In this document: in pieces, positions 1-64,000 of the stretch
Layout: every line of letters begins with the position of its first letter
Position numbering within the stretch: position 1 is the stretch's first letter
Origin: Rathayibacter sp. VKM Ac-2879
Lineage (GTDB): Bacteria; Actinomycetota; Actinomycetes; Actinomycetales; Microbacteriaceae
DNA length: 64,000 nucleotides
Assembly: GCF_015351245.1 (NCBI RefSeq)
Contig: NZ_JADKSO010000003.1
Span: 62,001 to 126,000, forward strand
Direction of reading: 5' to 3'
The notes under the pieces: model-generated
Databases searched by the model: none
What the model was told of the DNA's origin: nothing
What the model saw: only the letters and a program-made list of their open reading frames with translations
Translations under genes and position numbers: made by a program

Positions 1-296
1 TGAACTACCGCAGATACAGCCTGTACAACCTGATCGGCGCGCTGATCTGGGGAAGCGGCGTAACTCTCCTCGGCTGGCTTCTCGCCTTCATCCCGCCTGT
101 CGCCGCGTTCGTGTCGCACTACATCGACGTGATCCTCATCGGTGCGGTGCTGCTCGCGCTCGTGCCGACGCTGTTCCACTTCTTCCGCCAGCAGCGCAGG
201 GCGAAGCTCGCGAACGACAAGGGGACGGACGCCTCCGAGGCGAGCGCCTACGTGCTCGACCCCGAGACGCTCGACGACAAGCACCCTCGCGCCTGA
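1..296 (+). CDS. DedA family membrane protein, C-terminal part (5' end outside window)
   Basis: An open frame enters from the left edge and ends with TGA at 294-296. The readable part is the last ~97 residues. It contains the NYRRYSLYNLIGALIW segment and two hydrophobic helices followed by a basic, then acidic tail, which matches the C-terminal third of DedA/SNARE-associated (VTT domain) proteins. These are inner-membrane proteins linked to lipid scrambling and envelope homeostasis. An internal GTG at 111 would give only 61 residues and is not the true start, because the homologous segment continues upstream of it. The gene converges with rdgB; a long perfect inverted repeat lies between them. 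Confidence 0.8.
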   Translation, partial: NYRRYSLYNLIGALIWGSGVTLLGWLLAFIPPVAAFVSHYIDVILIGAVLLALVPTLFHFFRQQRRAKLANDKGTDASEASAYVLDPETLDDKHPRA

Positions 297-304
297 CGCC
301 TCTC

Positions 305-367
305 CCGCGAGATGCCACTTATGAGCGCGACACGCCGACGCGCGAGCTCATAAGTGGCATCTCGCGG
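305..367. repeat. 22-bp perfect inverted repeat between convergent genes
   Basis: The arms 305-326 and 346-367 are exact reverse complements around a 19-nt spacer; the core is GATGCCACTTATGAGC. It sits 8 nt after the DedA stop and 18 nt before the rdgB stop, so it could act as a bidirectional terminator. However, the stem is long, only moderately GC-rich, and has no T-tract. A dispersed palindromic (REP-like) element is the alternative. I saw no second copy in this window. Confidence 0.75.
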
Positions 368-385
368 CGGGCGGGCGGGCGGGGG

Positions 386-1000
386 TCAGAGGCGTGCCGA
401 CAGCTGAGCGAGGGCCTCGCGGGCGGCGGTGAAGGCGCGAGCACGGTGGCTCTGCGCGTTCTTCTGCTCGGGAGTGAGCTCGGCGGCGGTCACCACCCCG
501 GCCTCAGGGAGGAACACCGGGTCGTAGCCGTGGCCGTTCGCGCCGCGCGGTGCGGTCGCGATCGCTCCCTCCCAGCGTCCCTCGACGATCATCTCCTTGC
601 CCCCGGGCAGCACGGAGTCGGGCACCACGACCGCGATCGTGCAGACGAAGTGCGCGCCGCGGTGCTCGGGCCTGACGTCGACCAGCTGCGCGAGCAGGAG
701 CTCGAGGTTCGCCGTCGCGTCGTGAGCACGACCCGACCAGCGCGCCGAGAAGATCCCGGGCGCGCCTCCCAGCACGTCGACGCAGAGCCCGGAGTCGTCG
801 GCGAGCGCGACCAGGCCGGTGTGAGCCGCCGCCGCGCGCGCCTTGATCAGCGCGTTCTCGGCGAAGGTGATGCCGTCCTCGACCGGCTCGGGGCCGTCGT
901 AGGCGCGCACCCCGACTCCGGGCAGCGCGCCCGCAAGCATCGAGCGGAACTCCTCGACCTTGCCCGCGTTGTGGGTGGCGAGCACCAGCTCCAGGCTCAC
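386..1000 (-). CDS. rdgB: RdgB/HAM1 non-canonical purine NTP pyrophosphatase
   Basis: A 204-aa protein that hydrolyses dITP, ITP and XTP to monophosphates and so keeps deaminated purines out of DNA and RNA. The N-terminal substrate-binding motif THNAGK lies at residues 9-14, the catalytic ADDSGL segment at about 67-72, and GYDPVF near residue 160. Length is typical of the family. The GTG start (complement of 998-1000) overlaps the TGA of rph in a GTGA arrangement. The gene is the last of a murI-rph-rdgB operon and is probably translated by coupling. This gene order is common in actinobacteria. Confidence 0.95.
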
Positions 1001-1761
1001 GGACGCGGCTGCGCGGCGAGCGCCTCCGCCTGGAATCGCGCCAGGTCTGCAGCACCGCCGACGGCGAGGTCGAGCAGCGCGTCGAGCTCACGACGGTCGA
1101 AGGGGGCACCCTCGGCCGTGCCCTGCACCTCGACGAACAGACCACGACCGGTGACGACGACGTTCATGTCGGTCTCGGCGCGCACGTCCTCCGTGTAGGC
1201 GAGGTCGAGCAGGGGGACGCCGTCGACGATGCCGACCGAGACCGCCGAGAGGCTGTCGATGAGCGGCACCGCCTTCTGACCGACGAACTTCTTGCCGCGC
1301 GCCCACTCGATGGCATCGGCCATCGCGACGTAGGCGCCCGTGATCGCGGCGGTCCGCGTGCCTCCGTCGGCCTGGAGCACGTCGCAGTCGATCACGAGCG
1401 TGTTCTCACCCAGCGCCTTGGTGTCGACGACGGCCCGGAGGCTGCGGCCGATCAGGCGCGAGATCTCGTGGGTCCGGCCCCCCACCTTGCCTTTGACCGA
1501 CTCACGGTCCATCCGGGAGTCGGTGGCACGCGGCAGCATCGCGTACTCGGCCGTGACCCAGCCTTTGCCCTTGCCCTGCAACCAGCGCGGAACGCCGTTG
1601 GTGAAGCTCGCGGTGCAGAGCACGCGGGTGTGACCGAAGGAGATCAGCGCCGAGCCCTCGGCCTGCTTGCTCCAGCCGCGCTCGATGGTGACGGGGCGCA
1701 GCTCGTCGACGGCTCGGCCGTCTCGACGCGGACGGGTCGTGGGTGCGGTGCTCTCGGTCAC
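997..1761 (-). CDS. rph: Ribonuclease PH
   Basis: A 254-aa phosphorolytic 3'-5' exoribonuclease that trims tRNA 3' ends. Visible family blocks are [16 protein letters not shown] near residue 20, [10 protein letters not shown] near 75, a [17 protein letters not shown] block near 95 and [16 protein letters not shown] near 130. The GTG start at 1761 overlaps the murI stop (GTGA), and its own stop overlaps the rdgB start. A long open extension upstream of this start lies antisense/out of frame inside murI and has no family similarity, so it was excluded. Expression is probably driven from the murI promoter. Confidence 0.95.
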
Positions 1762-2621
1762 TCTGTTCTCTCTCGGTCGGGGTGCGCGGCCCGGTCGAGC
1801 TCGCGCAGATTGATGGTGCCGGTCTCGACGAGGTCGACACTCGAGACCTCGGGGCCGAGGAAGCGGCGGGCGAGGCGCACGAAGTCGCTCGTGCCCGTCT
1901 CCTCCCAGCGGTAGGTGGGCGGGGACGAGGAGGTGCGCTGCAGTCCGTGCGCAACGAGCGTCCGGTAGACGTCGAGCGCCGTCTCCTCCGCGCTCGAGAC
2001 GAGCCGCACGTCGGGCCCCATCACGTAGGCGATGGCGCCGCGGAGGAGCGGGTAGTGCGTGCAACCGAGCACCACGGTGTCGACTCCCGCCGCCTTGAGC
2101 GGGGCGAGGTACTCCTCCGCGACCGCGAGCAGCTCGTCGCTCCAGGTGATCCCCGCCTCGACGAACTCGACGAAGCGCGGGCACGCGACCGTAACGAGCT
2201 CGAGGTCGGGAGCCGCGACGAACGCGTCATCGTACGCGCGCGAACGGATGGTGCCGACCGTGCCGATGACTCCGACCCTGCGGTTGCGGGTGTCGCGCAC
2301 GGCGCTGCGGACAGCGGGCTGGATGACCTCGACGACGGGGATCCCCCGGCCGATCGTGTAGCGCTCGCGTGCATCGCGCATCATCGCCGCGGAGGCGGTG
2401 TTGCACGCGATCACGAGCAGCTTGGCGCCCTGGTCGACCAGGGTGTCCAGGGTGTCCAGTGCGTAGGCGCGCACGTCGGCGAGTGGCTTGGGACCGTAGG
2501 GCGAGTGGGCGGTGTCACCGAGGTAGACGATCGACTCGTTGGCCAGCTGGTCGATGATGGCGCGGGCCACGGTGAGGCCGCCGACTCCGGAGTCGAAGAT
2601 GCCGAGGGGTGCGTCCGTCAC
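1758..2621 (-). CDS. murI: Glutamate racemase
   Basis: A 287-aa enzyme that makes D-glutamate for peptidoglycan. The N-terminus carries [14 protein letters not shown] and the two catalytic cysteines are in ACNTAS (C73) and GCTHYP (C187), both intact. The GTG start at 2621 is chosen because similarity begins with the following residues ([14 protein letters not shown]) and because a TAGGCT -10 box lies 8 nt upstream. The frame stays open for a further ~350 codons antisense to pncB, which is an artefact of high GC. First gene of the murI-rph-rdgB operon; the stop overlaps the rph start by 4 nt. Confidence 0.96.
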
Positions 2622-2629
2622 GCTGAGAG

Positions 2630-2635
2630 AGCCTA
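2630..2635 (-). promoter_or_regulatory. -10 box for near-leaderless murI transcript
   Basis: TAGGCT on the minus strand, with 8 nt before the murI GTG. With a normal -10 to start-site distance, transcription would begin at or beside the start codon. No Shine-Dalgarno sequence is visible upstream of the GTG, and no convincing -35 was seen. Confidence 0.5.
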
Positions 2636-2717
2636 CCCGCGGGTGGGCGTCTCGCCGGGGCAGCTCGTGACGTGGCATCGGAGGCGGCGGACCGTCGCCC
2701 CGTGAAACACTGAGCGG

Positions 2718-4022
2718 ATGGACGCGACGGCCTTCCTCACCGACCGCTACGAGCTCACGATGGTCGAGGGCGCCCTCGGCAGCGGCACCGCTGATCGCCG
2801 CTGCATGTTCGAGGTCTTCGCCCGGAGCCTGCCGCCGGGCCGTCGCTACGGCGTGCTGGCCGGCACTGGCCGCCTGCTCGAGCTGATCTCGCGCTTCCGC
2901 TTCGGCGACGAGGAGCTGTCGTGGCTGCGCGAGAACCGTGTCGTCGACTCCCGAACGCTCGACTGGCTCGCCGACTACCGTTTCGGCGGCGACGTCTGGG
3001 GGTACCGGGAGGGCGAGGTCTACTTCCCCGGCTCGCCCGTGCTCATCGTCGAGGCGCCCTTCGCCGAGGGGGTGCTGCTCGAGACGCTCGTGCTCAGCGT
3101 CCTCAACCACGACAGCGCGGTCGCCGGCGCCGCCGCGCGCATGGTCTCGGCGGCCGACGGACGCCCGTTGGCCGAGATGGGCTCGCGGCGGGCAGGCGAG
3201 CGCTCGGCCGTGGCCGCCGCGCGCGCCGCCTACATCGCCGGCTTCGGCGCGACCTCGAACCTCGAGGCCGGGCGCAGCTGGGGAGTCCCCACGATGGGCA
3301 CGTCGGCCCACGCGTTCACGCTGCTGCACGACTCCGAGGAGGAGGCGTTCCGCGCGCAGGTCGCCGCGCTCGGCCCGGGGACGACCCTGCTCGTCGACAC
3401 CTACGACGTCACGGCGGCGGTCGACCTCGCCGTACGAGTAGCGGGCACGGGCCTCGGCGCCGTGCGCATCGACTCCGGAGACCTTCCGCAGCAGGTCGCC
3501 GCGGTCCGTGCCCAGCTCGACTCCCTCGGTGCGACATCGACCCGGATCACGGTGACCAACGATCTCGACGAGTACGGGATCGCGGCGCTGGCCGCCTCGC
3601 CCGTCGACTCCTACGGCGTCGGCACCTCGGTCGCCACCGGCTCCGGTCACCCGACGGCCGGAATGGTCTACAAGCTCGTCGCGCACGAGGACGACTCAGG
3701 CGAGTGGGTGGCGGTGGCCAAGAAGTCGGTGTCGAAGGCGTCGATCGGCGGGCGCAAGGCGGCCGGCCGCCTGCTCTCGGAGGACGGGGTCGCCGATGCC
3801 GAGATCGTGCACGTGGGCGCGGGACCCGATGGGGCCGTCAGTGAAGCGGAGCGACCGCTGCTCGTCCCGGTGATCGAGGACGGCGCGATCCGACCCGAGC
3901 ATCGGGGAGTCGCGGGAGTCGAGGCCGCACGCGAGCATCACGCGAACGCTGTGCTCGAGCTTCCGCTCGACGCCCTGCGCCTCGGTCGAGGCGACCCGGT
4001 CATCCCGACCCGCTACGAGTGA
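2718..4022 (+). CDS. pncB: Nicotinate phosphoribosyltransferase
   Basis: A 434-aa enzyme of the Preiss-Handler NAD salvage route that joins nicotinate to PRPP. The N-terminus TDRYELTM and the MGTSAHAF segment (H198, the position of the phosphorylated histidine in the family) are present. The phosphate-binding part VRIDSGD (about residue 250) and the GVGTSVATG loop (about 300) follow. ATG 2718 gives a family-typical N-terminus. It diverges from murI and converges with the DUF3039 gene across a short CCTCC/GGAGG hairpin. Confidence 0.95.
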
Positions 4023-4055
4023 CCTCCGACAGGAGGCGGGACGGCCGCGCCGGGC

Positions 4056-4337
4056 TCACTTCATCGTCGAGTAGATCTCTTTGCACGCCGGGCAGACCGG
4101 GAACTTCTCCGGGTCTCGGCCAGGGAGCCACTTCTTGCCGCAGAGGGCCCGGACGGGCTTGCCCGTGAGGGCGCTCTCGAGGATCTTGTCCTTCGGGACG
4201 TAGTGCGAGAAGCGTTCGTGGTCGCCGGGCTCGATGGTCTCCTGGTTGAGGAGCTCCTCGAGCTCACGGTCGAGGGTGGCGGTGCCGCCACCTCCCTCGA
4301 GAGGGTCGATGCTGCTGTTCTCGGGACGCAGAGTCAT
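4056..4337 (-). CDS. DUF3039 family small protein
   Basis: A 93-aa protein matching the DUF3039 family of actinobacteria: an acidic N-terminus, a central SHYVPKDKILES segment, and a Cys-rich C-terminus (ALCGKKW, then VCPACKE). The three or four cysteines suggest a small metal-binding knuckle; the function is unknown. A TAGGAT -10 box lies 7 nt before the ATG, so the mRNA is probably leaderless. It is followed by the ABC transporter genes on the same strand after an 88-nt gap. Confidence 0.85.
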   Translation of the reverse strand: MTLRPENSSIDPLEGGGGTATLDRELEELLNQETIEPGDHERFSHYVPKDKILESALTGKPVRALCGKKWLPGRDPEKFPVCPACKEIYSTMK

Positions 4338-4344
4338 GGCCTCG

Positions 4345-4350
4345 ATCCTA
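4345..4350 (-). promoter_or_regulatory. -10 box for leaderless DUF3039 gene
   Basis: TAGGAT on the minus strand, with 7 nt (CGAGGCC) before the ATG at 4337. This geometry implies that the mRNA starts at the AUG. Confidence 0.55.
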
Positions 4351-4425
4351 CGCTCGACCGGCGGAGGCGGGACGGGCTCAGGCTCGTCGAGCGGCGGCTC
4401 AGGGCCGGCCGAGGAGTCGGAATCG

Positions 4426-5964
4426 CTACCGGCTCGTGAAGGCGACGAGCTGCGTAGCGCGGCGCTCGAAGACCCAGCCGCCGAGCAGCACCCCGAGCGC
4501 GAACACGACCACGGCGCTCCCGAGGCCCACGAGCACGGCGTCGCCCGCCGCCTCCGGCTCGACGAAGAGCGCGCGGACCGCCAGGACGACGGCCGGAGCG
4601 GACAGCAGGAGTCCGAGGCCGAAGGCGAGGGCCTGCGGACCGGCTCCGCTCGCGCCCGGCGCCTGCGGCTGCACGAAGGCGCTGTCGCCCGGCCGGGGCG
4701 CCGGGTAGGCGAGGCGTGCCGAGACGACGCTCGCGACTCCGGCCGGCACGAGCAGCAGGCACGAGTTGACCGCGAGCAGCACCGGCAGCGCGTCGGGCCT
4801 CCCCGAGGTCGTGCTGCTCACGAGCGAGCCGAGCAGCACGAGGGGCAGCCCGAGCAGGAGAGTCGGCACGGCGCGACCGAGCCGGTCCGAGACTCCGCGT
4901 ACCCCTGCCGCGACATGCAGCCAGAACGCCGAGCCGTCGTAGGCGGTGTCGTTGTGCAGGAACCAGCCCAGGAACAGCACCACGAGCGGCACCGGCAGGA
5001 GCGAGAGCAGCGAAAACGGCACCCCGACGAGCGCGAGCAGCGTGATCGCCACGACCGGCAGCAGCGGCACGGCGACGAGGGAGGCGCGATACCGCGGGTC
5101 CCGCACCCAGTAGGTGATGCTGCGCGCGGCGATCGCGCCCGTGCGAGTGCCACCGAGCACGTCGAACCAGCCGAGCCGGAGGCCGCGTGGCGGCCGGTGG
5201 GTGCGCTCCGGGCGCGAGACCAGCCGGTGCACGAGGAGCCACCACAGCACGGCCGCGCCCGCGAGCGTCGCGAGGGCGACGAGGAGCGGACCGGACGCCT
5301 CCCCCGCCGCCGCGCGCGGCGCGATCGCCCACGCCGCGCCGAAGGGCGTCAGCGCGAGCGCCCGTGCCATTCGCTCGAGGAGCGGGATCTCGCCGGTATC
5401 GAGGATCGCGGCGACACCCCACGCCGTCGGCGCCGCCAGCAGCAGGACGAGTCCGAGCACCGCGAGCAGCTCCCGGGCCGTCCGCGACGACACGAGCGCG
5501 GCGGAGGCGGCTAGGCCGATCCGCGCGAAGAGGGCCGCAGTCAGGATCCCGAGCAGAGGACCGACGACGGCCAGGGCGCCCGCGCCCGGGAAAAGCGGCA
5601 CCATCGCGACTCCGACGACAACCAGGGCCAGCACGGGAACCGAGACGAGACCCGCGAGCGCCAGAGCCGCGGCGAGGCGGACGCTCGGGATGCCGAAGAG
5701 ACGGAGCGCCCGCGGATCCATCGGATCGGGCGGTCCGAGCAGTGCGGGCAGCAGCAGGAAGCCGGTCGAGAGCATCGCTCCGCCGGCGACCACCGCAGCG
5801 GCCAGCAGCGGGGAGGCGCGGAGGGCGTCGAGCCCGGCGACGAGCCCCGCCGTGGCTCCGACGACGACGAGGAAGCCGAGGGCGACGGCCGCCGAGCGGC
5901 CCGGACCCGAGCGGAACGCGCCGAGGAGGACGTCGAGCCTCAGCCGGAGAAGTCGTGCAACCAC
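4426..5964 (-). CDS. ABC transporter permease (multi-spanning membrane subunit)
   Basis: A 512-aa, Ala/Leu/Val-rich membrane protein with roughly a dozen hydrophobic segments and no recognisable soluble domain. It starts with GTG at 5964, 25 nt inside the upstream ATPase gene, so the two are co-translated and form one transporter. The layout (ATPase followed by one large permease, no binding protein) fits an ABC-2-type exporter. The substrate is unknown. Several long frames on both strands across this gene are artefacts of its base composition. Confidence 0.75.
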   Translation of the reverse strand: MVARLLRLRLDVLLGAFRSGPGRSAAVALGFLVVVGATAGLVAGLDALRASPLLAAAVVAGGAMLSTGFLLLPALLGPPDPMDPRALRLFGIPSVRLAAALALAGLVSVPVLALVVVGVAMVPLFPGAGALAVVGPLLGILTAALFARIGLAASAALVSSRTARELLAVLGLVLLLAAPTAWGVAAILDTGEIPLLERMARALALTPFGAAWAIAPRAAAGEASGPLLVALATLAGAAVLWWLLVHRLVSRPERTHRPPRGLRLGWFDVLGGTRTGAIAARSITYWVRDPRYRASLVAVPLLPVVAITLLALVGVPFSLLSLLPVPLVVLFLGWFLHNDTAYDGSAFWLHVAAGVRGVSDRLGRAVPTLLLGLPLVLLGSLVSSTTSGRPDALPVLLAVNSCLLLVPAGVASVVSARLAYPAPRPGDSAFVQPQAPGASGAGPQALAFGLGLLLSAPAVVLAVRALFVEPEAAGDAVLVGLGSAVVVFALGVLLGGWVFERRATQLVAFTSR

Positions 5965-6794
5965 TGCAGTCCCTCGGCGATCTGCTTGCCGCCCGCCAAC
6001 TCCACAAAACGCTCCTCGAGCGTCCCCGCGCCGGCGACCTCTGCGACCGAGCCGGAGGCGAGCACCCTGCCCCCCACGATGACCGCGACGTCGTCGCAGA
6101 CCCGCTCGATGAAGTCGAGACCGTGGCTCGAGAGCACGACCGTGCCTCCCCCGGCCACGAAACGGCGCAGCACGGTGATGACAGCGGCGGAGGAGACGGG
6201 GTCGACCGACTCGAACGGCTCGTCGAGCACCAGGACGCGCGGAGCGTGGATCATCGCTCCGGCGAGCGCGACCTTCTTGGCCATGCCCGCCGAGTAGTCC
6301 GAGATGAGCCGCTCCAGAGCGTCACTGAGGCCGAGGGCCTCGGCCAGCTCGAGGATGCGTTGACGTGCGGTCGCCCGGCTGACGCCGCGCAGGGCGGCGG
6401 CATAGGCGAGGAACTGGGCGCCGGTCAGGCGGTCGAAGAGCCGGAGGCGGTCGGGGAGCACGCCGATGAGGCGCTTGGCCGCCGCCGGGTCCTTCCAGAC
6501 GTCGATCCCGTGGACGAGCACCCGTCCGGTATCCGGTGTGAGGAGGCCTGTCATCATCGACAGGGTGGTGGTCTTGCCCGCGCCGTTCGGGCCGATGATC
6601 CCGCAGAATGTGCCCTCACGGACCCGCAAGTCGATCCGGTCGACGGCGACGGTGCGACCGAAGGCCTTGCTGAGCGCGTGCAGCTCGACGACGCCGGACG
6701 CCTCCCCCGCGGCGACCTCTCGATCGGCCGACTCGCGCTCGGGGGCGTCCTCGGACTCGCGCTCGGGTTCCTCGGCCTTCGTCGCGGACGTCAT
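5940..6794 (-). CDS. ABC transporter ATP-binding protein
   Basis: 284 aa. Walker A GPNGAGKTT at residues 68-76, a signature variant YSAGM at 167-171, Walker B RVLVLDEPF at 186-194 and the switch histidine in SSHGLDF at 224. The first ~33 residues are acidic and likely disordered. ATG 6794 is preferred over an in-frame ATG 15 codons upstream, because the extra residues are Arg-rich and unlike the family. The signature departs from LSGGQ in a way seen in exporter ATPases of the CcmA/NodI type. It drives the permease encoded immediately downstream. Confidence 0.88.
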   Translation of the reverse strand: MTSATKAEEPERESEDAPERESADREVAAGEASGVVELHALSKAFGRTVAVDRIDLRVREGTFCGIIGPNGAGKTTTLSMMTGLLTPDTGRVLVHGIDVWKDPAAAKRLIGVLPDRLRLFDRLTGAQFLAYAAALRGVSRATARQRILELAEALGLSDALERLISDYSAGMAKKVALAGAMIHAPRVLVLDEPFESVDPVSSAAVITVLRRFVAGGGTVVLSSHGLDFIERVCDDVAVIVGGRVLASGSVAEVAGAGTLEERFVELAGGKQIAEGLQWLHDFSG

Positions 6795-6925
6795 CCGGCT
6801 ACGGTACCAACACGCTCTGCCGACAGGCCTCGGCCGCACCGTGCGCTCAGCGACCCCGGGTTACCCTGAGAACTCCGCGCCGACGCCTCCGAACGGCGCG
6901 ACGCCGAGCACGACGCAGGAGTGAG

Positions 6926-8440
6926 ATGGCCAAGAAGGACCGCAAGCGCGACCGTGCCGTCGAGAAGGCCCGTGACCGCGGGCTCGAGAGCCCGAGGGGC
7001 GGAGACACCGGCGACAACGCGCAACTCGCGCGGATGCTCGACAGACTGCTCGCCGTGCAACGCCCCGCCGTGCTCGCCAACATTCGTGCGCTGCGCCGCC
7101 GCCGACCTTCCGCGAGCCCCGAGCAGATCATCGCCTCGCTCGAACGGCAGTACCTCTCGAGTGTCGCCGCCGGTGGTGCCGCGATCGGAGCGACGGCCGT
7201 CGTACCGGGGCTCGGCACGGTCGCCTCCGTCGCGCTGTCTGGCGCCGGGGCAGCAGGCTTCCTCGAAGCGAGCGCTCTCTTCGCGCAGTCGGTGACGGAG
7301 GTGCACGGCATTCCCCTGGAGGACCCGGAGCGCGCCCGCGCCCTCGTCCTCACCCTGATGATGGGCTCCTCCGGCAGCGAGCTCGTGCGCCAGGTCGCTG
7401 GCCATGCGACCGGCGCGGGCACGGGTCTCAACCAGTACTGGGGCTCCGTCGTGACGAAGGGCCTCCCCTCGTTCCTCGTCGGCGAGATCGCCGACCGCGC
7501 CAAGCGCTCGTTCACGAGGCACTTCCTCACCCAGCAGGGCGCGGGCCTCGTCGGCCGGGCGATGCCCTTCGGCATCGGCGCGGCGATCGGAGGCGTCGGC
7601 AACGCGATGCTCGGCCGTCGCGTCGTGCAGAGCGCCCGCGACGCCTTCGGGCCGGCGCCGCACATGTTCAGCACCGCTCTCGTCCTCGAGCCGACGCGCG
7701 CCGAGCGTCGAGCACTGACCGCAGCGCCCGTGGAGCCAGTGGAGCTGTCTGTGCGCGACTACGGCGGGGCGGGCGAGCGCGTCGCCCTCCTCCTGCACGG
7801 CCTCGGCTCGGACTCGCGCCTCTGGTACGCGCTCGTGCCGACCCTGCAGGAGCACGGCTACCGGGTGCTCGCGCCCGACCTCACGGGCCACGGAGGCTCG
7901 CCGACATCGCCGATCTACTCTCCGGAGCGCTGGGCGGCCGACGTGCGCGCCTCCGTGCTCCAGATCCCCGAGCTGATCGTCGGGCACGGACTCGGCGCCG
8001 TCGTCGCCTCGCGGCTCGCGGCGGACTACAGGCCGGAGCAGCTCATCCTGCTCGACCCCGCCTTCTCAGACGCACGCGGGCTGGCGGGTGCGCTGCGCCG
8101 CACCGGATCGCTCGCGCAGGTCGAGAAGGGCGATGCCGACGCCCTCCGCCACCGCCACCCGATCTGGACCGACGAGCAGATCGAACTCGACATCTCGGCG
8201 CACGCGCTCTGGGATCCGGCCTCCGCTGACGGCCTCACCGCTCGCGGTGCCGCCGAGGCACCCCCGGTCTTCCCTGTGCCGACACTCGCGGTGCTCCCGG
8301 AGGATCCGCTCGCCCACCCGTCGCTCGCCGACATCCTCGTCGAGCGCGGCGTCGAGGTGCGCACGGTGCCCGGAGGGGGCGCCTCGCTTCTGCGCGAGGA
8401 CCGTGCGGCGCTGATCGCCGCGGTGGAGGGCCGGCTGTAG
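6926..8440 (+). CDS. EcsC-like domain fused to alpha/beta-hydrolase fold lacking the Ser nucleophile
   Basis: 504 aa with two parts. Residues ~1-250 begin with a Lys/Arg-rich segment and contain Gly/Ala-rich amphipathic helices (AGGAAIGATAVVPGLGTV, QQGAGLVGRAMPFGIG) resembling EcsC/DUF697-type membrane-associated proteins. Residues ~265-504 are an alpha/beta-hydrolase: oxyanion segment LLLHGLGSDSRLW, then LAPDLTGHGGS. At the nucleophile elbow the sequence reads VGHGLGA, so the usual catalytic Ser is Gly355 (codon GGA). Catalysis by the normal mechanism is therefore unlikely. A CAGGAGTGAG ribosome-binding site precedes the ATG. The domain names rest on pattern, not on a search. Confidence 0.7.
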   Translation: MAKKDRKRDRAVEKARDRGLESPRGGDTGDNAQLARMLDRLLAVQRPAVLANIRALRRRRPSASPEQIIASLERQYLSSVAAGGAAIGATAVVPGLGTVASVALSGAGAAGFLEASALFAQSVTEVHGIPLEDPERARALVLTLMMGSSGSELVRQVAGHATGAGTGLNQYWGSVVTKGLPSFLVGEIADRAKRSFTRHFLTQQGAGLVGRAMPFGIGAAIGGVGNAMLGRRVVQSARDAFGPAPHMFSTALVLEPTRAERRALTAAPVEPVELSVRDYGGAGERVALLLHGLGSDSRLWYALVPTLQEHGYRVLAPDLTGHGGSPTSPIYSPERWAADVRASVLQIPELIVGHGLGAVVASRLAADYRPEQLILLDPAFSDARGLAGALRRTGSLAQVEKGDADALRHRHPIWTDEQIELDISAHALWDPASADGLTARGAAEAPPVFPVPTLAVLPEDPLAHPSLADILVERGVEVRTVPGGGASLLREDRAALIAAVEGRL

Positions 8441-8478
8441 CGGCGCTGCACGGCTGAGCGGCCGACACGAGCTCCGGA

Positions 8479-8494
8479 GGCGCGGGTCCGCGCC
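8479..8494. terminator. Short GC hairpin between convergent genes
   Basis: GGCGCG and CGCGCC flank a 4-nt loop in the 56-nt gap between the hydrolase stop (8440) and the glycosylase stop (8497). There is no T-run, so this is a weak bidirectional terminator candidate. Confidence 0.35.
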
Positions 8495-8496
8495 CG

Positions 8497-9087
8497 CTAC
8501 CTCGTCGCTCGGGCGGCGGCCTTCGCGGCCTGCTTCGTCGCACGCACCTTCGCGAGCGACTCCGGAGACACGATGTCGGCCACCGAGCGGAACGAGTCCT
8601 CCTCGCCGTACGCGCCGGCCGCCTCCCGCCAGCCCGCGCCATCGAAGCCCCGCTGCTTGCCCAGCAGGGCGAGGAAGATCCGTGCCTTCTGCTCGCCGAA
8701 GCCCGGCAGCGCCTTCAGTCGGGCGAGCACGGCGCGCCCGTCGGGCTCGTCGCGTGTCCAGACCGCCGAGGCGTCGCCGCCCCAGTCGTCGACCAGCGCC
8801 CGGCAGAGCGCCTGCACACGGCCCGCCATGTTCGCCGGATAGCGGTGGACCGCTGGCGGCGTCCGGCACAGCTCGACGAACGCCTCCTCGTCGACACCCG
8901 CGATCGAGGCGGAGTCGAAGGAGGCGCCGGCCGCACCGAGCCGCTCCTCGATCTTGCGGGGCCCCACGAACGCGGTCTCCATCGCGACCTGCTGGTCGAG
9001 CAGCATGCCGATCAGCAGGGCGAGGGGGTCGCGGCTGAGCAGCGCATCGGCCTCGGGGTCGTCGGTGATGTGCAGGGCGCGGGTCAT
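8497..9087 (-). CDS. HhH-GPD family base-excision DNA glycosylase
   Basis: 196 aa. The helix-hairpin-helix segment LKALPGFGEQKARIFLALLGK at about residues 124-144 is the family mark. The N-terminal part DPLALLIGMLLDQQVAMETAF resembles the first helices of EndoIII-like folds. No C-terminal [4Fe-4S] cysteine cluster is present, as in the actinobacterial HhH-GPD subfamily. The lesion it removes cannot be read from sequence. Its ATG overlaps the stop of the MocR regulator (ATGA), so the two genes are co-translated. The basic C-terminus is rich in Lys/Ala. Confidence 0.82.
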   Translation of the reverse strand: MTRALHITDDPEADALLSRDPLALLIGMLLDQQVAMETAFVGPRKIEERLGAAGASFDSASIAGVDEEAFVELCRTPPAVHRYPANMAGRVQALCRALVDDWGGDASAVWTRDEPDGRAVLARLKALPGFGEQKARIFLALLGKQRGFDGAGWREAAGAYGEEDSFRSVADIVSPESLAKVRATKQAAKAAARATR

Positions 9088-10514
9088 GATCCAGGGATAC
9101 CACGCGCGAGGAGTCGGCGAACGGTTCGGTCGACGAGCGTGAGCGCCGAGCCGAGCTCCAGATCACCCGCGTTGCCATAACCGAGGACGAGAGCCTCGGA
9201 GTCGGCACGGCCCGAGAGCGCGTAGTCGTGCAGGGTCGCGACGAGCAGACCCTCCTCGAGGAGCGCCGCGCAGACGGCGGACGCGTCGAGCGGTGACGGC
9301 AGAGAGAGCACGACGTGCAGTCCCCCGTCGAGCCCGCGCGCCGTGCCCCAGTCGATCGCCTCCGCGAACGCCTGCACCAGACCACGACGATGGGCGTAGC
9401 GCCGCCGCGAGCGCGTCAGATGACGGCGGAACGCGCCGCTCGCCATGAACTCGGCGAGCGCTGCCTGGGTCGGCCCCGAGGCGGAGGCGTCGCGCGCCTC
9501 GTCCACGGCGGCGAGCGCACCGCGAAGCCAGGACGTGCCCGGGAGCGCGAGGTAGGCGACACGCAGCCACGGCGAGACGGTCTTCGAGAACGAGCCGACG
9601 TGCGCGACGCCGCCCGTCGTGTCGAGCGAGGCGAGCGCCGGCAGCGGCGCACCGACGTAGCGGAACTCGCTGTCGTAGTCGTCCTCGACGACCAGCAGCT
9701 CGCCTCCCGCTGAGCGCCGCACGAGCTCGAGGCGAGCCGCGAGCGCGAGGCGACCGCCGGTCGGGTACTGGTGCGAGGGAGTGACCACCACGAGGTCGGG
9801 ATCGGCGAGCTGGGCGAGGTCCATCCCGTCGCCGCGCACCGGGACGCCGAGCACTTCGTGGCGGTCGGCCGCCAGGCGACGCCGGACCGCCGGGTAGCCC
9901 GGGTCCTCGACCGCGACGCGCACTCCCCTCCCCCGGGCGACCGCGACGGCGCGTGCCAGCAGGGCGACCGCATCGGCCGTCCCGCTCGTGACGAACACGT
10001 CGGCCGTGTCGACGTCGACACCTCGCGAACGGCGCAGCTGCTCCGCGATCTGCTCTCGGAGCGCCGGATCGCCCGCCGCGTCGGGCACGACCGCCGGCGG
10101 GCCCGCGACCGCCCGCCGCCAGGCCGCCCGCCACTCCGGCGTGTCGAGAGCGCGCGTGTCGGGTCGCCCGGGACGCAGGTCGACACGTGCGCGTACGGAG
10201 GCGCCGGGCAGGGCCTGCGAGGCGGCCCGCGCATCTCGCGGCGCCACCAGCAGGCCGTCGGAGGCGACCGTCACGGCCGCTCGGGGATGTGCGAGCAGGT
10301 ACCCCTCGCCGACGAGCTGATCGACTGCCGCGACGACCGAGCCCCGAGAGACTCCGAGCTGCTCGGCGAGCACCCGGCTGGCCGGAATGGGGTCACCTGC
10401 GCGGTACCGCCCGTCCAGCACAGCCTGGCGCAGTGCCTCCGCGAGAGCCGCCCGCACCGAGCCGCGCGGGGCCGGAGCGAGGAGCAGAGGGACTTCGAGA
10501 TCGCCGGACGCCAT
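9084..10514 (-). CDS. MocR/PdxR-type GntR regulator with aminotransferase domain
   Basis: 476 aa. The N-terminal winged-helix GntR domain (residues ~10-85, with PASRVLAEQLGVSRGSVVAAVDQL as the recognition region) is followed by a fold-type I aminotransferase-like domain. That domain includes VEDPGYPAVR, VVTPSHQYPTG and EDDYDSEFRY, and SFSKTVSPWLRVAY with the PLP-binding Lys. Family members sense PLP or other amino compounds and control vitamin B6 or divergently placed genes. ATG 10514 is chosen because the upstream open frame lies in the control region and the divergent gene. It diverges from a PNPOx-like gene, the usual arrangement for this family. Confidence 0.88.
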   Translation of the reverse strand: MASGDLEVPLLLAPAPRGSVRAALAEALRQAVLDGRYRAGDPIPASRVLAEQLGVSRGSVVAAVDQLVGEGYLLAHPRAAVTVASDGLLVAPRDARAASQALPGASVRARVDLRPGRPDTRALDTPEWRAAWRRAVAGPPAVVPDAAGDPALREQIAEQLRRSRGVDVDTADVFVTSGTADAVALLARAVAVARGRGVRVAVEDPGYPAVRRRLAADRHEVLGVPVRGDGMDLAQLADPDLVVVTPSHQYPTGGRLALAARLELVRRSAGGELLVVEDDYDSEFRYVGAPLPALASLDTTGGVAHVGSFSKTVSPWLRVAYLALPGTSWLRGALAAVDEARDASASGPTQAALAEFMASGAFRRHLTRSRRRYAHRRGLVQAFAEAIDWGTARGLDGGLHVVLSLPSPLDASAVCAALLEEGLLVATLHDYALSGRADSEALVLGYGNAGDLELGSALTLVDRTVRRLLARGIPGS

Positions 10515-10525
10515 CCACCACTCCG

Positions 10526-10574
10526 CTCTGGACCACTCGGATCGTGGCCCGGTGGCATCCTGACAGATCCAGAG
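10526..10574. promoter_or_regulatory. Divergent control region with inverted repeat, probable MocR operator
   Basis: The 79-nt gap between the regulator and the PNPOx-like gene holds CTCTGGA (10526-10532) and TCCAGAG (10568-10574), a perfect 7-bp inverted repeat 35 nt apart. Spaced repeats in the shared promoter are typical for dimeric MocR regulators. Binding is inferred. Confidence 0.45.
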
Positions 10575-10593
10575 GCTGCGCGAGGATCGCGGC

Positions 10594-11265
10594 ATGCACA
10601 CACCGTCCGACACCCTGTCTGTCACCGAGCGCACCCGGCTCACCCGGAGCCGCGCCCGGCAGAGCACCGACCCCTCCCTGCTCCACGCCATCCTCGACGA
10701 GGCTCTGATCGCGCATGTCGCGGTCGTTCGCGACGGCGCCGCCATCGTGCTGCCCCTTCTCATCGCGCGCGACGGCGAATCCCTGCTCCTGCACGGGTCG
10801 AGCGGCGGCGGCCTGCTGCGGGAGGCGGCGGAGGGCTCGCTCCTCACGGTCGCGGTCACCCTCGTGGACGGCCTGGTCGTCGCCCGCTCCACGTTCGACA
10901 GCTCGATGAACTACCGCTCCGCGATGGTCCTCGGCCGGGTCGAGGTGGTCACCGGCACCGAGAAGGCGCGCGCACTCGAGCTGCTCTCGGCGCGCCTGCT
11001 GCCCGGCCGCGACACGGAGGTGCGGCCAAGCACCGCACGCGAGATCGCGGCGACGCTCGTGCTGCGCCTCCCCCTCGGCGAGGCAAGCGTGAAGGTCCGC
11101 GCGGCCGGCTCGGGCGACGAGCCGGAGGCGGGCGTCTGGGCCGGAGTCGTGCCGCTGGTCACCCGGACGCTTCCCCCGGTCCCCGCTGAGTCCGGCGGCG
11201 AGCCTCCGGCCTCGGTCGCACGCTTCATCCGCGCGGTCGACGCCAGCGAGCCGCCGTTCCGCTGA
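10594..11265 (+). CDS. Pyridoxamine 5'-phosphate oxidase-like flavin-binding protein
   Basis: 223 aa of the PNPOx-like split-barrel fold, in the branch that includes NimA-like and general FMN-binding proteins. Supporting segments are ALIAHVAVVRDGAAIVLPLL (strands 1-2), LLLHGSSGGGLLR, and TLVDGLVVARSTFDSSMNYRSAMVLG, the last being typical of this branch. It is likely cytosolic with bound flavin; the substrate is unknown. Divergent placement from the MocR regulator suggests PLP-related control. Its stop lies 6 nt from the convergent AI-2E-type permease gene. Confidence 0.8.
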   Translation: MHTPSDTLSVTERTRLTRSRARQSTDPSLLHAILDEALIAHVAVVRDGAAIVLPLLIARDGESLLLHGSSGGGLLREAAEGSLLTVAVTLVDGLVVARSTFDSSMNYRSAMVLGRVEVVTGTEKARALELLSARLLPGRDTEVRPSTAREIAATLVLRLPLGEASVKVRAAGSGDEPEAGVWAGVVPLVTRTLPPVPAESGGEPPASVARFIRAVDASEPPFR

Positions 11266-11271
11266 CGGCCG

Positions 11272-12420
11272 CTACTTCGCGTCCTGTCTCGGGAACACGA
11301 CCTTCTGCACGACGATGATGACCGAGGCCGCGACGGGGATCGCCACGAGCGCCCCGAGCACGCCCGCGATGGTGCCTCCCGCGACGGCCGCGATCACGAC
11401 GACGGCACCGGGCACGGCCACGGCGCGGTTCATGATGCGTGGGCTGAGCACGTAGGCCTCGACCTGCATATAGACGAGGTAGTAGATCGCGGCCACCAAC
11501 GCCGTCGGAGGGGAGGCGAGCAAACACGCGAGCGAGATGATCACCGCACCCGACAGCGTGCCCACGAGGGGGATCAACGAACCGAGGAACGCGACGCACG
11601 CCAGCAGAGCAGGCACCGGCCCTCCGATCGAGAGCAGGAGGATGAAGCTCAACACGCCGTTGACGCCCGCGAGCGACACCTGACCGACCACGTACCGGCC
11701 GACCGCTCCCGTGATCTCGTCGCCGACCTCGTGCGCCTTGGCGCGGTGGGAGGCGGGCGCGAAACGGTAGGCGGCGGCCTTCATCGAGCGCAGCGACGCG
11801 AGGAAGTACAGCATCAGGATCAGCACGATGATCGAGCCGGTGACCCCGCTGGCGATCCCGGTGCCGACCGCGAGGAGTCCTCCTCCGAGCGAGAGCAGGT
11901 TGTTGGGATCGCCGATGAAGCCCTGCACGCTCGAGATGAGCTGGTCGATGTCGACCACTCCCCGCAACTGCTGCTCGAGGTTGAGCACCCAGCGCTGAGT
12001 GGCCACGTCGTTGACGATCTGCGGCGCGCTCGTCACGAACAGGGTCAGCTGCTCGACCAGGATCGGGATGATGTAGATCAGCAGACCCGCGAAGAGCAGC
12101 ACGACAGCCGCGAAGACGGCGGTGATCGCGAGAGGCCGCGGAAGCCTCTTGCTCTCGAGCCACGAGACCAGCGGATCGAGGCCGAGCGCGAAGAACATGG
12201 CCACGAAGATGTAGGTGAGCACGGTGCTGAGCTCGACCACGAGGCCGCCGATCACCAGCGCCACCAGCACGCCCAGCCCGCCGAACAGGCCGATGCGGAA
12301 CGAGCGGATGGTGAAGACGGGCTTCTCAGCGTCGCTCGAGACCACGATGTCCGGCTCGACGGCGGGAGTCGGCGCCGATCTGCGCCGACGGGAGCGGCCG
12401 AAGACGCGCGGGGTGCTCAT
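11272..12420 (-). CDS. AI-2E family (PerM-type) transporter
   Basis: 382 aa with about eight membrane segments. Family features are the paired N-terminal helices, a soluble loop after residue ~125 (VATQRWVLNLEQQLRG) and the C-terminal block VLSPRIMNRAVAVPGAVVVIA followed by GALVAIPVAASV. The N-terminus is Arg-rich (RSRRRRSAP). The family covers autoinducer-2 exporters and ion/solute carriers, so the substrate is open. A TACGCT -10 box 6 nt before the ATG predicts a leaderless mRNA. Confidence 0.88.
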   Translation of the reverse strand: MSTPRVFGRSRRRRSAPTPAVEPDIVVSSDAEKPVFTIRSFRIGLFGGLGVLVALVIGGLVVELSTVLTYIFVAMFFALGLDPLVSWLESKRLPRPLAITAVFAAVVLLFAGLLIYIIPILVEQLTLFVTSAPQIVNDVATQRWVLNLEQQLRGVVDIDQLISSVQGFIGDPNNLLSLGGGLLAVGTGIASGVTGSIIVLILMLYFLASLRSMKAAAYRFAPASHRAKAHEVGDEITGAVGRYVVGQVSLAGVNGVLSFILLLSIGGPVPALLACVAFLGSLIPLVGTLSGAVIISLACLLASPPTALVAAIYYLVYMQVEAYVLSPRIMNRAVAVPGAVVVIAAVAGGTIAGVLGALVAIPVAASVIIVVQKVVFPRQDAK

Positions 12421-12426
12421 GGGTCG

Positions 12427-12432
12427 AGCGTA
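12427..12432 (-). promoter_or_regulatory. -10 box for leaderless AI-2E transporter gene
   Basis: TACGCT on the minus strand, with 6 nt (CGACCC) before the ATG at 12420. No ribosome-binding site is visible. Confidence 0.5.
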
Positions 12433-12471
12433 GTGGGAGCGGGAATGGTGCTCCGCCCCCCTTGCGACGCG

Positions 12472-14382
12472 TCAGGCCGGGGTCACTCGCAGCCAGACGA
12501 ACTGCAGCGGCGCGAGCCGGAAGCCCTCGCGCAGGTCGACGGTGATCTCGGTGACGAGGTCCAGAGCCCAGGGCTCGAGGCCGCCGAAGCGCTCGGGCGA
12601 GACCTCCTGCACCTCCTCTGACACGTTCGCGAGGACGAGCAGCGCCTCACCCTCGCCGGGCCGCTGATAGCCGAGGACGTGGATGTTGAGCGGATCGAAC
12701 GCTGTGAGCGCCGTCCCGGCGAAGAGCGGCACCGCCTTGCGGATGGCGATCAGGCGCAGGAGCCCGCCGAACACCTCCCCCGCGTCGGCGCCGGGCGTCT
12801 CACGCTCGGCGTAGCGCTCGACCGGACGCCGGGGACGGTTGATCCAGCGCGAATCGCCCGCCGTCTGGGGGTCGTCTCGAGAGGAGTAGTCGTTGAGCTG
12901 GCCCACTTCGTCGCCGAGGAAGAGCAGAGGGAGCCCTCCCGTGCTGAGGGCGATGGAGTGCGCGAGGAGGATCCGCTCGATCCCGTACGGATCGCCCGCT
13001 TCGAGTCCCGCGAGGGAGGCCGTGGTGCCCGAGACGCGACGATCGCCCGTGCGCGGGTTCTCCTGAAAGGGCACTCCGCGGGCGAAGGTGCCCTCGAAGC
13101 GGTCGGTGTAGAAGTCGTTGAGGAACCGCCGGTGGCCGGCGGCGTCGATGCCGAGCTCGGCGGCGTCCTCGTCGGCGAAGGTCCAGCCGATGTCGTCGTG
13201 GCCGCGAACGTAGGTGACCCAGGCCGTGCCGTCCGGCACCGCGTGCCGCCGCTCGAGCGCTTGAGAGAGGAGGCGGGCGTCGCGGGTGGCGAGCGCCTCC
13301 CAGGTGAGCGCCATCTGCAGGGGGTTGTACGAGAGCTGGCACTCCTCGACGTGGAGGTAGTCGATGACCTCGTCCGGGTGCACGATCGCCTCCGAGGTGA
13401 ACAGCAGCGACGGCGCGGCGAGGCGGCAGACCTCGTTGAAGGCGCGCAGCAGCAGGTGCGCCTCGGGCTGCGACTCGCACGTGGTGCCGAGCTCCTTCCA
13501 GATGAAGGGGACGGCGTCCATCCGCAGCACCTCCACGCCCTGGTTGGCGAGGAAGAGCATCTCCCCCGCCATGGCACGGAACACCTCGGGATTGGCGTAG
13601 TTGAGGTCCCACTGGTAGCGGTGGAAGGTCGCCCAGACCCAGCGACCGTCCTCGAGGGGCACGAACGAGCCGGAGTGATCCTCGGGGAAGATCTCGCGGG
13701 TCGTGCGCTCGAAGACGTCGGGCTGCTCGCGGTCGGGGAAGATCCAGTAGTAGTCCTCGAAGCGCTCCTCCCCCGCGAGTGCCCGCTGCGCCCACTCGTG
13801 CTCGTTCGAGGTGTGGTTGAACACGAAATCGAGGACGAGCGCGATCCCCTGGCGTCGCAAGTCGGAGGCGAGCAGCCGCAGCTGCTCCATGTCACCCAGA
13901 TCCGGCCGCACCCGCCGATAGCTCGACACCGCGTAGCCGCCGTCCGACTCGCCCTCCGGAGCCTCGAAGAGCGGCATCAGGTGCAGGTAGTTGAGCCCGA
14001 TCTCGCGGAAGTACGGGATCTGGGCGCGGACGCCCTCGAGATCGCCGGCGAAGCGATCGACGTAGCAGACGCCTCCGAGGGCCTTGTTCGAGAGGAACCA
14101 GTCGGGGCGCTGCTCGCGGGCGCGATCGAGGGCACGCAGCTCCTCCGAGCGCTCGTTCCAGGAGGTGGCGGCGAGGTCGACCAGGGCGGCGAGCTGCTCG
14201 GCGAGGTCGGCGCGATCGGAGTAGACGCTCGACAGCAGCTCGACCAAGCGCGGGAGGCGGGCGTCGAGTCGTGCGGCGAAATCGTCGTCGTGAGCATCGA
14301 TGCGGCGGCGCACCTCGGCGAGGAGCGCCTGCGCCTCCTGGGGGCCGGACGCGGGAGGGAGGAGTTGCGTCGAATCGAACAT
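12472..14382 (-). CDS. Amylosucrase (GH13 alpha-glucan synthase from sucrose)
   Basis: 636 aa, the usual length for amylosucrase (EC 2.4.1.4), which polymerises glucose from sucrose with release of fructose. The conserved GH13 regions are all present: DFVFNH (185-190), LRMDAVPFIW with nucleophile D289, SEAIV with acid/base E331, and VRGHDDIGW with D396. The long N-terminal helical domain and the stretches FARGVPFQENPRTG and SIALSTGGLPLLFLGDEVG are characteristic of amylosucrase rather than generic amylase. There is no signal peptide, so it is probably intracellular glucan storage. AAGGA lies 6 nt before the ATG. Confidence 0.9.
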   Translation of the reverse strand: MFDSTQLLPPASGPQEAQALLAEVRRRIDAHDDDFAARLDARLPRLVELLSSVYSDRADLAEQLAALVDLAATSWNERSEELRALDRAREQRPDWFLSNKALGGVCYVDRFAGDLEGVRAQIPYFREIGLNYLHLMPLFEAPEGESDGGYAVSSYRRVRPDLGDMEQLRLLASDLRRQGIALVLDFVFNHTSNEHEWAQRALAGEERFEDYYWIFPDREQPDVFERTTREIFPEDHSGSFVPLEDGRWVWATFHRYQWDLNYANPEVFRAMAGEMLFLANQGVEVLRMDAVPFIWKELGTTCESQPEAHLLLRAFNEVCRLAAPSLLFTSEAIVHPDEVIDYLHVEECQLSYNPLQMALTWEALATRDARLLSQALERRHAVPDGTAWVTYVRGHDDIGWTFADEDAAELGIDAAGHRRFLNDFYTDRFEGTFARGVPFQENPRTGDRRVSGTTASLAGLEAGDPYGIERILLAHSIALSTGGLPLLFLGDEVGQLNDYSSRDDPQTAGDSRWINRPRRPVERYAERETPGADAGEVFGGLLRLIAIRKAVPLFAGTALTAFDPLNIHVLGYQRPGEGEALLVLANVSEEVQEVSPERFGGLEPWALDLVTEITVDLREGFRLAPLQFVWLRVTPA

Positions 14383-14480
14383 CGTCGTCCTTTCGGGGGC
14401 CTTCGAGGCCGGATTCCCCGATGCTAGACGATCGGCGCAGAGCAGGCGGGCTGCGCTCCTGGCCCGTCGCTGGACGCACG

Positions 14481-14512
14481 GCAGCCCCCGAGAACGGATC
14501 CTCGGGGGCTGC
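14481..14512 (-). terminator. Strong hairpin terminator after the HtrA-like gene
   Basis: A perfect 12-bp stem (GCAGCCCCCGAG / CTCGGGGGCTGC, 14481-14492 and 14501-14512) with an 8-nt loop, 18 nt past the HtrA-like stop. There is no T-run, as is common for actinobacterial terminators. It separates the protease gene from amylosucrase on the same strand. Confidence 0.7.
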
Positions 14513-14529
14513 GGCTGGGCGCTGACGGG

Positions 14530-16086
14530 TCAGCTGGTGGCCATCTGGCCTAGCGTCACCTGCACGTCGTAGCTCTGACCATTGCGCACATAGCTGAGGT
14601 CGACCTTGCTGTTCGCCGCCTGGGCGCGCACCTGCGCCGTGAGGTCGGAGGCACTCGTCACGGGTGCTCCCGCGAGTCCCGTCACGATGTCTCCCGCGGC
14701 GAGGCCGGCGGCCTGAGCCGCACCTCCGGACGTGACGTCGCGGATCTTGGCGCCGAGCACGCCCTGCGACGAGTCCTCGACGGAGGCGCCGAGCAGACCG
14801 TGGGTCGCGGAGCCGTTGGCGATGATCTCCTTCGCGACACGCTGGGCGACATCGCTCGGGATCGCGAAGCCCACGCCGATGTTGCCCGACTGACCGCTCG
14901 AGCCGGAGGACTGACCTGCGCTGGCGATCGCGACGTTGACGCCGATCAGCTCTCCGTTGCTATCGAGCAGCGCACCACCCGAGTTGCCGGGGTTGATCGC
15001 CGCGTCGGTCTGGATCACCGGGAGCGAGATGGTGCTCTTGGCCTGGGTCGGCTGCTGCTGGCCCGGGATGTCGAAGTTGAACGGGCTCTCGGTGCTGCCG
15101 CTTGAACTGTCGCCGTCGGTCGGAGCGGCCGAGGACGCGACCTGGATGCTGCGGTTCAGTGCGCTGATGATGCCGTCGGTGACGGTGCCCGAGAGGCCGA
15201 GCGGCGCGCCGATCGCGACCGCGGTGTCGCCGACGTTGATCTTGCTCGAATCGGCGAAGGTCATCGGCGTCAGATCGGAGGCGTCCTTGAGCTTGATCAC
15301 CGCGAGGTCGAGGGTGGGGTCGGTGCCGACCACGCTCGCGTTGTAGATCTTGCCGTCGCTCGTCGTGACCGTCACGGCGCCGTTCGAGATCTCGCCGTCG
15401 AGGGTGACGACGTGCGTGTTGGTGAGCACGTAGCCGTCCTTCGAGAGGACGACGCCCGAGCCGGTTCCGGCGGAGGAGCCCCCGCTGACCGAGATCGTGA
15501 CGACGCTCGGCGTCGCCTTTGCGGCGACGGCCGTGGCGGTCGTCGCATCGTCGGCGTTGTTGACGGTGATGGTCTGCGCGCCTCCCGACGACACGACGCG
15601 CATGCCGGATCCGTTGGAGGCGGACCACAAGCCGAACACGCCGGCGCCCGCGACCCCTCCGACGACCGCGCCGATCGCCAGCGCGGCGACCACGCCGACC
15701 CCGGCGCGGCGCTTGGTGGGGACAGGCGCCGCCAGCGGCTCGGCGGCCGGACCGAAGGCGTGTCCCGACGGCGGCTCCTCGGAGCCGTGCAGAGTGTGCG
15801 GCGCGGGAGGCGCGTACTGGCTGTGGCGGGCGGCGGGCTGAGCCTGGTTGCCGGCGGACGCGTTGGGCGTGTAGGGCGGCTGGGCCGCCGCGGGGTACGG
15901 GACGGTCGGGTGCTCGGTCTCGTGGAGCGCGCCAGCCTCGGGCAGGCGCTCGGTGTCTCCGGTGTTCGAGGACGTGGCCTCGGAGCGCTCGCTGCCGGGG
16001 ACGTGCTCGGACGCCTCACGGGCATCGGACTCCGACGGCGTGGTGGGTTCCTCCGGCTGACGAGGACCCTCGTGACTCTCGGTCAT
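14530..16086 (-). CDS. HtrA/DegP-like membrane-anchored serine protease with PDZ domain
   Basis: 518 aa. A long acidic Pro/Ser/Ala-rich cytosolic tail (1-125) is followed by one membrane helix (about 129-153). The trypsin-like domain has the catalytic triad H225 (TNTHVV), D260 (TLDLAVIKL) and S369 (PGNSGG). A C-terminal PDZ domain (about 425-515) carries GLLGASVEDS and AAGLAAGDIV. The active site faces outside, where the enzyme would degrade or refold damaged envelope proteins. ATG 16086 is chosen over one six codons upstream because AAGGAG sits 7-8 nt before it. Confidence 0.93.
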   Translation of the reverse strand: MTESHEGPRQPEEPTTPSESDAREASEHVPGSERSEATSSNTGDTERLPEAGALHETEHPTVPYPAAAQPPYTPNASAGNQAQPAARHSQYAPPAPHTLHGSEEPPSGHAFGPAAEPLAAPVPTKRRAGVGVVAALAIGAVVGGVAGAGVFGLWSASNGSGMRVVSSGGAQTITVNNADDATTATAVAAKATPSVVTISVSGGSSAGTGSGVVLSKDGYVLTNTHVVTLDGEISNGAVTVTTSDGKIYNASVVGTDPTLDLAVIKLKDASDLTPMTFADSSKINVGDTAVAIGAPLGLSGTVTDGIISALNRSIQVASSAAPTDGDSSSGSTESPFNFDIPGQQQPTQAKSTISLPVIQTDAAINPGNSGGALLDSNGELIGVNVAIASAGQSSGSSGQSGNIGVGFAIPSDVAQRVAKEIIANGSATHGLLGASVEDSSQGVLGAKIRDVTSGGAAQAAGLAAGDIVTGLAGAPVTSASDLTAQVRAQAANSKVDLSYVRNGQSYDVQVTLGQMATS

Positions 16087-16100
16087 GGGTGCTGCTCCTT

Positions 16101-16127
16101 CCAAGCGGGGATAGCTTGGCGATCGTA
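16101..16127 (-). promoter_or_regulatory. Promoter and 5'-leader hairpin of the HtrA-like gene
   Basis: On the minus strand TACGAT (16127-16122) is a -10 candidate. Directly after the predicted start of transcription lies CCAAGC-N7-GCTTGG (16119-16101), a hairpin whose 3' arm abuts the AAGGAG ribosome-binding site. This could affect translation initiation; the effect is inferred. Confidence 0.35.
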
Positions 16128-16212
16128 CCTGGGGGTTTCTTATGACGCGCCTGCGAGCGGAATATCAATGCCCGAGCGCGAGCGCGACGCCTCCGGGAGG
16201 CACACTGGACCC

Positions 16213-17427
16213 GTGAGCATCCCCGGATCCTGGACCCGTGCAGCCTCCGGCGCGGGCCTCCTCGGCCCTCGCGGCGAGGTCGCCCCCACCGTCTTCAGCG
16301 AGATGAGCGCCCTGGCCGCGCGCACCGGCGCCATCAACCTCGGGCAGGGCTTCCCCGACGAGGACGGCCCGCGCGAGGTCCTCGAGGCGGCGCGCTCCGC
16401 GATCGCCGCCGGCGTCAATCAGTACCCGCCCGGCCCCGGGATGCTCGTGCTGCGCGAGGCGATCTCCGCGCACCAGCGGCGCTTCTACGGCCTCTCCCCC
16501 GACCCAGAAGGAGAGGTGCTGGTCACCACAGGCGCCACGGAGGCACTCGCGGCGACGCTGCTCGCCCTCCTCCAGCCCGGCGATGAGGTCGTCAGCTTCA
16601 CGCCGCACTACGACGCCTACGGCGCACTGATCGCGCTCGCGGGAGGCATCCACAGGACGGTCCCGCTCCGAGGTCCGGCGTTCACGGTCGATCACGACGA
16701 GCTGGAGGCGGCCGTCACCGACCGCACCCGCGTCATCCTGGTCAACGACCCGCACAACCCCACCGGAGCGGTCCTCCCGTCGGCGACCCGTGAGCTGCTC
16801 GTGCGCGTGGCGGAGCGGCATGACGCCGTGATCGTCACGGACGAGGTCTACGAGCACCTGCGCTTCGACGGGGCGCACGTGCCGATCGCGAGCATCCCCG
16901 GCGCGGCGGAGCGGACGATGACGATCTCGTCGGCGGGCAAGACGTTCAGCACCACCGGCTGGAAGATCGGCTGGATCACGGGGCCTCGGGAGCTGCTCGC
17001 TGCCGTGCTCGCGGTCAAGCAGTTCCTCACCTACGTCAGCGGCGCCCCGTTCCAGGGAGCCGTGGCGCGTGGTCTGGGACTCGACGACGCCTTCTTCACA
17101 GGGGTCGCGGCGACCCTCGCGGCCAAGCGCGACCTGCTCTCGGCCGGGCTCGCAGCGGCGGGCTTCACCGTGTCTCCCTCGTCAGGCAGCTACTTCGTGG
17201 TGGCGGACGCTGCGCCGCTCGGCTTCGCGGACGGAGTCGCCCTCTGCCGGGCGCTCCCGGAGCTCGCGGGGGTGGTAGCGGTGCCGGTGGCTGCATTCTG
17301 CCGACCCGAGGATGCGGCTCCGTACCGCTCGCTCGTCCGCTTCGCGTTCTGCAAGCGGGTCGACGTGCTCGAGCGTGCCGTCGAGGGGCTCGCGGCCCTG
17401 CGCGGGCGCGTTCAGCTCGGCGGGTAG
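16213..17427 (+). CDS. Class I/II PLP aminotransferase, DapC-like
   Basis: 404 aa. The N-terminal block VFSEMSALAARTGAINLGQG, then GFPDEDGP and NQYPPGPG, closely follows the actinobacterial DapC/YbdL-type aminotransferases. DapC makes N-succinyl-LL-diaminopimelate for lysine and peptidoglycan. PLP contacts visible are NDPHNPTGA (N182), TDEVYEHL (D210/Y213) and SSAGKTFSTTGWKIGW with Schiff-base lysine K243. The GTG start at 16213 gives the family-like N-terminus. The longer open frame runs through the divergent HtrA gene and is excluded. Substrate is assigned by family only; kynurenine/methionine aminotransferases are close relatives. The end overlaps the convergent CHAP gene by 16 nt. Confidence 0.82.
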   Translation: MSIPGSWTRAASGAGLLGPRGEVAPTVFSEMSALAARTGAINLGQGFPDEDGPREVLEAARSAIAAGVNQYPPGPGMLVLREAISAHQRRFYGLSPDPEGEVLVTTGATEALAATLLALLQPGDEVVSFTPHYDAYGALIALAGGIHRTVPLRGPAFTVDHDELEAAVTDRTRVILVNDPHNPTGAVLPSATRELLVRVAERHDAVIVTDEVYEHLRFDGAHVPIASIPGAAERTMTISSAGKTFSTTGWKIGWITGPRELLAAVLAVKQFLTYVSGAPFQGAVARGLGLDDAFFTGVAATLAAKRDLLSAGLAAAGFTVSPSSGSYFVVADAAPLGFADGVALCRALPELAGVVAVPVAAFCRPEDAAPYRSLVRFAFCKRVDVLERAVEGLAALRGRVQLGG

Positions 17428-18392
17428 AGGAACAGCGCGACGTCGGACGCGGGAATGGTGCGCCGATGGTACGCGTGATCGTTGCCCCAGTTGTATTCCT
17501 CGAGCGACACGGTGCCGTCGGCGTTGACCGACTGCACATAGGCGACGTGGTTGCCCGTGAACCAGGCGACGGCACCCGGGACGGGGGCGCTGCTGGTCTT
17601 CCACCCGTGGGATGCCCACTGACCGGGCCAGGCGTAGGCGCTGCCGCCTCCCGGGGTGAGGGTGGCCCAGGTCCACTTGAACGGAGCGCTCGTCGAGCCC
17701 TGGTCGCGATTCAGACGCCACGCGACGAAGTCGACGCACTCGCGGTAGTAGTAGCGCAGGGGCGAGAGGCCGCCGCCCTGGTCGTCCGTGAGCTGATCCC
17801 GCCACGGGTAGTCGTCACCCTCCTGGCGTGGTGTGACCGACGTGCTCGCGCCGGACGTCCCGCTCGCCGGCTGAGCGGCCTGTGTCGACTGGGCCGAGCG
17901 GGCTGCCTCGGCCTCACGAGCGGCCTGCTCCGCGGCGGCAGCGGCGAGCGCGCGCGCCTGCGCGGCGGCCTCGTCGAGCTGCTGTTGCGTCGGAGCGCTG
18001 AAGGAGTCGCGGATGACCTGCTCCTGCAACGCCGTCGGCGCGACGGTGAGCTTCTGGTTGCCGAGCGCCTGGACGCGCGCGGCGGCCTCGATGGCGGCCT
18101 GCGAGTCGGCGGTGGGGTCGACGGAGTAGGCGGGCAGTGCCGACACGGCGACGAGCCCCGCGATCGCGGCGACAGCCACGGAGCTGATCGCGGTGCGGAG
18201 GAGGCGGCCGGGGCCACGGCGGACCGGCGGGACAGACGCGAGGACCGGGGTCGTGCGGGGCGCCGTCTCGGGGGTCTTCACGGTCGCGGCGGTGCGGGAC
18301 TCGAGAGCACGCAGGCTGCGTCTCGTGGGGAGGGCGTCGGAGGAACGGCCGTGGCCGACCGCCTCGTCTCGTGCCATCCGTTCGTCCGTCAC
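17412..18392 (-). CDS. Membrane-anchored CHAP-domain protein (putative peptidoglycan amidase/endopeptidase)
   Basis: 326 aa. A 65-residue basic cytosolic N-terminus, one membrane helix (about 67-88) ending in ALPAYS, and an Ala/Gln/Glu-rich coiled coil (about 135-168) with heptad spacing are followed by a Ser/Thr linker. The C-terminal CHAP domain has nucleophile C219 in YRECVDFVAWRLN and H282 in GNHVAYVQSV. CHAP domains cleave peptidoglycan cross-links or stem peptides. The coiled coil recalls RipA/NlpC-type cell-separation proteins. The stop lies inside the end of the convergent aminotransferase gene. Confidence 0.85.
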   Translation of the reverse strand: MTDERMARDEAVGHGRSSDALPTRRSLRALESRTAATVKTPETAPRTTPVLASVPPVRRGPGRLLRTAISSVAVAAIAGLVAVSALPAYSVDPTADSQAAIEAAARVQALGNQKLTVAPTALQEQVIRDSFSAPTQQQLDEAAAQARALAAAAAEQAAREAEAARSAQSTQAAQPASGTSGASTSVTPRQEGDDYPWRDQLTDDQGGGLSPLRYYYRECVDFVAWRLNRDQGSTSAPFKWTWATLTPGGGSAYAWPGQWASHGWKTSSAPVPGAVAWFTGNHVAYVQSVNADGTVSLEEYNWGNDHAYHRRTIPASDVALFLYPPS

Positions 18393-18480
18393 ACAGACCC
18401 CCTCGCGTCCCGGACGAGGTTACCGTGCGCGCGACTCCGACACACCGCGTGGCGCGGGCGCCGCCGGGAGTCGCCCCTGA

Positions 18481-19749
18481 TCAGGTCACGCCGCGCAGAG
18501 GGTGGGCCCGCTCGTCCGGCCCGAGCCGCGCGAGGAGCAGGGTGAGCACCGCCGAGGCGGCCGCCAGCACGCCGACGACCGCGAAGGTCGGCGCGAGACC
18601 GAACGCCTCCCCGGCCGGCCCCGCCACCGCCATCGAGACGGGCATCAACGCGAGCGAGACGAAGAAGTCGAGGCTCGACACCCGACCGAGCAGCGCCGAC
18701 GGCACCCGCTGCTGCAGGAGGGTGCCCCAGAGCACCTGCGCCGCAGCACCGGTCACGCCGTCGACGAAGAGGATCGCCGCGATCATCCAGAGCTGGTCGA
18801 CGACCCCGAGCAGCACGAACGGCAGCGCCCCGAAGCCCCACAGCAGGATCATCGTCGTCAGATAGCGGCGTGGGATCGGCCGCGACGAGACGACGATCGA
18901 GCCGACGACGCCTCCGCAACCGTAGGCGGTCAGCGCGAGCGCGTACCCGGAAGCGCCGGTTCCGGTCTGGTCGCGCACGGCGAAGGGCACGAGCACCTCG
19001 ATCGGACCGACCACCAGGAAGACGAGCACGATCGCGAACAGCAGCGTCGCGAGCAGCCAGCGCGTGCGAGCCATGTAGGCGAAGCCCTCGCGGACGTCGC
19101 GCAGAGCCGCCAGGATCGGGCCTGCCCCCTCCTCCGTCACCGCCCGCTCGAAGGGAACCCTGCCCATCGCGATCAGAGCGATCAGGGCGAGCGCGTATCC
19201 GACCGCCGCGACGACGAAAGCGGCAGAGGGCGCAGCGACCGCGATCACCGCTCCGGCGATCGCCGGGCCCGCAGCGCTCTGGGCCACCGGCCGCAGCGCA
19301 CCCTCGACCCCGTTGGCCGCGAGCAGCTGGGCGGAGGGGAGCAGCCGCGGCAGGATCGCGGAGTACGCGGGGAAGAAGAAGGCCTCGGCCACTCCGAGCA
19401 GGAAAGCCACGACGACGAGGTGCCAGAGCGTCAACACTCCCGCAACGTCGAGCCCCACGGTCGTCAGAACCGCGATCAGGCGCCCGATCTCCACGGCGAT
19501 CAGGAGGCGCCGCTGCGGCACGCGGTCCGCTGCGACGCCGCCGAGCAGCACCGCGAGCACGAGCCCGAGGGCGGAGGCGGCGGCCACGAGGGACACGTCG
19601 CTCGGTCCCCCGCCCAGCGCGATCACCTGCCACACCAGCGACACGAGCCACACGCCGCTCGCCACCAGCGAGAGGGCGAGCGAGAGCGCCAGGAAGCGGT
19701 AGCCGCGCGTCTCGAACGGACGCAGAGCGCGCGGGACGGCGAGGCGCAT
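18481..19749 (-). CDS. MFS transporter, EntS/macrolide-efflux-like
   Basis: 422 aa with about twelve hydrophobic helices. The cytosolic loop motif LGGVAADRVPQRRLL between helices 2 and 3 is the MFS signature. ETRGYRFLALSLALS near the start and LWGTLLQQRVPSALLGRVSSLDFF in the second half are typical of the MFS branch that exports siderophores or macrolides. The substrate is not determinable. GGAGAAGGA precedes the ATG. It diverges from a VOC-domain gene. Confidence 0.85.
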   Translation of the reverse strand: MRLAVPRALRPFETRGYRFLALSLALSLVASGVWLVSLVWQVIALGGGPSDVSLVAAASALGLVLAVLLGGVAADRVPQRRLLIAVEIGRLIAVLTTVGLDVAGVLTLWHLVVVAFLLGVAEAFFFPAYSAILPRLLPSAQLLAANGVEGALRPVAQSAAGPAIAGAVIAVAAPSAAFVVAAVGYALALIALIAMGRVPFERAVTEEGAGPILAALRDVREGFAYMARTRWLLATLLFAIVLVFLVVGPIEVLVPFAVRDQTGTGASGYALALTAYGCGGVVGSIVVSSRPIPRRYLTTMILLWGFGALPFVLLGVVDQLWMIAAILFVDGVTGAAAQVLWGTLLQQRVPSALLGRVSSLDFFVSLALMPVSMAVAGPAGEAFGLAPTFAVVGVLAAASAVLTLLLARLGPDERAHPLRGVT

Positions 19750-19846
19750 GTTCCTTCTCCGGATCGGTCGTGCTACGGGCAGCCGACCAGAGTAGCGTCC
19801 GATTCATCGCGACTGCCAGTGGGCGGCGCGGGACGGGAGAACGATC

Positions 19847-20230
19847 ATGGTTCACAGTTCACGCGCGTTCAGCGGATTCAGCGTCGACGACATCGAGGCG
19901 GCACACGCCTTCTATGGGGAGGCGCTCGGGCTCGATGTCGCCGTGAACGCGATGGGGATCCTCGAGATCGCCCTTCCCGGAGGCGGACAGGCGATCGCCT
20001 ACCCCAAGCCCGGCCATGTGCCCGCCACGTTCACGATCCTGAACTTCGTCGTGGCCGACGTGGACGCGGCCGTCGCCGAGCTCAACGCCGCTGGCGTGGC
20101 GACGAAGATCTACGACGACTCGGAACTGCCGACCGACGCGACGGGAGTCATGCGGGGGCGCGGCCCGACCATCTGCTGGTTCCGCGACCCGGCGGGCAAC
20201 GTGCTGAGCGTGATCGAGACGAGCGACTGA
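19847..20230 (+). CDS. VOC-family (glyoxalase/dioxygenase fold) protein
   Basis: 127 aa forming one pair of beta-alpha-beta-beta-beta modules: FSVDDIEAAHAFYGEALGL at the N-terminus, VADVDAAVAELNAAGV in the middle and WFRDPAGNVLSVIE at the end. Such proteins bind a metal or small ligand; roles include lyase, dioxygenase and resistance functions. No specific substrate can be read. It precedes the ECF sigma gene with a 184-nt gap that carries direct repeats, so it may be transcribed independently. Confidence 0.82.
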   Translation: MVHSSRAFSGFSVDDIEAAHAFYGEALGLDVAVNAMGILEIALPGGGQAIAYPKPGHVPATFTILNFVVADVDAAVAELNAAGVATKIYDDSELPTDATGVMRGRGPTICWFRDPAGNVLSVIETSD

Positions 20231-20330
20231 GCACACGTCGCCGACGATCCCGGAAGTGTTCGGCGAGACCAGGATCGCGTCCTCTCGCCGCACATTGTTC
20301 TCGTCAAGACAAGAGGAATTCCCGCTGCGT

Positions 20331-20373
20331 GGGGGTACCGATGAGAAAGTACCGAAAAAGGGGGGTACTGATG
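20331..20373. repeat. Direct repeats upstream of the ECF sigma gene
   Basis: GGGGGTACYGATG occurs at 20331-20343 and 20361-20373, exactly 30 nt apart. The heptamer GTACYGA occurs three times (20335, 20349, 20365). The stretch is A/G-rich and of lower GC than its surroundings. It lies 30-85 nt upstream of the predicted sigma promoter, so it may be an operator. Confidence 0.6.
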
Positions 20374-20401
20374 TCCTTCCAAAAAGGAGACAGCCGTCCG
20401 C

Positions 20402-20407
20402 TACAGT
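20402..20407 (+). promoter_or_regulatory. -10 box for leaderless ECF sigma gene
   Basis: TACAGT with 7 nt (CCGAGAA) before ATG 20415. The nearest purine-rich stretch (AAAAAGGAGA, 20381-20390) is too far upstream to act as a ribosome-binding site for this ATG, which supports a leaderless mRNA. Confidence 0.5.
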
Positions 20408-20414
20408 CCGAGAA

Positions 20415-20960
20415 ATGGACTCCGGCGACGACCACCGCCTTCTCCTCGGGATACTCGCCGGAGAGAGAGCTGCTTTTGCCATGCTCTATGGTCGGCACGC
20501 CGACGCGGTCCTGAGCCGTTCCCTCTCCGCGCTCGGAAACATGGATGACGCCCACGACCTCGCTCAGGAGGTCTTCGTCCTCACCCTGCAGGAGCCGGCG
20601 CGCATCCGCCTGAAGGGCGGCTCCGCCCGCCCCTGGCTGCTCGCGACGTGCGACGACCTCGTCCGGCGCCGGCTGCGGAAGGCGTCGCAGGAGCCTGTCG
20701 CTGCTCCGCCGCCCCCTCCTCGGCTCGTCGACGCTGGCCAGATCGAAGAGCGGGTGGACACCCTGCTGATGATCGACCGCCTGGAGCGCGCGGTGGCGCG
20801 GATGAACGAGCTCGACCAGTTCGTCTATCGGTCGGTCCTCCACGACGGGCACAGCTACGAGGAAACAGCGGCAGCCCTGACCATCTCGGCGGCGTCGGTG
20901 CGCAAGCGGCTCCACCGAGTGCGCCACCGGCTGCGGGAGGAGTCTGCCGACGAGCACTGA
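20415..20960 (+). CDS. ECF-type (sigma-70 family) RNA polymerase sigma factor
   Basis: 181 aa. Region 2 (about 14-75) includes AAFAMLYGRHADAVLSRSL and DDAHDLAQEVFVLTL, the core-binding and -10-recognition helices. Region 4 (about 120-178) includes ELDQFVYRSVLHDGHSYEETAAAL and SAASVRKRLHRVRHRLRE, the -35 helix-turn-helix. The linker is Pro-rich. No anti-sigma gene is adjacent. The next genes encode the PstS-like secreted protein and the Pst-like operon on the same strand, so control of that locus is plausible but inferred. The frame is open upstream to 20256, but without similarity. Confidence 0.85.
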   Translation: MDSGDDHRLLLGILAGERAAFAMLYGRHADAVLSRSLSALGNMDDAHDLAQEVFVLTLQEPARIRLKGGSARPWLLATCDDLVRRRLRKASQEPVAAPPPPPRLVDAGQIEERVDTLLMIDRLERAVARMNELDQFVYRSVLHDGHSYEETAAALTISAASVRKRLHRVRHRLREESADEH

Positions 20961-21009
20961 GACGGGCCGGGGCTCGGGAGGATGCGCGACGTTACCCCCC
21001 TCCGAGCAG

Positions 21010-21031
21010 ATTCATGGATCATTCATGATCC
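21010..21031 (+). promoter_or_regulatory. Two 11-nt tandem repeats, PHO-box-like
   Basis: ATTCATGGATC followed directly by ATTCATGATCC. Tandem 11-nt units beginning with (G/A)TTCA(C/T) resemble PhoP boxes of streptomycetes (GTTCACC-type units). Here they lie ~350 nt upstream of a PstS-like gene. Two units only, so the match is weak. Confidence 0.3.
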
Positions 21032-21257
21032 TGACCCAGGACAGCCAGAAAGCGTTCGCCCGCTGGTCCCCGTCCGCCGGCACGGGGGAGTCGCGTACCC
21101 GGCATACTCATCTCGGATAGAGCGGGACGGAAAATGAACGCCGGAAAGGCGCCCGAATCCCCCTCTCGACAGACTTCGCCCGAAACGAGTCAGTCGCTGG
21201 ACGGCAGGCCTCTCACGACACGCCTGTATCGACATGCGCTGTGCCCACGACGAGCGA

Positions 21258-21292
21258 AGTGCCCGCCGCCAGCGGATCTGGCGGCGGGCACT
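21258..21292 (+). terminator. Perfect 15-bp GC hairpin upstream of the PstS-like gene
   Basis: AGTGCCCGCCGCCAG (21258-21272), the 5-nt loop CGGAT, and the exact complement (21278-21292). There is no T-run. It lies ~300 nt after the sigma gene and 90 nt before the next start, so it may end the sigma transcript or act as an attenuator in the leader of the next gene. Confidence 0.55.
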
Positions 21293-21381
21293 CACAGGGG
21301 TTCGCCTCTGCCATCGGTTGCAGCCCGGCTGGCGCATGCCCCCCAAACAAGAGCACTATAACAAAAGGAATCTTTGTTCTC

Positions 21382-22554
21382 ATGAAGAAGTCATCCTTCG
21401 CCCGCGTCGTCTCGGCCTGCGCCGCGGCACTCGCCCTCTCGCTCGCCGGCGCCACCGTCGCGTCGGCCGAGCCGAACCCGCTGCCCACCCCCGGCAACGC
21501 CGCCAGCTACCGCACCTACTCGGCCGTCGGTTCCGACACCATCCAGGATGTGTGGAACGGCCTCTCCAACGGAACCGGCGCCTCCGTCTCGTCGGTCGCC
21601 TCGTGGAACGCCTTCCCGTCGACCCTCTCGAGCACCATCCAGACCAGGAACGGCGGCCCGACGTTCCTCCGTCCCCGCGGCTCGGGCGCCGGCGTGAAGG
21701 CGCTCAGCGCCTCGTACCACGCCCCCTTCACCTACGACAACGGTGCCGGCGGCGTCGTCAACATTCAGAAGCAGGTCCAGTTCGCTCGGTCCTCGTCGGG
21801 CCCGGCGGCTGCCGCAACCGGCCAGCTGCAGTACGTCCCCTTCGCCCGCGACGCGGTGAGCATCGCCTACCAGTCCGGCACCGCCACCTCGGGCACCCCC
21901 AAGTTCTCGAAGGCCCAGCTCAACGCGATCTTCTCCTGCTCGGCCTCGGCCGACGGCGTGATCGGTGTCACCGCGGACGGCTTCCCCAAGATCAACGCCT
22001 CGAACAAGGTCCTCAAGCCCCAGCTCCCGCAGGCCAGCTCGGGTACCCGGTCGTTCTTCATCAACGCGATCGGCCTCAGCAGCATCGGCAGCTGTGTCGT
22101 GCAGGGCGCTCCCGAGAACGACGGCACTGCCTTGACCGCCGTCGGCGCGGTCATCCCCTTCTCGGTGGCGCAGTGGATCGCCCAGAAGAACTCCTCCTCG
22201 ACCGGCGTCACGAACACCGTCTCGAACACGGGCCTGCGCATCGCCAATCTCATCAACGGCGCTGACACGCAGACCGCCGTCACCACCGTGAACGGCGTGC
22301 TCAAGCCGGGCACCCTCTACGGCTCGGCGACCGCCGTGCCGGACTCGACCGTCAACCCCCTCGCGCGGGACACCTACAACGTCGTCGATGCCTCGACCAT
22401 CCGCACGGACGGCACGAAGTCCGGCCTCGAGACGACGCTGACCACCTCCCTCGCCACCTCGGCGGCCAAGCAGACGATCACCAAGTACGGGTTCCTCAAC
22501 CTCTCGTACCTCGGTGACCGCAGCTTCTACCGTAACGGCGCCTACACCAACTAG
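21382..22554 (+). CDS. Secreted PstS-like substrate-binding protein
   Basis: 390 aa. The Sec signal peptide MKKSSFARVVSACAAALALS... ends at VASA-E (cleavage near residue 29), with no lipobox cysteine and no C-terminal anchor, so it is released. The mature part looks like a PstS-type phosphate-binding fold: AVGSDTIQDVWNGL near the N-terminus, RPRGSGAGVKAL as the phosphate-loop equivalent, and QYVPFARDAVSIAY in the hinge region. ATG 21382 is chosen because it begins the signal peptide; AAAAGGAA lies ~12 nt upstream. A strong terminator follows, so it is probably a single-gene transcript at the head of the Pst-like locus. Confidence 0.8.
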   Translation: MKKSSFARVVSACAAALALSLAGATVASAEPNPLPTPGNAASYRTYSAVGSDTIQDVWNGLSNGTGASVSSVASWNAFPSTLSSTIQTRNGGPTFLRPRGSGAGVKALSASYHAPFTYDNGAGGVVNIQKQVQFARSSSGPAAAATGQLQYVPFARDAVSIAYQSGTATSGTPKFSKAQLNAIFSCSASADGVIGVTADGFPKINASNKVLKPQLPQASSGTRSFFINAIGLSSIGSCVVQGAPENDGTALTAVGAVIPFSVAQWIAQKNSSSTGVTNTVSNTGLRIANLINGADTQTAVTTVNGVLKPGTLYGSATAVPDSTVNPLARDTYNVVDASTIRTDGTKSGLETTLTTSLATSAAKQTITKYGFLNLSYLGDRSFYRNGAYTN

Positions 22555-22562
22555 TTCCTCCC

Positions 22563-22596
22563 GGTGTGCCCGGCCGCTGCCGCGGCTGGGCACACC
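22563..22596 (+). terminator. 15-bp hairpin terminator after the secreted PstS-like gene
   Basis: Arms 22563-22577 and 22582-22596 (GGTGTGCCCGGCCGC / GCGGCTGGGCACACC, one G-U pair) with a TGCC loop, 8 nt after the stop. It separates this gene from the operon that follows; partial read-through would give differential expression. Confidence 0.7.
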
Positions 22597-22673
22597 GCCG
22601 CGCGTCAGCGCCCCCTCGCACGCCGCACTCGCGACGTCGACTCCCGCTTTGCACAGAAAGTCGCCCTTCTTCG

Positions 22674-24140
22674 ATGATCATCAGCAGATCCACCGCGACA
22701 GCCCTCAGCATCGCCGCCCTCGGCGCGGTTCTCGCCCTCGGGGCACCGAGCAGCGCGGTCGCCGCCTCCGCGTCGACGATCTCCTTCGCTCCGGAGAGCG
22801 GGCGATGGAGCGATCCGGCCGCTCTGATGACGACCGACTTCAGTTGCCTCCCCGGCTCACAGGACGACCTACCCCGGGTGAGCGGCTTCCTTGCCGAGCC
22901 CGGCAACGAAACTCCCGCGGTGGACGCGGACACGGCCGTGATCCCGAGCGTGTACCCCTACACGAAGCCGAACGGCGACCTGTCTCAAGGGCTCACGGAC
23001 GTCGCGACCGGCGCCGACGGAAAGCTTCCCGCCGACCTTCGGCTCGACATGTTCATGCCGGGGACCTGGTTCTACGGCACCGACTTCTCGGAGGTCACCG
23101 ACATGGGGACCGAGCTGGCCCCCAACCACACCTACAGCTTCGGTCTGTTCTGCTACTCCGACGCGACCGGCGCTTACCAGCGCGATGCCGACGGCCGTGT
23201 GCATTCCGCCTGGATCCCGCTCTACACCGGCGCCGACGGCTCCTGGTCCTTCGTCGAGGGCGGCACGCCCGTCGAGCAGGCCGCCACGGCCGTCGATCTG
23301 ACAGCCTCGCTCGCCGACGACCAGGCCACCGTCGATGCGACGGCCACAGTCCGCGCGATCAACGGCGCGAATACGCTCAGCGACGCGACCGGCACGGTCA
23401 CCTTCCGCGAAGGGGCCACCGTCGTCGGCACAGCGAGCACGAAGGACGGCGTGGCCCAGACCTCCTTCACGGGGCTCCCGGCCGGCGACCATCGTTTCAC
23501 CGCGAGCTACACGCCCGATGCTGCGGCGAGTGGACGCTACAAGGCCTCCTCGGCCTCCGCCGAGTCTCCCGCAGTGACGATCCCCAAGGACGGGGACACC
23601 CCGGACGTTCCGGGAGCCGAGCTGAACCCCGGTGACACCGTGACGGCCGGATCGGCCTACAAAGTCACCGTCACGGCAGGCTCCTTCACCGCCGGCGACA
23701 CGCTGTCGGGCACCGTCACCCCTGACGGGACCTCGCTGGACGAGACCGCAGTCGTCGCGGCCGACGGCTCGGCCGTCTACGGCTTCACCGCTCCCTCCGG
23801 GTTCGCCGCTGGGTCGCACCAGCTCGTGATCGCCGACGAGCACAGCATCTCGGTGACGGTGGCCTTTACCGTGCCGACGGAGTCGACCCCGTCGGCCTCG
23901 CCCAGCCCGAGCGCCAGCGCGAGCGCCGCGGCCGTCCCGCCGGGCACCACGGCGAGCCCGTCGCCCAATGCCGCAGTCGCCTTCGCCACCGGCTGGGTCG
24001 GAGGGATGGCCTCGACGCCGCTCGGTGCAGCGACACTCTTCGGCACGCTGCTGATGACCACCGCGGCCGTTGTCGCCGGCTGGGTGTTCTTCTGGCGCCG
24101 CCGGTCGGCGACCGCCACCATCCGCGGCGACCAGGAGTAG
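22674..24140 (+). CDS. Exported Ig-like protein with C-terminal membrane anchor
   Basis: 488 aa. Signal peptide (MIISRSTATALSIAALGAVLALG..., cleavage near AVAA), an N-terminal ~180-residue domain with two cysteines, then a Big_3_5-like Ig repeat (about 205-300: GTVTFREGATVVGTAST, FTASYTPD). A second beta-sandwich follows (about 305-400: LNPGDTVTAGSAYKVTV), then a Ser/Pro-rich linker (about 403-440) and one helix ending in WRRR. No LPXTG is present. First gene of the operon; its stop lies 5 nt before the next start. Likely a surface stalk or adhesin, perhaps a scaffold for the transporter; this role is inferred. Confidence 0.75.
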   Translation: MIISRSTATALSIAALGAVLALGAPSSAVAASASTISFAPESGRWSDPAALMTTDFSCLPGSQDDLPRVSGFLAEPGNETPAVDADTAVIPSVYPYTKPNGDLSQGLTDVATGADGKLPADLRLDMFMPGTWFYGTDFSEVTDMGTELAPNHTYSFGLFCYSDATGAYQRDADGRVHSAWIPLYTGADGSWSFVEGGTPVEQAATAVDLTASLADDQATVDATATVRAINGANTLSDATGTVTFREGATVVGTASTKDGVAQTSFTGLPAGDHRFTASYTPDAAASGRYKASSASAESPAVTIPKDGDTPDVPGAELNPGDTVTAGSAYKVTVTAGSFTAGDTLSGTVTPDGTSLDETAVVAADGSAVYGFTAPSGFAAGSHQLVIADEHSISVTVAFTVPTESTPSASPSPSASASAAAVPPGTTASPSPNAAVAFATGWVGGMASTPLGAATLFGTLLMTTAAVVAGWVFFWRRRSATATIRGDQE

Positions 24141-24145
24141 CGGGA

Positions 24146-26926
24146 GTGCACGCCACCTCCCGGGTGCTCGCGGGGATCGCGACCGCCGGCCTCTTCTGCT
24201 CCATCGTCTCGGCGGCGATGCTGCTCGGACCGCAGCAGTCCGCCTCCGCCTCTCCCGTCGCCGTGCAGGGTTGGGGTTCCCAGGGCGAGTACTCCTCGTC
24301 GAGTCCCGTCACCGTCCGCTGGGACAACGCACGCAACAGCGCCGAGAACACGGTTCCGCGCGACAAGACCGCCGTGCTCCCGCACACGGGTGGCGCAACA
24401 TACGACGACATCGATCCTGCGGTCACGAGCCTCTACACGAACCGCTTCGGGGCCCAGAACGGCAAGGGCGGGCTCGAGGTCTCCGTGTCGCAGACCCGCG
24501 AGCTCGTGAACCAGTCGGTGACCGTCTCCGTCTCGGGTGCCGTGCCCGACCCGTCGGACTTCCTGCCCTTCTTCCAAGTCTTCCAGTGCTGGGGCGCCCC
24601 GGGTTCCGACGGCAAGCCCGACCCTGACGCGACCGCGCCGGACCCGGAGACCTGTCAGGTGGGAGCGGAGGGAGCCGACGCATCCCCGAAGCTGCGCACC
24701 GAGAACACCCGCGCGATCTATGCCGACCCGCTCATCGCGAAGGGCGACTGGAAGACCACCGACGAGTTCACCCCGGGCGCTCCGTTCCGGGCGGTCGACG
24801 GCACCCGCATCCGCACCGAGGCGATCCACGACGTGGAATCGAACACGTACTTCTCGGGAAAGACGACAAACGAACTCTCCCTTCTCACCGCGCAACGCGA
24901 CGGCACCGGGGACCGCCTCATGGAGATGCAGACGGGCTCCGAAGCGCCCGGCCTCGGCTGCGGCTACCGTGCCGACACCGCGAGCACCAGTACCTGCTGG
25001 ATCGTGGTCGTCCCCCGGCTCCGCGGGACCGACGACACCTCGACGCAGTTGCTGCTATCGGGCCCGGTCGCGCCGTCGCTGTGGGCACAGCGCCTCCAGA
25101 TCAAGCTCGACTTCTCGGACGTTGCGGCGAGTTGCCCGAACGGCCGCGCCCAGGTGCTGACCGCCGGCTCCGAGATGCTCACCCGTGCGATGGCGTCCTG
25201 GATCCCTGCCGTCTGCTCGGCCTCGCAGGTCTCGCTGGGCTACTCCCAGCTGGGCGACAGCCAGGCCCGTCTGCAGCTCGGCACCGGCGCGCTGCAAGCG
25301 GTCTTCAGCAGCCGACCGCCGGACGACCCGACGAGTGCGATCTCGATGCCCGTCGCCACTACCGGAGTCGTGATCGCCGCCACGATCGACTACCGCCCCC
25401 GATGCGGCGGCCCGGGTTTCGACGCCGACACGATCACGGAGGCTCAGGCAACCGGACAGTGCGGCTACCCGGACCTCTCGACGGCGCAGAGGGAGATCCG
25501 CAAGTACGGCACCCTGATGACCGGCATCAAGCTCAACGCCCGACTCGTGGCGAAGCTCCTGACAGAGTCGTACCGGGCCGGCATCGACGATGAGTCGGGC
25601 AACCAGCTCGCGACGAAGGCCCCGTGGGCGATGGCGCTCACGGCCAACCTCGGGACCGATCCGGAGTTCCGCGCGCTCAACCCCGAGCTCCAGTACGCCG
25701 TCGACTTCAGCTTCGGCACGCGATCGGGCGACCTCATGGTCGAGAACCTCCGCTCCGACGCCGCCGAGGCGCTCTGGGAGTGGATCCACGCGGACGACAA
25801 CGCCCGCAGCTTCCTGGACGGCTGCCCCGACCCGTACGGGTCGACCGTGAATCCGTTCTACTCCACGCGCAGCTACAAGGAGTGCGTGGTCGACGCCCCG
25901 CATCTCGAGGCCGACGCGAAGGCGAAGCGCGATGCGACCGAGTTACCGAAGTTCTTCGTCGATGCACCCGCCGTCTACCCGCCCGACAGCGCGAGCTACC
26001 CGCAGCTCAGCTGGTACCAGCGCGACCCTGTCGGGGTCTTCACTGCGCAGACCCTCAACGACCTGCACCCGCGTAGCGACACGATGGCGACCACCGGACG
26101 CAACACCTTCCGCGCCATCTATCCGGCGAACACCGACTGGTGCGATCCGCTGAGCGACAGCCGGTGCGCGGTGGCGGGCTGGCTCTCGCCGAAGACGCCG
26201 CAGGATGTCGGCAGTCGCACCGTGATCTCGATCACCGACGCCTCCACCGCAGCGCGCTATCAGCTGCCCACCGCCGAGCTGTGCTCGTACGACGGAGGCG
26301 CGTGCGTCTCGGCGAACGCCGGCTCGCTCGCGAAGGCGGCCTCGCGATTCGAGCAAGACCCCACCGGGGTCGGCCCGATGACGGTCGACGACTACCAGGC
26401 AGGGCTCTACCCGCTGGCGCTGCCCATCTACGCCCAGGTCGCCCGAGCGTCGTTGACCCCCGTGACGGCCTCGGCCTTCGCCGACTCCTTCACTTATCTC
26501 ACGGGTGACGGACAGCGCACAGACGGCACCAGCGGATCGCTCCCGGTCGGCTACGCATCGCTCACCTCGGCGCAGAGCGCTCAGGCCGCCAGCGCTATCG
26601 CCGAGCTCCGGGGAGCGCAGTCCGTGCCGTCCGCGGCACCGTCGTCGGCGGCACCCACGCCGCAGACGGCGGCCCCCGTCGCCGCACCGGCCGCCGCGGC
26701 GGCTCCCGCTGCACCGCGAGCCGCCGCTCCCGTGGTGACGACTGCCTCGACCGCTCCGGTCGCCGCGGCCGATGCCCCGGTCGCCGCGCTACCCGCCACC
26801 ACGACGACCGGCCGCACCGAGATCGGGTTCCCCCAGTACGGGCTCGTCGGCGGTCTCGTCGCGGCTCTGGCGTCCGGAATCCTCGCCCCGGTGCTCGGCC
26901 GCCGACGGAAGGCGGCAGCAGAATGA
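24146..26926 (+). CDS. Large exported PstS-locus protein with C-terminal anchor, function unknown
   Basis: 926 aa with GTG start (GGAG 9 nt upstream). The N-terminal hydrophobic segment ends in QSASAS, a signal peptide. The ~750-residue mature part is Cys-containing and matches no domain I recognise with confidence. Parts such as WAMALTANLGTDPEFRALNPELQY and the locus context hint at a divergent binding-protein-like fold. An Ala/Pro-rich stalk (about 820-880) leads to LPATT at residues 882-886, then a hydrophobic helix and RRRK, a layout like a cell-wall sorting signal with Thr replacing Gly of LPXTG. It overlaps pstC by 4 nt (ATGA). Confidence 0.6.
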   Translation: MHATSRVLAGIATAGLFCSIVSAAMLLGPQQSASASPVAVQGWGSQGEYSSSSPVTVRWDNARNSAENTVPRDKTAVLPHTGGATYDDIDPAVTSLYTNRFGAQNGKGGLEVSVSQTRELVNQSVTVSVSGAVPDPSDFLPFFQVFQCWGAPGSDGKPDPDATAPDPETCQVGAEGADASPKLRTENTRAIYADPLIAKGDWKTTDEFTPGAPFRAVDGTRIRTEAIHDVESNTYFSGKTTNELSLLTAQRDGTGDRLMEMQTGSEAPGLGCGYRADTASTSTCWIVVVPRLRGTDDTSTQLLLSGPVAPSLWAQRLQIKLDFSDVAASCPNGRAQVLTAGSEMLTRAMASWIPAVCSASQVSLGYSQLGDSQARLQLGTGALQAVFSSRPPDDPTSAISMPVATTGVVIAATIDYRPRCGGPGFDADTITEAQATGQCGYPDLSTAQREIRKYGTLMTGIKLNARLVAKLLTESYRAGIDDESGNQLATKAPWAMALTANLGTDPEFRALNPELQYAVDFSFGTRSGDLMVENLRSDAAEALWEWIHADDNARSFLDGCPDPYGSTVNPFYSTRSYKECVVDAPHLEADAKAKRDATELPKFFVDAPAVYPPDSASYPQLSWYQRDPVGVFTAQTLNDLHPRSDTMATTGRNTFRAIYPANTDWCDPLSDSRCAVAGWLSPKTPQDVGSRTVISITDASTAARYQLPTAELCSYDGGACVSANAGSLAKAASRFEQDPTGVGPMTVDDYQAGLYPLALPIYAQVARASLTPVTASAFADSFTYLTGDGQRTDGTSGSLPVGYASLTSAQSAQAASAIAELRGAQSVPSAAPSSAAPTPQTAAPVAAPAAAAAPAAPRAAAPVVTTASTAPVAAADAPVAALPATTTTGRTEIGFPQYGLVGGLVAALASGILAPVLGRRRKAAAE

Positions 26927-27987
26927 CCTCGCTCCTGCCGCCCGTGGGGCGACCGCAGCCCGAGCAGTCGACCCTGCTGCCCGGCTACCCCGCGGAGGGC
27001 GACGACGACGCCCGACCGATCCTCCTGACCCGTGTCCTCGAGCGCAGCGATCGGCTCTTCCGCGGAGTCACGCGCAGCGGCGGCGTGATGGTGCTGCTGA
27101 TCATGGTGCTGGTCGGCGTGTTCCTCAGCGTGAACGCGGTGCAGGCGATCTCATCGGTCGGGGTGGTGGAGTTCGTCACCGAGACCCAGTGGTCGCCCGA
27201 GACGAACACCTTCGGCATCGCCGCGATCCTCACCGGCACAGTGCTCATCGCGGCGGTCGCCCTCGTTGTCGCCCTGCCGCTAGCCCTCGGGATGTCGCTG
27301 TTCCTCACCGAGGTCGTCTCGGGCGGCTTCCAGCGGATCCTGCGCTCCGTCATCGATCTGATGGCCGCTGTCCCCTCCGTGGTCTTCGGTCTCTGGGGGC
27401 TCGCCTTCCTCCAGGTGCAGGTCGTCCCGTTCGCCCGCTGGCTCTCGACGTGGTTCGGCTGGATCCCGCTGTTCGCCGTCGATGGTGCGGACCCTGCCAA
27501 CCCGTTGCCCAACGACTCCCTCTACACCTCGTCGACGTTCATCGCCGGACTCGTCGTCGCCCTGATGATCGTGCCGATCATGACCTCGATGATGGTCGAG
27601 TCGTTCTCGCGGGCGCCCATCGGCGAGAGGGAGGCGGCGTTCGCCCTCGGCGCCACCCGATGGGGCATGATCCGGTCCGTCGTCCTGCCGTTCGGCAAGG
27701 GCGGCGTCATCGGAGGCACGATGCTCGGCCTCGGTCGGGCGCTCGGCGAGACCATCGCGATCTACCTCATCATCGCGCCGGTCTTCCAAATCAATTTCCA
27801 CGTCCTCCAGCGCGGGGCCAACTCGATCGCGGCACATATCGCGCTGCGCTACGGAGAGGCAAGCCCCTTCGCCATGAGCGCGCTCATGGCGGCCGGTCTA
27901 GCGCTGTTCCTGCTCACCATGCTCGTGAACTTCACGGCGTCGACGGTGATCGCCCGATCGCGCTCCGGCGCGGAGAGTGAAGCATGA
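26923..27987 (+). CDS. pstC: Phosphate-type ABC transporter permease PstC
   Basis: 354 aa, about six membrane helices after a ~50-residue cytosolic N-terminus. The permease coupling loop reads EREAAFALGATRWGMI (EAA motif), followed by the PstC-typical GGTMLGLGRALGETIAI, with RALGE as the family mark. PSVVFGLWGLAFL is also family-like. Its ATG overlaps the stop of the 926-aa protein, and its stop overlaps the pstA start, both as ATGA, implying obligate co-translation with the surface proteins. Ion selectivity (phosphate or another oxyanion) is assigned by family. Confidence 0.9.
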   Translation: MTSLLPPVGRPQPEQSTLLPGYPAEGDDDARPILLTRVLERSDRLFRGVTRSGGVMVLLIMVLVGVFLSVNAVQAISSVGVVEFVTETQWSPETNTFGIAAILTGTVLIAAVALVVALPLALGMSLFLTEVVSGGFQRILRSVIDLMAAVPSVVFGLWGLAFLQVQVVPFARWLSTWFGWIPLFAVDGADPANPLPNDSLYTSSTFIAGLVVALMIVPIMTSMMVESFSRAPIGEREAAFALGATRWGMIRSVVLPFGKGGVIGGTMLGLGRALGETIAIYLIIAPVFQINFHVLQRGANSIAAHIALRYGEASPFAMSALMAAGLALFLLTMLVNFTASTVIARSRSGAESEA

Positions 27988-29321
27988 CCACCACCCTCCC
28001 CCGTCTCGCCCTCCCCGAGACCGGTGACGACGATGGCCGTGTGGTCATCGGCTTCTCGCGCGACGACGTCCTGACCGTCGTCGGGGCGATGGTCGCTGGC
28101 CTCAGCGTCGGACTCCTGTTCACGGTCGTGATCGGCATCGTCCCGCCCGCTTGGATGCTCCTCGTCTCCTACCTCTGGTTCGTCGGTATCTACGCCACTC
28201 TGGTGTTCCTCCGCGAGCGGGGTCCGGCGGTGCGCGACCGGTTCTGGACCGTTCTGCTCTGGTCGTCGGCGACAGTGGTCGTCGGCTCCCTCGCCCTCGT
28301 CATCGTCTTCACGCTCATCAGCGGGCAGGATGTCTTCGCCCAGATGGTCGATCCCGCAAGCGGGCAGGGCCTCTGGGACCGCCTGCACTTCTTCACCCAG
28401 GACATGGGTGGCGTCGGGCCACTCGCCGAGCTCGACTCGGGCGGAATCCTCTACGCGCTCGTGGGCACGATCGTGCAGATCTCGATCGCCCTTGTGATCA
28501 CCATCCCCTTGGGGCTCACGACCGCGATCTTCCTCAATGAGGTCGGAGGCCGCCTCGCCCGTTTCGTGCGGACGATCGTCGAGGCCATGACCGCCCTGCC
28601 GTCGGTCGTCGCAGGTCTGTTCATCTACGCCGCAGTAATCGTCGCCGTCACCCGCCAGTTCAACGGCTTCGCCGCCTCCCTCGCCATCACCGTGCTGATG
28701 CTGCCCATCATGATCCGCTCGTCTGACGTCGTGCTGCGCCTCGTGCCCGGCAACCTGCGGGAGGCGGGACTCGCGCTGGGTGCGGGCCAGTGGGCAGTGA
28801 TCTGGTCGGTCGTGCTGCCGACCGTCCGCTCGGGGCTGACGACCGCGATCATCCTCGCGACGGCCCACGGGATCGGCGAGACCGCCCCGGTCCTCTTGAC
28901 GGCCGGCGTGACCTCGAACCTGAACCTCAACCCGTTCGACGGGCCGATGACCTCACTGCCGCTGGCCGCACTCGAGTTCGTGAAGAGCTCGCAGAACACC
29001 ATGAAGGCGAGGGGCTTCGCCACGGCGGCGTTCCTCCTGATCCTGGTGCTCGTGCTCTTTCTCATCGCGCGGGCGATCGGCGGACAGGAGCCCGGCAACC
29101 TGACCGCCCAGCAGCGCCGGCGCCTCGCGCGGCGCTCGATCGAAACGGCCGCCCGGATGCGCCGCAGCCGTAGGGCCGCCGAGCAGCAGTGGACCATCGC
29201 TGCGCAGGATTGGTCCTCCGCCCTGGAGTCCGAACTGGGTTTCTCTGCCCCGCCTCAGCCCGACCAGCCCGCCCACCCCGACGAGCCCCCGCAGACCCAC
29301 CCCACCGGAGACCCACGATGA
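27984..29321 (+). CDS. pstA: Phosphate-type ABC transporter permease PstA with extra N-terminal helices and long tail
   Basis: 445 aa, longer than the usual ~280-300. Two added helices (about 30-80) precede the normal six. PstA marks are EAMTALPSVVAGLFIYA, the coupling loop LREAGLALGAGQWAVI and AHGIGETAPVLLTAG. The last ~75 residues form a basic then Pro/Gln/His-rich cytosolic tail not seen in standard PstA. The start overlaps pstC (ATGA) and the stop overlaps pstS (ATGA). The extra parts may contact the other locus proteins; this is inference. Confidence 0.9.
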   Translation: MTTTLPRLALPETGDDDGRVVIGFSRDDVLTVVGAMVAGLSVGLLFTVVIGIVPPAWMLLVSYLWFVGIYATLVFLRERGPAVRDRFWTVLLWSSATVVVGSLALVIVFTLISGQDVFAQMVDPASGQGLWDRLHFFTQDMGGVGPLAELDSGGILYALVGTIVQISIALVITIPLGLTTAIFLNEVGGRLARFVRTIVEAMTALPSVVAGLFIYAAVIVAVTRQFNGFAASLAITVLMLPIMIRSSDVVLRLVPGNLREAGLALGAGQWAVIWSVVLPTVRSGLTTAIILATAHGIGETAPVLLTAGVTSNLNLNPFDGPMTSLPLAALEFVKSSQNTMKARGFATAAFLLILVLVLFLIARAIGGQEPGNLTAQQRRRLARRSIETAARMRRSRRAAEQQWTIAAQDWSSALESELGFSAPPQPDQPAHPDEPPQTHPTGDPR

Positions 29322-31033
29322 CCCGCCGCCCTCCCGCCCGACGCCGATCGATCACCGCGTCGATTGGCGCGCTCCTCGTCCTCGGGGCCGTCGCCCTCTC
29401 TGCGGGGCCCGCCTCGGCCGCCAGCTACCAGCGCATCTCGGGCGCCGGCTCCAGCTGGGCCGGCAACGCGGTGCTGCAGTGGCAGGCCGATGTGAAGAAC
29501 CAGGGCGTGACCGTCGACTACAACCCCAACGGGTCTTCCCAGGGGCGCAAGGACTTCGCGGCGCAGGTGAGCACCGACTTCACCGTCTCCGAGATCCCCT
29601 ACCGCGGAGACACGGCGGACCCCCGCGACACGAGCTACCCCGACTTCGGCTTCTCGCAGATGCCCATGGTCGCCGGCGGGACGTCCTTCATGTACAACCT
29701 GCCCGTCAACGGCCAGCGCTTCACCGAGCTGAAGCTCTCGCAGCAGGCTGCCGCCGGCATCTTCTCGGGCCAGATCCTCAAGTGGAACGATCCGCTGATC
29801 GCGGCCGACAATCCCGGAGTCAACCTCCCGGAGGCGCCCATCACCGTGGTCGTGCGCTCGGACGGCTCGGGAGCGACGGCGCAGTTCACCCTCTGGATGC
29901 TCCGCCAGTTCCCTGACTCGTACCGTGCACTGTGCAGTGCCTCCGGCGCGTGCGACGGACAGCACGCGACCAGTTACTTCCCCGCGGCGAACCTCGCGAA
30001 TGTGGTCCCGCAGTCGGGCTCCGTCGGCGTCACGACCTACACTCAGAACACGCCGTACACGATCAATTACGACGAGTACTCCTACGCCCAGCAGGTCGGC
30101 TATCCCGTCGCACAGCTGAAGAACGCGGCCGGCTTCTATACGGTGCCCTCGGAGGGTGCTGTCGCAGTGGCGCTGATCAAGGCCGCGATCAACAACAACG
30201 CGAGCGACCCGAACTACCTCTCGCAGGATCTCTCGGCCGTCTACCAGTATCAGGACCCCCGCGCTTACGCACTGTCGGCCTACTCGTACTTCTTCGTGCC
30301 GACGCAGACGACCGCGAGCTTCGACGCTGCGAAGGGCGCGACCCTCGGCTTCTTCACGCAATACTCGCTGTGCGAGGGACAGCGCAAGATGGGCCCACTC
30401 GGCTACTCGCCGCTGCCGATGAACCTCGTGCTCGCCGCGCTGGAGGAGGTGCGGAAGATCCCCGGCATCGACGCCGACACCCTCGCGAAGCTCGACGCGG
30501 TCAAGAACAGCACCCTCGACGCCGCTGGCGGCAACCCGTGCAACAACCCCACGTTCCAGCCCGGCGACGACCCCTCCCACAACCTGCTCGTCGACACCGC
30601 GCCGTTCCCTGCCGGCTGCGACGATGCCTGCCAGGCGCCGTGGCGGCAGAAGGGCGCGGGAGTCGCGGCGTCCGGCCCGAGCTTCACCGCCCCGGAGACC
30701 AACGGAGCGCCCGCTGCGGCCGCTGCTCCCACCGACACCACGTCCGGTACGACGACCGCCACGACGACGACCACGGATCAGACGACACCTGTCGCGGCGG
30801 CAGTCACCGCCTGCGACGCCGACACCGGCACCTGTGCCGGCACCAGCACAGCGGCGACCACGACCGCCGCGGGGCTCGCCGTCACGCCCGTCTCGACGGT
30901 GCTGCCGGGGCAGCAGGGATGGGCCGGGCCGCAGACCCTCATGGTGCTCGCAGCGCTCTTCGGTGCCTTGCTGCTCGTGGGGCCGCCGCTCGTGTCGCGC
31001 TTCCTGGGCCGTTCGACGGCCGGACGACGGTGA
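29318..31033 (+). CDS. pstS: PstS-like substrate-binding protein tethered by a C-terminal helix
   Basis: 571 aa. The basic N-terminus and signal peptide end in ASAAS without a lipobox Cys. The PstS core has ISGAGSSWAGNAVLQWQAD, GSSQGRKDFAAQ, KWNDPLI and VVRSDGSGATAQFTLW (phosphate-loop region SGAT). Length up to ~400 suits PstS. After it come a Cys-containing extension, a Thr/Ala-rich stalk (about 455-540) and a membrane helix ending RFLGRSTAGRR. Standard PstS proteins are lipoproteins; this one is anchored at the other end. ATG overlaps pstA (ATGA). The substrate is inferred as phosphate-like. Confidence 0.85.
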   Translation: MTRRPPARRRSITASIGALLVLGAVALSAGPASAASYQRISGAGSSWAGNAVLQWQADVKNQGVTVDYNPNGSSQGRKDFAAQVSTDFTVSEIPYRGDTADPRDTSYPDFGFSQMPMVAGGTSFMYNLPVNGQRFTELKLSQQAAAGIFSGQILKWNDPLIAADNPGVNLPEAPITVVVRSDGSGATAQFTLWMLRQFPDSYRALCSASGACDGQHATSYFPAANLANVVPQSGSVGVTTYTQNTPYTINYDEYSYAQQVGYPVAQLKNAAGFYTVPSEGAVAVALIKAAINNNASDPNYLSQDLSAVYQYQDPRAYALSAYSYFFVPTQTTASFDAAKGATLGFFTQYSLCEGQRKMGPLGYSPLPMNLVLAALEEVRKIPGIDADTLAKLDAVKNSTLDAAGGNPCNNPTFQPGDDPSHNLLVDTAPFPAGCDDACQAPWRQKGAGVAASGPSFTAPETNGAPAAAAAPTDTTSGTTTATTTTTDQTTPVAAAVTACDADTGTCAGTSTAATTTAAGLAVTPVSTVLPGQQGWAGPQTLMVLAALFGALLLVGPPLVSRFLGRSTAGRR

Positions 31034-31992
31034 CGGGCATGACGACCCCGCCACTCACCGCACCGCCACTCTCCGGAGTCACCGCTGAGCGCCCTCGTCG
31101 GATGCGGCGCGGCGCCGCTGCCGTCAGATGGGTCGAGGCACCCGCCTTCGAGCGTCTGCTCTCTCTCGTGCTCACGATGCTGTCGGTGATCATCCTCGCG
31201 CTGCTGGTGAACCTCGTGTTCGTGTCGCAGGTGCAGCACTACGCGAGCCAGACCGCGCTCTACGACGAGATCCGCCTCTCGCTCGCGCAAGGCGCCACGC
31301 CGACCGGTCCGCTCACCTACGACGGCACCCTCGTGACGCCGGGCGAGCCGGTCGCCGTGCTCAGTGCACCCGCGATCGGGATCGACCACGAAGTGGTCGT
31401 CGAGGGCACCTCCTCCGCGCAGACCATGGTCGGCATCGGGCACCGTCGCGACACCGCGCTGCCCTGCCAGGTCGGGACAGCCGTGCTGATGGCGAGGGGA
31501 GGGGCCTATGGGGGCGTGGGCCAGTCCTTCAAGAGCCTCACGGAGGGATCCACCTTCACCGTCGCGATGGGGCAGGGCACCTGCACCTATGAGGTGACGG
31601 GGTCCCGTCTTCCTGGCGATCAGGCGCCGGCCGCACCCATCGGCTCCGAGGGTCGACTGACGCTGACCACGGCGTCGGGATTCCCGTTCTTCCCGACCGA
31701 GGTCTACCGTGTGGACGCCCGCCTCGTGGGCGACGGATTCGGTCGACCGGCCGTCACGCTCCCCACCGGTGCGCTTCCCACCTCCGAGGCGGCGATGGGC
31801 ATCGACTCCTCGAACCTGTTCGGCCTCGTCCTGCTGCTCGAGCTGCTGGTCCTCGTCGCGGTCGGCACCACCTGGCTCTGGAAGCGGTGGGGCCGCTGGC
31901 AGGCATGGATCGTCTGCGGGCCCGCGGTCCTCGCGGTCGGCGTCCTCACCGCAGGAGCGGTGAACCAGTGGCTCCTCCCCAACCTTCTCTGA
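31030..31992 (+). CDS. Sortase-fold membrane protein lacking catalytic His and Cys (pseudosortase)
   Basis: 320 aa from GTG 31030, whose first bases form a GTGA overlap with the pstS stop; ATG 31039 is an alternative. One N-terminal membrane helix (about 45-65), a class E/F sortase-like barrel (about 105-240: VLSAPAIGIDHEVVVEGTSS, then GHRRDTALPCQVGTAVLM), and two C-terminal helices. Where sortases have AGHR, this reads LMARGGAYGG (R156 at the His position). Where they have LTLTTC, it reads LTLTTASG (A215 at the Cys position). Transpeptidation is therefore not expected. A structural or substrate-presenting role with the active sortase downstream is inferred. Confidence 0.75.
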   Translation: MTGMTTPPLTAPPLSGVTAERPRRMRRGAAAVRWVEAPAFERLLSLVLTMLSVIILALLVNLVFVSQVQHYASQTALYDEIRLSLAQGATPTGPLTYDGTLVTPGEPVAVLSAPAIGIDHEVVVEGTSSAQTMVGIGHRRDTALPCQVGTAVLMARGGAYGGVGQSFKSLTEGSTFTVAMGQGTCTYEVTGSRLPGDQAPAAPIGSEGRLTLTTASGFPFFPTEVYRVDARLVGDGFGRPAVTLPTGALPTSEAAMGIDSSNLFGLVLLLELLVLVAVGTTWLWKRWGRWQAWIVCGPAVLAVGVLTAGAVNQWLLPNLL

Positions 31993-32057
31993 GCCCCCCC
32001 GGCTGTACCGGCCGCCGTCTTCCCTGCTCCACCCCTGCTCGACCTCGAAGGAGTCCG

Positions 32058-33005
32058 ATGAGAATCCCCCTGCTCGGCAAGCGCCCGTCCGAGGCGACCG
32101 CCACCGGTCCCGCCGAGGACGGTGAGCCGGCCGATGACCTCGCCGGGCCGCAACCCCCCTTCGAGACCTTGCTCGCCCGGGAGGAGTTCGACGACACGCG
32201 GGTGCGTCACGAGCTGTTCGGCGAAACGACGGCGGCCGAGCTCGTCGCCGACAACATCTCGGCCTGGTTTGGCTCGCGCAAGGTCCTCGATCGGGTGTCG
32301 CTCACGATGGAGGCGGGCAAGGTCACAGCCCTCATCGGACCGTCGGGCTGTGGCAAGTCGACCTTCCTGCGCATCCTGAATCGGATGCACGAGATGGTGC
32401 CGTCGGCGTCGCTCGCGGGCGAGGTGCGCCTCGGCGGTCAGGACATCTACGAGCCGTCCCAGCGCATCACGGTCGCCCGCCGCAACATCGGGATGATCTT
32501 CCAAAAACCCAACCCGTTCCCGGCAATGAGCATCTACGAGAACGTTGTCGCTGGGTTGAAGCTCTCGGGCATCCGTGCGACCCGTGAGCAGAAGGACGTG
32601 CTCGTCGAGGACTCGCTGCGCAAGGCCGCACTCTGGGACGAGGTCAAGGACCGCCTCGAACAGCCAGGAGGCGGCCTTTCCGGTGGCCAGCAGCAGCGTC
32701 TGTGCATCGCACGCTCGCTGGCCGTCTCGCCGCAGGTGCTGCTCATGGACGAGCCCTGCTCGGCCCTCGACCCCACCTCGACGAGGCGGGTCGAGGAGAC
32801 GATCGCGTCGCTTCGTGGCCAGGTGACCGTCGTGATCGTGACCCACAACATGCAGCAGGCGGCCCGCGTCTCCGACGAGTGCGCCTTCTTCCTCGCCGCC
32901 CAGAACACCCCCGGCGTGATCATCGAGCACGGCGCGACGGAGTCGATGTTCGGCGATCCGCAGGACCAGCGGACGATGGACTACGTCAACGGCCGGTTCG
33001 GATGA
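32058..33005 (+). CDS. pstB: Phosphate-type ABC transporter ATPase PstB
   Basis: 315 aa. Walker A GPSGCGKST (94-102), the PstB-specific RRNIGMIFQKPNPFP (about 141-155), signature LSGGQ (207-211), Walker B VLLMDEPCSALDP (227-239) and switch H263 in VTHNM. A ~60-residue acidic N-terminal extension is unusual. AAGGAG lies 5 nt before the ATG, after a 65-nt gap from the previous gene, the only real gap in the operon and the only gene there with a strong independent ribosome-binding site. The stop overlaps the start of a 51-aa membrane peptide (ATGA). Confidence 0.93.
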   Translation: MRIPLLGKRPSEATATGPAEDGEPADDLAGPQPPFETLLAREEFDDTRVRHELFGETTAAELVADNISAWFGSRKVLDRVSLTMEAGKVTALIGPSGCGKSTFLRILNRMHEMVPSASLAGEVRLGGQDIYEPSQRITVARRNIGMIFQKPNPFPAMSIYENVVAGLKLSGIRATREQKDVLVEDSLRKAALWDEVKDRLEQPGGGLSGGQQQRLCIARSLAVSPQVLLMDEPCSALDPTSTRRVEETIASLRGQVTVVIVTHNMQQAARVSDECAFFLAAQNTPGVIIEHGATESMFGDPQDQRTMDYVNGRFG

Positions 33006-33157
33006 CGTGGCGCGGCGTTTTGGGCGTCGCCGTGGCGATCTTTCTCCTGGTCGGGATCATCGGCTGGGTGCTCGGGATGCCCGAGCCCGCCCGGCTCGTG
33101 GGGGCGATCGTGCTGGATCCCGCGGTAGTACGCCTCCTCGTGACGGGGAGGGGATGA
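33002..33157 (+). CDS. 51-aa single-span membrane peptide between pstB and sortase
   Basis: A short frame with ATG overlapping the pstB stop (ATGA at 33002-33005) and its own TGA overlapping the sortase ATG (ATGA at 33154-33157). The product has one hydrophobic helix (GVLGVAVAIFLLVGIIGWVLG, about residues 5-25) and a short amphipathic tail ending LLVTGRG. The double 4-nt coupling argues that it is translated. It could stabilise the transporter or the sortase, but nothing in the sequence names a role. It is easily missed because of its size. Confidence 0.65.
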   Translation: MTWRGVLGVAVAIFLLVGIIGWVLGMPEPARLVGAIVLDPAVVRLLVTGRG

Positions 33158-33846
33158 GGGGCGCGCTGCCGTGGCTGGGCCTCGCGTTCGCGGGGAGCGC
33201 TCTGGCGGTCGGGGCGACGCTCGTCGTCCTGCAGGTGACCGCTTCGCCGTCGACTCGAGGCTCGACGGCCTCCTCCCTTGCCTCGGCCGTTGCGGGTGCC
33301 CAGCAGGCGGGCCCCGGCGCGACAGGGGGGCCGGCGCAGGCCTCAGCGGCGGCGGCGGACCCTGTCGCGTCGGAGGCTCCGCCCGTCGCCGGTCAGCCTG
33401 AGGCGCTGCGCATCCCGTCTGTCGGACTCGACGCGACGGTGCGCACCCTCTCGGTCGATCCCGGCTCTGTCGTCGATCCGCCCGGTCCCGACGACGCATA
33501 TTGGCTCTCGGACTACGGAGTCGCCGGTCCTGCCGCGACGAACACGGTGTACCTGGCCGGCCACAGCTATCGCCGCGGCGGTGCGGTCTTCAACCCGCTG
33601 CTCGACCCGCCGCACGAGCGGAGTGCGGTCGCGACCGGCGACGCGATCGAGGTGCAGACTCCGGAGGCCGTGTATCGCTACACCGTGACCGACGTGCAGC
33701 GCTATGACAAGGCGACCGTGGGGAGCGAGGACGAGCTGTGGCGCCGCGTCCCTGGTCGCCTCGTTCTCGTCACCTGTTTCCAGTACGACGACGGGCAGGC
33801 CTCGACGCAGAATCTCGTGGTGTACGCGAGCCTCGACCGGCAGTGA
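33154..33846 (+). CDS. Class F sortase
   Basis: 230 aa. N-terminal membrane anchor (about 4-26), an Ala/Gly/Pro-rich linker, then a sortase barrel from about residue 85 (LRIPSVGLDATVRTL). Catalytic H137 in VYLAGHSYRRGG and C208 in LVLVTCFQYDDG are intact. The usual downstream Arg is not obvious (ASTQNLVVYA instead). Class F enzymes of actinobacteria attach proteins to peptidoglycan. As the last gene of the Pst-like operon, coupled through the 51-aa peptide, its likely clients are the anchored surface proteins encoded upstream, though none has a canonical LPXTG. Confidence 0.85.
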   Translation: MRGALPWLGLAFAGSALAVGATLVVLQVTASPSTRGSTASSLASAVAGAQQAGPGATGGPAQASAAAADPVASEAPPVAGQPEALRIPSVGLDATVRTLSVDPGSVVDPPGPDDAYWLSDYGVAGPAATNTVYLAGHSYRRGGAVFNPLLDPPHERSAVATGDAIEVQTPEAVYRYTVTDVQRYDKATVGSEDELWRRVPGRLVLVTCFQYDDGQASTQNLVVYASLDRQ

Positions 33847-33894
33847 GATGACGCCGCGGCAAGGCCTCGGTGGCCGTGGACTGGCTCGTGTCCG

Positions 33895-34224
33895 TCACGA
33901 GGCCCGGTCCGGTTCGGTCATCGGCAGCTCCGACGACGTCTGCATGATCGTGCGCGGGATGAGAGTCTGGTTCCGTGGCAGGTCAGCACCGGACAGGGCG
34001 AGGTCGACGTTGGCGGGGAACATTCGGATCAGTAAGAGCGTGAGCCCGGTGGCTGCCCAGGGTGCGAGTCGACGAGAGGCCATGGCGGCGGCCGCAGCGA
34101 GCTCGAGCACACCCGTGACGGTGACAATGACATCGGGCACCGGGAACAGGCCGGGCACCATCGCGATCAGATCCTCCCGCACGCCGATGAAATGACTCGG
34201 ACGGGTGCGCGCTGCGGAGGACAC
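33895..34224 (-). CDS. Short DoxX-like membrane protein, probably N-terminally shortened
   Basis: 109 aa. The segment HFIGVREDLIAMVPGLFPVPDVIVTVTGVLELAAAAAM and the end TLLLIRMFPANVDLALSG match the second half of small DoxX-family proteins. The usual first membrane helix is missing; translation would start at GTG 34224 with only a few polar residues before the HF motif. The frame stays open upstream, but without hydrophobic sequence. It lies at the edge of the lower-GC island and may have been cut by the insertion. Weak ribosome-binding site. Confidence 0.6.
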   Translation of the reverse strand: MSSAARTRPSHFIGVREDLIAMVPGLFPVPDVIVTVTGVLELAAAAAMASRRLAPWAATGLTLLLIRMFPANVDLALSGADLPRNQTLIPRTIMQTSSELPMTEPDRAS

Positions 34225-34334
34225 GGACGTTCCAACTCCTCCCCCGAATTTGGGCGGTGGAATGGCGCCAGGACTGATTCGCTGACGGCTCGGGGAGCCG
34301 TAGACCCTGTCGCTCGCCGTTTACCGTGCAGCTC

Positions 34335-34340
34335 TACACT
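34335..34340 (+). promoter_or_regulatory. -10 box for leaderless orphan gene
   Basis: TACACT with 6 nt (CCGAGC) before ATG 34347. A 7-bp hairpin (ACGGCTC / GAGCCGT, 34285-34301) lies just upstream. Confidence 0.45.
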
Positions 34341-34346
34341 CCGAGC

Positions 34347-34676
34347 ATGGCCGAACGTCACTGGAGCGCAGACGCTCACATCGCCCGGACCGACGTCGCT
34401 CTCGCGCTGAGCCAGCATGGCTCCAAACCGATTCCGCAAGAAGCTCAATATCGGCTGGACTTTCTCAACATCGTCTTGGCAGTTGACTTCCAAACGATGA
34501 AGTCGGACCAGGCAATCCCCAGGCTGCTCGAACTCCTCGAGAAGATCCGCGCCGAAGCAAGCAGATTGACGTGGCAGCTATCAACTCTTGTCTGCAAGAA
34601 GGGAATGTGCGAGGCCGAGGTGCGAATCGCTCTGGACTTGTCCGTGAGCCCGAGAAGAAGGGGATTGCCGTTGTGA
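34347..34676 (+). CDS. Orphan 109-aa protein in island region
   Basis: No family recognised. The N-terminus is HIS/ASP-containing (ERHWSADAHIARTDVALALS) and the middle is helical (QYRLDFLNIVLAV, RLLELLEKIRAEASRLTWQL). Codon use is less GC-biased than in the flanking core genes, which suggests transfer. A GTG at 34326 could add seven residues, but the TACACT box 6 nt before ATG 34347 favours the shorter form. The stop overlaps the next gene's GTG (GTGA), so the pair is co-translated. Confidence 0.5.
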   Translation: MAERHWSADAHIARTDVALALSQHGSKPIPQEAQYRLDFLNIVLAVDFQTMKSDQAIPRLLELLEKIRAEASRLTWQLSTLVCKKGMCEAEVRIALDLSVSPRRRGLPL

Positions 34677-35170
34677 ACAAGCGTGGAGATACCGGCTGGG
34701 GACAACTGCGCTGGATGATCCTTGGCTCAATTCTTGGAACCTGGATAGCGATCATCGCTGTGATCGTTCACCTATGGGTACTCGAGAGCCTGCAGTCAAT
34801 CACAGACAGCGCAGAATTGAACCCGGGGCTTGATCTGAATGGTCTACTGAGCGTCGCCGGCTGGCTGCTGGGAATACTGATCATCTCCATCCCTGTCAGC
34901 GCTGTGTTCGCGGTGTTTCCTTTCCTCGGGTACTTGCTCGGCTCCGCCATCACTCGTTTCTATCGTGCGGGCGAGTCGGTCGATGTGGCTCTCAGTGGTG
35001 CGGTGGCCCTCTTGGTTGGGGGGATCGCAGCTGTCATCATCGTCTCGGCGCTGGAATCATCTGCCCTAACTCCTGCCGCAGTCTTCGTCCTTCTCGCATC
35101 AGTTGCCACCGTTTCACTTGCTCGCCTTCCGCTCTCTTCCGATAACGACCGATCTAAGCTCACAACCTGA
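34673..35170 (+). CDS. Orphan four-helix membrane protein in island region
   Basis: 165 aa from GTG 34673, overlapping the preceding stop (GTGA) with AAGGGG ~11 nt upstream. Four hydrophobic stretches: WMILGSILGTWIAIIAVIV, LLSVAGWLLGILIISIPVSA, GAVALLVGGIAAVIIV and AAVFVLLASVATVSL. No family recognised. The upstream open frame is part of the previous gene's region and is polar. Lower-GC codon choice matches its partner gene. Confidence 0.55.
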   Translation: MNKRGDTGWGQLRWMILGSILGTWIAIIAVIVHLWVLESLQSITDSAELNPGLDLNGLLSVAGWLLGILIISIPVSAVFAVFPFLGYLLGSAITRFYRAGESVDVALSGAVALLVGGIAAVIIVSALESSALTPAAVFVLLASVATVSLARLPLSSDNDRSKLTT

Positions 35171-35490
35171 ACATCACACTGAGGCCGCCAATCGCTCACA
35201 AGAGAACGCCACAATTGCCCTCATCAACGTGATGCACAGTAGGCAGGTCGCTGTGCGGAGCGCTCCCTCGGCTCTCCGATTCGGATCGGATGGGTCATCC
35301 TCCTACAACGCGAGCTCCTTGTGAAGACTCACGCCGAAGGAAGCTGCTCGACCCGGCGGCGATTAGCTCATCCCAGCACCGCAGAAAGAAACGTGAGCAA
35401 TGGTCTTGCAAATTTCCGAGTTGGTATCAATCATCTATCAAAGCGGGCCGAGTGTGCCCTACGCTGAACCGCCGTCTGTGGGAGGGCCTC
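35171..35490. other. 320-nt stretch without a recognisable gene
   Basis: Moderate GC, no family-like frame and no clear repeat. Short frames here have no ribosome-binding site or similarity. It is probably decayed DNA of the island. Confidence 0.5.
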
Positions 35491-35664
35491 GTGAATGCTG
35501 ACGAACCATTTGGGGATCGTGCACGCGAACGATTCGGTGACGAGGTGGCGCACGTCCACGTACTGCGGCTGCTCGGCCACATGCGGGTGCAGCTCGCCGA
35601 CGGAACCCGCATTCTTCTCGACGAGAACGGTGTCCAGATCGGCCGCACCCTCCCGCCGGTCTGA
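35491..35664 (+). CDS. Small orphan protein (57 aa)
   Basis: GTG start with GGAGGG 4 nt upstream. The product is acidic/basic mixed, beta-rich at the end (MRVQLADGTRILLDENGVQIG), and unlike anything I recognise. A longer form from further upstream would include low-complexity basic sequence and is less likely. Composition is closer to the core genome than the neighbours. It could be a genuine small gene or a fragment. Confidence 0.4.
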   Translation: MNADEPFGDRARERFGDEVAHVHVLRLLGHMRVQLADGTRILLDENGVQIGRTLPPV

Positions 35665-35691
35665 CCGTATAGAAATACTGGCCCACTCTAG

Positions 35692-36123
35692 AGAGCGCCG
35701 CATCAGACGGCCGCGGGATCACTCAACGAACGACTAACTCGAACGGATGCAGAACTTGCTGTCGGCGTCGACACAATCGATGTGATACTTCAGCTGCTCG
35801 CGCCCTCAGCCGATCCATTCGAGCAATCGGGAGACGCTGCGAGGAGACAACTATTCGAGGCAGTCTTCCCACCACTCTCGATCACTATGCGAGATGAGGC
35901 ACTGGTGACCGGTGAAGCGCACCCGGCAATTCGGGCTCTGAACTCCGCAGAAAAGATTTCCCAGGAGAATCCGCCCAAAACAAAAGCGAGCCCCGATCTT
36001 TCGATCGAGACTCGCCTTGTTTATGCTGTCGAACTTTGCTTTCCCTTTTTTCGTCCCAATGATTCGAATAAAGGTTCCTTGGTTGCGGGGGCAGGATTTG
36101 AACCTACGACCTCTGGGTTATGA
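35692..36123 (+). pseudogene. C-terminal remnant of a large serine recombinase, ending inside tRNA-fMet
   Basis: An open frame after TAG 35689 without a good start codon reads like the C-terminal coiled-coil region of phage-type serine recombinases: LNERLTRTDAELAVGVDTID, VILQLLAPSADPFEQSGD, then AARRQLFEAVFPPLSI. The catalytic resolvase and zinc-ribbon domains are absent. The frame ends LVAGAGFEPTTSGL-stop, which is the antisense strand of the tRNA T-arm and anticodon arm. This is the known mark of recombinases integrated at a tRNA attachment site. It is therefore the scar of a lost or decayed integrative element. Confidence 0.7.
35977..36015 (-). terminator. Rho-independent terminator of tRNA-fMet
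   Basis: On the minus strand a hairpin (GCGAG / CTCGC outer stem, GATC inner stem, 36015-35986) is followed by TTTTGTTTTGG (35985 downward). It is a canonical intrinsic terminator ~65 nt past the tRNA 3' end. It lies inside the recombinase remnant. Confidence 0.8.
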
Positions 36124-36156
36124 GCCCAGCGAGCTACCGAACTGCTCCACCCCGCG
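36080..36156 (-). tRNA. Initiator tRNA-Met (CAT)
   Basis: 77 nt including encoded CCA. The anticodon CAT is at 36122-36120. The acceptor has the C1-A72 mismatch (starts CGCGGGG, ends CCCCGCA-ACCA) and the anticodon stem has three G-C pairs (GGG/CCC), the two marks of formyl-Met initiator tRNA. The T-arm is intact. The adjacent recombinase remnant ends within it, so its 3' half probably served as attachment site and was restored on integration. Confidence 0.96.
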
Positions 36157-36204
36157 GCACAAGAGGAAACACTACACGCGATCGGGAGCCGGTGCAAATC
36201 GAGG

Positions 36205-36822
36205 TCAACGCTCGCCGGTCGGCCCCTCGGCGGCGCCCTTCGCGGCGACGAGCGGCTCGCCCTCGCGGACCGTCAGCCCGACGGCTCGAAGGGCGTGAGC
36301 GAGCTCCTCGGCCGGCCGAGACCACGTGCGCAGCTCCGACGACGCGGGCGCACGACCGGAGCGAGGACCGACCACGGCGACGCCTCCGGGACGGACGAAC
36401 CACTCGACGATCCGCGCCCACTCGTCGAGGTCGGGGAGCCAGGAGACGGTGCCCGCGGTGGTCAGCACGACATCGAAGGAATCGGGCTCCGGCAGCATAT
36501 GGCGCGATTCGTAGAGGTTCGCGCAGAGGAACCGAGCGCGGCCGGTCAGCTCGAGTCGGGCGGCGTCGTCCCGCGCGCGACGCACGGCGGGCATCGCGAA
36601 GTCGACTCCGATCACCTCGGCTCCCCGCGCTGCGAGCGCAAGCGCCTCCGCCCCATCGCCGCTGCCGAGGTGCAGGACGCGCGGGGCTACCGCGGACGCG
36701 AGCGCCGACTCCACCAGGGCCGTTCGGGGCGCGCCGTCGCGGACGCGCCCCTCCCAGTACGAACGGTTGAGGTCGAGCCACTCGCCCGCGCGGAGGTGCT
36801 CGCCCCGGTCGACCTGCATCAC
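36205..36822 (-). CDS. Class I SAM-dependent methyltransferase, short form
   Basis: 205 aa. Motif I VLHLGSGDGAEALALA (about residues 49-64), motif II GVDFAMPAVRRAR, and motif IV SFDVVLTTAGTVSWLPDL support a SAM-binding Rossmann fold. The start EWLDLNRSYWEGRV is typical of a small-molecule methyltransferase group that is normally 250 aa or more; here the C-terminal part after VRPGGVAVVG is short and Arg/Ala-rich, so it may be truncated. The GTG start lies 4 nt after the UPF0182 stop, suggesting co-transcription. The substrate is unknown. Confidence 0.75.
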   Translation of the reverse strand: MMQVDRGEHLRAGEWLDLNRSYWEGRVRDGAPRTALVESALASAVAPRVLHLGSGDGAEALALAARGAEVIGVDFAMPAVRRARDDAARLELTGRARFLCANLYESRHMLPEPDSFDVVLTTAGTVSWLPDLDEWARIVEWFVRPGGVAVVGPRSGRAPASSELRTWSRPAEELAHALRAVGLTVREGEPLVAAKGAAEGPTGER

Positions 36823-36826
36823 CGGG

Positions 36827-39769
36827 CTACTGCCCCTCGGCCTGCAGTGCTCGCGTGAGCGCGTCGGTGAGGTCCTTGTCGGCCGCCGCGAAGGCGGTCA
36901 GGTCGCCGGCCTTGAGCGCCGTCTCGCGGGCCGTCAGGGCGTTGCGCGCGTCGCTCAGGGCCTGCTGCAGCGCCGTCGAGTCCGTCGTGCCCGTCGAGGA
37001 GCCTCCAGGAGAGGTGCCACCCGGCGAGGTGCCGGAACCCGTGCCGCCCCCGGTGTCGGGGGTCGTCGGAGTGCCGGTGTCGCCCGCGTTCGCGCCGGAG
37101 TCGCCGCCGAAGAGACTGTCGAGCGCCGCATCGAGGGTGTCCTCGAACGCGATCTTGTCGCCGAACGCGACGAGCACCTTCTGGAGCCTCGGGAAGCTCG
37201 TGTCGCCGTTCGAGCTGACGTAGATCGGTTGCACGTAGAGCAGACCGCCACCGACCGGCAGCGTCAGCAGATTGCCGCGCGTGACGTTCGTGTCGCCGCG
37301 CGAGAGCAACGCGAGCTGGTTCGCCACGGTCGGGTCGGTGTCGAAGGCGTTCTGCACCTGGCCAGGGCCGGGGACGGTGTCGTCCTTCGGCAACTCGAGG
37401 AGCCTCAAGGTCCCATAGCCGTCGGCGACGGTACCGGCCTGCGAGCCGGCGTCAGAATCCGCGACCAGATAGCCGGTCAGCACGTTTCTGCTCGTCTGGG
37501 AGCCCTGGACACTCGCCGGTATGTACGTCGAGTAGAGCGAATACGTGGGCGAGTTCTGATCGGGTGTCTGGAGCGTCAGATAGTACGGCGGTTGCAGCGG
37601 CGCGCCCGCAACGGAGGTGGCGGAGCCGCTCCCGGTGTTCGGCTCGTTCGGCGTCGCCCACGCGTCCTCGCTCGAGTAGAACGAGCCGGCCTGCGTGACG
37701 TGGTAGCGGCCGAGCACGGCGCGCTGGACCTTGAAGAGGTCCTCCGGGTAGCGGACATGGCTGAGCAGCTGCGCCGACATGTCGCTGACGGGCTTCACCG
37801 TGGTCGGGAAGATCTTCTCCCAGGTCTGGAGGATCGGGTCCTTCGTATCCCAGGCGTAGAGCGTCACCTTGCCGTCGTAGGCATCGACCGTGGCCTTGAC
37901 GGAGTTGCGGATGTAGTTGACGTCGCCCGTCGGGAACTGCTGCTGGGTGTTGGTGTCAGCGATCGCCTGCGACAGGCTCTGGACCTCGGAGTAGGGGTAG
38001 TCGGCGGAGGTCGTGTACCCGTCCACGACCCAGACGACACGGCCATCGACGATGGTCGGGTAGGCGTCGGAGTCGACGGTCAGGTACGGGGCGACCTTCT
38101 GCACGCGCTGCACAGGATCCCGGTCGTAGAGAATTTGCGAGTCGTTGTTCACGCCGTCCGAGAGGAAGATCTGCTCGGACTGGAACTTGATCGCGTAGAC
38201 GAGCTTCTTGAAGAGGTTGTCGAGAGCGGGCCCGCCCTTGCCGTCGAAGGTCGTGTAGGTCTGCTGGGCGCCGTCGGTGCCCGAGGGGTAGTCGAGCTCG
38301 ACGTTGCGCGCGCCGTCGCCGCCGACGATCGAGTACGGAGGCGAGTTCTCGCCGAAGTAGATCCGCGGCTGGTAGTCGCCGAGGTCTCCGACCGAGGGGA
38401 CTCCCGACTCGATGAAGACGGGCTCACCGTCGGCGGAACGCTGATTGCCGTATGCGGCGACCAGGCCGTACCCGTGGGTGTAGACGAGCGTCTGGTTGTA
38501 CCAGCTCTGATTCGCGCCGAGGCCGTTCAGGTTGAGCTCGCGCACTCCGACGACAGCGTCCTGCGTGGAGCCGTTGATCGAGTAGCGGTCGACGTCGAGG
38601 GCGTTCTGCGTGTCACCGAACTTGTAGTACTGGCGGAACTGCTGGAGCTGGGAGAAGGCGTCCGTGACGACGGCGGGATCGAGGATGCGGATGTTCGCGG
38701 TCGTCACGGCGTCCGACCGGAGTGCCCCGGGCTCGGCGTCGGTCGTCGCGTCATAAGGGATCACGTCGACCTTGTCGACGCCGTACGCCTGCCGCGTCAT
38801 GTCGATGTTGTGCTGGATGAACGGCTCTTCGAGCGTGCGCTCGTTGGGCTCGACCTGCAACTTCTGCACGATCCACGGATAGAGGGATCCGACGAGGAGG
38901 CTCGCCACGATCAGGAGCGCCGTGCCGATCACCGGGAGCCGCCACCGCCCCACGAAGGCGGTGACGAGGAAGAGGGCCGCCACGAGCGCGGCGATGCCGG
39001 CGAGGATCTGCAGGCCCGGGATCGTCGCGTTGACGGTCGCGTAGGTCGCTCCCGTGATGCGGGGGCCCTGCTGGGTCAACGTGGCGTACTGGTCGAGCCA
39101 GAGGCTCACGGCCTGCACGAGGAGGTAGAGGGCCGCGATGATCGCGAGCTGGACGCGCGAGGCTTTCGAGATGCGGATCTCGCGTCCGTTGACGCGGATG
39201 GCTCCGTAGAGGTAGCCCGTGGCCAGGGTCGCGAACGCAGAGATGAGCAGGACGGCCGAGGTGAAGCCCGCGAGGCTCTGGTAGAACGGCAGCTCGAAGA
39301 GGTAGAACGACGTGTCGAGGCCGAACTGCGGATCGGTCACTCCGGAGGGCGTGCGGTTCCAGAAGGTGAGGCTCGTCTGCCAGCGGGTGGCGGCGGAGAC
39401 GCCCGCGAACAGCCCAAGCACCGCGGGGATCCCGAAGGTGGCGAGGCGACGCAGCGGCTCGACGACCTGCTGATAGCGGTCGATCTGGGAGTTGAGCTTG
39501 GCGTAGACCGGCCGGAGCCGGTAGGCGAGCATCAGGCTGACGAAGACGGGGACCGCCATCGCGACGAAGCCGACGACGAACAGTCCGCCCGCCGCCGCCC
39601 ACTGCGTGGTGAGCACCGACAGGAACCCGAGCTGGTCGTACCAGAGGATGTCGGTGTAGAGACCGGCGAAGACGAAGAACGCCACCACCAGAACGGCGAC
39701 CACCACGACGGTGACGGCGAGGGCGCTCCGTCTCTTCCGTTGCGGGGCTTCGGTTGCTGTGGAACTCAC
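36827..39769 (-). CDS. UPF0182 family large membrane protein
   Basis: 980 aa. Seven hydrophobic helices in the first ~330 residues (TDILWYDQLGFLSVL between the first two is a family mark) are followed by a large outward domain with NERTLEEPFIQHNIDMTRQAYGV and QSWYNQTLVYTHGYGLVAAYGN. A Gly/Thr/Pro-rich acidic stretch (about 880-935) precedes an Ala-rich helical tail. The family is widespread in actinobacteria and cyanobacteria; its function is unknown. A 1016-codon open frame on the other strand is its GC shadow. Confidence 0.93.
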   Translation of the reverse strand: MSSTATEAPQRKRRSALAVTVVVVAVLVVAFFVFAGLYTDILWYDQLGFLSVLTTQWAAAGGLFVVGFVAMAVPVFVSLMLAYRLRPVYAKLNSQIDRYQQVVEPLRRLATFGIPAVLGLFAGVSAATRWQTSLTFWNRTPSGVTDPQFGLDTSFYLFELPFYQSLAGFTSAVLLISAFATLATGYLYGAIRVNGREIRISKASRVQLAIIAALYLLVQAVSLWLDQYATLTQQGPRITGATYATVNATIPGLQILAGIAALVAALFLVTAFVGRWRLPVIGTALLIVASLLVGSLYPWIVQKLQVEPNERTLEEPFIQHNIDMTRQAYGVDKVDVIPYDATTDAEPGALRSDAVTTANIRILDPAVVTDAFSQLQQFRQYYKFGDTQNALDVDRYSINGSTQDAVVGVRELNLNGLGANQSWYNQTLVYTHGYGLVAAYGNQRSADGEPVFIESGVPSVGDLGDYQPRIYFGENSPPYSIVGGDGARNVELDYPSGTDGAQQTYTTFDGKGGPALDNLFKKLVYAIKFQSEQIFLSDGVNNDSQILYDRDPVQRVQKVAPYLTVDSDAYPTIVDGRVVWVVDGYTTSADYPYSEVQSLSQAIADTNTQQQFPTGDVNYIRNSVKATVDAYDGKVTLYAWDTKDPILQTWEKIFPTTVKPVSDMSAQLLSHVRYPEDLFKVQRAVLGRYHVTQAGSFYSSEDAWATPNEPNTGSGSATSVAGAPLQPPYYLTLQTPDQNSPTYSLYSTYIPASVQGSQTSRNVLTGYLVADSDAGSQAGTVADGYGTLRLLELPKDDTVPGPGQVQNAFDTDPTVANQLALLSRGDTNVTRGNLLTLPVGGGLLYVQPIYVSSNGDTSFPRLQKVLVAFGDKIAFEDTLDAALDSLFGGDSGANAGDTGTPTTPDTGGGTGSGTSPGGTSPGGSSTGTTDSTALQQALSDARNALTARETALKAGDLTAFAAADKDLTDALTRALQAEGQ

Positions 39770-39856
39770 GGATGGGCCTCTTGCTGTCGAGATGTGACGG
39801 GAGGGTTCCCATGCTAGGCGACGGCCGTCCGAGCCGCCTGGGCGTCGCCCCGGCGG

Positions 39857-40951
39857 TCAGTCGGAGGACGTTACGCTGCCGCAGTCCGGCAGGCCGGAGG
39901 TGTCGCCCCCCGCGATCGCCGCGAGTGCCGCGAGGGAGTCGTCGAGGGTCGACACCGCGATCACGTCGAGCCCGTCCGGCACGTGCCCGACCACGTCGGA
40001 ACAGTTCGAGGCGGGCGCCAGGAAGTAGCGCGCTCCCGCATCCTTCGCGCCGTACAGCTTCTGGCGGATCCCTCCGATGGCGCCGACCTCGCCGGAGGCG
40101 TCGATGGTGCCGGTGCCCGCGACGTCTGCACCTCCGTTGAGGGAGCCGTCCGTGAGCTTGTCGATGATCCCGAGCGCGAACATCATCCCGGCGCTCGGGC
40201 CGCCGACCTTGTCGAGCCGGATGTCGACCTCGAACGGGAAGGAGAACGCGCTGCCCGCGCCGATCCCGAGGACGGCCACTCCGTCGACCTCGGTCGGGGT
40301 GACCTGCACCTGCTGCTGCGCGCCGGAGCGCTCGATGGTGAGGGCCACGGGCGTGCCCGTCCCGGCCGCCTGCACGGCGGCACGCAGCGAGGGGACGTCG
40401 CTCACCGTGGTCGGGCCGACGGCGAGGATCTGGTCGCCCTGCTGGAGGACGCCGGTCGACGGCGAGCCGTCAGGGATCTGCGCGACCGAGACCCGCTGGG
40501 TCACCGGATAGCCGAGGTGTGTGAGCGCGGCGGCGATCGCCTCCTGCTGGGAGTCGGTCATCTCGGCCTGGTTCACCTGGTCACGCTGCTCGACCGTGGT
40601 CGAGGGAGGGAAGATCTGGGCGACGGGCACGACGGCCTTCGTCCTGTCGAACCAGGCGCTTGCGATCTCGAGCCAGTTGGGGAGGCTCTGCGGATTGCCG
40701 ACGACCGAGACCGTGAGCATGTCGAGGGTCCCCGAGGTGGGGTACGTGGTCCGGTCGGGGATGGAGATGAGAGGGACGTCGCCGTCGGCGCCGAGGGTGT
40801 CGAACACCGGTCCGGGCTGCTCGATGACGTAGGGCGCGGGCGCGATGCCGAGCCCGACGATCAGGGCGACGCCCGAGAAGAGGACCGTCGGACCGACCCA
40901 GGCGCGTCGCCGGGTGGAGGACGGGCGCGGGTCGTCGGAGAACAGCGTCAC
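39857..40951 (-). CDS. PDZ-Lon-like (S16) membrane-anchored protease
   Basis: 364 aa. N-terminal membrane helix (about 20-37), YVIEQPGPVFDTLG as the family-typical first strand, a PDZ domain (about 145-215), then a Lon-type S16 proteolytic domain. Catalytic S253 in KVGGPSAGMMFALG and K298 in AIGGIRQKLYGAKDAGA form the Ser-Lys dyad. Likely an envelope protease. GTG 40951 is chosen because GGAAGG lies 6 nt upstream and the in-frame extension has no similarity. It diverges from the Zincin_2 gene. Confidence 0.93.
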   Translation of the reverse strand: MTLFSDDPRPSSTRRRAWVGPTVLFSGVALIVGLGIAPAPYVIEQPGPVFDTLGADGDVPLISIPDRTTYPTSGTLDMLTVSVVGNPQSLPNWLEIASAWFDRTKAVVPVAQIFPPSTTVEQRDQVNQAEMTDSQQEAIAAALTHLGYPVTQRVSVAQIPDGSPSTGVLQQGDQILAVGPTTVSDVPSLRAAVQAAGTGTPVALTIERSGAQQQVQVTPTEVDGVAVLGIGAGSAFSFPFEVDIRLDKVGGPSAGMMFALGIIDKLTDGSLNGGADVAGTGTIDASGEVGAIGGIRQKLYGAKDAGARYFLAPASNCSDVVGHVPDGLDVIAVSTLDDSLAALAAIAGGDTSGLPDCGSVTSSD

Positions 40952-41166
40952 GGGGGCCTTCCTGTGTGCGTGGGGGCTCGCACCGCCGGTGGTGTTCGCG
41001 GCGGGCGGAAGCGGGTCGGGCCCGGGCGGACGTCTGCACGCCTCGGCCCGGGGCGCCCGGGATAACGTAGCTTGCACGACTGGGAGTCGTACCTCGATCG
41101 GCACCCGCCTCGGGTGGATCCGGAGCGGACTCCGACTTTTCTTGCGAACGAGGGAGGGCCGATCCC

Positions 41167-42567
41167 ATGGCCGATGGCGACAGTGCGGACCGACCAGGCG
41201 AGGGCTCGGAGGACGAGTTCCGCGAGATGCTCCGGCAGTTCCTCTCGGGGAACGGTCCCGTCGACCCGGCCCAGCTCGCGAAGGCGGCCGGACTCCCCAA
41301 CGACCCGGCGGCCCTCCAGAACCTTCTCGCGCAGCTCCAGGGCGCGATGCAGCAGGACGGCTCGGGAGGCGTCAACTGGACCCTCGCGCTGGAGCAGGCC
41401 AAGCAGCGCGCACGAGCCGAGTCGCTCCCGGTCACCGACGCTGTGCGCGCGCCCATCGACGGCGCGTTCGGCGTCGCAGCGCTCTGGCTCGACGAGGTCG
41501 CCTACGTCTCCGAGCTGAGCCGGCCACCACGCTCCCTCAGCCGCCTCGAATGGATCTCCCTCACGATGCCCGTCTGGACGCAGCTCGCGGAGCCGGTCGC
41601 CCTGAGCATCTCGGACGCGCTCACGGGAGTGATGCGCGAGCAGGCCCCCGAAGAGATGCAGGCGATGATCGCGGGCGCCGAGGGCATGATGCGCGGCATC
41701 GGCGGCACCCTCTTCGCGCTCCAGCTCGGCCAGGTCGTCGGGCAGCTGGCGTCCGAGGTGGTCTCGGGTGGCGACATCGGCATCCCGCTGCTGGACGAGA
41801 ACGATGCGGCGATCCTGCCGCAGAACGCCGCGGCCTTCGGCGAAGGACTCGACATCCCGCACGACCAGGTGCAGATCTATCTCGCGGTCCGCGAGCTCGC
41901 CCACGCACGCCTCTTCCGCCACGGCAAGTGGCTCCGCCTCGCTCTCATCTCGCAGATCACCGATTTCGCCCGCGGGATCAGCATCGACACCTCCCGCCTC
42001 GAGGAACTCGCCGAGAACTTCGACCCGGCCAACCCCGAGGAGTTGCGCGACGCTATGACCTCAGGGGCGCTGATCCCGCCGAAGACGGAGGAGCAGCTCG
42101 CCGCCCACGGTCGGCTCGAGACGGTCTTGGCGCTCATCGAGGGCTGGGTCGACGTCGTCACGGCGGCGGCGACGACGCGTCTGCCGAGCGCTGGGGCGAT
42201 CGCCGAGACCGTCCGCCGCCGCCGCGCCTCCGGAGGGCCCGCCGAGTCGGCGTTCGCGACGCTCGTGGGCCTCGAGCTGCGACCGCGACGCCTCCGTGAG
42301 GCCGCTGCGATGTGGCAGGCCGTGACCGACGCGGTCGGGCCGGAGGCGCGAGACGCCCTCTGGTCGCACCCGGACCTTCTGCCCGGCTCCGACGACCTCG
42401 ACGACCCGAGTGCGCTCGTCGCGCGCCTCAGCGCCGAGGCGCGGGGCGAGACTCCCGAGCCCGACGAGATGGACAGAGCACTGGAGGACCTTTTGAACGG
42501 CACGACGCCCGGCGAGCCCGGCACGGGCGACGAGGGAACCGGCCCGACGGGCGACCGGCCCGTCTGA
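41167..42567 (+). CDS. Zincin_2-type putative hydrolase with altered HExxH
   Basis: 466 aa of the actinobacterial zinc-dependent metalloprotease/F420-associated hydrolase group: SLSRLEWISLTMPVWTQLAEPVA, GMMRGIGGTLFALQLGQVVGQLA and LIEGWVDVVTAAA are family blocks. Where the group often has HEVAH, this protein has R242-E-L-A-H246 (AVRELAHARLFRH), so the first zinc-binding His is Arg. This substitution is known in one branch of the family, so loss of zinc chemistry is possible, not certain. Acidic, disordered C-terminus. It is followed by a hairpin terminator. Confidence 0.82.
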   Translation: MADGDSADRPGEGSEDEFREMLRQFLSGNGPVDPAQLAKAAGLPNDPAALQNLLAQLQGAMQQDGSGGVNWTLALEQAKQRARAESLPVTDAVRAPIDGAFGVAALWLDEVAYVSELSRPPRSLSRLEWISLTMPVWTQLAEPVALSISDALTGVMREQAPEEMQAMIAGAEGMMRGIGGTLFALQLGQVVGQLASEVVSGGDIGIPLLDENDAAILPQNAAAFGEGLDIPHDQVQIYLAVRELAHARLFRHGKWLRLALISQITDFARGISIDTSRLEELAENFDPANPEELRDAMTSGALIPPKTEEQLAAHGRLETVLALIEGWVDVVTAAATTRLPSAGAIAETVRRRRASGGPAESAFATLVGLELRPRRLREAAAMWQAVTDAVGPEARDALWSHPDLLPGSDDLDDPSALVARLSAEARGETPEPDEMDRALEDLLNGTTPGEPGTGDEGTGPTGDRPV

Positions 42568-42571
42568 TCGG

Positions 42572-42604
42572 CCCGGCCCTGTGGATAACTTCCGCGGGGC
42601 CGGG
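42572..42604 (+). terminator. Hairpin with DnaA-box sequence in the loop
   Basis: CCCGGCCC (42572-42579) and GGGCCGGG (42597-42604) enclose a 17-nt loop that contains TGTGGATAA (42580-42588), the exact complement of the consensus DnaA box TTATCCACA. It is most likely the terminator of the upstream gene; the box is a single copy. Confidence 0.45.
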
Positions 42605-42627
42605 TGGGGCTGCGGCATGATCGCCGG

Positions 42628-43488
42628 ATGGTCCTCCGGCTCGACCCCCGCCTCCCCCTGCTGTGGCGCTCGCCCCACGTGATGCAGGTGGGGCTCGACC
42701 GGCCGCGCGCGGTGCTCGACGACGTGGGGTTCCCCGAGGAACTGCTGCTGCACGCGCTACGGGTCGGGTCGAGCGCGGGGACGGTGCGGCTGATCGCGAC
42801 ACGCGCCGGCGCCGCCGACTCCCGCGTCGACGAGGTCCTGGCGGCGCTGCGGCCCGTGCTCGTACGCGACGCGGAGGAGACGCCACCCCCCGCTCCCCGC
42901 GTCGTCGTCGAGGGCACGGGACAAGCCTCCGACGCGCTGCGTACCCTTCTGCGCGGCGAGGGATGCACGCTACTCGCCGAGCACGAGCGTCCCGATCTGG
43001 CCGTCCTCGTCGCCGATTTCGTCGTCGCGCCCGCACGCGCCGCGCACTGGCTCGCGGTCGAGGTGCCGCACCTGGCGGTGGTGTTCGGCGACGAGTCCGT
43101 GCGACTCGGACCCCTCGTCGAGCCCGGCGAGGGACCCTGCCTGCACTGCGCGGAGCAGCATCGGATCGACGCAGACCCCGAGCGTCCCCGGCTGGTCGTG
43201 CAGGTCCTCGGCCGACGCGCCGCGACACGGACGCCTCTGGCCGGCGCGGCGATCGCCGTGGCCGCGGCCGACGCGGCGCTGCGCCGCCTCCATGCAGGCT
43301 GGACGGGACTGCGCGACATCGAACGCCGCTACCTCGACGCCTCCGGCGCGTTCAGCGAGCGGACGCTGACGGAACACCCCTCGTGCGCGTGCCGATCTCT
43401 TCGAGGAAACGCGACGGCTCCCGCCGCGTGGTCCTGCCCGCCGTCGAACGCGACCACGAGAGACGCAGCCGACGGCGGGCGCGCGTGA
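42628..43488 (+). CDS. ThiF/cyclodehydratase-like protein with zinc-binding cysteines
   Basis: 286 aa. The N-terminus VLRLDPRLPLLWRSPHVMQVGLD resembles the leader-binding wing of the TOMM cyclodehydratase C-protein group. The remainder resembles a reduced E1-like domain, ending with C171xxC174 (GPCLHCAEQHR) and C253xC255 (HPSCACR), the usual four-Cys zinc site of E1-like proteins. No YcaO partner or precursor peptide is near. The last 137 nt, including the CAC motif, overlap the helicase gene on the other strand. ATG 42628 begins the conserved N-terminus. Confidence 0.72.
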   Translation: MVLRLDPRLPLLWRSPHVMQVGLDRPRAVLDDVGFPEELLLHALRVGSSAGTVRLIATRAGAADSRVDEVLAALRPVLVRDAEETPPPAPRVVVEGTGQASDALRTLLRGEGCTLLAEHERPDLAVLVADFVVAPARAAHWLAVEVPHLAVVFGDESVRLGPLVEPGEGPCLHCAEQHRIDADPERPRLVVQVLGRRAATRTPLAGAAIAVAAADAALRRLHAGWTGLRDIERRYLDASGAFSERTLTEHPSCACRSLRGNATAPAAWSCPPSNATTRDAADGGRA

Positions 43489-45052
43489 TACCGACGTAGA
43501 GCAGGCGCCGTTCCTCGTCCACTGCCTGGAGCCCCTCCGCGTACGAGATGGGGAGCAGCCCCTCGGCGAGCCCCATGAGGTGCACCGACTCCCACTCGAG
43601 ACCTTTGGCGGAGTGAAGCGTCGCGAGGGTGACGGCCGCGCGATCGGGCTCGTGGTGCACCTGGGCACGGGCGATGAGGTCGTCGGTGAACTGGCGAAAG
43701 CTCCAGTCGGCGGGGACGTCGTCGACCAGCCGGGCGAGGGTGTCGAGCGACTCCCAGCGCTCACGGACGGCGCCCGGCGCCGACGGAGGCTCGGCACTCC
43801 AGCCAAGCGAGCGCAACACGTCGCTCACCGACTTGAACAGCGGCTCGCCGCTGATCGAGACGGAGGCGGCGCGCAGCTGCATCACCGCCTGTTTCACCTC
43901 GGGCAGGTCGAAGAAACGCTTGCCTCCGCGCATGTGTGCGCTCACGCCCCGCTCGTGCAACGCGTGCTCGATCACCGCCGACTGGCTGTTGGTGCGGAAG
44001 AGCACGGCGATGTCGGAGGCGCGCACGCCCGCCTCGATGTCGGCTGCAACGCGCGCGGCGACTCCTCGCGCCTCCGCGACATCGTCGGGGTACGCGTCGA
44101 TCGCAGGCTCTGGCGCCTCGGCGTCAGTCACAGAGTGCAGCGCCAGAGCGCCCGGACGCCCCCGCATCAGACGGTTGGCCGTCTGCACGATCGGCGCCGC
44201 CGAACGGTAGTTCTCTTCGAGGCGCACGACCGTCGCGGCGGGCCAGCGCGAGGGGAAATCGAGGAGATAGTCGGCGCGGGCACCCGCGAAGGAGTAGATC
44301 GTCTGGCTCGCGTCGCCGACGACGCACAGGTCGCTCCTGTCGCCGAGCCAGAGTTCGAGCAACCGCTGCTGCAGCGGCGAGACGTCCTGATACTCGTCGA
44401 CGACGAAAAAGCGGTACTGCTCGCGGACCTGCATCGCCATCGCCGGCTCGGACTCGAGCATCCCGGCGGTGACGAGCAGGACGTCCTCGAAGTCGATCTG
44501 CCGACGCTGGTCTTTGAGGCCTTCGTACTCGTCGACGAGCGCCACGGTCTGATCGAGCGTCAGCCGACCGGGCAGGGCACGGGTGCGCGCGGCAACCGCG
44601 TACTGCTCGAGCGAGAGGGCAGACACCTTGCGCCATTCGATCTCGGCCGAGAGGTCGCGCAGCGTCGCCGTGTCGAGCCGGATGCGGAGGCGCTCGGCCG
44701 CGTGCCCGAGCAGTCGCGCCTTTCCGTCGAGCAGCTGCGGCATCGTGCCGCCGACGAGCTGCGGCCAGAAGTAGCCGAGCTGCGAGAGCGCTGCGGCGTG
44801 GAAGGTCCGCGCCTGCACTCCCCCGGCGCCGAGCGCTCGCAGTCGCGAGCGCAGCTCTGCTGCGGCACGGCTGGTGAAGGTCAGCGCCATGACGCGACCG
44901 GGCGTGTAGACGCCGGTCGCGACTCCGTGCGCGATGCGGTGGGTGATGGTGCGGGTCTTGCCGGTGCCCGCTCCGGCGAGGACGCAGACAGGGCCGAGCA
45001 GCGCCTCCGCTGCCTCCCGCTGACCGTCGTCGAGCCCGTCGAGGAGGCTCAC
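43352..45052 (-). CDS. UvrD/Rep-type ATP-dependent DNA helicase (UvrD2-like, short)
   Basis: 566 aa. Walker A GAGTGKT (27-33), motif II FFVVDEYQDVSPLQQ, motif III VVGDASQTIYSFAGA, motif V LHSAKGLEWESVHLMGL and motif VI LLYVGITRARRRL. It ends soon after SRFLEEIG and lacks the C-terminal HRDC domain of longer UvrD2 proteins. It unwinds DNA 3'-5' in repair. GTG 45052 overlaps the NudC stop (GTGA). The 3' end overlaps the convergent cyclodehydratase-like gene by 137 nt; both sides of the overlap carry conserved residues. Confidence 0.9.
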   Translation of the reverse strand: MSLLDGLDDGQREAAEALLGPVCVLAGAGTGKTRTITHRIAHGVATGVYTPGRVMALTFTSRAAAELRSRLRALGAGGVQARTFHAAALSQLGYFWPQLVGGTMPQLLDGKARLLGHAAERLRIRLDTATLRDLSAEIEWRKVSALSLEQYAVAARTRALPGRLTLDQTVALVDEYEGLKDQRRQIDFEDVLLVTAGMLESEPAMAMQVREQYRFFVVDEYQDVSPLQQRLLELWLGDRSDLCVVGDASQTIYSFAGARADYLLDFPSRWPAATVVRLEENYRSAAPIVQTANRLMRGRPGALALHSVTDAEAPEPAIDAYPDDVAEARGVAARVAADIEAGVRASDIAVLFRTNSQSAVIEHALHERGVSAHMRGGKRFFDLPEVKQAVMQLRAASVSISGEPLFKSVSDVLRSLGWSAEPPSAPGAVRERWESLDTLARLVDDVPADWSFRQFTDDLIARAQVHHEPDRAAVTLATLHSAKGLEWESVHLMGLAEGLLPISYAEGLQAVDEERRLLYVGITRARRRLRLSWSRSTAGRTTRREPSRFLEEIGTRTRGVPSASAR

Positions 45053-45993
45053 GCGAGCGGCTCGCCGTCGAGCTCGCCTCCGTACCAGTCCTCGATCATC
45101 GCGCGGGCGATCGACGAGCGGCCGGGGAGCAGCACGGAGTCGAGCGAATCGCGCAACTGCTCGCGAGTGAACCAGCGCAGCTCGACGATCTCCTCCCCGT
45201 CCGGCAGCAGCGCCTCGGGAGCCTGGTCGTCGGCGAGGCGCGCGGTGAAGCCGACCATGAGGGAGGCGGGGAACGGCCACGGCTGCGAGCCCAGGTAGCG
45301 CGGGTCGACGACGCGCATGCCCGACTCCTCCGCGATCTCGCGCAAGACGGCCGCCTCGAGCGATTCGCCCGGCTCGACGAAACCGGCCAGCAACGAGAAG
45401 CGCCCGGAGCCCCACATCGCGTTCGAGCCGAGCAGGAGGCGGTCGTCGGCGTCGAGGACGCAGACGATCACGGCGGGGTCCGTACGCGGGAAGACCTGAC
45501 TGCCGTCGCTCGGCGAGCGTCGCACCCACCCGCCCTGTTCCGTGATCGTCGGGTCGCCGTTGCGCGGCGAGTAGCCGTGGGAGGCGTGCCAGTTGACGAT
45601 CGCCAGGGCCTCGGTGAAGAGGCCCGCGTCGCGATCGCTGAGGCGCTCGGCGACGGGGCGGAGGCCGCTCCAGCGCGACTCGTCCGGCTCGAGCTCGGCG
45701 GCCGCAGCGTCGGTGAGCACGGTCGCGATCACGGCCGTGCCCGCAGGCTCTTGCACGCCGTCGACCGTGGTGCGGCCGAGGTAGACGCGCAGGGTTCCTG
45801 CGGTGACCTCCTCGGCGGGGAGGAGGGCGAGACGGTCGTGATCGACGAGCGTCTGGTCGTGCTTGAGCACCAGGATGCGCGTCGAGGGATCGGCGAGGAG
45901 CTCGTCGTAGAGCGCGGGCCGCGAACGCGCGGCGTGATCGCGGTCGACCGCCTGGCGCGAGAGCGGGAGACGATCGGCGAAGGGCAGTGGCAT
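45049..45993 (-). CDS. nudC: NudC-type NAD+/NADH diphosphatase without zinc-ribbon cysteines
   Basis: 314 aa. Nudix box GFVEPGESLEAAVLREIAEESG and the NudC mark SQPWPFPASLM are intact, so hydrolysis of NAD(H) or deNADding of RNA is likely. The zinc ribbon that normally reads RFCPRCG ... RRC has become GYSPRNG ... RRS, so no metal-binding cysteines remain there. The domain may be held by packing alone. Its stop overlaps the helicase start. It diverges from the kinase-like gene. Confidence 0.88.
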   Translation of the reverse strand: MPLPFADRLPLSRQAVDRDHAARSRPALYDELLADPSTRILVLKHDQTLVDHDRLALLPAEEVTAGTLRVYLGRTTVDGVQEPAGTAVIATVLTDAAAAELEPDESRWSGLRPVAERLSDRDAGLFTEALAIVNWHASHGYSPRNGDPTITEQGGWVRRSPSDGSQVFPRTDPAVIVCVLDADDRLLLGSNAMWGSGRFSLLAGFVEPGESLEAAVLREIAEESGMRVVDPRYLGSQPWPFPASLMVGFTARLADDQAPEALLPDGEEIVELRWFTREQLRDSLDSVLLPGRSSIARAMIEDWYGGELDGEPLA

Positions 45994-46093
45994 CCGGAGC
46001 TCATTTCGTGACGGAGCCGCGAGGTCCGTGGGGACGGGCCGTCGGCATCGGCGGGACCGCGCGTGGCGGCGAGCCGGCCGGCCGTCGGCCGCC

Positions 46094-46099
46094 TACCCT
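46094..46099 (+). promoter_or_regulatory. -10 box for leaderless kinase-like gene
   Basis: TACCCT with 7 nt (GGAAACC) before ATG 46107. No ribosome-binding site at normal distance. Confidence 0.5.
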
Positions 46100-46106
46100 G
46101 GAAACC

Positions 46107-47174
46107 ATGGCCAGATCCCATCTCACTCTAGCCGCGCTGGCCACCTCGGCCGTCGAGGGCCTCGACGTCCGTACCGCGCGCCCGTTCACCGCGTCGACCC
46201 ACGGCGATTTCGACTCCGCTCTGCTCACGACGGGCGACGGGGCCCGGCTGATCGTGCGGGTCCCCACCTCGGTGCTGGCGGAGCAGGAGCAGTGGGGCGA
46301 CCTCGTGGCCTTGCGTGCGCTGACCGCCGGGATCCGCAGCCGACTGCCGTTCGACCTGCAGCAGAGCGTCGGCCAGACGTCGTTCGACGGCACACGCGCG
46401 GTCGTCTACGAGTACCTCGACGGCGAGCGCGTCCTCATCGACGATGTCGCCGCTCAGAGCGGACTCGCCGACTCGATCGGGCGAGCGATCGGTGCGATCC
46501 ACTCGCTGCCCGCCTCGTTCGTGCGGGAGTCGGGGCTGCCGGTCGCGAACGCCCGGGAGAGCCTCAACGAGACCGTCGCCGTGATCGAGCGCGCCGCCGA
46601 CACCGGGCACGTCCCGGCCGCTTTGGTCGCGCGCTGGGAGTCGGCCTCGTCCGACGAGGCGCTCTGGCAATTCGACACGACGGTGGTCAACGGCTCGATG
46701 ACCTCCGACTCGTTCCTCCGTTCGGGCGATGTCGTGTCGGCCGTGCTCGGCTGGGCGGCTCTGCGCGTGGGCGATCCGGCGCGGGACCTGCACTGGCTGC
46801 TCAGCGCCCCGGGCTCGGAGACGGCGCTCTCGGCGTACTCGCGCATGCGCGCTGGCGCCGTCGACCGCACGATCCGGCAGCGCGCGCAGCTGTATGCCGA
46901 GCTGGAACTCGCCCGCTGGCTGCTGCACGGGACGGAGACCGATGACTCCGCGATCGTCGATGATGCGGTGGGGATGCTCGATCTGCTGGTCGACAGCGTG
47001 CTCGGCGATCTCTCCGCCCCGCTCTCGACCGACACCGGGCCTGTGCTCGAGGTGTCGGAGGTGGAGGAGCTCCTCAACCGCACGCCGGGCGCCCGCACGG
47101 GATCCTCCGCTCACGGCCGCGGGTTGGAGCCCGTGGCCGAGGACAGCGACTCCGCGAGCTCGCGCTCGGAGTAG
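46107..47174 (+). CDS. Aminoglycoside-phosphotransferase-fold protein lacking catalytic residues (pseudokinase-like)
   Basis: 355 aa. The N-lobe (RPFTASTHGDFDSALLTT, LIVRVPTS, VVYEYLDGERV) and the C-lobe layout are those of the APH/choline-kinase fold. The catalytic loop that should read HGDxxxxN reads N195-G-S197-MTSDS. The metal-binding IDWE/IDF segment reads VLGWAALRVGDPARDL (no Asp at the key position). Phosphotransfer by the normal mechanism is unlikely. It diverges from nudC and converges on adnB with a 64-nt overlap of the coding ends. The partner and role are unknown. Confidence 0.75.
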   Translation: MARSHLTLAALATSAVEGLDVRTARPFTASTHGDFDSALLTTGDGARLIVRVPTSVLAEQEQWGDLVALRALTAGIRSRLPFDLQQSVGQTSFDGTRAVVYEYLDGERVLIDDVAAQSGLADSIGRAIGAIHSLPASFVRESGLPVANARESLNETVAVIERAADTGHVPAALVARWESASSDEALWQFDTTVVNGSMTSDSFLRSGDVVSAVLGWAALRVGDPARDLHWLLSAPGSETALSAYSRMRAGAVDRTIRQRAQLYAELELARWLLHGTETDDSAIVDDAVGMLDLLVDSVLGDLSAPLSTDTGPVLEVSEVEELLNRTPGARTGSSAHGRGLEPVAEDSDSASSRSE

Positions 47175-50100
47175 AAGCGCTCGGGCCGCAGCACGAGATC
47201 GTCGGCCACGAAGTAGAACACGGCATCGACGCTCTCGAGCGGCACTCCTCTCCAGCGCGAGAAGGCGAGCCGGTAGAGCGCGAGCTGGAACTGCTTGAGC
47301 TCAAGGTCGGCCGCGTCCTGGGGCGCGCGACCGGTCTTCCAGTCGACGATCTGGAAGCCGCCGTCGATGCGGTACACGGCGTCGAGCTTGCACACCACGA
47401 CGTGGCCCGCGAGTTGCAGGTGGATCTCGATCTCGACCGCCTCAGGACGGCGGGCGCCCCACTCCGAACGCTCGAACGTCTCGATGAGGGCCGTCAACGC
47501 CTCCTGCTCGACGACGGCGTCGCCCGCGGTGTCGGTCTCGTCCGGGAAGGTGTCGACAGCCTCCGCCTCGCCCTGGATGCCGAAGCGGTTCTCGACCCAG
47601 GAGTGGAAGGTGGTGCCCAGTCTCGTCTGCCGGTAGGGCCGCTCGGGCATGGGGCGGCGCAGCTGCGCGGCGACCGCCTCGGGCGCGCTGACGATGTCCT
47701 TGAAGCGGGACGCGGGGATACGAGTGGGAACGGCCGGACGCCCGGCGCCCGCGAGTCGTACCGCCCGTTCGGCGAGCAGGAGGCGCACGTCGTCGCCGCG
47801 ACGGCCGAGGAGGGCCGGCGCGGCCTCCCGGACGCGCGAGGCCGCGGCGCGCACGCGCTCGCCCCTGCTCCCGAGCGGATCGTGTGGCCATAGGAACGTC
47901 CGTGGGGCGCGCTCGAGCGGGTTCTCGGAATGGCCGGGTTCCTCCGGCAGTGGCGGGATCGTGCCGGCCTCCGCGAGATCGCGGAGGAACACGCCCGGGC
48001 GTCGCGGCTTGGACTGTCCCGCCCACCACGACCCGCTCACGAGAAGGCGGTGGCGGGCTCGGGTGACGGCGACGTACGCGAGGCGCCGTTCCTCTGACTC
48101 GTTGCGGTCGCGAAGGGTGTCGCCGAAGGCGCGGATCGCGTCGACGACCTCCTTCTGGGTCGTGCAGTCCCACCAGGCGAGATCGGGGAGCTCTGCGGAG
48201 TCGCCGCGGAAGGCGTAGGGCAGGGCGCCGAGGCGCACCCAGCCGCGGAAGCCTTCGACGGGGGTGCCGGGAAGCTCGCCCTCGACCATGCGGGGCACCG
48301 CCACGAGATCCCACTCGAGCCCTTTGGAGCCGTGGATGGTGAGGAGCTGGACGGTGCCGGGCTCTGGATCCTCGGGGCGCGGAGCCAGGCCGTCGCGCTT
48401 GTCGGCGAGCACCAGCCAGCGGAGGAAGCCACGCAGCGAGGAGCCGGTGCCCGCTCCGCGGTCGTCGGTCTGCAGGTAGCCGGCCACCGCCTCCCGGAAC
48501 GCCTCGAGGGTGGCGCGGCCGTCGCCGCGCAGTTCGTTGGCCTCGACCTCGATGTCGAGGCCGAGCTCCTGCTCGACGAGCGTCACGAAGTCGAGGAGGT
48601 CGAGGCCCGAGCGGGCTCGGAGGCGAGCGAAGAGCGTGCCCGCCTCGCGCAGCCTGCGCAGACCCTCCTCGCTGAACTCGCCGAGGGCGGAGTGGTCGAG
48701 ACGGCCGTCGTCACCGGGGCGTCGCGAGGCGATGAAATCGAGCGCCTCGACGATCGAGCCGCCCTCGCCCTCGGTGACGGAGGCGCGCATGCGCTCGCGG
48801 ACCTCCTCGGGGAGCAGCCGGTGCGCGTGGTCGCGAGCCGCGAGCCACGAGGAGAGATCGCGGAGCGCCTTGAGGTCGCGCACGCCGAGCCGCCAACGTG
48901 CTCCCGCGAGCAGCCGCACGAGTTCGCTCCCGGCTGCCGGATCCTCGATCACGGTCAGAGCGGAGACGAGGTCGGCGATCTCGGGCTGTCGCAGCAGGCC
49001 GCCGATGCCGAGGATGTGCGAGCGGACCCCCCGCCGCGCGAGTGCGGCGGCGAAGCGTTCCATATGGGAGCGGACCCGGAACAGGATGGCCGCCGACGGG
49101 GGCTCGGAGCTCTCGGCGAGACGAGCTGCGAACCAGCGGGCTACGTCGTCGGCCTCGTCGTCGATCGTCTCGGGGAACGTGATCTCGATGGGGTGGTCGC
49201 TCGCGCCCGGTCCCGCGGTGAGCGTGTCGACCGCCACCCGGCTGCCGGCGGCGAGCGGCTCGACCAGGGTGTTCGCTGCTGCCAGCACGCCGTGGCCGTT
49301 GCGCCAGCTCGTGCTGAGCGAGAACCGTCTCGACAAGCCGAAGTCGACGCCAAAACGGCCGAGGCCCTCGGCACTCGCCCCCCGCCAGCCGTAGATCGAC
49401 TGGTGCGGATCTCCGACGGCCATCACCCCTTGCCCGCCGAAAAGCCGCGCGAGCAGACGGGTCTGCAGGACGGACGTGTCCTGGTACTCGTCGAGCAGGA
49501 TGACGCGGAAGCGAGCGCGATGCTCGTCGACGACACCGGGCACGCCGTCGACGATCCTCAGCGCGAGGGCTACCTGGTCGGAGAACTCGACGAAGCCGCG
49601 CTGTGCCTTCGCCTCCTGGAACCGCTCGGCGAGCGCGGTGAGCACGGGCAGCGATCCCACCGCGTGCAGCGCCTTCTCGAGATCGCGGTAGACGCCGGAG
49701 CCGCTCCCTCCGCGCGGGAGTCGGCCCAGGCGCAGGAAGTCCTCGGCGAACGCGGCGACCTCGGAGGGGTCGGCCAGGTTGTCGGCGAGCTCGTGGGCGA
49801 GCGAGACGACGAGGTCGGTCAAGCGGTCGATGCCCGCCTCGACGTCGAGGATGCGCGCATCCGCGGTATCGGCGACCACACCGCGGGCGAGATGCCAGGC
49901 GGAGGCTTCGGAGAGGACGGTGGCGTCGCCCTCGCGTCCGATGAGAGCGGCATTGTCGCGGAAGATCGTGTTGGCGAAGGCGTTGTAGGTCGACACCGTG
50001 GCGGCGTCGAAGGGGTCGGGAGCCGACTGGCCGGCCGGCAGCGGGAGGAGACCGGAGAGAGCGAGCTGGTCGATCCTCCGGCCGATCCTCTCGCCGAGCT

Positions 50101-50323
50101 CGGCGGCGGCCTTGCGGGTGAAGGTGAGGCCGAGCACCTCGGAGGGAGCAGCCAGTCCGTTCGCGAGGAGCCAAAGGACGCGGTTGGCCATCGTCTCGGT
50201 CTTGCCGCTGCCGGCTCCCGCGACCACGAGTGCGGGCTCCAGTGGCGCCTCGATGACGGCGCGCTGCTCGGGGGTCGGCGGACGCAGCCCGAGACGCTCG
50301 GCGATGGTGAGCGCGTCGATCAT
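47111..50323 (-). CDS. adnB: AdnB-like helicase-nuclease
   Basis: 1070 aa. UvrD-type motor: Walker A GAGSGKT (36-42), motif II VILLDEYQDTSVLQ, motif III GDPHQSIYGWRGA, motif V IHGSKGLEWDLVAVPRM and motif VI LAYVAVTRARHRLL, all intact. The C-terminal PD-(D/E)xK nuclease domain has KLDAVYRIDGGFQIVDWKTG (D994, K996) and QLALYRLA. AdnAB is the actinobacterial end-resection machine acting before RecA. The ATG overlaps the adnA stop (ATGA). The 3' end runs 64 nt into the convergent kinase-like gene. Confidence 0.92.
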   Translation of the reverse strand: MIDALTIAERLGLRPPTPEQRAVIEAPLEPALVVAGAGSGKTETMANRVLWLLANGLAAPSEVLGLTFTRKAAAELGERIGRRIDQLALSGLLPLPAGQSAPDPFDAATVSTYNAFANTIFRDNAALIGREGDATVLSEASAWHLARGVVADTADARILDVEAGIDRLTDLVVSLAHELADNLADPSEVAAFAEDFLRLGRLPRGGSGSGVYRDLEKALHAVGSLPVLTALAERFQEAKAQRGFVEFSDQVALALRIVDGVPGVVDEHRARFRVILLDEYQDTSVLQTRLLARLFGGQGVMAVGDPHQSIYGWRGASAEGLGRFGVDFGLSRRFSLSTSWRNGHGVLAAANTLVEPLAAGSRVAVDTLTAGPGASDHPIEITFPETIDDEADDVARWFAARLAESSEPPSAAILFRVRSHMERFAAALARRGVRSHILGIGGLLRQPEIADLVSALTVIEDPAAGSELVRLLAGARWRLGVRDLKALRDLSSWLAARDHAHRLLPEEVRERMRASVTEGEGGSIVEALDFIASRRPGDDGRLDHSALGEFSEEGLRRLREAGTLFARLRARSGLDLLDFVTLVEQELGLDIEVEANELRGDGRATLEAFREAVAGYLQTDDRGAGTGSSLRGFLRWLVLADKRDGLAPRPEDPEPGTVQLLTIHGSKGLEWDLVAVPRMVEGELPGTPVEGFRGWVRLGALPYAFRGDSAELPDLAWWDCTTQKEVVDAIRAFGDTLRDRNESEERRLAYVAVTRARHRLLVSGSWWAGQSKPRRPGVFLRDLAEAGTIPPLPEEPGHSENPLERAPRTFLWPHDPLGSRGERVRAAASRVREAAPALLGRRGDDVRLLLAERAVRLAGAGRPAVPTRIPASRFKDIVSAPEAVAAQLRRPMPERPYRQTRLGTTFHSWVENRFGIQGEAEAVDTFPDETDTAGDAVVEQEALTALIETFERSEWGARRPEAVEIEIHLQLAGHVVVCKLDAVYRIDGGFQIVDWKTGRAPQDAADLELKQFQLALYRLAFSRWRGVPLESVDAVFYFVADDLVLRPERFYSERELAESLSSATGSNPRP

Positions 50324-53300
50324 CGGGAGTCCTCTCTGACCGGGCGCTCGTCGCCGGCGTCGGTACGCTCGCCCGGCCGAGCCTCGTCCTCCGCCTCGTC
50401 GATCGCCAGGAGCCCGTCGCCCGACACCTCGGGCACGGCGTGGAGGCGGTACCGCAGCGCATCGCCGGGCGAGAACGGCGCTGCGTCGAGCAGCCCCGAG
50501 AAGCCGGCCGCCGCCATCCCGCGTGCCGCGGCGCGCACCCGCTCACGGAGGCGCTCGAGCTCCTCCTCTCCCATCCGCGGCTGCACCACCTCGCGATACG
50601 GCCGACCGCGGACGCCGCTCGCGACGAAGAGCAGCTTCGCGCCTCCCGAGGCCGCGGGATCGGCCGCGTCGATCGCACCACTCGCGACCGCGAGTTGGTA
50701 GCTGCCGAGTTGGGCGTGCTCGGCGATGTCGGCCTGCCGAGGGATGCTGCGGCCGGTCTTGAGGTCGACGATGGTGACGGCATCGTCGACAGAGCGCTCG
50801 ACGCGATCGATCGAGCCGCGTACCCGTGCCGGCGGAACGTCGATCTCGAACTGCTGCTCACGGCCGAGAACCTCGCCTCCTCCACGTTCGAAGTCGGCCA
50901 GGTACGCGCCGAGCCCCTCGATGAGCAGGCGGGTGGCGCGCTTCTGTCGCTCGCCGAGCCACGGCGACTCGAAGACCAGCTCGGGCCACCTCGATTCGAG
51001 CGCCGCCCAGAGCACATCGGAGTCGGAGTCGACCGCATTCTCGAGCACCCAGTGCACGAGAGTGCCGACGCCCATCGACGTGCTCGTGGTCGAGCCGGAG
51101 ACCGTGTCGACGAACCAGTCCAGGGGCGAGCGCTCGAAGGCCTCGAGCCGGCTCGGCGAGACCGGCACCGGCCGTTCGGGATCGTCGAGATCGACCAGGG
51201 CCCTGGTCGTGGACGGCTCGAGCAGTCCGTGCCACGACGACGGGTCTGCTCCGGGGACCTCGGCGATCGAGAGCGCGCGCAGTGCGCGGATCGCGAGCGG
51301 AGCCTCCGCCGCCCCGGGAGTGGTCGCGGTGCGACGCAGGACCCCGACGGCTCCGCGGAGGGTCAGCGGCGACGACGAGACCGGGTCGACGCGCGGTGCC
51401 TCGCTCGGCGCGAGGCGGAACAAGAGGGAGGGCGTCTCGTCCTCGCCCGCGACGGCGCTCAGCACCACCTGGCGTCGAGCCCGGGAGACGGCGAGCGCGA
51501 ACATCCGCACCTCGTCGTCGAGCGTCGCCTTACGGGCGTCCAGCACGAGGCCGCCCTCCCCGCGAGCGTGGCGCAGCAGCCCATCGGGATCGAGCAGCGA
51601 GCCGCGCTGCCGGAGGTTGGGCCAGACGCCGTCCTGGAGGCGCGCCAGCACGACCACGTCGAATTCGAGCCCCACGACCGAGGACGGGGTGCCGATGAGG
51701 ACCGCCTCCTCGGCCGACCGGGGCGCCAGGGTGTCCTCCGGTACCTCCGCGTCGAGCATCTCGCGCACGAAGAGGGGAGCGGAGCGCCCCTGCGCCCTCT
51801 CGACGAAGCGTCGGGCAGCGCTGAACAGCGCGACGGTGCCGTCGAGGTTGCGGTTGGCCTCCGCTGCCGTCAGGCCGGTGCCGAGTGCGAGCTCGCGCCA
51901 TGAGGAGGCGACTCGGCTCGACTCCCATGCGGACCACAGGAGCTCCTCGACCGATGCCTTCTCGGCGTGGAGGCGTCGCACTCGATCGATGGTCGCCGCG
52001 AGCCTCTCGGCGTGGCGCGCGGGAGCGGAGTCGATCGTCGCGAAGCGACCGGGGCCCGCGAGCGCCTCGACGAGGAGTGGGTCGCTCGCTCGGATGCCAC
52101 CCGCGGCGAGCTCTTCGGCGCGCAAGGCGAGGCGCAGGCGCCGCAGCCCCAGCCGGTCGACCCCGCCGAAGGGCCCGAGGAGGAGCTCGGCCGCGAGCCC
52201 GGCGTCGAGGGGGAGCTCGCCGACCGCGACACCGACGAGCACCAGCAGCGCGCGAGCGGCGTGGTCGTCGCGGAGGGCGCGACCCGCGAGCACCGAGCGG
52301 GTGGGGACCTCCGACACGGCGAGCGCCTTCACGAGGGGCTGCACCGCGGCTCCCGAGCGCACCACGACGGCCATGCGCCGCCACGGCACGCCGTCGCGCA
52401 GCCGTCGCTCGCGCAGGAGTCGGGCGATGGTCGCGGCCTCGCGGGCCGCGGTCGGGGCGTGCAGGACGAGCACGGGGACGGGCGCCTCCGCGGGGTCGGA
52501 GGCGGCCTCCGCCAGGCGTTGCCGGCCGGCTGCCGCCGCGCCGATGCGTTCGGTCGCGCGTGACACGAGCGACCGCAGGGCCTGCCCGTGCCGGTGGACC
52601 CGCGCGAGCACGAAGGTCTCGACGTCTCGCAGGCCGATGCTCGCCGCGAAGCGCCCGAGCGTGTCGGGGGCGGCGCCGCGGTACGCGCTCGTCGCGACGT
52701 CCGGGTCGCCGAACGCGACGACGGCGACGCCGCGTTCGGCGAGAGCCCGAAGCAGCACGAGGGTGGACTCGCTCGCTTCTTGCAGATCGTCGACGACCAC
52801 CAGACGCAGGGCGTTGATCCCCTCGCCTCCCTGACCCGAGCGGATCGCCTCGGCCGCGAAGGCCGCGAACTCGGCCGCGTCGAGCCGAGTGCCCGAGTCG
52901 GGCTCCGTCCACTCGACGACTTCACGCAGCTCGTCGAGAAGCTCGGCCGCCGCGCACCACTCCCCCCGCCCGGCATCGACGCCGAGGGCACGGAGGGCCG
53001 CGCCGTCGAGGCCGTGCTCGGTAGCGCGCATCCCCAGCTCTCGCAGCTCGGTGCGGAAGGTGCGCAGACGCAGCACCTCGGGCGTGAACGCCTCGGGCCA
53101 GCGGGGCCCGGTGCCGTCCTCGAGGTGACCCTCGATGAGCTCGGAGAGGATCGCGTCCTGCTCACCTCCCGTGAGCAGCGTCGGCCTCGCGAGCCCCGAG
53201 AGCGCGGCCGAGGAGGCGACCGCCTCGAACGCGAGCGACGTCGCCGTGCGGGCGAGCGGCCCCCTCGTCGGGACGTCGATCCGCAGTGCGAGCGTGTCGC

Positions 53301-53562
53301 GCAGCGAGGTCGCCGCCGTGCGGCTCGCCGCGAGCACGACCACGGCCTCGGGCGACCAGCCGCGCTCGAGCACCCTCTCGGCGACGAGCTCGAGGAGCGT
53401 CGTCGTCTTGCCGCTGCCGGGCGCTCCGAGCACGACGGCACTGCGCCCGTCGTCCAGCTCGAGCACGGCCCGCTGCGAGTCGTCGAGCGCCGCCCCCGCG
53501 GGGTCGCCCGCGCCCGCCGCCAGCGGGGCGGAGGAGGCGAGATCGAGCTGGGGAGTGGTCAC
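50320..53562 (-). CDS. adnA: AdnA-like helicase-nuclease
   Basis: 1080 aa. Walker A GAPGSGKT (46-53) is intact, but motif II reads LVVVDDLQEAS (DD in place of DE), as expected for the weaker AdnA motor. The C-terminal nuclease carries RGSIDRVERS and TIVDLKTGR (D933, K935) followed by QLGSYQLAVASG. It forms the heterodimer with AdnB encoded next. GTG 53562 has a TAGCGT -10 box 6 nt upstream, so the mRNA is probably leaderless. Confidence 0.9.
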   Translation of the reverse strand: MTTPQLDLASSAPLAAGAGDPAGAALDDSQRAVLELDDGRSAVVLGAPGSGKTTTLLELVAERVLERGWSPEAVVVLAASRTAATSLRDTLALRIDVPTRGPLARTATSLAFEAVASSAALSGLARPTLLTGGEQDAILSELIEGHLEDGTGPRWPEAFTPEVLRLRTFRTELRELGMRATEHGLDGAALRALGVDAGRGEWCAAAELLDELREVVEWTEPDSGTRLDAAEFAAFAAEAIRSGQGGEGINALRLVVVDDLQEASESTLVLLRALAERGVAVVAFGDPDVATSAYRGAAPDTLGRFAASIGLRDVETFVLARVHRHGQALRSLVSRATERIGAAAAGRQRLAEAASDPAEAPVPVLVLHAPTAAREAATIARLLRERRLRDGVPWRRMAVVVRSGAAVQPLVKALAVSEVPTRSVLAGRALRDDHAARALLVLVGVAVGELPLDAGLAAELLLGPFGGVDRLGLRRLRLALRAEELAAGGIRASDPLLVEALAGPGRFATIDSAPARHAERLAATIDRVRRLHAEKASVEELLWSAWESSRVASSWRELALGTGLTAAEANRNLDGTVALFSAARRFVERAQGRSAPLFVREMLDAEVPEDTLAPRSAEEAVLIGTPSSVVGLEFDVVVLARLQDGVWPNLRQRGSLLDPDGLLRHARGEGGLVLDARKATLDDEVRMFALAVSRARRQVVLSAVAGEDETPSLLFRLAPSEAPRVDPVSSSPLTLRGAVGVLRRTATTPGAAEAPLAIRALRALSIAEVPGADPSSWHGLLEPSTTRALVDLDDPERPVPVSPSRLEAFERSPLDWFVDTVSGSTTSTSMGVGTLVHWVLENAVDSDSDVLWAALESRWPELVFESPWLGERQKRATRLLIEGLGAYLADFERGGGEVLGREQQFEIDVPPARVRGSIDRVERSVDDAVTIVDLKTGRSIPRQADIAEHAQLGSYQLAVASGAIDAADPAASGGAKLLFVASGVRGRPYREVVQPRMGEEELERLRERVRAAARGMAAAGFSGLLDAAPFSPGDALRYRLHAVPEVSGDGLLAIDEAEDEARPGERTDAGDERPVREDSR

Positions 53563-53568
53563 GCGACC

Positions 53569-53574
53569 ACGCTA
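53569..53574 (-). promoter_or_regulatory. -10 box for leaderless adnA-adnB operon
   Basis: TAGCGT on the minus strand with 6 nt (GGTCGC) before GTG 53562. Confidence 0.5.
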
Positions 53575-53711
53575 ACGAACACCACCGACATCGCTCCGAG
53601 AGCCGCCGACGCCCCGCCAGGCGCACGCTCCGCTCACCGCGAAACCGGCGTCGGCGGCGCCAGCGCGTCCCGTATCCTACGAGTCACGTCCCCTCCCGAA
53701 AGGCACTACTG

Positions 53712-53936
53712 GTGGAAATCCGTATTGGAATGGTCAACACCCCGCGCGAACTCAATTTCGAGTCGTCGATGTCCGTGACCGAGGTCGAGAAGACGGTCAC
53801 CACCGCCCTCGAGGCCGGCACCAAGGTCCTCCGCCTCCGCGACGAGAAGGGCAAGATCTACATCATCCCGACCGACACCATCGCGTTCGTCGAGGTCGGC
53901 TCCGAGGAGTCGCGCCGCGTCGGGTTCGTCGCCTAG
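53712..53936 (+). CDS. DUF3107 small protein
   Basis: 74 aa beginning VEIRIGMVNTPRELNFES and ending ESRRVGFVA, the length and both ends typical of the DUF3107 family of actinobacteria (predicted beta-rich, possibly ATP-binding; function unknown). GTG 53712 is chosen; GAAAGG lies ~9 nt upstream, and a TATCCT -10 candidate is at 53673-53678. It diverges from adnA. The larger open frame upstream has no similarity. Confidence 0.9.
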   Translation: MEIRIGMVNTPRELNFESSMSVTEVEKTVTTALEAGTKVLRLRDEKGKIYIIPTDTIAFVEVGSEESRRVGFVA

Positions 53937-53952
53937 CCTCGCGGATCGCGCC

Positions 53953-54255
53953 GTGGAACTCCTCTTCATCACCCTCTTCGGAGTGCTGATCGGCCTGGCC
54001 GCCCGCTACACGCTCCCGCACCGCGCCCTCCACGGCTCCGCGCTCGTCCCCGCCCTGGGGGGCTTGGTCGCGGCGGTCGTGTGGGTTGCGCTGACCTGGG
54101 CCGGACTGCGCTGGGACGACGGTCTGATCTGGGCGACCACCCTCATCGTGGTCGCCGTCGCCGTCGTCATCGCCGACGTCGGGCTCGGCCGGGCGCGCGC
54201 GCGCCGCGACGACGCCTCCCTCCAGGCGATGCTCTCGGGCCGCGTCGCGCCGTAG
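53953..54255 (+). CDS. Small three-helix membrane protein
   Basis: 100 aa from GTG 53953. Hydrophobic segments MELLFITLFGVLIGLAA, ALVPALGGLVAAVVWVALTW and LIWATTLIVVAVAVVIADVG, then a basic tail. No family assigned with confidence. It starts 16 nt after DUF3107, so the two are probably co-transcribed, and is followed by a strong terminator. Confidence 0.7.
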   Translation: MELLFITLFGVLIGLAARYTLPHRALHGSALVPALGGLVAAVVWVALTWAGLRWDDGLIWATTLIVVAVAVVIADVGLGRARARRDDASLQAMLSGRVAP

Positions 54256-54276
54256 GCCCCGGGCCGTCGCTCCTCT

Positions 54277-54311
54277 GATGCCCGCCCCCGTTCCGCGCGG
54301 GGTCGGGCATC
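54277..54311 (+). terminator. Hairpin terminator after DUF3107/membrane-protein pair
   Basis: GATGCCCG / CGGGCATC outer stem (54277-54284, 54304-54311) and CCCCG / CGGGG inner stem with one mismatch and a 7-nt loop. Confidence 0.65.
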
Positions 54312-54435
54312 GTCGTCTGTAGGCTGCCGTTCGCGCCACGAGCGCCAGTGCTACGCGCCACCTGGCCGTCGCGCACCACCTCCGGTCCCCCTTTGTCGGC
54401 AGTCCGCGGCATGCTCCCAGGAGAAGGGAGCGAAC

Positions 54436-57400
54436 ATGCTCGTCTCGCTGGGCCGCTGGATCACCGCGTCACGCCGAGCGGTGCTGCTCGCCACGACCGC
54501 GGGGCTTGCCACAAGCGTCGCGGGCCGGCTCCTCCGTGCGGGCGCCTTGCGCGAGACCGGCGCGCAACCGCACTCGTCCCCCGACGCACCGATCACCCGG
54601 ATCGTCCCGGTCCGCACCGGCACCCGCTCCCTCACGGGAGCGCGGCTCCCACAGTCCGTCGCTCTCTACACGCCGCTCTGGTCCGACGCCGATGCCGTCT
54701 ACATCGCCGATTCGATCCCCGAACAACAGTGGTGGACCGTGGCCGGCCGACACCCCCGTGCGCGCTTCGGGGTGTGGCGCCTCCCGAAGAACGGAGCGAC
54801 CCCGAGCTTCACCGAGGTCGACTCGGGCGCCGGGGGGTGGGAGTTCGACGAGAGCAACGCCGGGCATCGCGGAGCAGGCGTGACCGTCACCGACTCCGGC
54901 CGTGTGCTCGTCCAGCCCCCGCTGCACAAGCTCCAGTCCCCGGGCACGGCGGGGTGGAGCAATGCCCCTCTGGCCGTCTCGGTCTCCCGCGATCCCCACG
55001 ACATCTCGGCGTTCTCGCCCCTCCCCGCACCGGCTGGCGCGCGCATGGGCGTCTCGTACTCGCGTTTCTTCCGCGACCCCTACGGGAAGACGAGCTATCT
55101 CCTCCTCCGAGGCTCCGACTACCAGGCCCTTCTCTTCACCTGGGACGACGAGCGCCAGCTGTTCCGCCCCCTCCACCGCGAGGACACCCGGTACGACCCG
55201 TCCCAGCCCGACGGGTACGGCGTCAGGGACGGACTCAACGTCCACCCGCCGACCGGTCTACGGACGGGCGCCTACGGACATGAGCTCGCCTTCTCGCGAG
55301 CGGCGGGCGCGTCGACGACGACGCTGTGGTGCGCGGCGGAGTTCCGCGTCAATTCCGGGAGCGAGCAGTCCGGCTTTCCGCGCCGCGACATCGGGCTCGC
55401 CCGTAGCGACGACGGAGGCCGCACCTGGCGGCACCCTCGCTCAGGCGTGGCCGCCGCCCAGCTGTTCACGCCCGGCCTCGTGGGCCCCGCAGAGTCGAAC
55501 ATCCTGATCGTCTTCGAGGGACCCGTGGTCACCGCAGGCATGACCGATGACGCCCGGCACGACAGCGTGGGCGCGCGGGTCGCCGTCACCGCAGGCGGTC
55601 GGGTCGTGGTCGTCGCCGCCTGGGCTCGCCGCCCCGCCGGAGAGCAGGACGCGGGACTCGCCGCAGGAACACCGATCGCGGCCGACTACCGCTCGCTCTG
55701 GGCCGCTGTCTGGGACCCGGCCACGTCGACGCTCGAGCGCACCTGCCTGTACCACCCGGGCTCGCGCCGCGCCGACGGGAGCTGGGGGTCCACGCACCAC
55801 ACCGGCCTCCCCACGCTGGCGTCCTCGCTGAGCGGGACCGTCGTCGTGGTCGCCTCCACCCACGACGACCACGATCACGCGGCCGGGCGTGAGAACTGGG
55901 ACCTGATCTCGGAGGACGGCAAGCCCACCTCCTTCGAGACGGAGGCACGCCTGCACGTCTATTCGACCACCGACGGCAGCTCGTGGACGGACTCGCCCGT
56001 CTCGAGCCCTCTCGGATCGAGCGCCGTCAGCACGGGCGTGAGCGGCGCCTACGTCGACCCGCAGTGCCTCGACCTGGACGGCCTGCTCCGCGTGTACCCG
56101 GTGTTCCCCCGCGAGCCGACACGAGCCGAGCTCTGGGAGCTACCCGTCCCCGGTCGCAGCCTCACCCCCCTCTCCCGGCGCCTGGACCGACCGACCCTCG
56201 TCGCTCGCCCCTTGGCGGACGGCATCGCCGTCACATGGGCTCCGCCACCCTCGGACGCGGGCTCCGCGATCACGCAGTACGTCGTCCACTCCGCCGACGG
56301 AACCCGGGCGAACAGCGCCTCCCCCGCCCTCACCGCAACCGGAGCGGCCGGACGCGGCATCGCCGATCGGACCGCAGCTCCGGGAGTGCAGCGCTCCTAT
56401 GTCGTGTTCGCCCGCACCTCGGCGGGAGCCTCGCTCGCCTCCGCGACGGCGACGGCGACGAGCGGCGCCGTCCGCGAGGTCGCGCCCCCGAGCGGACCGC
56501 CCACGTTCTGGTACCGCGCAAGCGACCTCCCGCTCGTGGAGGGCGCGCGCATCGCGTCGGCACCGCCCGCAACCGGGGCGGTCTCTCCCGTGCCCGCCGT
56601 ACAACCAGACAGTGCCCGACAGCCCCGATTCCTCTCCGACGGACCGGGCGGCCTGCCCGCGATCCGCTTCGACCGCGGGGAGCAGAGCCGCCTGTTGCTG
56701 CCGAGCCCTCCACGTTTCAGCGGAGTCTCGACCGTGCTGCTCGTGGCCCGCGTGCGCGACCACGACTGGTCGCACCTCCTCGCGGCTGCCGACGCCGACG
56801 GGGTTCTCGTGCCCCGGGCGCCCTTCTCGCGGACGTGCCACAGCGCGCACGAGACACGCTCGGCAGGGGCGGACACAGACGGCACACAGGGCCTCGCCGT
56901 CGCCGACGCAAGTCGCGAGATCGTGCACCGGGTCGAGAGCGCGGCCGGGGTGGGCGCCTGGAAGGTGTACGTGTCGCAGTGGCGGGTCGATCCGTGGTCG
57001 AAGCTGCGGGTCAGCGGGCAGATCAATCGCTGCGGGAGCTCCCAGATCGAGCTGCCGGCGACCGATGCCGCCGTGCTGACCGCGGCCGACGAGCCCGCCT
57101 CCGCACAGACGTGCATAGGGAGCGTGACGGCGCGCTCGGGAGACGTCTTGACGAGCTCGGCCGACATCGCCGAGATCCTGCGCTTCGACGGCCCGATGAC
57201 GCGGGCGCGCCTGCAGGACTGGGTGCTCTACCTCCTCGCCCGGCACCGGCTGCCCTCGAGCAACGTCGTCGAGTCGGAGTTGCGGCGACGCTGGGACCGC
57301 GGCACGCCTCCGGACTGCATCGACGTCGTCCGCACGGAGGCCGCGATGGTCGCCGGCTCGACCGCGGGGGCGCTCCCCCACGACTCCTGCTCACGGCTGC

Positions 57401-57447
57401 TGCCGACGGGCACGTACCAGCCCTCGGAGGGAACGACCCGCGCCTAG
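54436..57447 (+). CDS. Exported BNR/sialidase-like repeat protein with FN3 and C-terminal lectin-like domain
   Basis: 1003 aa. The N-terminus has a twin-arginine pattern (ASRRAVLLATTAGLATSVAG), so Tat export is likely. Residues ~60-575 look like a BNR_4-type beta-propeller (FSEWR-like turns such as ARSDDGGRTWRHP and YSTTDGSSWTDSP; STHDDHDHA is His/Asp-rich). One FN3 domain (about 583-682: ITQYVVHSADG) follows. The last ~300 residues, starting PPTFWYRASDL, resemble a LamG/concanavalin-like module with cysteines. Probably a carbohydrate-binding or -cleaving surface protein. No catalytic assignment is possible. GAAGGGAG precedes the ATG. Confidence 0.65.
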   Translation: MLVSLGRWITASRRAVLLATTAGLATSVAGRLLRAGALRETGAQPHSSPDAPITRIVPVRTGTRSLTGARLPQSVALYTPLWSDADAVYIADSIPEQQWWTVAGRHPRARFGVWRLPKNGATPSFTEVDSGAGGWEFDESNAGHRGAGVTVTDSGRVLVQPPLHKLQSPGTAGWSNAPLAVSVSRDPHDISAFSPLPAPAGARMGVSYSRFFRDPYGKTSYLLLRGSDYQALLFTWDDERQLFRPLHREDTRYDPSQPDGYGVRDGLNVHPPTGLRTGAYGHELAFSRAAGASTTTLWCAAEFRVNSGSEQSGFPRRDIGLARSDDGGRTWRHPRSGVAAAQLFTPGLVGPAESNILIVFEGPVVTAGMTDDARHDSVGARVAVTAGGRVVVVAAWARRPAGEQDAGLAAGTPIAADYRSLWAAVWDPATSTLERTCLYHPGSRRADGSWGSTHHTGLPTLASSLSGTVVVVASTHDDHDHAAGRENWDLISEDGKPTSFETEARLHVYSTTDGSSWTDSPVSSPLGSSAVSTGVSGAYVDPQCLDLDGLLRVYPVFPREPTRAELWELPVPGRSLTPLSRRLDRPTLVARPLADGIAVTWAPPPSDAGSAITQYVVHSADGTRANSASPALTATGAAGRGIADRTAAPGVQRSYVVFARTSAGASLASATATATSGAVREVAPPSGPPTFWYRASDLPLVEGARIASAPPATGAVSPVPAVQPDSARQPRFLSDGPGGLPAIRFDRGEQSRLLLPSPPRFSGVSTVLLVARVRDHDWSHLLAAADADGVLVPRAPFSRTCHSAHETRSAGADTDGTQGLAVADASREIVHRVESAAGVGAWKVYVSQWRVDPWSKLRVSGQINRCGSSQIELPATDAAVLTAADEPASAQTCIGSVTARSGDVLTSSADIAEILRFDGPMTRARLQDWVLYLLARHRLPSSNVVESELRRRWDRGTPPDCIDVVRTEAAMVAGSTAGALPHDSCSRLLPTGTYQPSEGTTRA

Positions 57448-58163
57448 GCCGTCAGGCCGAGGGCGTCCATCCGGCGCGTGTGCGAGGCGATCAGCTCGGT
57501 GAAGACGGGCTCTATCCGCGATTCGTCCGAGTCGTGGTTGCCCGAGCCCAGGAGCGCCGAACGTGCGACGAGGAGCGTGTCGCCGACGAGCCGCCTCCCC
57601 CATACTGCGAGCCGAGAGCCGAGGCGCTCGTCGGCGGCGATCTCGCGGCGGAGGATCGCGATGACGCCGTCCACCCCGGTGTCGGCTCCGAGGGTCGATG
57701 CGATCCGAGGTCCCACGTCGCTCGGGAGTCCGCCGGTGAGACGGATGAAGAAGTCGTCGAGCAGCCCGGCGGTGATGTGGGCGGAGAGGAGCGTCTCCTG
57801 GAGGTCGGCGCCGCGGGTGAGGCGCTTGAAGGTGTCGATCGCGGGACGGAACGGCGTCATCGCCTCCCCCGGATCGACCTCGCGACGACGGAGCTCTGCG
57901 ACCACCGCGTGATGCTTCGCGAGGGCCGTGCCCGCGGCGGTCGAGATCGCCTCCTTATCGGCCAGGTCGTCGGTCTCGGCCACAGCCCGCGCCAGGACTT
58001 CGAAGACGGCGAGCTGGAGATAGGCGACCTGTCCGAGGTAGGGCAGCACCTCGGGGGTGAGATCGGCGAGGTCGACGCGATCGCGCTTGGCGGAGGATTC
58101 GCCCCGCGGAGTCAGGCGGGGAACGTCGAGGAGGGGGCGTCGACGTCGGAACCAGGCTGGCAT
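57444..58163 (-). CDS. Ferritin-like fold protein
   Basis: 239 aa. After a basic N-terminus come helices YLQLAVFEVLARAVAETDDLA and KEAISTAAGTALAKHHAVVAELRRRE, with Glu and His spacing like the metal helices of ferritin-like proteins. The family is common next to DEAD-box helicase genes in actinobacteria. Metal binding and function are inferred. ATG 58163 has GAAGAA just upstream. Its TAG shares the palindrome CTAG with the stop of the convergent BNR gene. Confidence 0.7.
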   Translation of the reverse strand: MPAWFRRRRPLLDVPRLTPRGESSAKRDRVDLADLTPEVLPYLGQVAYLQLAVFEVLARAVAETDDLADKEAISTAAGTALAKHHAVVAELRRREVDPGEAMTPFRPAIDTFKRLTRGADLQETLLSAHITAGLLDDFFIRLTGGLPSDVGPRIASTLGADTGVDGVIAILRREIAADERLGSRLAVWGRRLVGDTLLVARSALLGSGNHDSDESRIEPVFTELIASHTRRMDALGLTA

Positions 58164-58221
58164 TTCTTCAGCATAGGGCGCTGGCTCGCACCGGTTCCGG
58201 GGCCGGGGAGGCGGAGGACGG

Positions 58222-58227
58222 TAGACT
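58222..58227 (+). promoter_or_regulatory. -10 box of the DEAD-box helicase transcript
   Basis: TAGACT. The predicted mRNA starts about 58234, giving an ~85-nt leader before the helicase GTG and placing an ATG of a short upstream frame exactly 7 nt after the box. Confidence 0.45.
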
Positions 58228-58234
58228 CGCCGGG

Positions 58235-58258
58235 ATGTCACCGGCGCTGGATCGGTGA
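58235..58258 (+). CDS. Seven-codon upstream ORF in the DEAD-box helicase leader
   Basis: ATG TCA CCG GCG CTG GAT CGG TGA, encoding MSPALDR. It begins 7 nt after the TAGACT -10 box, so it would be the first, leaderless frame of the mRNA. It ends 60 nt before the helicase GTG. Translation here could regulate the helicase; this is inference, and chance occurrence is possible. Confidence 0.3.
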   Translation: MSPALDR

Positions 58259-58318
58259 CGCTGCGCCCGGAGCCGTACAGGGGCGTAGACCGCACACCAC
58301 GACAGGCGCACCACTCCC

Positions 58319-59713
58319 GTGACTTTCTCCGATCTGAACATCGACGACGACATCGTCGCCGCACTCGCCGCCAAGGGCATCCTCGAGCCGTTCCCCATCC
58401 AGGAGCAGACCATCCCCCTGGCCCTGCAGAAGCAGGACATCATCGGTCAGGCCAAGACCGGCACCGGCAAGACCTTCGGCTTCGGTCTCCCGCTCATCCA
58501 GGCTCTCGGCTCCGATCCGGCGCCCGGCGTCAAGGCGCTCATCGTCGTGCCGACCCGCGAGCTCGCGGTGCAGGTCACCGAGGACATCGAGCTCGCCGCG
58601 TCCAACCGGCCGACGAAGATCGTGTCGATCTACGGCGGCAAGGCGTACGAGGGCCAGATCGAGCAGCTCAAGGCCGGCGCGCAGATCGTCGTCGGCACTC
58701 CCGGGCGCCTGCTCGACCTCGCCGGGCAGCGCCTCCTCTCGCTCGCCGACGTGCAGGTGATGGTGCTCGACGAGGCCGACAAGATGCTCGACCTCGGCTT
58801 CCTCTCGGACATCGAGAAGCTGTTCGCGCAGACCCCTGCGACTCGCCACACCATGCTGTTCTCGGCCACGATGCCGGGCGCGATCGTCGCCCTGGCGCGC
58901 CGCTTCATGAACAAGCCCATCCACATCCGCGCGACCGACCCCGACGAGGGCATCACGCAGGCCAACATCAAACACATCGTCTACCGGGCGCACTCGCTCG
59001 ACAAGGACGAGGTCATCGCGCGCATCCTCCAGGCCGAGGGCCGCGGCAAGACCGTCATCTTCACGCGCACCAAGCGCGCCGCCGCCCGCATCGTCGAGGA
59101 GCTGAACGACCGTGGCTTCAACGCGGCGGCCGTGCACGGCGATCTCAATCAGGAGCAGCGCGAGCGCGCGATGGCCGCTTTCAAGGCGGGGAAGAAGGAC
59201 ATCCTGATCGCGACCGACGTCGCGGCCCGCGGCATCGACGTCAACGACGTCACCCACGTCATCAACCACACCATCCCGGACGACGACCAGACCTACCTGC
59301 ACCGCGTGGGCCGCACCGGCCGCGCCGGCAAGACCGGCATCGCGGTGACCTTCGTCGACTGGGAGGACCTGCACAAGTGGGCCCTCATCAACCGCGCCCT
59401 CGAGTTCGGCCAGCCGGAGCCGGTCGAGACGTACTCCTCGTCGCCGCACCTCTACGCCGACCTCGACATCCCCGCGGGCACGAAGGGCCGGCTCAAGCCG
59501 ACCCCCATCCCGGCAGAGGCGAAGGCCGACGCGCGCCCCGAGCGCAGCACCCGCCAGCGTGAGCCGCGCCGCAGGACGCGCAGCGACTCCGACCTGGAGC
59601 AGACCGGCCCCGCTCCTTCGAGCGAGAGCAAGGAACACCACGACGGCAACAGCGAGCCGCGCCGCCGCACCCGCTCGCGGCGCCGCGCCCCCCGCCCCGA
59701 CACGCAGGTCTGA
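58319..59713 (+). CDS. DEAD-box ATP-dependent RNA helicase
   Basis: 464 aa from GTG 58319. Q-motif segment FPIQEQTIPLAL, Walker A AKTGTGKT (45-52), PTRELAVQ, GTPGRLLDL, the DEAD box itself near residue 151, SATMPG, and the second-domain motifs VIFTRTKR, ATDVAARGIDV and HRVGRTGRAG are all present. The C-terminal ~80 residues are Arg/Pro/Ser-rich, an RNA-binding tail like those of CsdA/RhlE-type helicases. It probably acts in ribosome assembly and mRNA turnover, often cold-induced. It is preceded by an ~85-nt leader with a short upstream frame. Confidence 0.93.
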   Translation: MTFSDLNIDDDIVAALAAKGILEPFPIQEQTIPLALQKQDIIGQAKTGTGKTFGFGLPLIQALGSDPAPGVKALIVVPTRELAVQVTEDIELAASNRPTKIVSIYGGKAYEGQIEQLKAGAQIVVGTPGRLLDLAGQRLLSLADVQVMVLDEADKMLDLGFLSDIEKLFAQTPATRHTMLFSATMPGAIVALARRFMNKPIHIRATDPDEGITQANIKHIVYRAHSLDKDEVIARILQAEGRGKTVIFTRTKRAAARIVEELNDRGFNAAAVHGDLNQEQRERAMAAFKAGKKDILIATDVAARGIDVNDVTHVINHTIPDDDQTYLHRVGRTGRAGKTGIAVTFVDWEDLHKWALINRALEFGQPEPVETYSSSPHLYADLDIPAGTKGRLKPTPIPAEAKADARPERSTRQREPRRRTRSDSDLEQTGPAPSSESKEHHDGNSEPRRRTRSRRRAPRPDTQV

Positions 59714-59719
59714 GCCGGA

Positions 59720-60556
59720 TCAGCGGGCGGAGGCGCGGATGGCGTCGACGGTCGCGCGGGATGTCGTGTTCTCACCGAGGCGGTTCGGCTTGCCCGTGCC
59801 GTGGTAGTCGCTCGAGCCCGTGGTGACGAGCGAGTGACGGGCGGCCAGCTCGCGCAGCCGGCGCTTGCCGTCGGCGGTGTTCTCGCGATGCTCCACCTCG
59901 AGGCCGAAGAGGCCCGCGTCCACGAGGTCGGGGAGGATCGACTCCACGGCGATGCCGCGCGAACTCGCCGCGGGGTGCGCGATCACCGGCACGCCTCCCG
60001 CGGCCCGCACGAGGCGGACGGCCTCGACAGGGTGCGGCGCGTAGTGCGGGCGGTAGTAGCCCCCGCGCCAGTGGAGAATCCCCGCGAAGGCCGCCGAGCG
60101 ATCGCTCGCCAGGCCCCGCGCCACGAGGGCATCCGCGATGTGCGGCCGGCCGATGGTCGTCCCTGACGTCGTCTGCGCGAGCACGTCGTCCCAGCTCAGC
60201 TCGTAGTCGACGGCGATGGCCGAGACGATGGCCTCCGCCCTCCGGGCACGTTCCGAGCGGATCCGCGCGGTCTCTGCGACGAGTCCGGGATCGTCCGGGT
60301 CGACCAGGTAGGCGAGCACGTGCACGCTCGCCCAGCCCATCCGCGACGAAAGCTCCATGCCGGGGAGCAGCTCGATCCCCGCCTCCTCCGCGGCGGCGAG
60401 GGCGGTGCTCCAGCCTCCGGTCGAGTCGTGGTCGGTGAGGGCTACCCCCGCGAGCCCCGCTGCCGCCGCGGCGTGCACCAGGACCTCGGGGGCTTCGGTG
60501 CCGTCGGAGACGACGGAGTGGGTGTGGAGGTCGTACCGGCCTCCCGCGACATGCAT
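59720..60556 (-). CDS. PHP-domain phosphoesterase (TrpH/YciV-like)
   Basis: 278 aa. Metal-binding motifs of the PHP fold are in order: YDLHTHSVVSDG, LTDHDSTGGW, E of PGMELSS, IAHPAAS and SSDYHGTGKPN. Close family members hydrolyse 3',5'-nucleoside bisphosphates or trim 5' ends of RNA. The ATG at 60556 follows a TACTAT box by 7 nt (leaderless). It diverges from the EEP gene and converges on the DEAD-box gene with a 6-nt gap. Confidence 0.9.
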   Translation of the reverse strand: MHVAGGRYDLHTHSVVSDGTEAPEVLVHAAAAAGLAGVALTDHDSTGGWSTALAAAEEAGIELLPGMELSSRMGWASVHVLAYLVDPDDPGLVAETARIRSERARRAEAIVSAIAVDYELSWDDVLAQTTSGTTIGRPHIADALVARGLASDRSAAFAGILHWRGGYYRPHYAPHPVEAVRLVRAAGGVPVIAHPAASSRGIAVESILPDLVDAGLFGLEVEHRENTADGKRRLRELAARHSLVTTGSSDYHGTGKPNRLGENTTSRATVDAIRASAR

Positions 60557-60563
60557 GCACTCG

Positions 60564-60569
60564 ATAGTA
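60564..60569 (-). promoter_or_regulatory. -10 box for leaderless PHP gene
   Basis: TACTAT on the minus strand with 7 nt before ATG 60556. Part of a 68-nt divergent promoter region. Confidence 0.55.
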
Positions 60570-60610
60570 GCGGCGTGTTCCCGGCAGGCGCGGAGACGCC
60601 TCCCATGCCC

Positions 60611-60616
60611 TAACCT
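60611..60616 (+). promoter_or_regulatory. -10 box for near-leaderless EEP gene
   Basis: TAACCT with 8 nt (GGGCCGAG) before ATG 60625. Confidence 0.5.
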
Positions 60617-60624
60617 GGGCCGAG

Positions 60625-61647
60625 ATGGCGACGAGACTGGTGAGGTTCGCGGTGGCGGTGGCCGTCGCGCTCGTGCTCCTCGTGCTCGTGGCCCCGGGCT
60701 TCTTCGGCGTCGTGCGAGACGCGCCGATCGCGCAGCTGGTCGCGTTCCGTCTCGCGTCCGGACTCGCCGCCGTCGGCGTCGCGATCGCGCTCACGGTGCT
60801 GGCGGTGCTCGTCGCCCCGGTGCGGAGGCTGGCGCTCGCGCTCGCGGCGATGGTGGTCGCCTTCGCGCTCGTGGTCACGGGGATTCAGGCGTTCCGCGGC
60901 CTCGACTCCGCTCCCCTGCGTCCACACCGGCTCGGCGACGTGCGCCTCGCGAGCTGGAACATCCTGCACGATGCGGTCCCGGCAGGAACGATCGTCGACC
61001 TCGCCGTCGGCGAGGAGGTCGATGCGCTCGCGCTCCTCGAGGTCTCGCCCGGCCGCGCTCAGGAGGTGGCGGACGGCCTGGCCGCCGCAGGACGCCCGAT
61101 GACCGTGCACCTCACCTCCGGCACCGGTCAGGACGACGCCACGGCGCTGCTGCTGAGCGCGTCGTTGGGTGGCTATTCGGTCGATGCCGAGACCGCTCCG
61201 ACCTCCGTGCTGCCCTCGCTCGTCGCTCGGCCCGACACCTCCGAGCGCCCTGTTCTCGCCGCCGTCCATGCGATGGCGCCGATCCCGGAGGCGATGCCCG
61301 AGTGGCGCAACGACTTGGGTCGGATCGCCGCGCTCTGCACCGCGGAGGACGACGTCGTGGTGCTCGGCGACCTCAACTCGACGCTCGACCATTGGTCGGC
61401 GCTTCCGGGTGCCGGCGATCTCGGCGGCTGCATCGATTCGGGCGCCTCGGCGCGTGGAGCGGGACTGGGGAGCTGGCCGACCTCGCTGCCGCCGTTGCTC
61501 GGTGCGCCCATCGATCACGTGCTCTTCTCAGGCCCCTGGGAGGTCTCGGGGTACCGCGTGCTCGACGAATATGACGGCGCAGGCAGCGACCATCGGCCGC
61601 TCCTCGTCCAGCTGTCGGTGCGCGGGATGGCCAAGGAGGCGTCGTGA
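60625..61647 (+). CDS. Membrane-anchored endonuclease/exonuclease/phosphatase (EEP) family protein
   Basis: 340 aa. Three N-terminal membrane helices (first ~95 residues) are followed by an EEP-fold domain: RLASWNILHD (first metal-site Asn), LALLEVSPGR (the Glu), VVVLGDLNSTLDHW (catalytic Asp/Asn) and GSDHRPLLVQL (final Asp-His). The domain would face outside. Substrates of the family include DNA, phosphoinositides and sphingomyelin; the actual one is unknown. It diverges from the PHP gene. Confidence 0.85.
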   Translation: MATRLVRFAVAVAVALVLLVLVAPGFFGVVRDAPIAQLVAFRLASGLAAVGVAIALTVLAVLVAPVRRLALALAAMVVAFALVVTGIQAFRGLDSAPLRPHRLGDVRLASWNILHDAVPAGTIVDLAVGEEVDALALLEVSPGRAQEVADGLAAAGRPMTVHLTSGTGQDDATALLLSASLGGYSVDAETAPTSVLPSLVARPDTSERPVLAAVHAMAPIPEAMPEWRNDLGRIAALCTAEDDVVVLGDLNSTLDHWSALPGAGDLGGCIDSGASARGAGLGSWPTSLPPLLGAPIDHVLFSGPWEVSGYRVLDEYDGAGSDHRPLLVQLSVRGMAKEAS

Positions 61648-61657
61648 GGAGGCCAGC

Positions 61658-61771
61658 GTGACACTCCGTCGCCCCCGGCTCCTCCACAGGCTCTTCAAAG
61701 TCCCCGGTCGTCGGTCTCTGAGGCCGCGCGGGGCAGGGGGCCGACACCGAGGAGGACAATGGACGTCATGA
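61658..61771 (+). CDS. Possible 37-aa basic peptide before the aminopeptidase gene
   Basis: GTG 61658 with GAGGAGG 5 nt upstream. The product (VTLRRPRLLHRLFKVPGRRS then Arg/Gly-rich) has 12 or more basic residues. Its TGA lies 13 nt inside the aminopeptidase gene, an arrangement that could couple translation. High Arg content is also what random GC-rich sequence gives, so it may not be real. Confidence 0.3.
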   Translation: MTLRRPRLLHRLFKVPGRRSLRPRGAGGRHRGGQWTS

Positions 61772-63258
61772 CGAACACGGAGGAGCGCGCTGGCGCTCAG
61801 ACGCCCGATCCCGCTGCCGCCCCGACGCCGCGGGCCACCGCGAACCGCTCGACGACTCCCGCGTCCGATCGCTTCCGCGACTTCATCGCCTCCGGCTGGG
61901 CCGAGCGGACGGAGGCGCTACCGGCGCCGCGCGAGCAAGCCGCCTTCGCCGCCGCCCGTCGAGAGCGTCTCTCGGCGCTGCACCTGGGCGAGCGTCTGAT
62001 CGTCCCGGCCGGTCGGCTCAAGCAACGGTCCAACGACACCGACTATCCGTTCCGCGCACACTCGGCCTTCACGTGGCTGACGGGCTGGGGGGCCGACTCC
62101 GAGCCGGGCGCCGTGCTGGTACTCGAGCCCGAGCAGGCGGGACACCGAGCGACCCTCTACTTCCGTGAGCGCGCGGGCCGCGACTCCGACGAGTTTTACG
62201 CCAATCCCGAGATCGGCGAGTTCTGGATCGGCCCGCGCCCCTCCCTCGCACAGGTCGCGAGCGACCTCGCGCTCGAGGTCCGCGGCATCGACGAGCTCGA
62301 TGCCGTCCTCGATGCGCGCGACCAGGTCCCCGTCTCGGCCGTCCGCGAGGCCGACCCTCTCGTGTCCGCTCGCCTTCCCGGGGCCTCCGAGCTCGACGCC
62401 ACGTTCGAGCGCGACCTCTCCGAGCTGCGGCTGGTGAAGGACGCGTTCGAGATCGCCGAGATGCGTGCCGCCGTCGCGGCGACGCAGCGCGCCTTCGAAG
62501 ATGTCCTGTCGGACCTGCCGCGCATCGTCGCCCACGAACGCGGCGAACGCCTCATCGAGGGCGTGTTCAACGGGCGCGCCCGTGCCGACGGCAACGCGGT
62601 CGGCTACGACACGATCGCGGCGGCCGGAGACCACGCGTGCATCCTGCACTGGACCCGCAACGACGGCCCCGTCCGTCCCGGTCAGCTGGTACTGCTCGAC
62701 GCGGGAGTCGAACGGGAGAGCTACTACACCGCCGACATCACCCGCACCTTCCCCGTCAACGGCCGGTACACCTCGGCGCAGCGCCGTGTGCATGAGGCGG
62801 TCCGGGAGGCGGCGGACGCGGCCTTCGCGATCGTCCGTCCCGGCATCCGGTTCCGGGAGGTGCACGCGGCGGCCATGGCCGTGATCGCACGTCGCACGGC
62901 CGAGTGGGGCCTGCTCCCCGTCAGTGCCGACGAGGCACTCGAGGCCGACAACCAGCAGCACCGCCGCTATATGGTGCACGGCACGAGCCACCACCTCGGG
63001 CTCGACGTGCACGACTGTGCGAAGGCGCGGCGCGAGATGTACCTCGACGGCATCGTAGAGGCCGGCATGGTCTTCACGATCGAGCCCGGCCTCTACTTCC
63101 AGCCCGACGATCTGACGGTCCCCGAGGAGCTGCGCGGCATCGGGGTGCGCATCGAGGACGACGTGCTCGTCACGACCGACGGTGCCGAGAACCTCTCGGC
63201 GGGTATCCCCCGCGCGGTCGACGACATCGAGGACTGGATGGCGCGTCTGGCGGGCTGA
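61759..63258 (+). CDS. pepP: Xaa-Pro aminopeptidase (M24B, aminopeptidase P family)
   Basis: 499 aa. A disordered Ala/Thr-rich N-terminus (1-40), the AMP_N domain (about 60-200: YPFRAHSAFTWLTGWG), and the pita-bread catalytic domain. Dinuclear metal ligands visible are LLDAGVE (Asp), YTADITRTF (Asp), HGTSHHLGLDVHD (His), FTIEPGLYF (Glu) and VRIEDDVLVT (Glu). It releases N-terminal residues before proline. ATG 61759 is chosen for GGAGG 4-5 nt upstream; ATG 61768 is possible. Confidence 0.93.
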   Translation: MDVMTNTEERAGAQTPDPAAAPTPRATANRSTTPASDRFRDFIASGWAERTEALPAPREQAAFAAARRERLSALHLGERLIVPAGRLKQRSNDTDYPFRAHSAFTWLTGWGADSEPGAVLVLEPEQAGHRATLYFRERAGRDSDEFYANPEIGEFWIGPRPSLAQVASDLALEVRGIDELDAVLDARDQVPVSAVREADPLVSARLPGASELDATFERDLSELRLVKDAFEIAEMRAAVAATQRAFEDVLSDLPRIVAHERGERLIEGVFNGRARADGNAVGYDTIAAAGDHACILHWTRNDGPVRPGQLVLLDAGVERESYYTADITRTFPVNGRYTSAQRRVHEAVREAADAAFAIVRPGIRFREVHAAAMAVIARRTAEWGLLPVSADEALEADNQQHRRYMVHGTSHHLGLDVHDCAKARREMYLDGIVEAGMVFTIEPGLYFQPDDLTVPEELRGIGVRIEDDVLVTTDGAENLSAGIPRAVDDIEDWMARLAG

Positions 63259-63311
63259 GCGGCTCGGCGGGGGCAGAAGACCCGTCGTGCGCGAGACCAC
63301 CCGTGCTGTCC

Positions 63312-63331
63312 GTGAGTCGAGCACGACTCAC
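63312..63331 (+). terminator. Hairpin in 300-nt gap after pepP
   Basis: GTGAGTCG / CGACTCAC with AGCA loop, 54 nt past the pepP stop. The rest of the 63259-63559 gap shows no gene or repeat. Confidence 0.4.
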
Positions 63332-63559
63332 TGCAACCGCATCGGCTCGGGCAACCGTGCGACTGCACTCGCTCGCCCAGCGATGAACCGCGAGGGGGTG
63401 CTCCTCGACCCAGGAGAAGCGACCCCGCACGTCACCGGGTCAGGCGCAGGACAGAGTCGGACGGCACACAACCATGTCGTGGTTCGAGGGAGCCTGATCG
63501 CTCCGACCCGGAGCGCGGGTCACGGGACCCGAACTCCGCCGGGCAGCCCACGGGCGACG

Positions 63560-64000
63560 TCAGGCCGCGACCGCACCCTGCACGACGGCCTCACCCAGGA
63601 ATCCCTCGAACAGCGTCTCGAGCTGACCGCGCGGCGCGCCCCGATCCTCCGGGTGCCACTGGACGCCCACGATCGGCGCTCGGGTGTGCTCGACGGCCTC
63701 GATGACGCCGTCCTTCGCGCGCGCCACGACGCGCAGTCCCGGCGCGAGCCGGTCGACTGCCTGGTGGTGTGCGCTCTGCACCGCGAGCGGACCTGCACCG
63801 AACAGGCCGGAGAGGGTGGAGCCGTGCACGAGATCGACGTCGTGGGGGTGCATCCGCTCCGACGCGGGTCCGGAGACAGTGACGTGCTCGCTCGAGGGCC
63901 CGAGGTCTTGCACGAGCGTGCCGCCGAGGGCGACGTTGACGATCTGCAACCCCCGGCAGATGCCGAGAAGCGGCGTGCCTTCGGCGAGCGCACGGTGCAC
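63560..64000 (-). CDS. Class C26 glutamine amidotransferase/gamma-glutamyl hydrolase, C-terminal part
   Basis: The last ~146 residues are in the window; the N-terminus lies beyond 64000. LLGICRGLQIVNVALGGTL holds the nucleophile Cys, HHQAVD is the family loop, and VGVQWHPED holds the catalytic His (the Glu pair is two residues on). This matches PuuD-like gamma-glutamyl-GABA hydrolases (peptidase C26). These cleave gamma-glutamylated amines in polyamine breakdown. The apparent GTG start at the window edge is internal. Confidence 0.85.
   Translation of the reverse strand: MHRALAEGTPLLGICRGLQIVNVALGGTLVQDLGPSSEHVTVSGPASERMHPHDVDLVHGSTLSGLFGAGPLAVQSAHHQAVDRLAPGLRVVARAKDGVIEAVEHTRAPIVGVQWHPEDRGAPRGQLETLFEGFLGEAVVQGAVAA

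What the first reader, a model, noticed from the sequence alone, without database searches (positions are those of the whole stretch)
20331..33846. Sortase-linked Pst-like locus: candidate undescribed envelope transport system
One operon (22674-33846) joins PstC, PstA, PstS and PstB to an Ig-like surface protein, a 926-aa exported protein, an inactive sortase, a 51-aa membrane peptide and an active class F sortase. Seven junctions are 4-nt overlaps or a 5-nt gap. An ECF sigma gene and a separate secreted PstS-like gene stand in front. PhoU is absent. The tight coupling implies that permease, surface proteins and sortases are made in fixed ratio and may form one assembly, for example a wall-tethered oxyanion uptake or sensing device.
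Basis: partly seen in the sequence, partly recalled or inferred. Interest (0 to 1): 0.85.

Follow-up and report, generated by a model that had tools for sequence, protein, structure and literature searches.

The report
Phosphate-type transporter with dead sortase
Some actinobacteria carry, beside their ordinary phosphate importer, a second importer whose genes travel with three phosphate-binding-type proteins and an enzyme relative that has lost its active site, which looks like a new kind of surface-tethered uptake machine whose cargo and function are not yet tested.

Summary
Window 21382-33846 encodes PstC, PstA, PstB, PstS, an Ig-like surface protein, a 926-aa exported protein, a sortase without its catalytic residues, a 51-aa membrane peptide and a class F sortase, with the stated 4-nt overlaps. 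A seven-gene core (PstC, PstA, PstB, three PstS-fold proteins, pseudosortase) is seen together in 26 of 36 loci; 8 more are cut by contig ends, 2 short contigs depart. Two relatives deep in the phylum keep all seven in other orders. The 926-aa protein is an enlarged PstS (residues 333-829). The secreted "PstS-like" gene also has the PstS fold and belongs to the core. The pseudosortase has Arg for His and no Cys in 27 of 27. All 20 genomes checked have a separate ordinary Pst; the system PstC forms its own clade. Not conserved: ECF sigma, class F sortase, Ig protein (half the loci have WxLIP-type proteins instead); the 51-aa peptide resembles a lytic-transglycosylase anchor. Best reading: an accessory, surface-tethered, multi-receptor Pst-type importer with a dead sortase as docking subunit. 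Cargo and docking are inferred.

The parts
21382..22554 (+). PstS1: secreted PstS-fold protein (core)
22674..24140 (+). Ig-like (Big_3_5) surface protein with predicted C-terminal membrane segment (variable part)
   Evidence: PF16640 E 2e-10; window and L001 only of 36 loci
24146..26926 (+). p926: giant PstS-fold protein; uncharacterised N-terminal part, PstS fold 333-829, predicted C-terminal membrane anchor (core)
26923..27987 (+). PstC permease (core)
   Evidence: TIGR02138 239.8 bits, cut-off 196.45
27984..29321 (+). PstA permease (core)
   Evidence: TIGR00974 194.5 bits, cut-off 193.45
29318..31033 (+). PstS2: PstS with predicted C-terminal membrane anchor (core)
   Evidence: PF12849 113 bits, TIGR00975 187 bits; Glu in place of the ligand Asp; hydrophobic segment 541-559
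31030..31992 (+). Pseudosortase: one N-terminal and two C-terminal predicted membrane segments around a dead sortase domain (core)
   Evidence: PF04203 27.2 bits; His site Arg 27 of 27, Cys site never Cys 27 of 27; hydrophobic segments 47-65, 263-281, 293-311
32061..33005 (+). PstB ATPase (core)
   Evidence: TIGR00972 343.8 bits, cut-off 343.2
33002..33157 (+). 51-aa membrane peptide, probable remnant anchor of a lytic transglycosylase (not core)
   Evidence: Local alignment score 82 to the N-terminus of the transglycosylase after pstB in L001; 0 of 2000 shuffles reach it, maximum 47; only L001 was scored
33154..33846 (+). Class F sortase-like gene (neighbour, not core)
   Evidence: PF04203 55 bits, NF033748 46 bits under cut-off; window only, 1 of 31 sources
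20415..20960 (+). ECF sigma factor upstream (neighbour, not core)
   Evidence: TIGR02937 51.1 bits; 0 of 13 relatives

Best explanation
An accessory Pst-type ABC importer rebuilt for the cell surface. PstC/PstA/PstB form the membrane pump (shown by family). Three PstS-fold receptors serve it: PstS2 tethered to the membrane, p926 tethered with a long exported body, and PstS1 secreted (folds and anchors by prediction). Inferred: the receptors catch a phosphate-type oxyanion or phospho-ligand and pass it inward to the permease. The pseudosortase, a conserved sortase domain without His or Cys and framed by membrane segments, would not cut or link anything but hold the receptors' or surface proteins' C-terminal tails beside the permease (inferred). 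Ig-like proteins in the window, or WxLIP-type proteins in many relatives, would fasten the assembly to the wall (inferred).
For: Core of seven genes together in 26 of 36 loci, 8 more cut by ends, kept with other gene orders in L113 and L114. 20 of 20 genomes checked have a second, ordinary PstC; 19 of 20 have PhoU, none at the system locus. 20 of 20 ordinary Pst loci (7-7.5-kb stretches) lack p926, PstS1 and pseudosortase. System PstC one side of a 100/100 branch, 33 vs 20 rows. PstS folds of p926 and PstS1 and profile match of p926 to PstS2. Dead catalytic sites 27 of 27. PstS2 keeps Arg and Ser-Gly of the binding loop in the 33 of 33 loci that cover it. Phosphate-box-like repeat before pstC in 12 of 33 at p<0.05 (1.7 expected).
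Against: No experiment on ligand, transport or complex. The phosphate-box result is not significant in the window (p 0.12); of the five relatives with p<0.01 four are one clade. PstS2 has Glu where ordinary PstS has Asp (30 of 33; 3 Asp) and p926 has a gap where PstS2 has Gly-Ser-Gly, so the cargo may not be phosphate. PstS1 matches PstS2 weakly by profile (prob 53) and p926 not at all (prob 0.4). Both fold models are of modest confidence. The 36 loci are not independent (L027/L028 and L076-L078 are near-copies). L081 and L084 depart. No complex model could be made; pseudosortase without the rest not testable (searches failed).
Confidence: 0.55

Rival explanations
1. A sensor rather than an importer: the Pst-type pump and three receptors read an envelope or phosphate signal and pass it to the PASTA kinase or wall enzymes; transport is secondary.
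For: A PASTA-kinase-type protein lies beside the core in 12 of 36 loci and a lytic transglycosylase in 7 of 36, by own HMMs; an ordinary importer, with PhoU in 19 of 20 genomes, is already present; a PstS2 ligand position is altered.
Against: Kinase and transglycosylase were not found in the other loci, the window included (some are cut short); PstB and permease keep family scores, so pumping is probably kept.
Confidence: 0.2
2. A second ordinary high-affinity phosphate importer with extra binding proteins, as in mycobacteria with several PstS; pseudosortase and surface proteins are riders without a shared task.
For: PstC/A/B pass family cut-offs; phosphate-box-like repeats precede pstC in some relatives. 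Mycobacteria have several PstS: PDB entries for PstS1 and PstS3.
Against: The same seven genes stay together through rearrangement deep in the phylum; 0 of 20 ordinary Pst loci have any of the extra core parts; a rider would hardly keep the same dead site in 27 of 27.
Confidence: 0.2
3. The finding as first written: an active class F sortase and a pseudosortase jointly anchor the surface proteins to the wall as one unit with the permease.
For: Tight overlaps in the window; sortase family match of the last gene.
Against: Class F sortase in 1 of 31 sources. Near the C-termini of the core and surface proteins an LPXTG-like motif was seen only in L001 Ig (LANTG) and L030 PstS2 (LADTG), with one narrow pattern.
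Confidence: 0.05

Closest known systems
PstSCAB phosphate ABC importer (TIGR00975, TIGR02138, TIGR00974, TIGR00972)
   Same: PstC, PstA and PstB pass the curated cut-offs; PstS2 matches the PstS families and keeps the Arg and Ser-Gly of the binding loop
   Different: Own PstC clade, no linked PhoU, two further PstS-fold proteins, predicted C-terminal membrane anchors, linked pseudosortase and surface proteins, Glu for the ligand Asp in 30 of 33
Class E/D sortases (NF033747, NF033746, PF04203)
   Same: Sortase domain; class E is the best NCBIfam match in the window and in the three relatives scanned, all far below the cut-off
   Different: His site Arg and Cys site Ala/Ser/Gly in 27 of 27; two extra C-terminal hydrophobic segments in the window protein
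Csc / WxL cell-surface clusters of Firmicutes (PMC1534035 abstract; PMC9772566 passages)
   Same: Many relatives carry WxLIP (DUF916) proteins (PF06030 over cut-off in L030 and L032) and a protein with a WxL-like motif
   Different: Linked to a Pst pump, in actinobacteria; the WxL-like proteins of L030 and L032 have no Pfam hit; the window itself has none of them
Multiple PstS of mycobacteria (PstS1, PstS3; seen as PDB entries)
   Same: More than one PstS-fold protein per organism
   Different: None is an enlarged PstS tied to a dead sortase (recalled, not searched)

Membership tests
PstSCAB phosphate importer | PstC, PstA, PstB of the family | tested here: met
   All three over NCBIfam cut-offs, PstA and PstB by about one bit
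PstSCAB phosphate importer | PstS over the equivalog cut-off TIGR00975 | tested here: not met
   Window 187 bits vs 205; the relative in L030 reaches 217.4
PstSCAB phosphate importer | Ligand residues of PstS (E. coli numbering recalled: F11, D56, R135, S139, G140, T141) | tested here: inconclusive
   R135, S139, G140 kept 33 of 33; D56 is Glu 30 of 33, Asp 3; F11 is Trp 33 of 33, but ordinary PstS of the same genomes has A/S/T there; T141 varies
PstSCAB phosphate importer | PhoU with the operon | tested here: not met
   19 of 20 genomes have one PhoU, located away from the system; none among the ten locus proteins of the window that were scanned
PstSCAB phosphate importer | Phosphate transport | not testable with these tools
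   Needs uptake or binding assay
Sortase (transpeptidase) | Sortase domain | tested here: met
   PF04203 over cut-off in window (27.2/26.6) and L030 (52.4)
Sortase (transpeptidase) | Catalytic His and Cys | tested here: not met
   Arg 27 of 27 at the His site; A 24, S 2, G 1 at the Cys site
Csc / WxL surface cluster | DUF916/WxLIP protein | tested here: not met
   Own HMM finds none in the window; it finds one in 18 of 36 loci; Pfam confirms the two that were scanned
Csc / WxL surface cluster | Small and large WxL proteins | tested here: inconclusive
   WxL-like motif by eye in relatives but no Pfam hit for the two scanned
PstS-fold protein (p926) | PstS fold over the whole domain | tested here: met

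The most novel reading that the evidence does not exclude
A new class of envelope-spanning uptake machine in monoderm bacteria: three PstS-fold receptors at increasing distance from the membrane form a relay through the wall to one Pst-type pump, and a sortase that lost catalysis has become a fixed docking subunit that holds the receptors' tails at the permease without cleaving them.
Probability: 0.35. Interest if true: 0.88.

Novelty: new variant of a known kind. Interest (0 to 1): 0.72.

Why it matters
How cells with a thick wall bring scarce anions from the outer surface to a membrane pump is poorly understood, and retired sortases with a kept role are, as far as recalled, not described. 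Here one gene set gives a testable case: p926 was found in 12 of 60 sampled genomes of one family, strongly in 18 of 198 of the order and strongly or distantly in 6 of 198 of the phylum, with an ordinary PstC elsewhere in 20 of 20 genomes checked. It also gives a fold and a context to proteins of the window that Pfam and NCBIfam leave unnamed (p926, PstS1).

Tried and rejected
Considered and rejected: (1) chance neighbourhood: refuted. (2) Class F sortase and ECF sigma as system parts: found in 1 of 31 sources and 0 of 13 relatives. Limits: the sortase profile rests on one sequence, several loci are cut short, and the pattern also matched four other frames (in L029, L032, L070, L076) that I judged chance because they lie in other or overlapping frames; I did not test those four further. 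(3) 51-aa peptide as a conserved subunit: it resembles the N-terminus of a lytic transglycosylase in the nearest relative L001; the N-termini in L070 and L029 were printed but not scored. (4) Plasmid carriage: no match for pseudosortase or p926 in 72,556 plasmid records. (5) A phosphate box in the window: a TTCA-N7-TTCA repeat at 21011 is the only one in 64 kb, but against a matrix built from ordinary pstS upstream sites the intergenic region is not significant (p 0.11 and 0.12). Upstream of the PASTA kinase 1 of 12 and of PstS1 9 of 32 reach p<0.05, none p<0.01. (6) Early profile comparison with two rows each gave nothing; with about 30 rows p926 matched PstS2, PstS1 weakly, and p926 did not match PstS1.

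Against: L081 has no core gene in the 2.2 kb before p926, and in L084 p926 runs into unrelated sequence halfway (short draft contigs). The p926 columns count several aligned pieces per protein, so I do not quote numbers from them. The G130 fragment (E 1.5e-16 at a contig edge) was not fetched and is in no count of 36.

Literature: searches in open PMC papers listed no description of this gene set; of the larger answers only part was listed (20 of 93, 12 of 60), and subscription papers and bioRxiv are not covered. Seen: abstract and outline of PMC1534035, passages of PMC9772566; everything else only as listing.
Full report
What is there. The window locus was read gene by gene. From 21382 to 33846 it encodes, on the + strand, a secreted protein (PstS1), an Ig-like surface protein, a 926-aa exported protein (p926), PstC, PstA, PstS (PstS2), a degenerate sortase, PstB, a 51-aa membrane peptide and a class F sortase-like protein. 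An ECF sigma gene (20415-20960) lies 421 nt upstream of PstS1. PstC, PstA and PstB pass their curated family cut-offs; PstS2 matches the PBP family well and the PstS equivalog model below its cut-off.

The set recurs. No genome is held for the window, so one named relative was found first: Leifsonia sp. ALI-44-B, locus L001, with the same order PstS1-Ig-p926-PstC-PstA-PstS2-pseudosortase-PstB. A p926 profile then matched 12 of 60 genomes of that family. With a 14-row profile, 85 of 198 genomes of the order had some match: 18 strong (E 4e-59 or better), one contig-edge fragment (G130), and 66 weak (E 2e-12 to 5e-4), mostly to the C-terminal part of the PstS-like region; the 11 weak ones that I looked at are ordinary PstS. 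In the phylum 33 of 198 matched: 4 strong, 2 distant (G272, G258), 27 weak. G001 is in all three samples.

I fetched the surroundings of the strong and distant hits, 35 loci besides the window, and searched them with HMMs of each part. All seven core genes pass fixed thresholds in 23 of 36. In L114 the p926 homologue scored better as PstS2, and in L076 and L083 PstB is cut by the end of my stretch; with these three it is 26 of 36. Eight loci (L035, L071, L077, L078, L079, L082, L085, L110) are cut by contig ends, with what is visible consistent. Two short contigs depart: L081 shows no core gene in 2.2 kb before p926, and in L084 p926 breaks into unrelated sequence. Some loci are near-copies of each other (L027/L028, L076-L078), so the counts are not independent events. 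In most relatives with the whole set the order is PstC-PstA-PstS2-p926-PstS1-(surface genes)-pseudosortase-PstB. L113 has PstC-PstA-PstB-PstS2 divergent from pseudosortase-p926-PstS1, L114 and L083 have other orders, and in L111 and L112 PstS1 follows PstB. Retention of content through change of order is the strongest sign of a functional unit.

The pseudosortase is dead and kept. Its best PDB sequence matches are sortases with AGHR where it has ARGG. On the HMM alignment of 27 rows, one per locus, the His site is Arg in 27, the Cys site Ala 24, Ser 2, Gly 1, and the position I took for the Arg is Arg in 1 (which residues are catalytic is recalled, and the Arg position is inferred by counting). 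Hydrophobic segments lie at 47-65, 263-281 and 293-311.

A second Pst, not the housekeeping one. I checked 20 of the 29 system-bearing genomes known at that point. Each has a PstC over the cut-off elsewhere, and 19 have PhoU, away from the system. The 20 ordinary Pst loci, fetched as 7-7.5-kb stretches, have PstS, PstC, PstA and PstB and none of p926, PstS1, pseudosortase. In a maximum-likelihood PstC tree the 33 system rows are split from the 20 ordinary ones by a 100/100 branch; the window pairs with L001 (80% identity). System PstS2 has Glu at the position of the ligand Asp in 30 of 33 (Asp in 3), ordinary PstS of the same genomes Asp in 20 of 20; Arg and Ser-Gly of the binding loop are kept in both (E. 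coli residue numbers recalled). In p926 the Gly-Ser-Gly of that loop falls opposite a gap.

Regulation. An exact TTCA-N7-TTCA repeat lies in 10 of 20 ordinary Pst loci, near the start of pstS. A matrix from nine of these sites scores all 20 ordinary upstream regions at p<0.05, 15 at p<0.01 (circular for the nine; the background includes these loci). Before system pstC, 12 of 33 reach p<0.05 (1.7 expected) and 5 of 33 p<0.01 (0.3 expected), four of the five being one clade; the window does not (p 0.12). So phosphate control is likely in some relatives and unproven here.

Variable parts. By own HMMs, WxLIP-type proteins in 18 of 36 loci, PASTA kinase 12, lytic transglycosylase 7, window-type Ig protein 2; Pfam confirms WxLIP in L030 and L032, kinase plus PASTA in L030, SLT_2 in L029. 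In L033 and L036 Ig-type repeats are fused to PstS1 (Pfam for L033). The class F sortase was found only in the window and the ECF sigma in none of 13 relatives. The 51-aa peptide aligns with the N-terminal anchor of the transglycosylase-type protein that follows pstB with the same ATGA overlap in L001 (score 82, 0 of 2000 shuffles).

How it most likely works. Shown: gene content, folds (by prediction), loss of catalytic residues, separate clade of the permease. Inferred: import; a phosphate-type or phospho-ligand as cargo; receptor relay through the wall; the pseudosortase as docking subunit; wall fastening by Ig or WxLIP-type proteins. The known csc/WxL clusters (PMC1534035 abstract, PMC9772566 passages) are proposed surface complexes, mainly of Firmicutes, and give a precedent for the WxL part only. 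Ten literature searches listed no description of this gene set (numbers and limits in Tried and rejected).

Verdict. I rate it a new variant of a known kind, because the pump is Pst-type by the family tests, with an assembly for which I found no described parallel.

Noticed in passing
window 34001-36200: A stretch of lower G+C (0.593 against about 0.70) just after the locus, ending at a tRNA-Met gene (36080-36156, minus) with a long hairpin at 35983-36018; looks like a small island or remnant next to a tRNA.
   Followed up: no
window 47111-53562: Two adjacent minus-strand genes of 1070 and 1080 aa, overlapping by 4 nt, each with UvrD helicase and PD-(D/E)XK nuclease domains: an AddAB/RecBCD-like pair (pair name recalled).
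   Followed up: partly
window 36767-39817 and 54436-57447: Open frames of 1016 and 1003 aa without any Pfam hit at E 1e-5; the first has a long opposite-strand frame, so it may not be a gene.
   Followed up: no
L001 and L027 (genome G001): This genome carries both architectures of the system plus an ordinary Pst: three PstC genes over the cut-off.
   Followed up: yes
L113, L114: Distant relatives with shorter p926 homologues (open frames of 647 and 613 aa), possibly closer to the ancestral form.
   Followed up: partly
upstream of ordinary pstS in L115-L134: GTTCACC-type 11-nt direct repeats, a probable phosphate box of this order, in 20 of 20 at p<0.05, nine of them used to build the matrix.
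   Followed up: partly
window 31030-31992 and relatives: The extreme C-terminus of the pseudosortase ends in a conserved LPNLL-type motif; P, N and L invariant in 13 of 13 rows of alignment A2, but L113 and L114 end in PSTI and PSTL.
   Followed up: no
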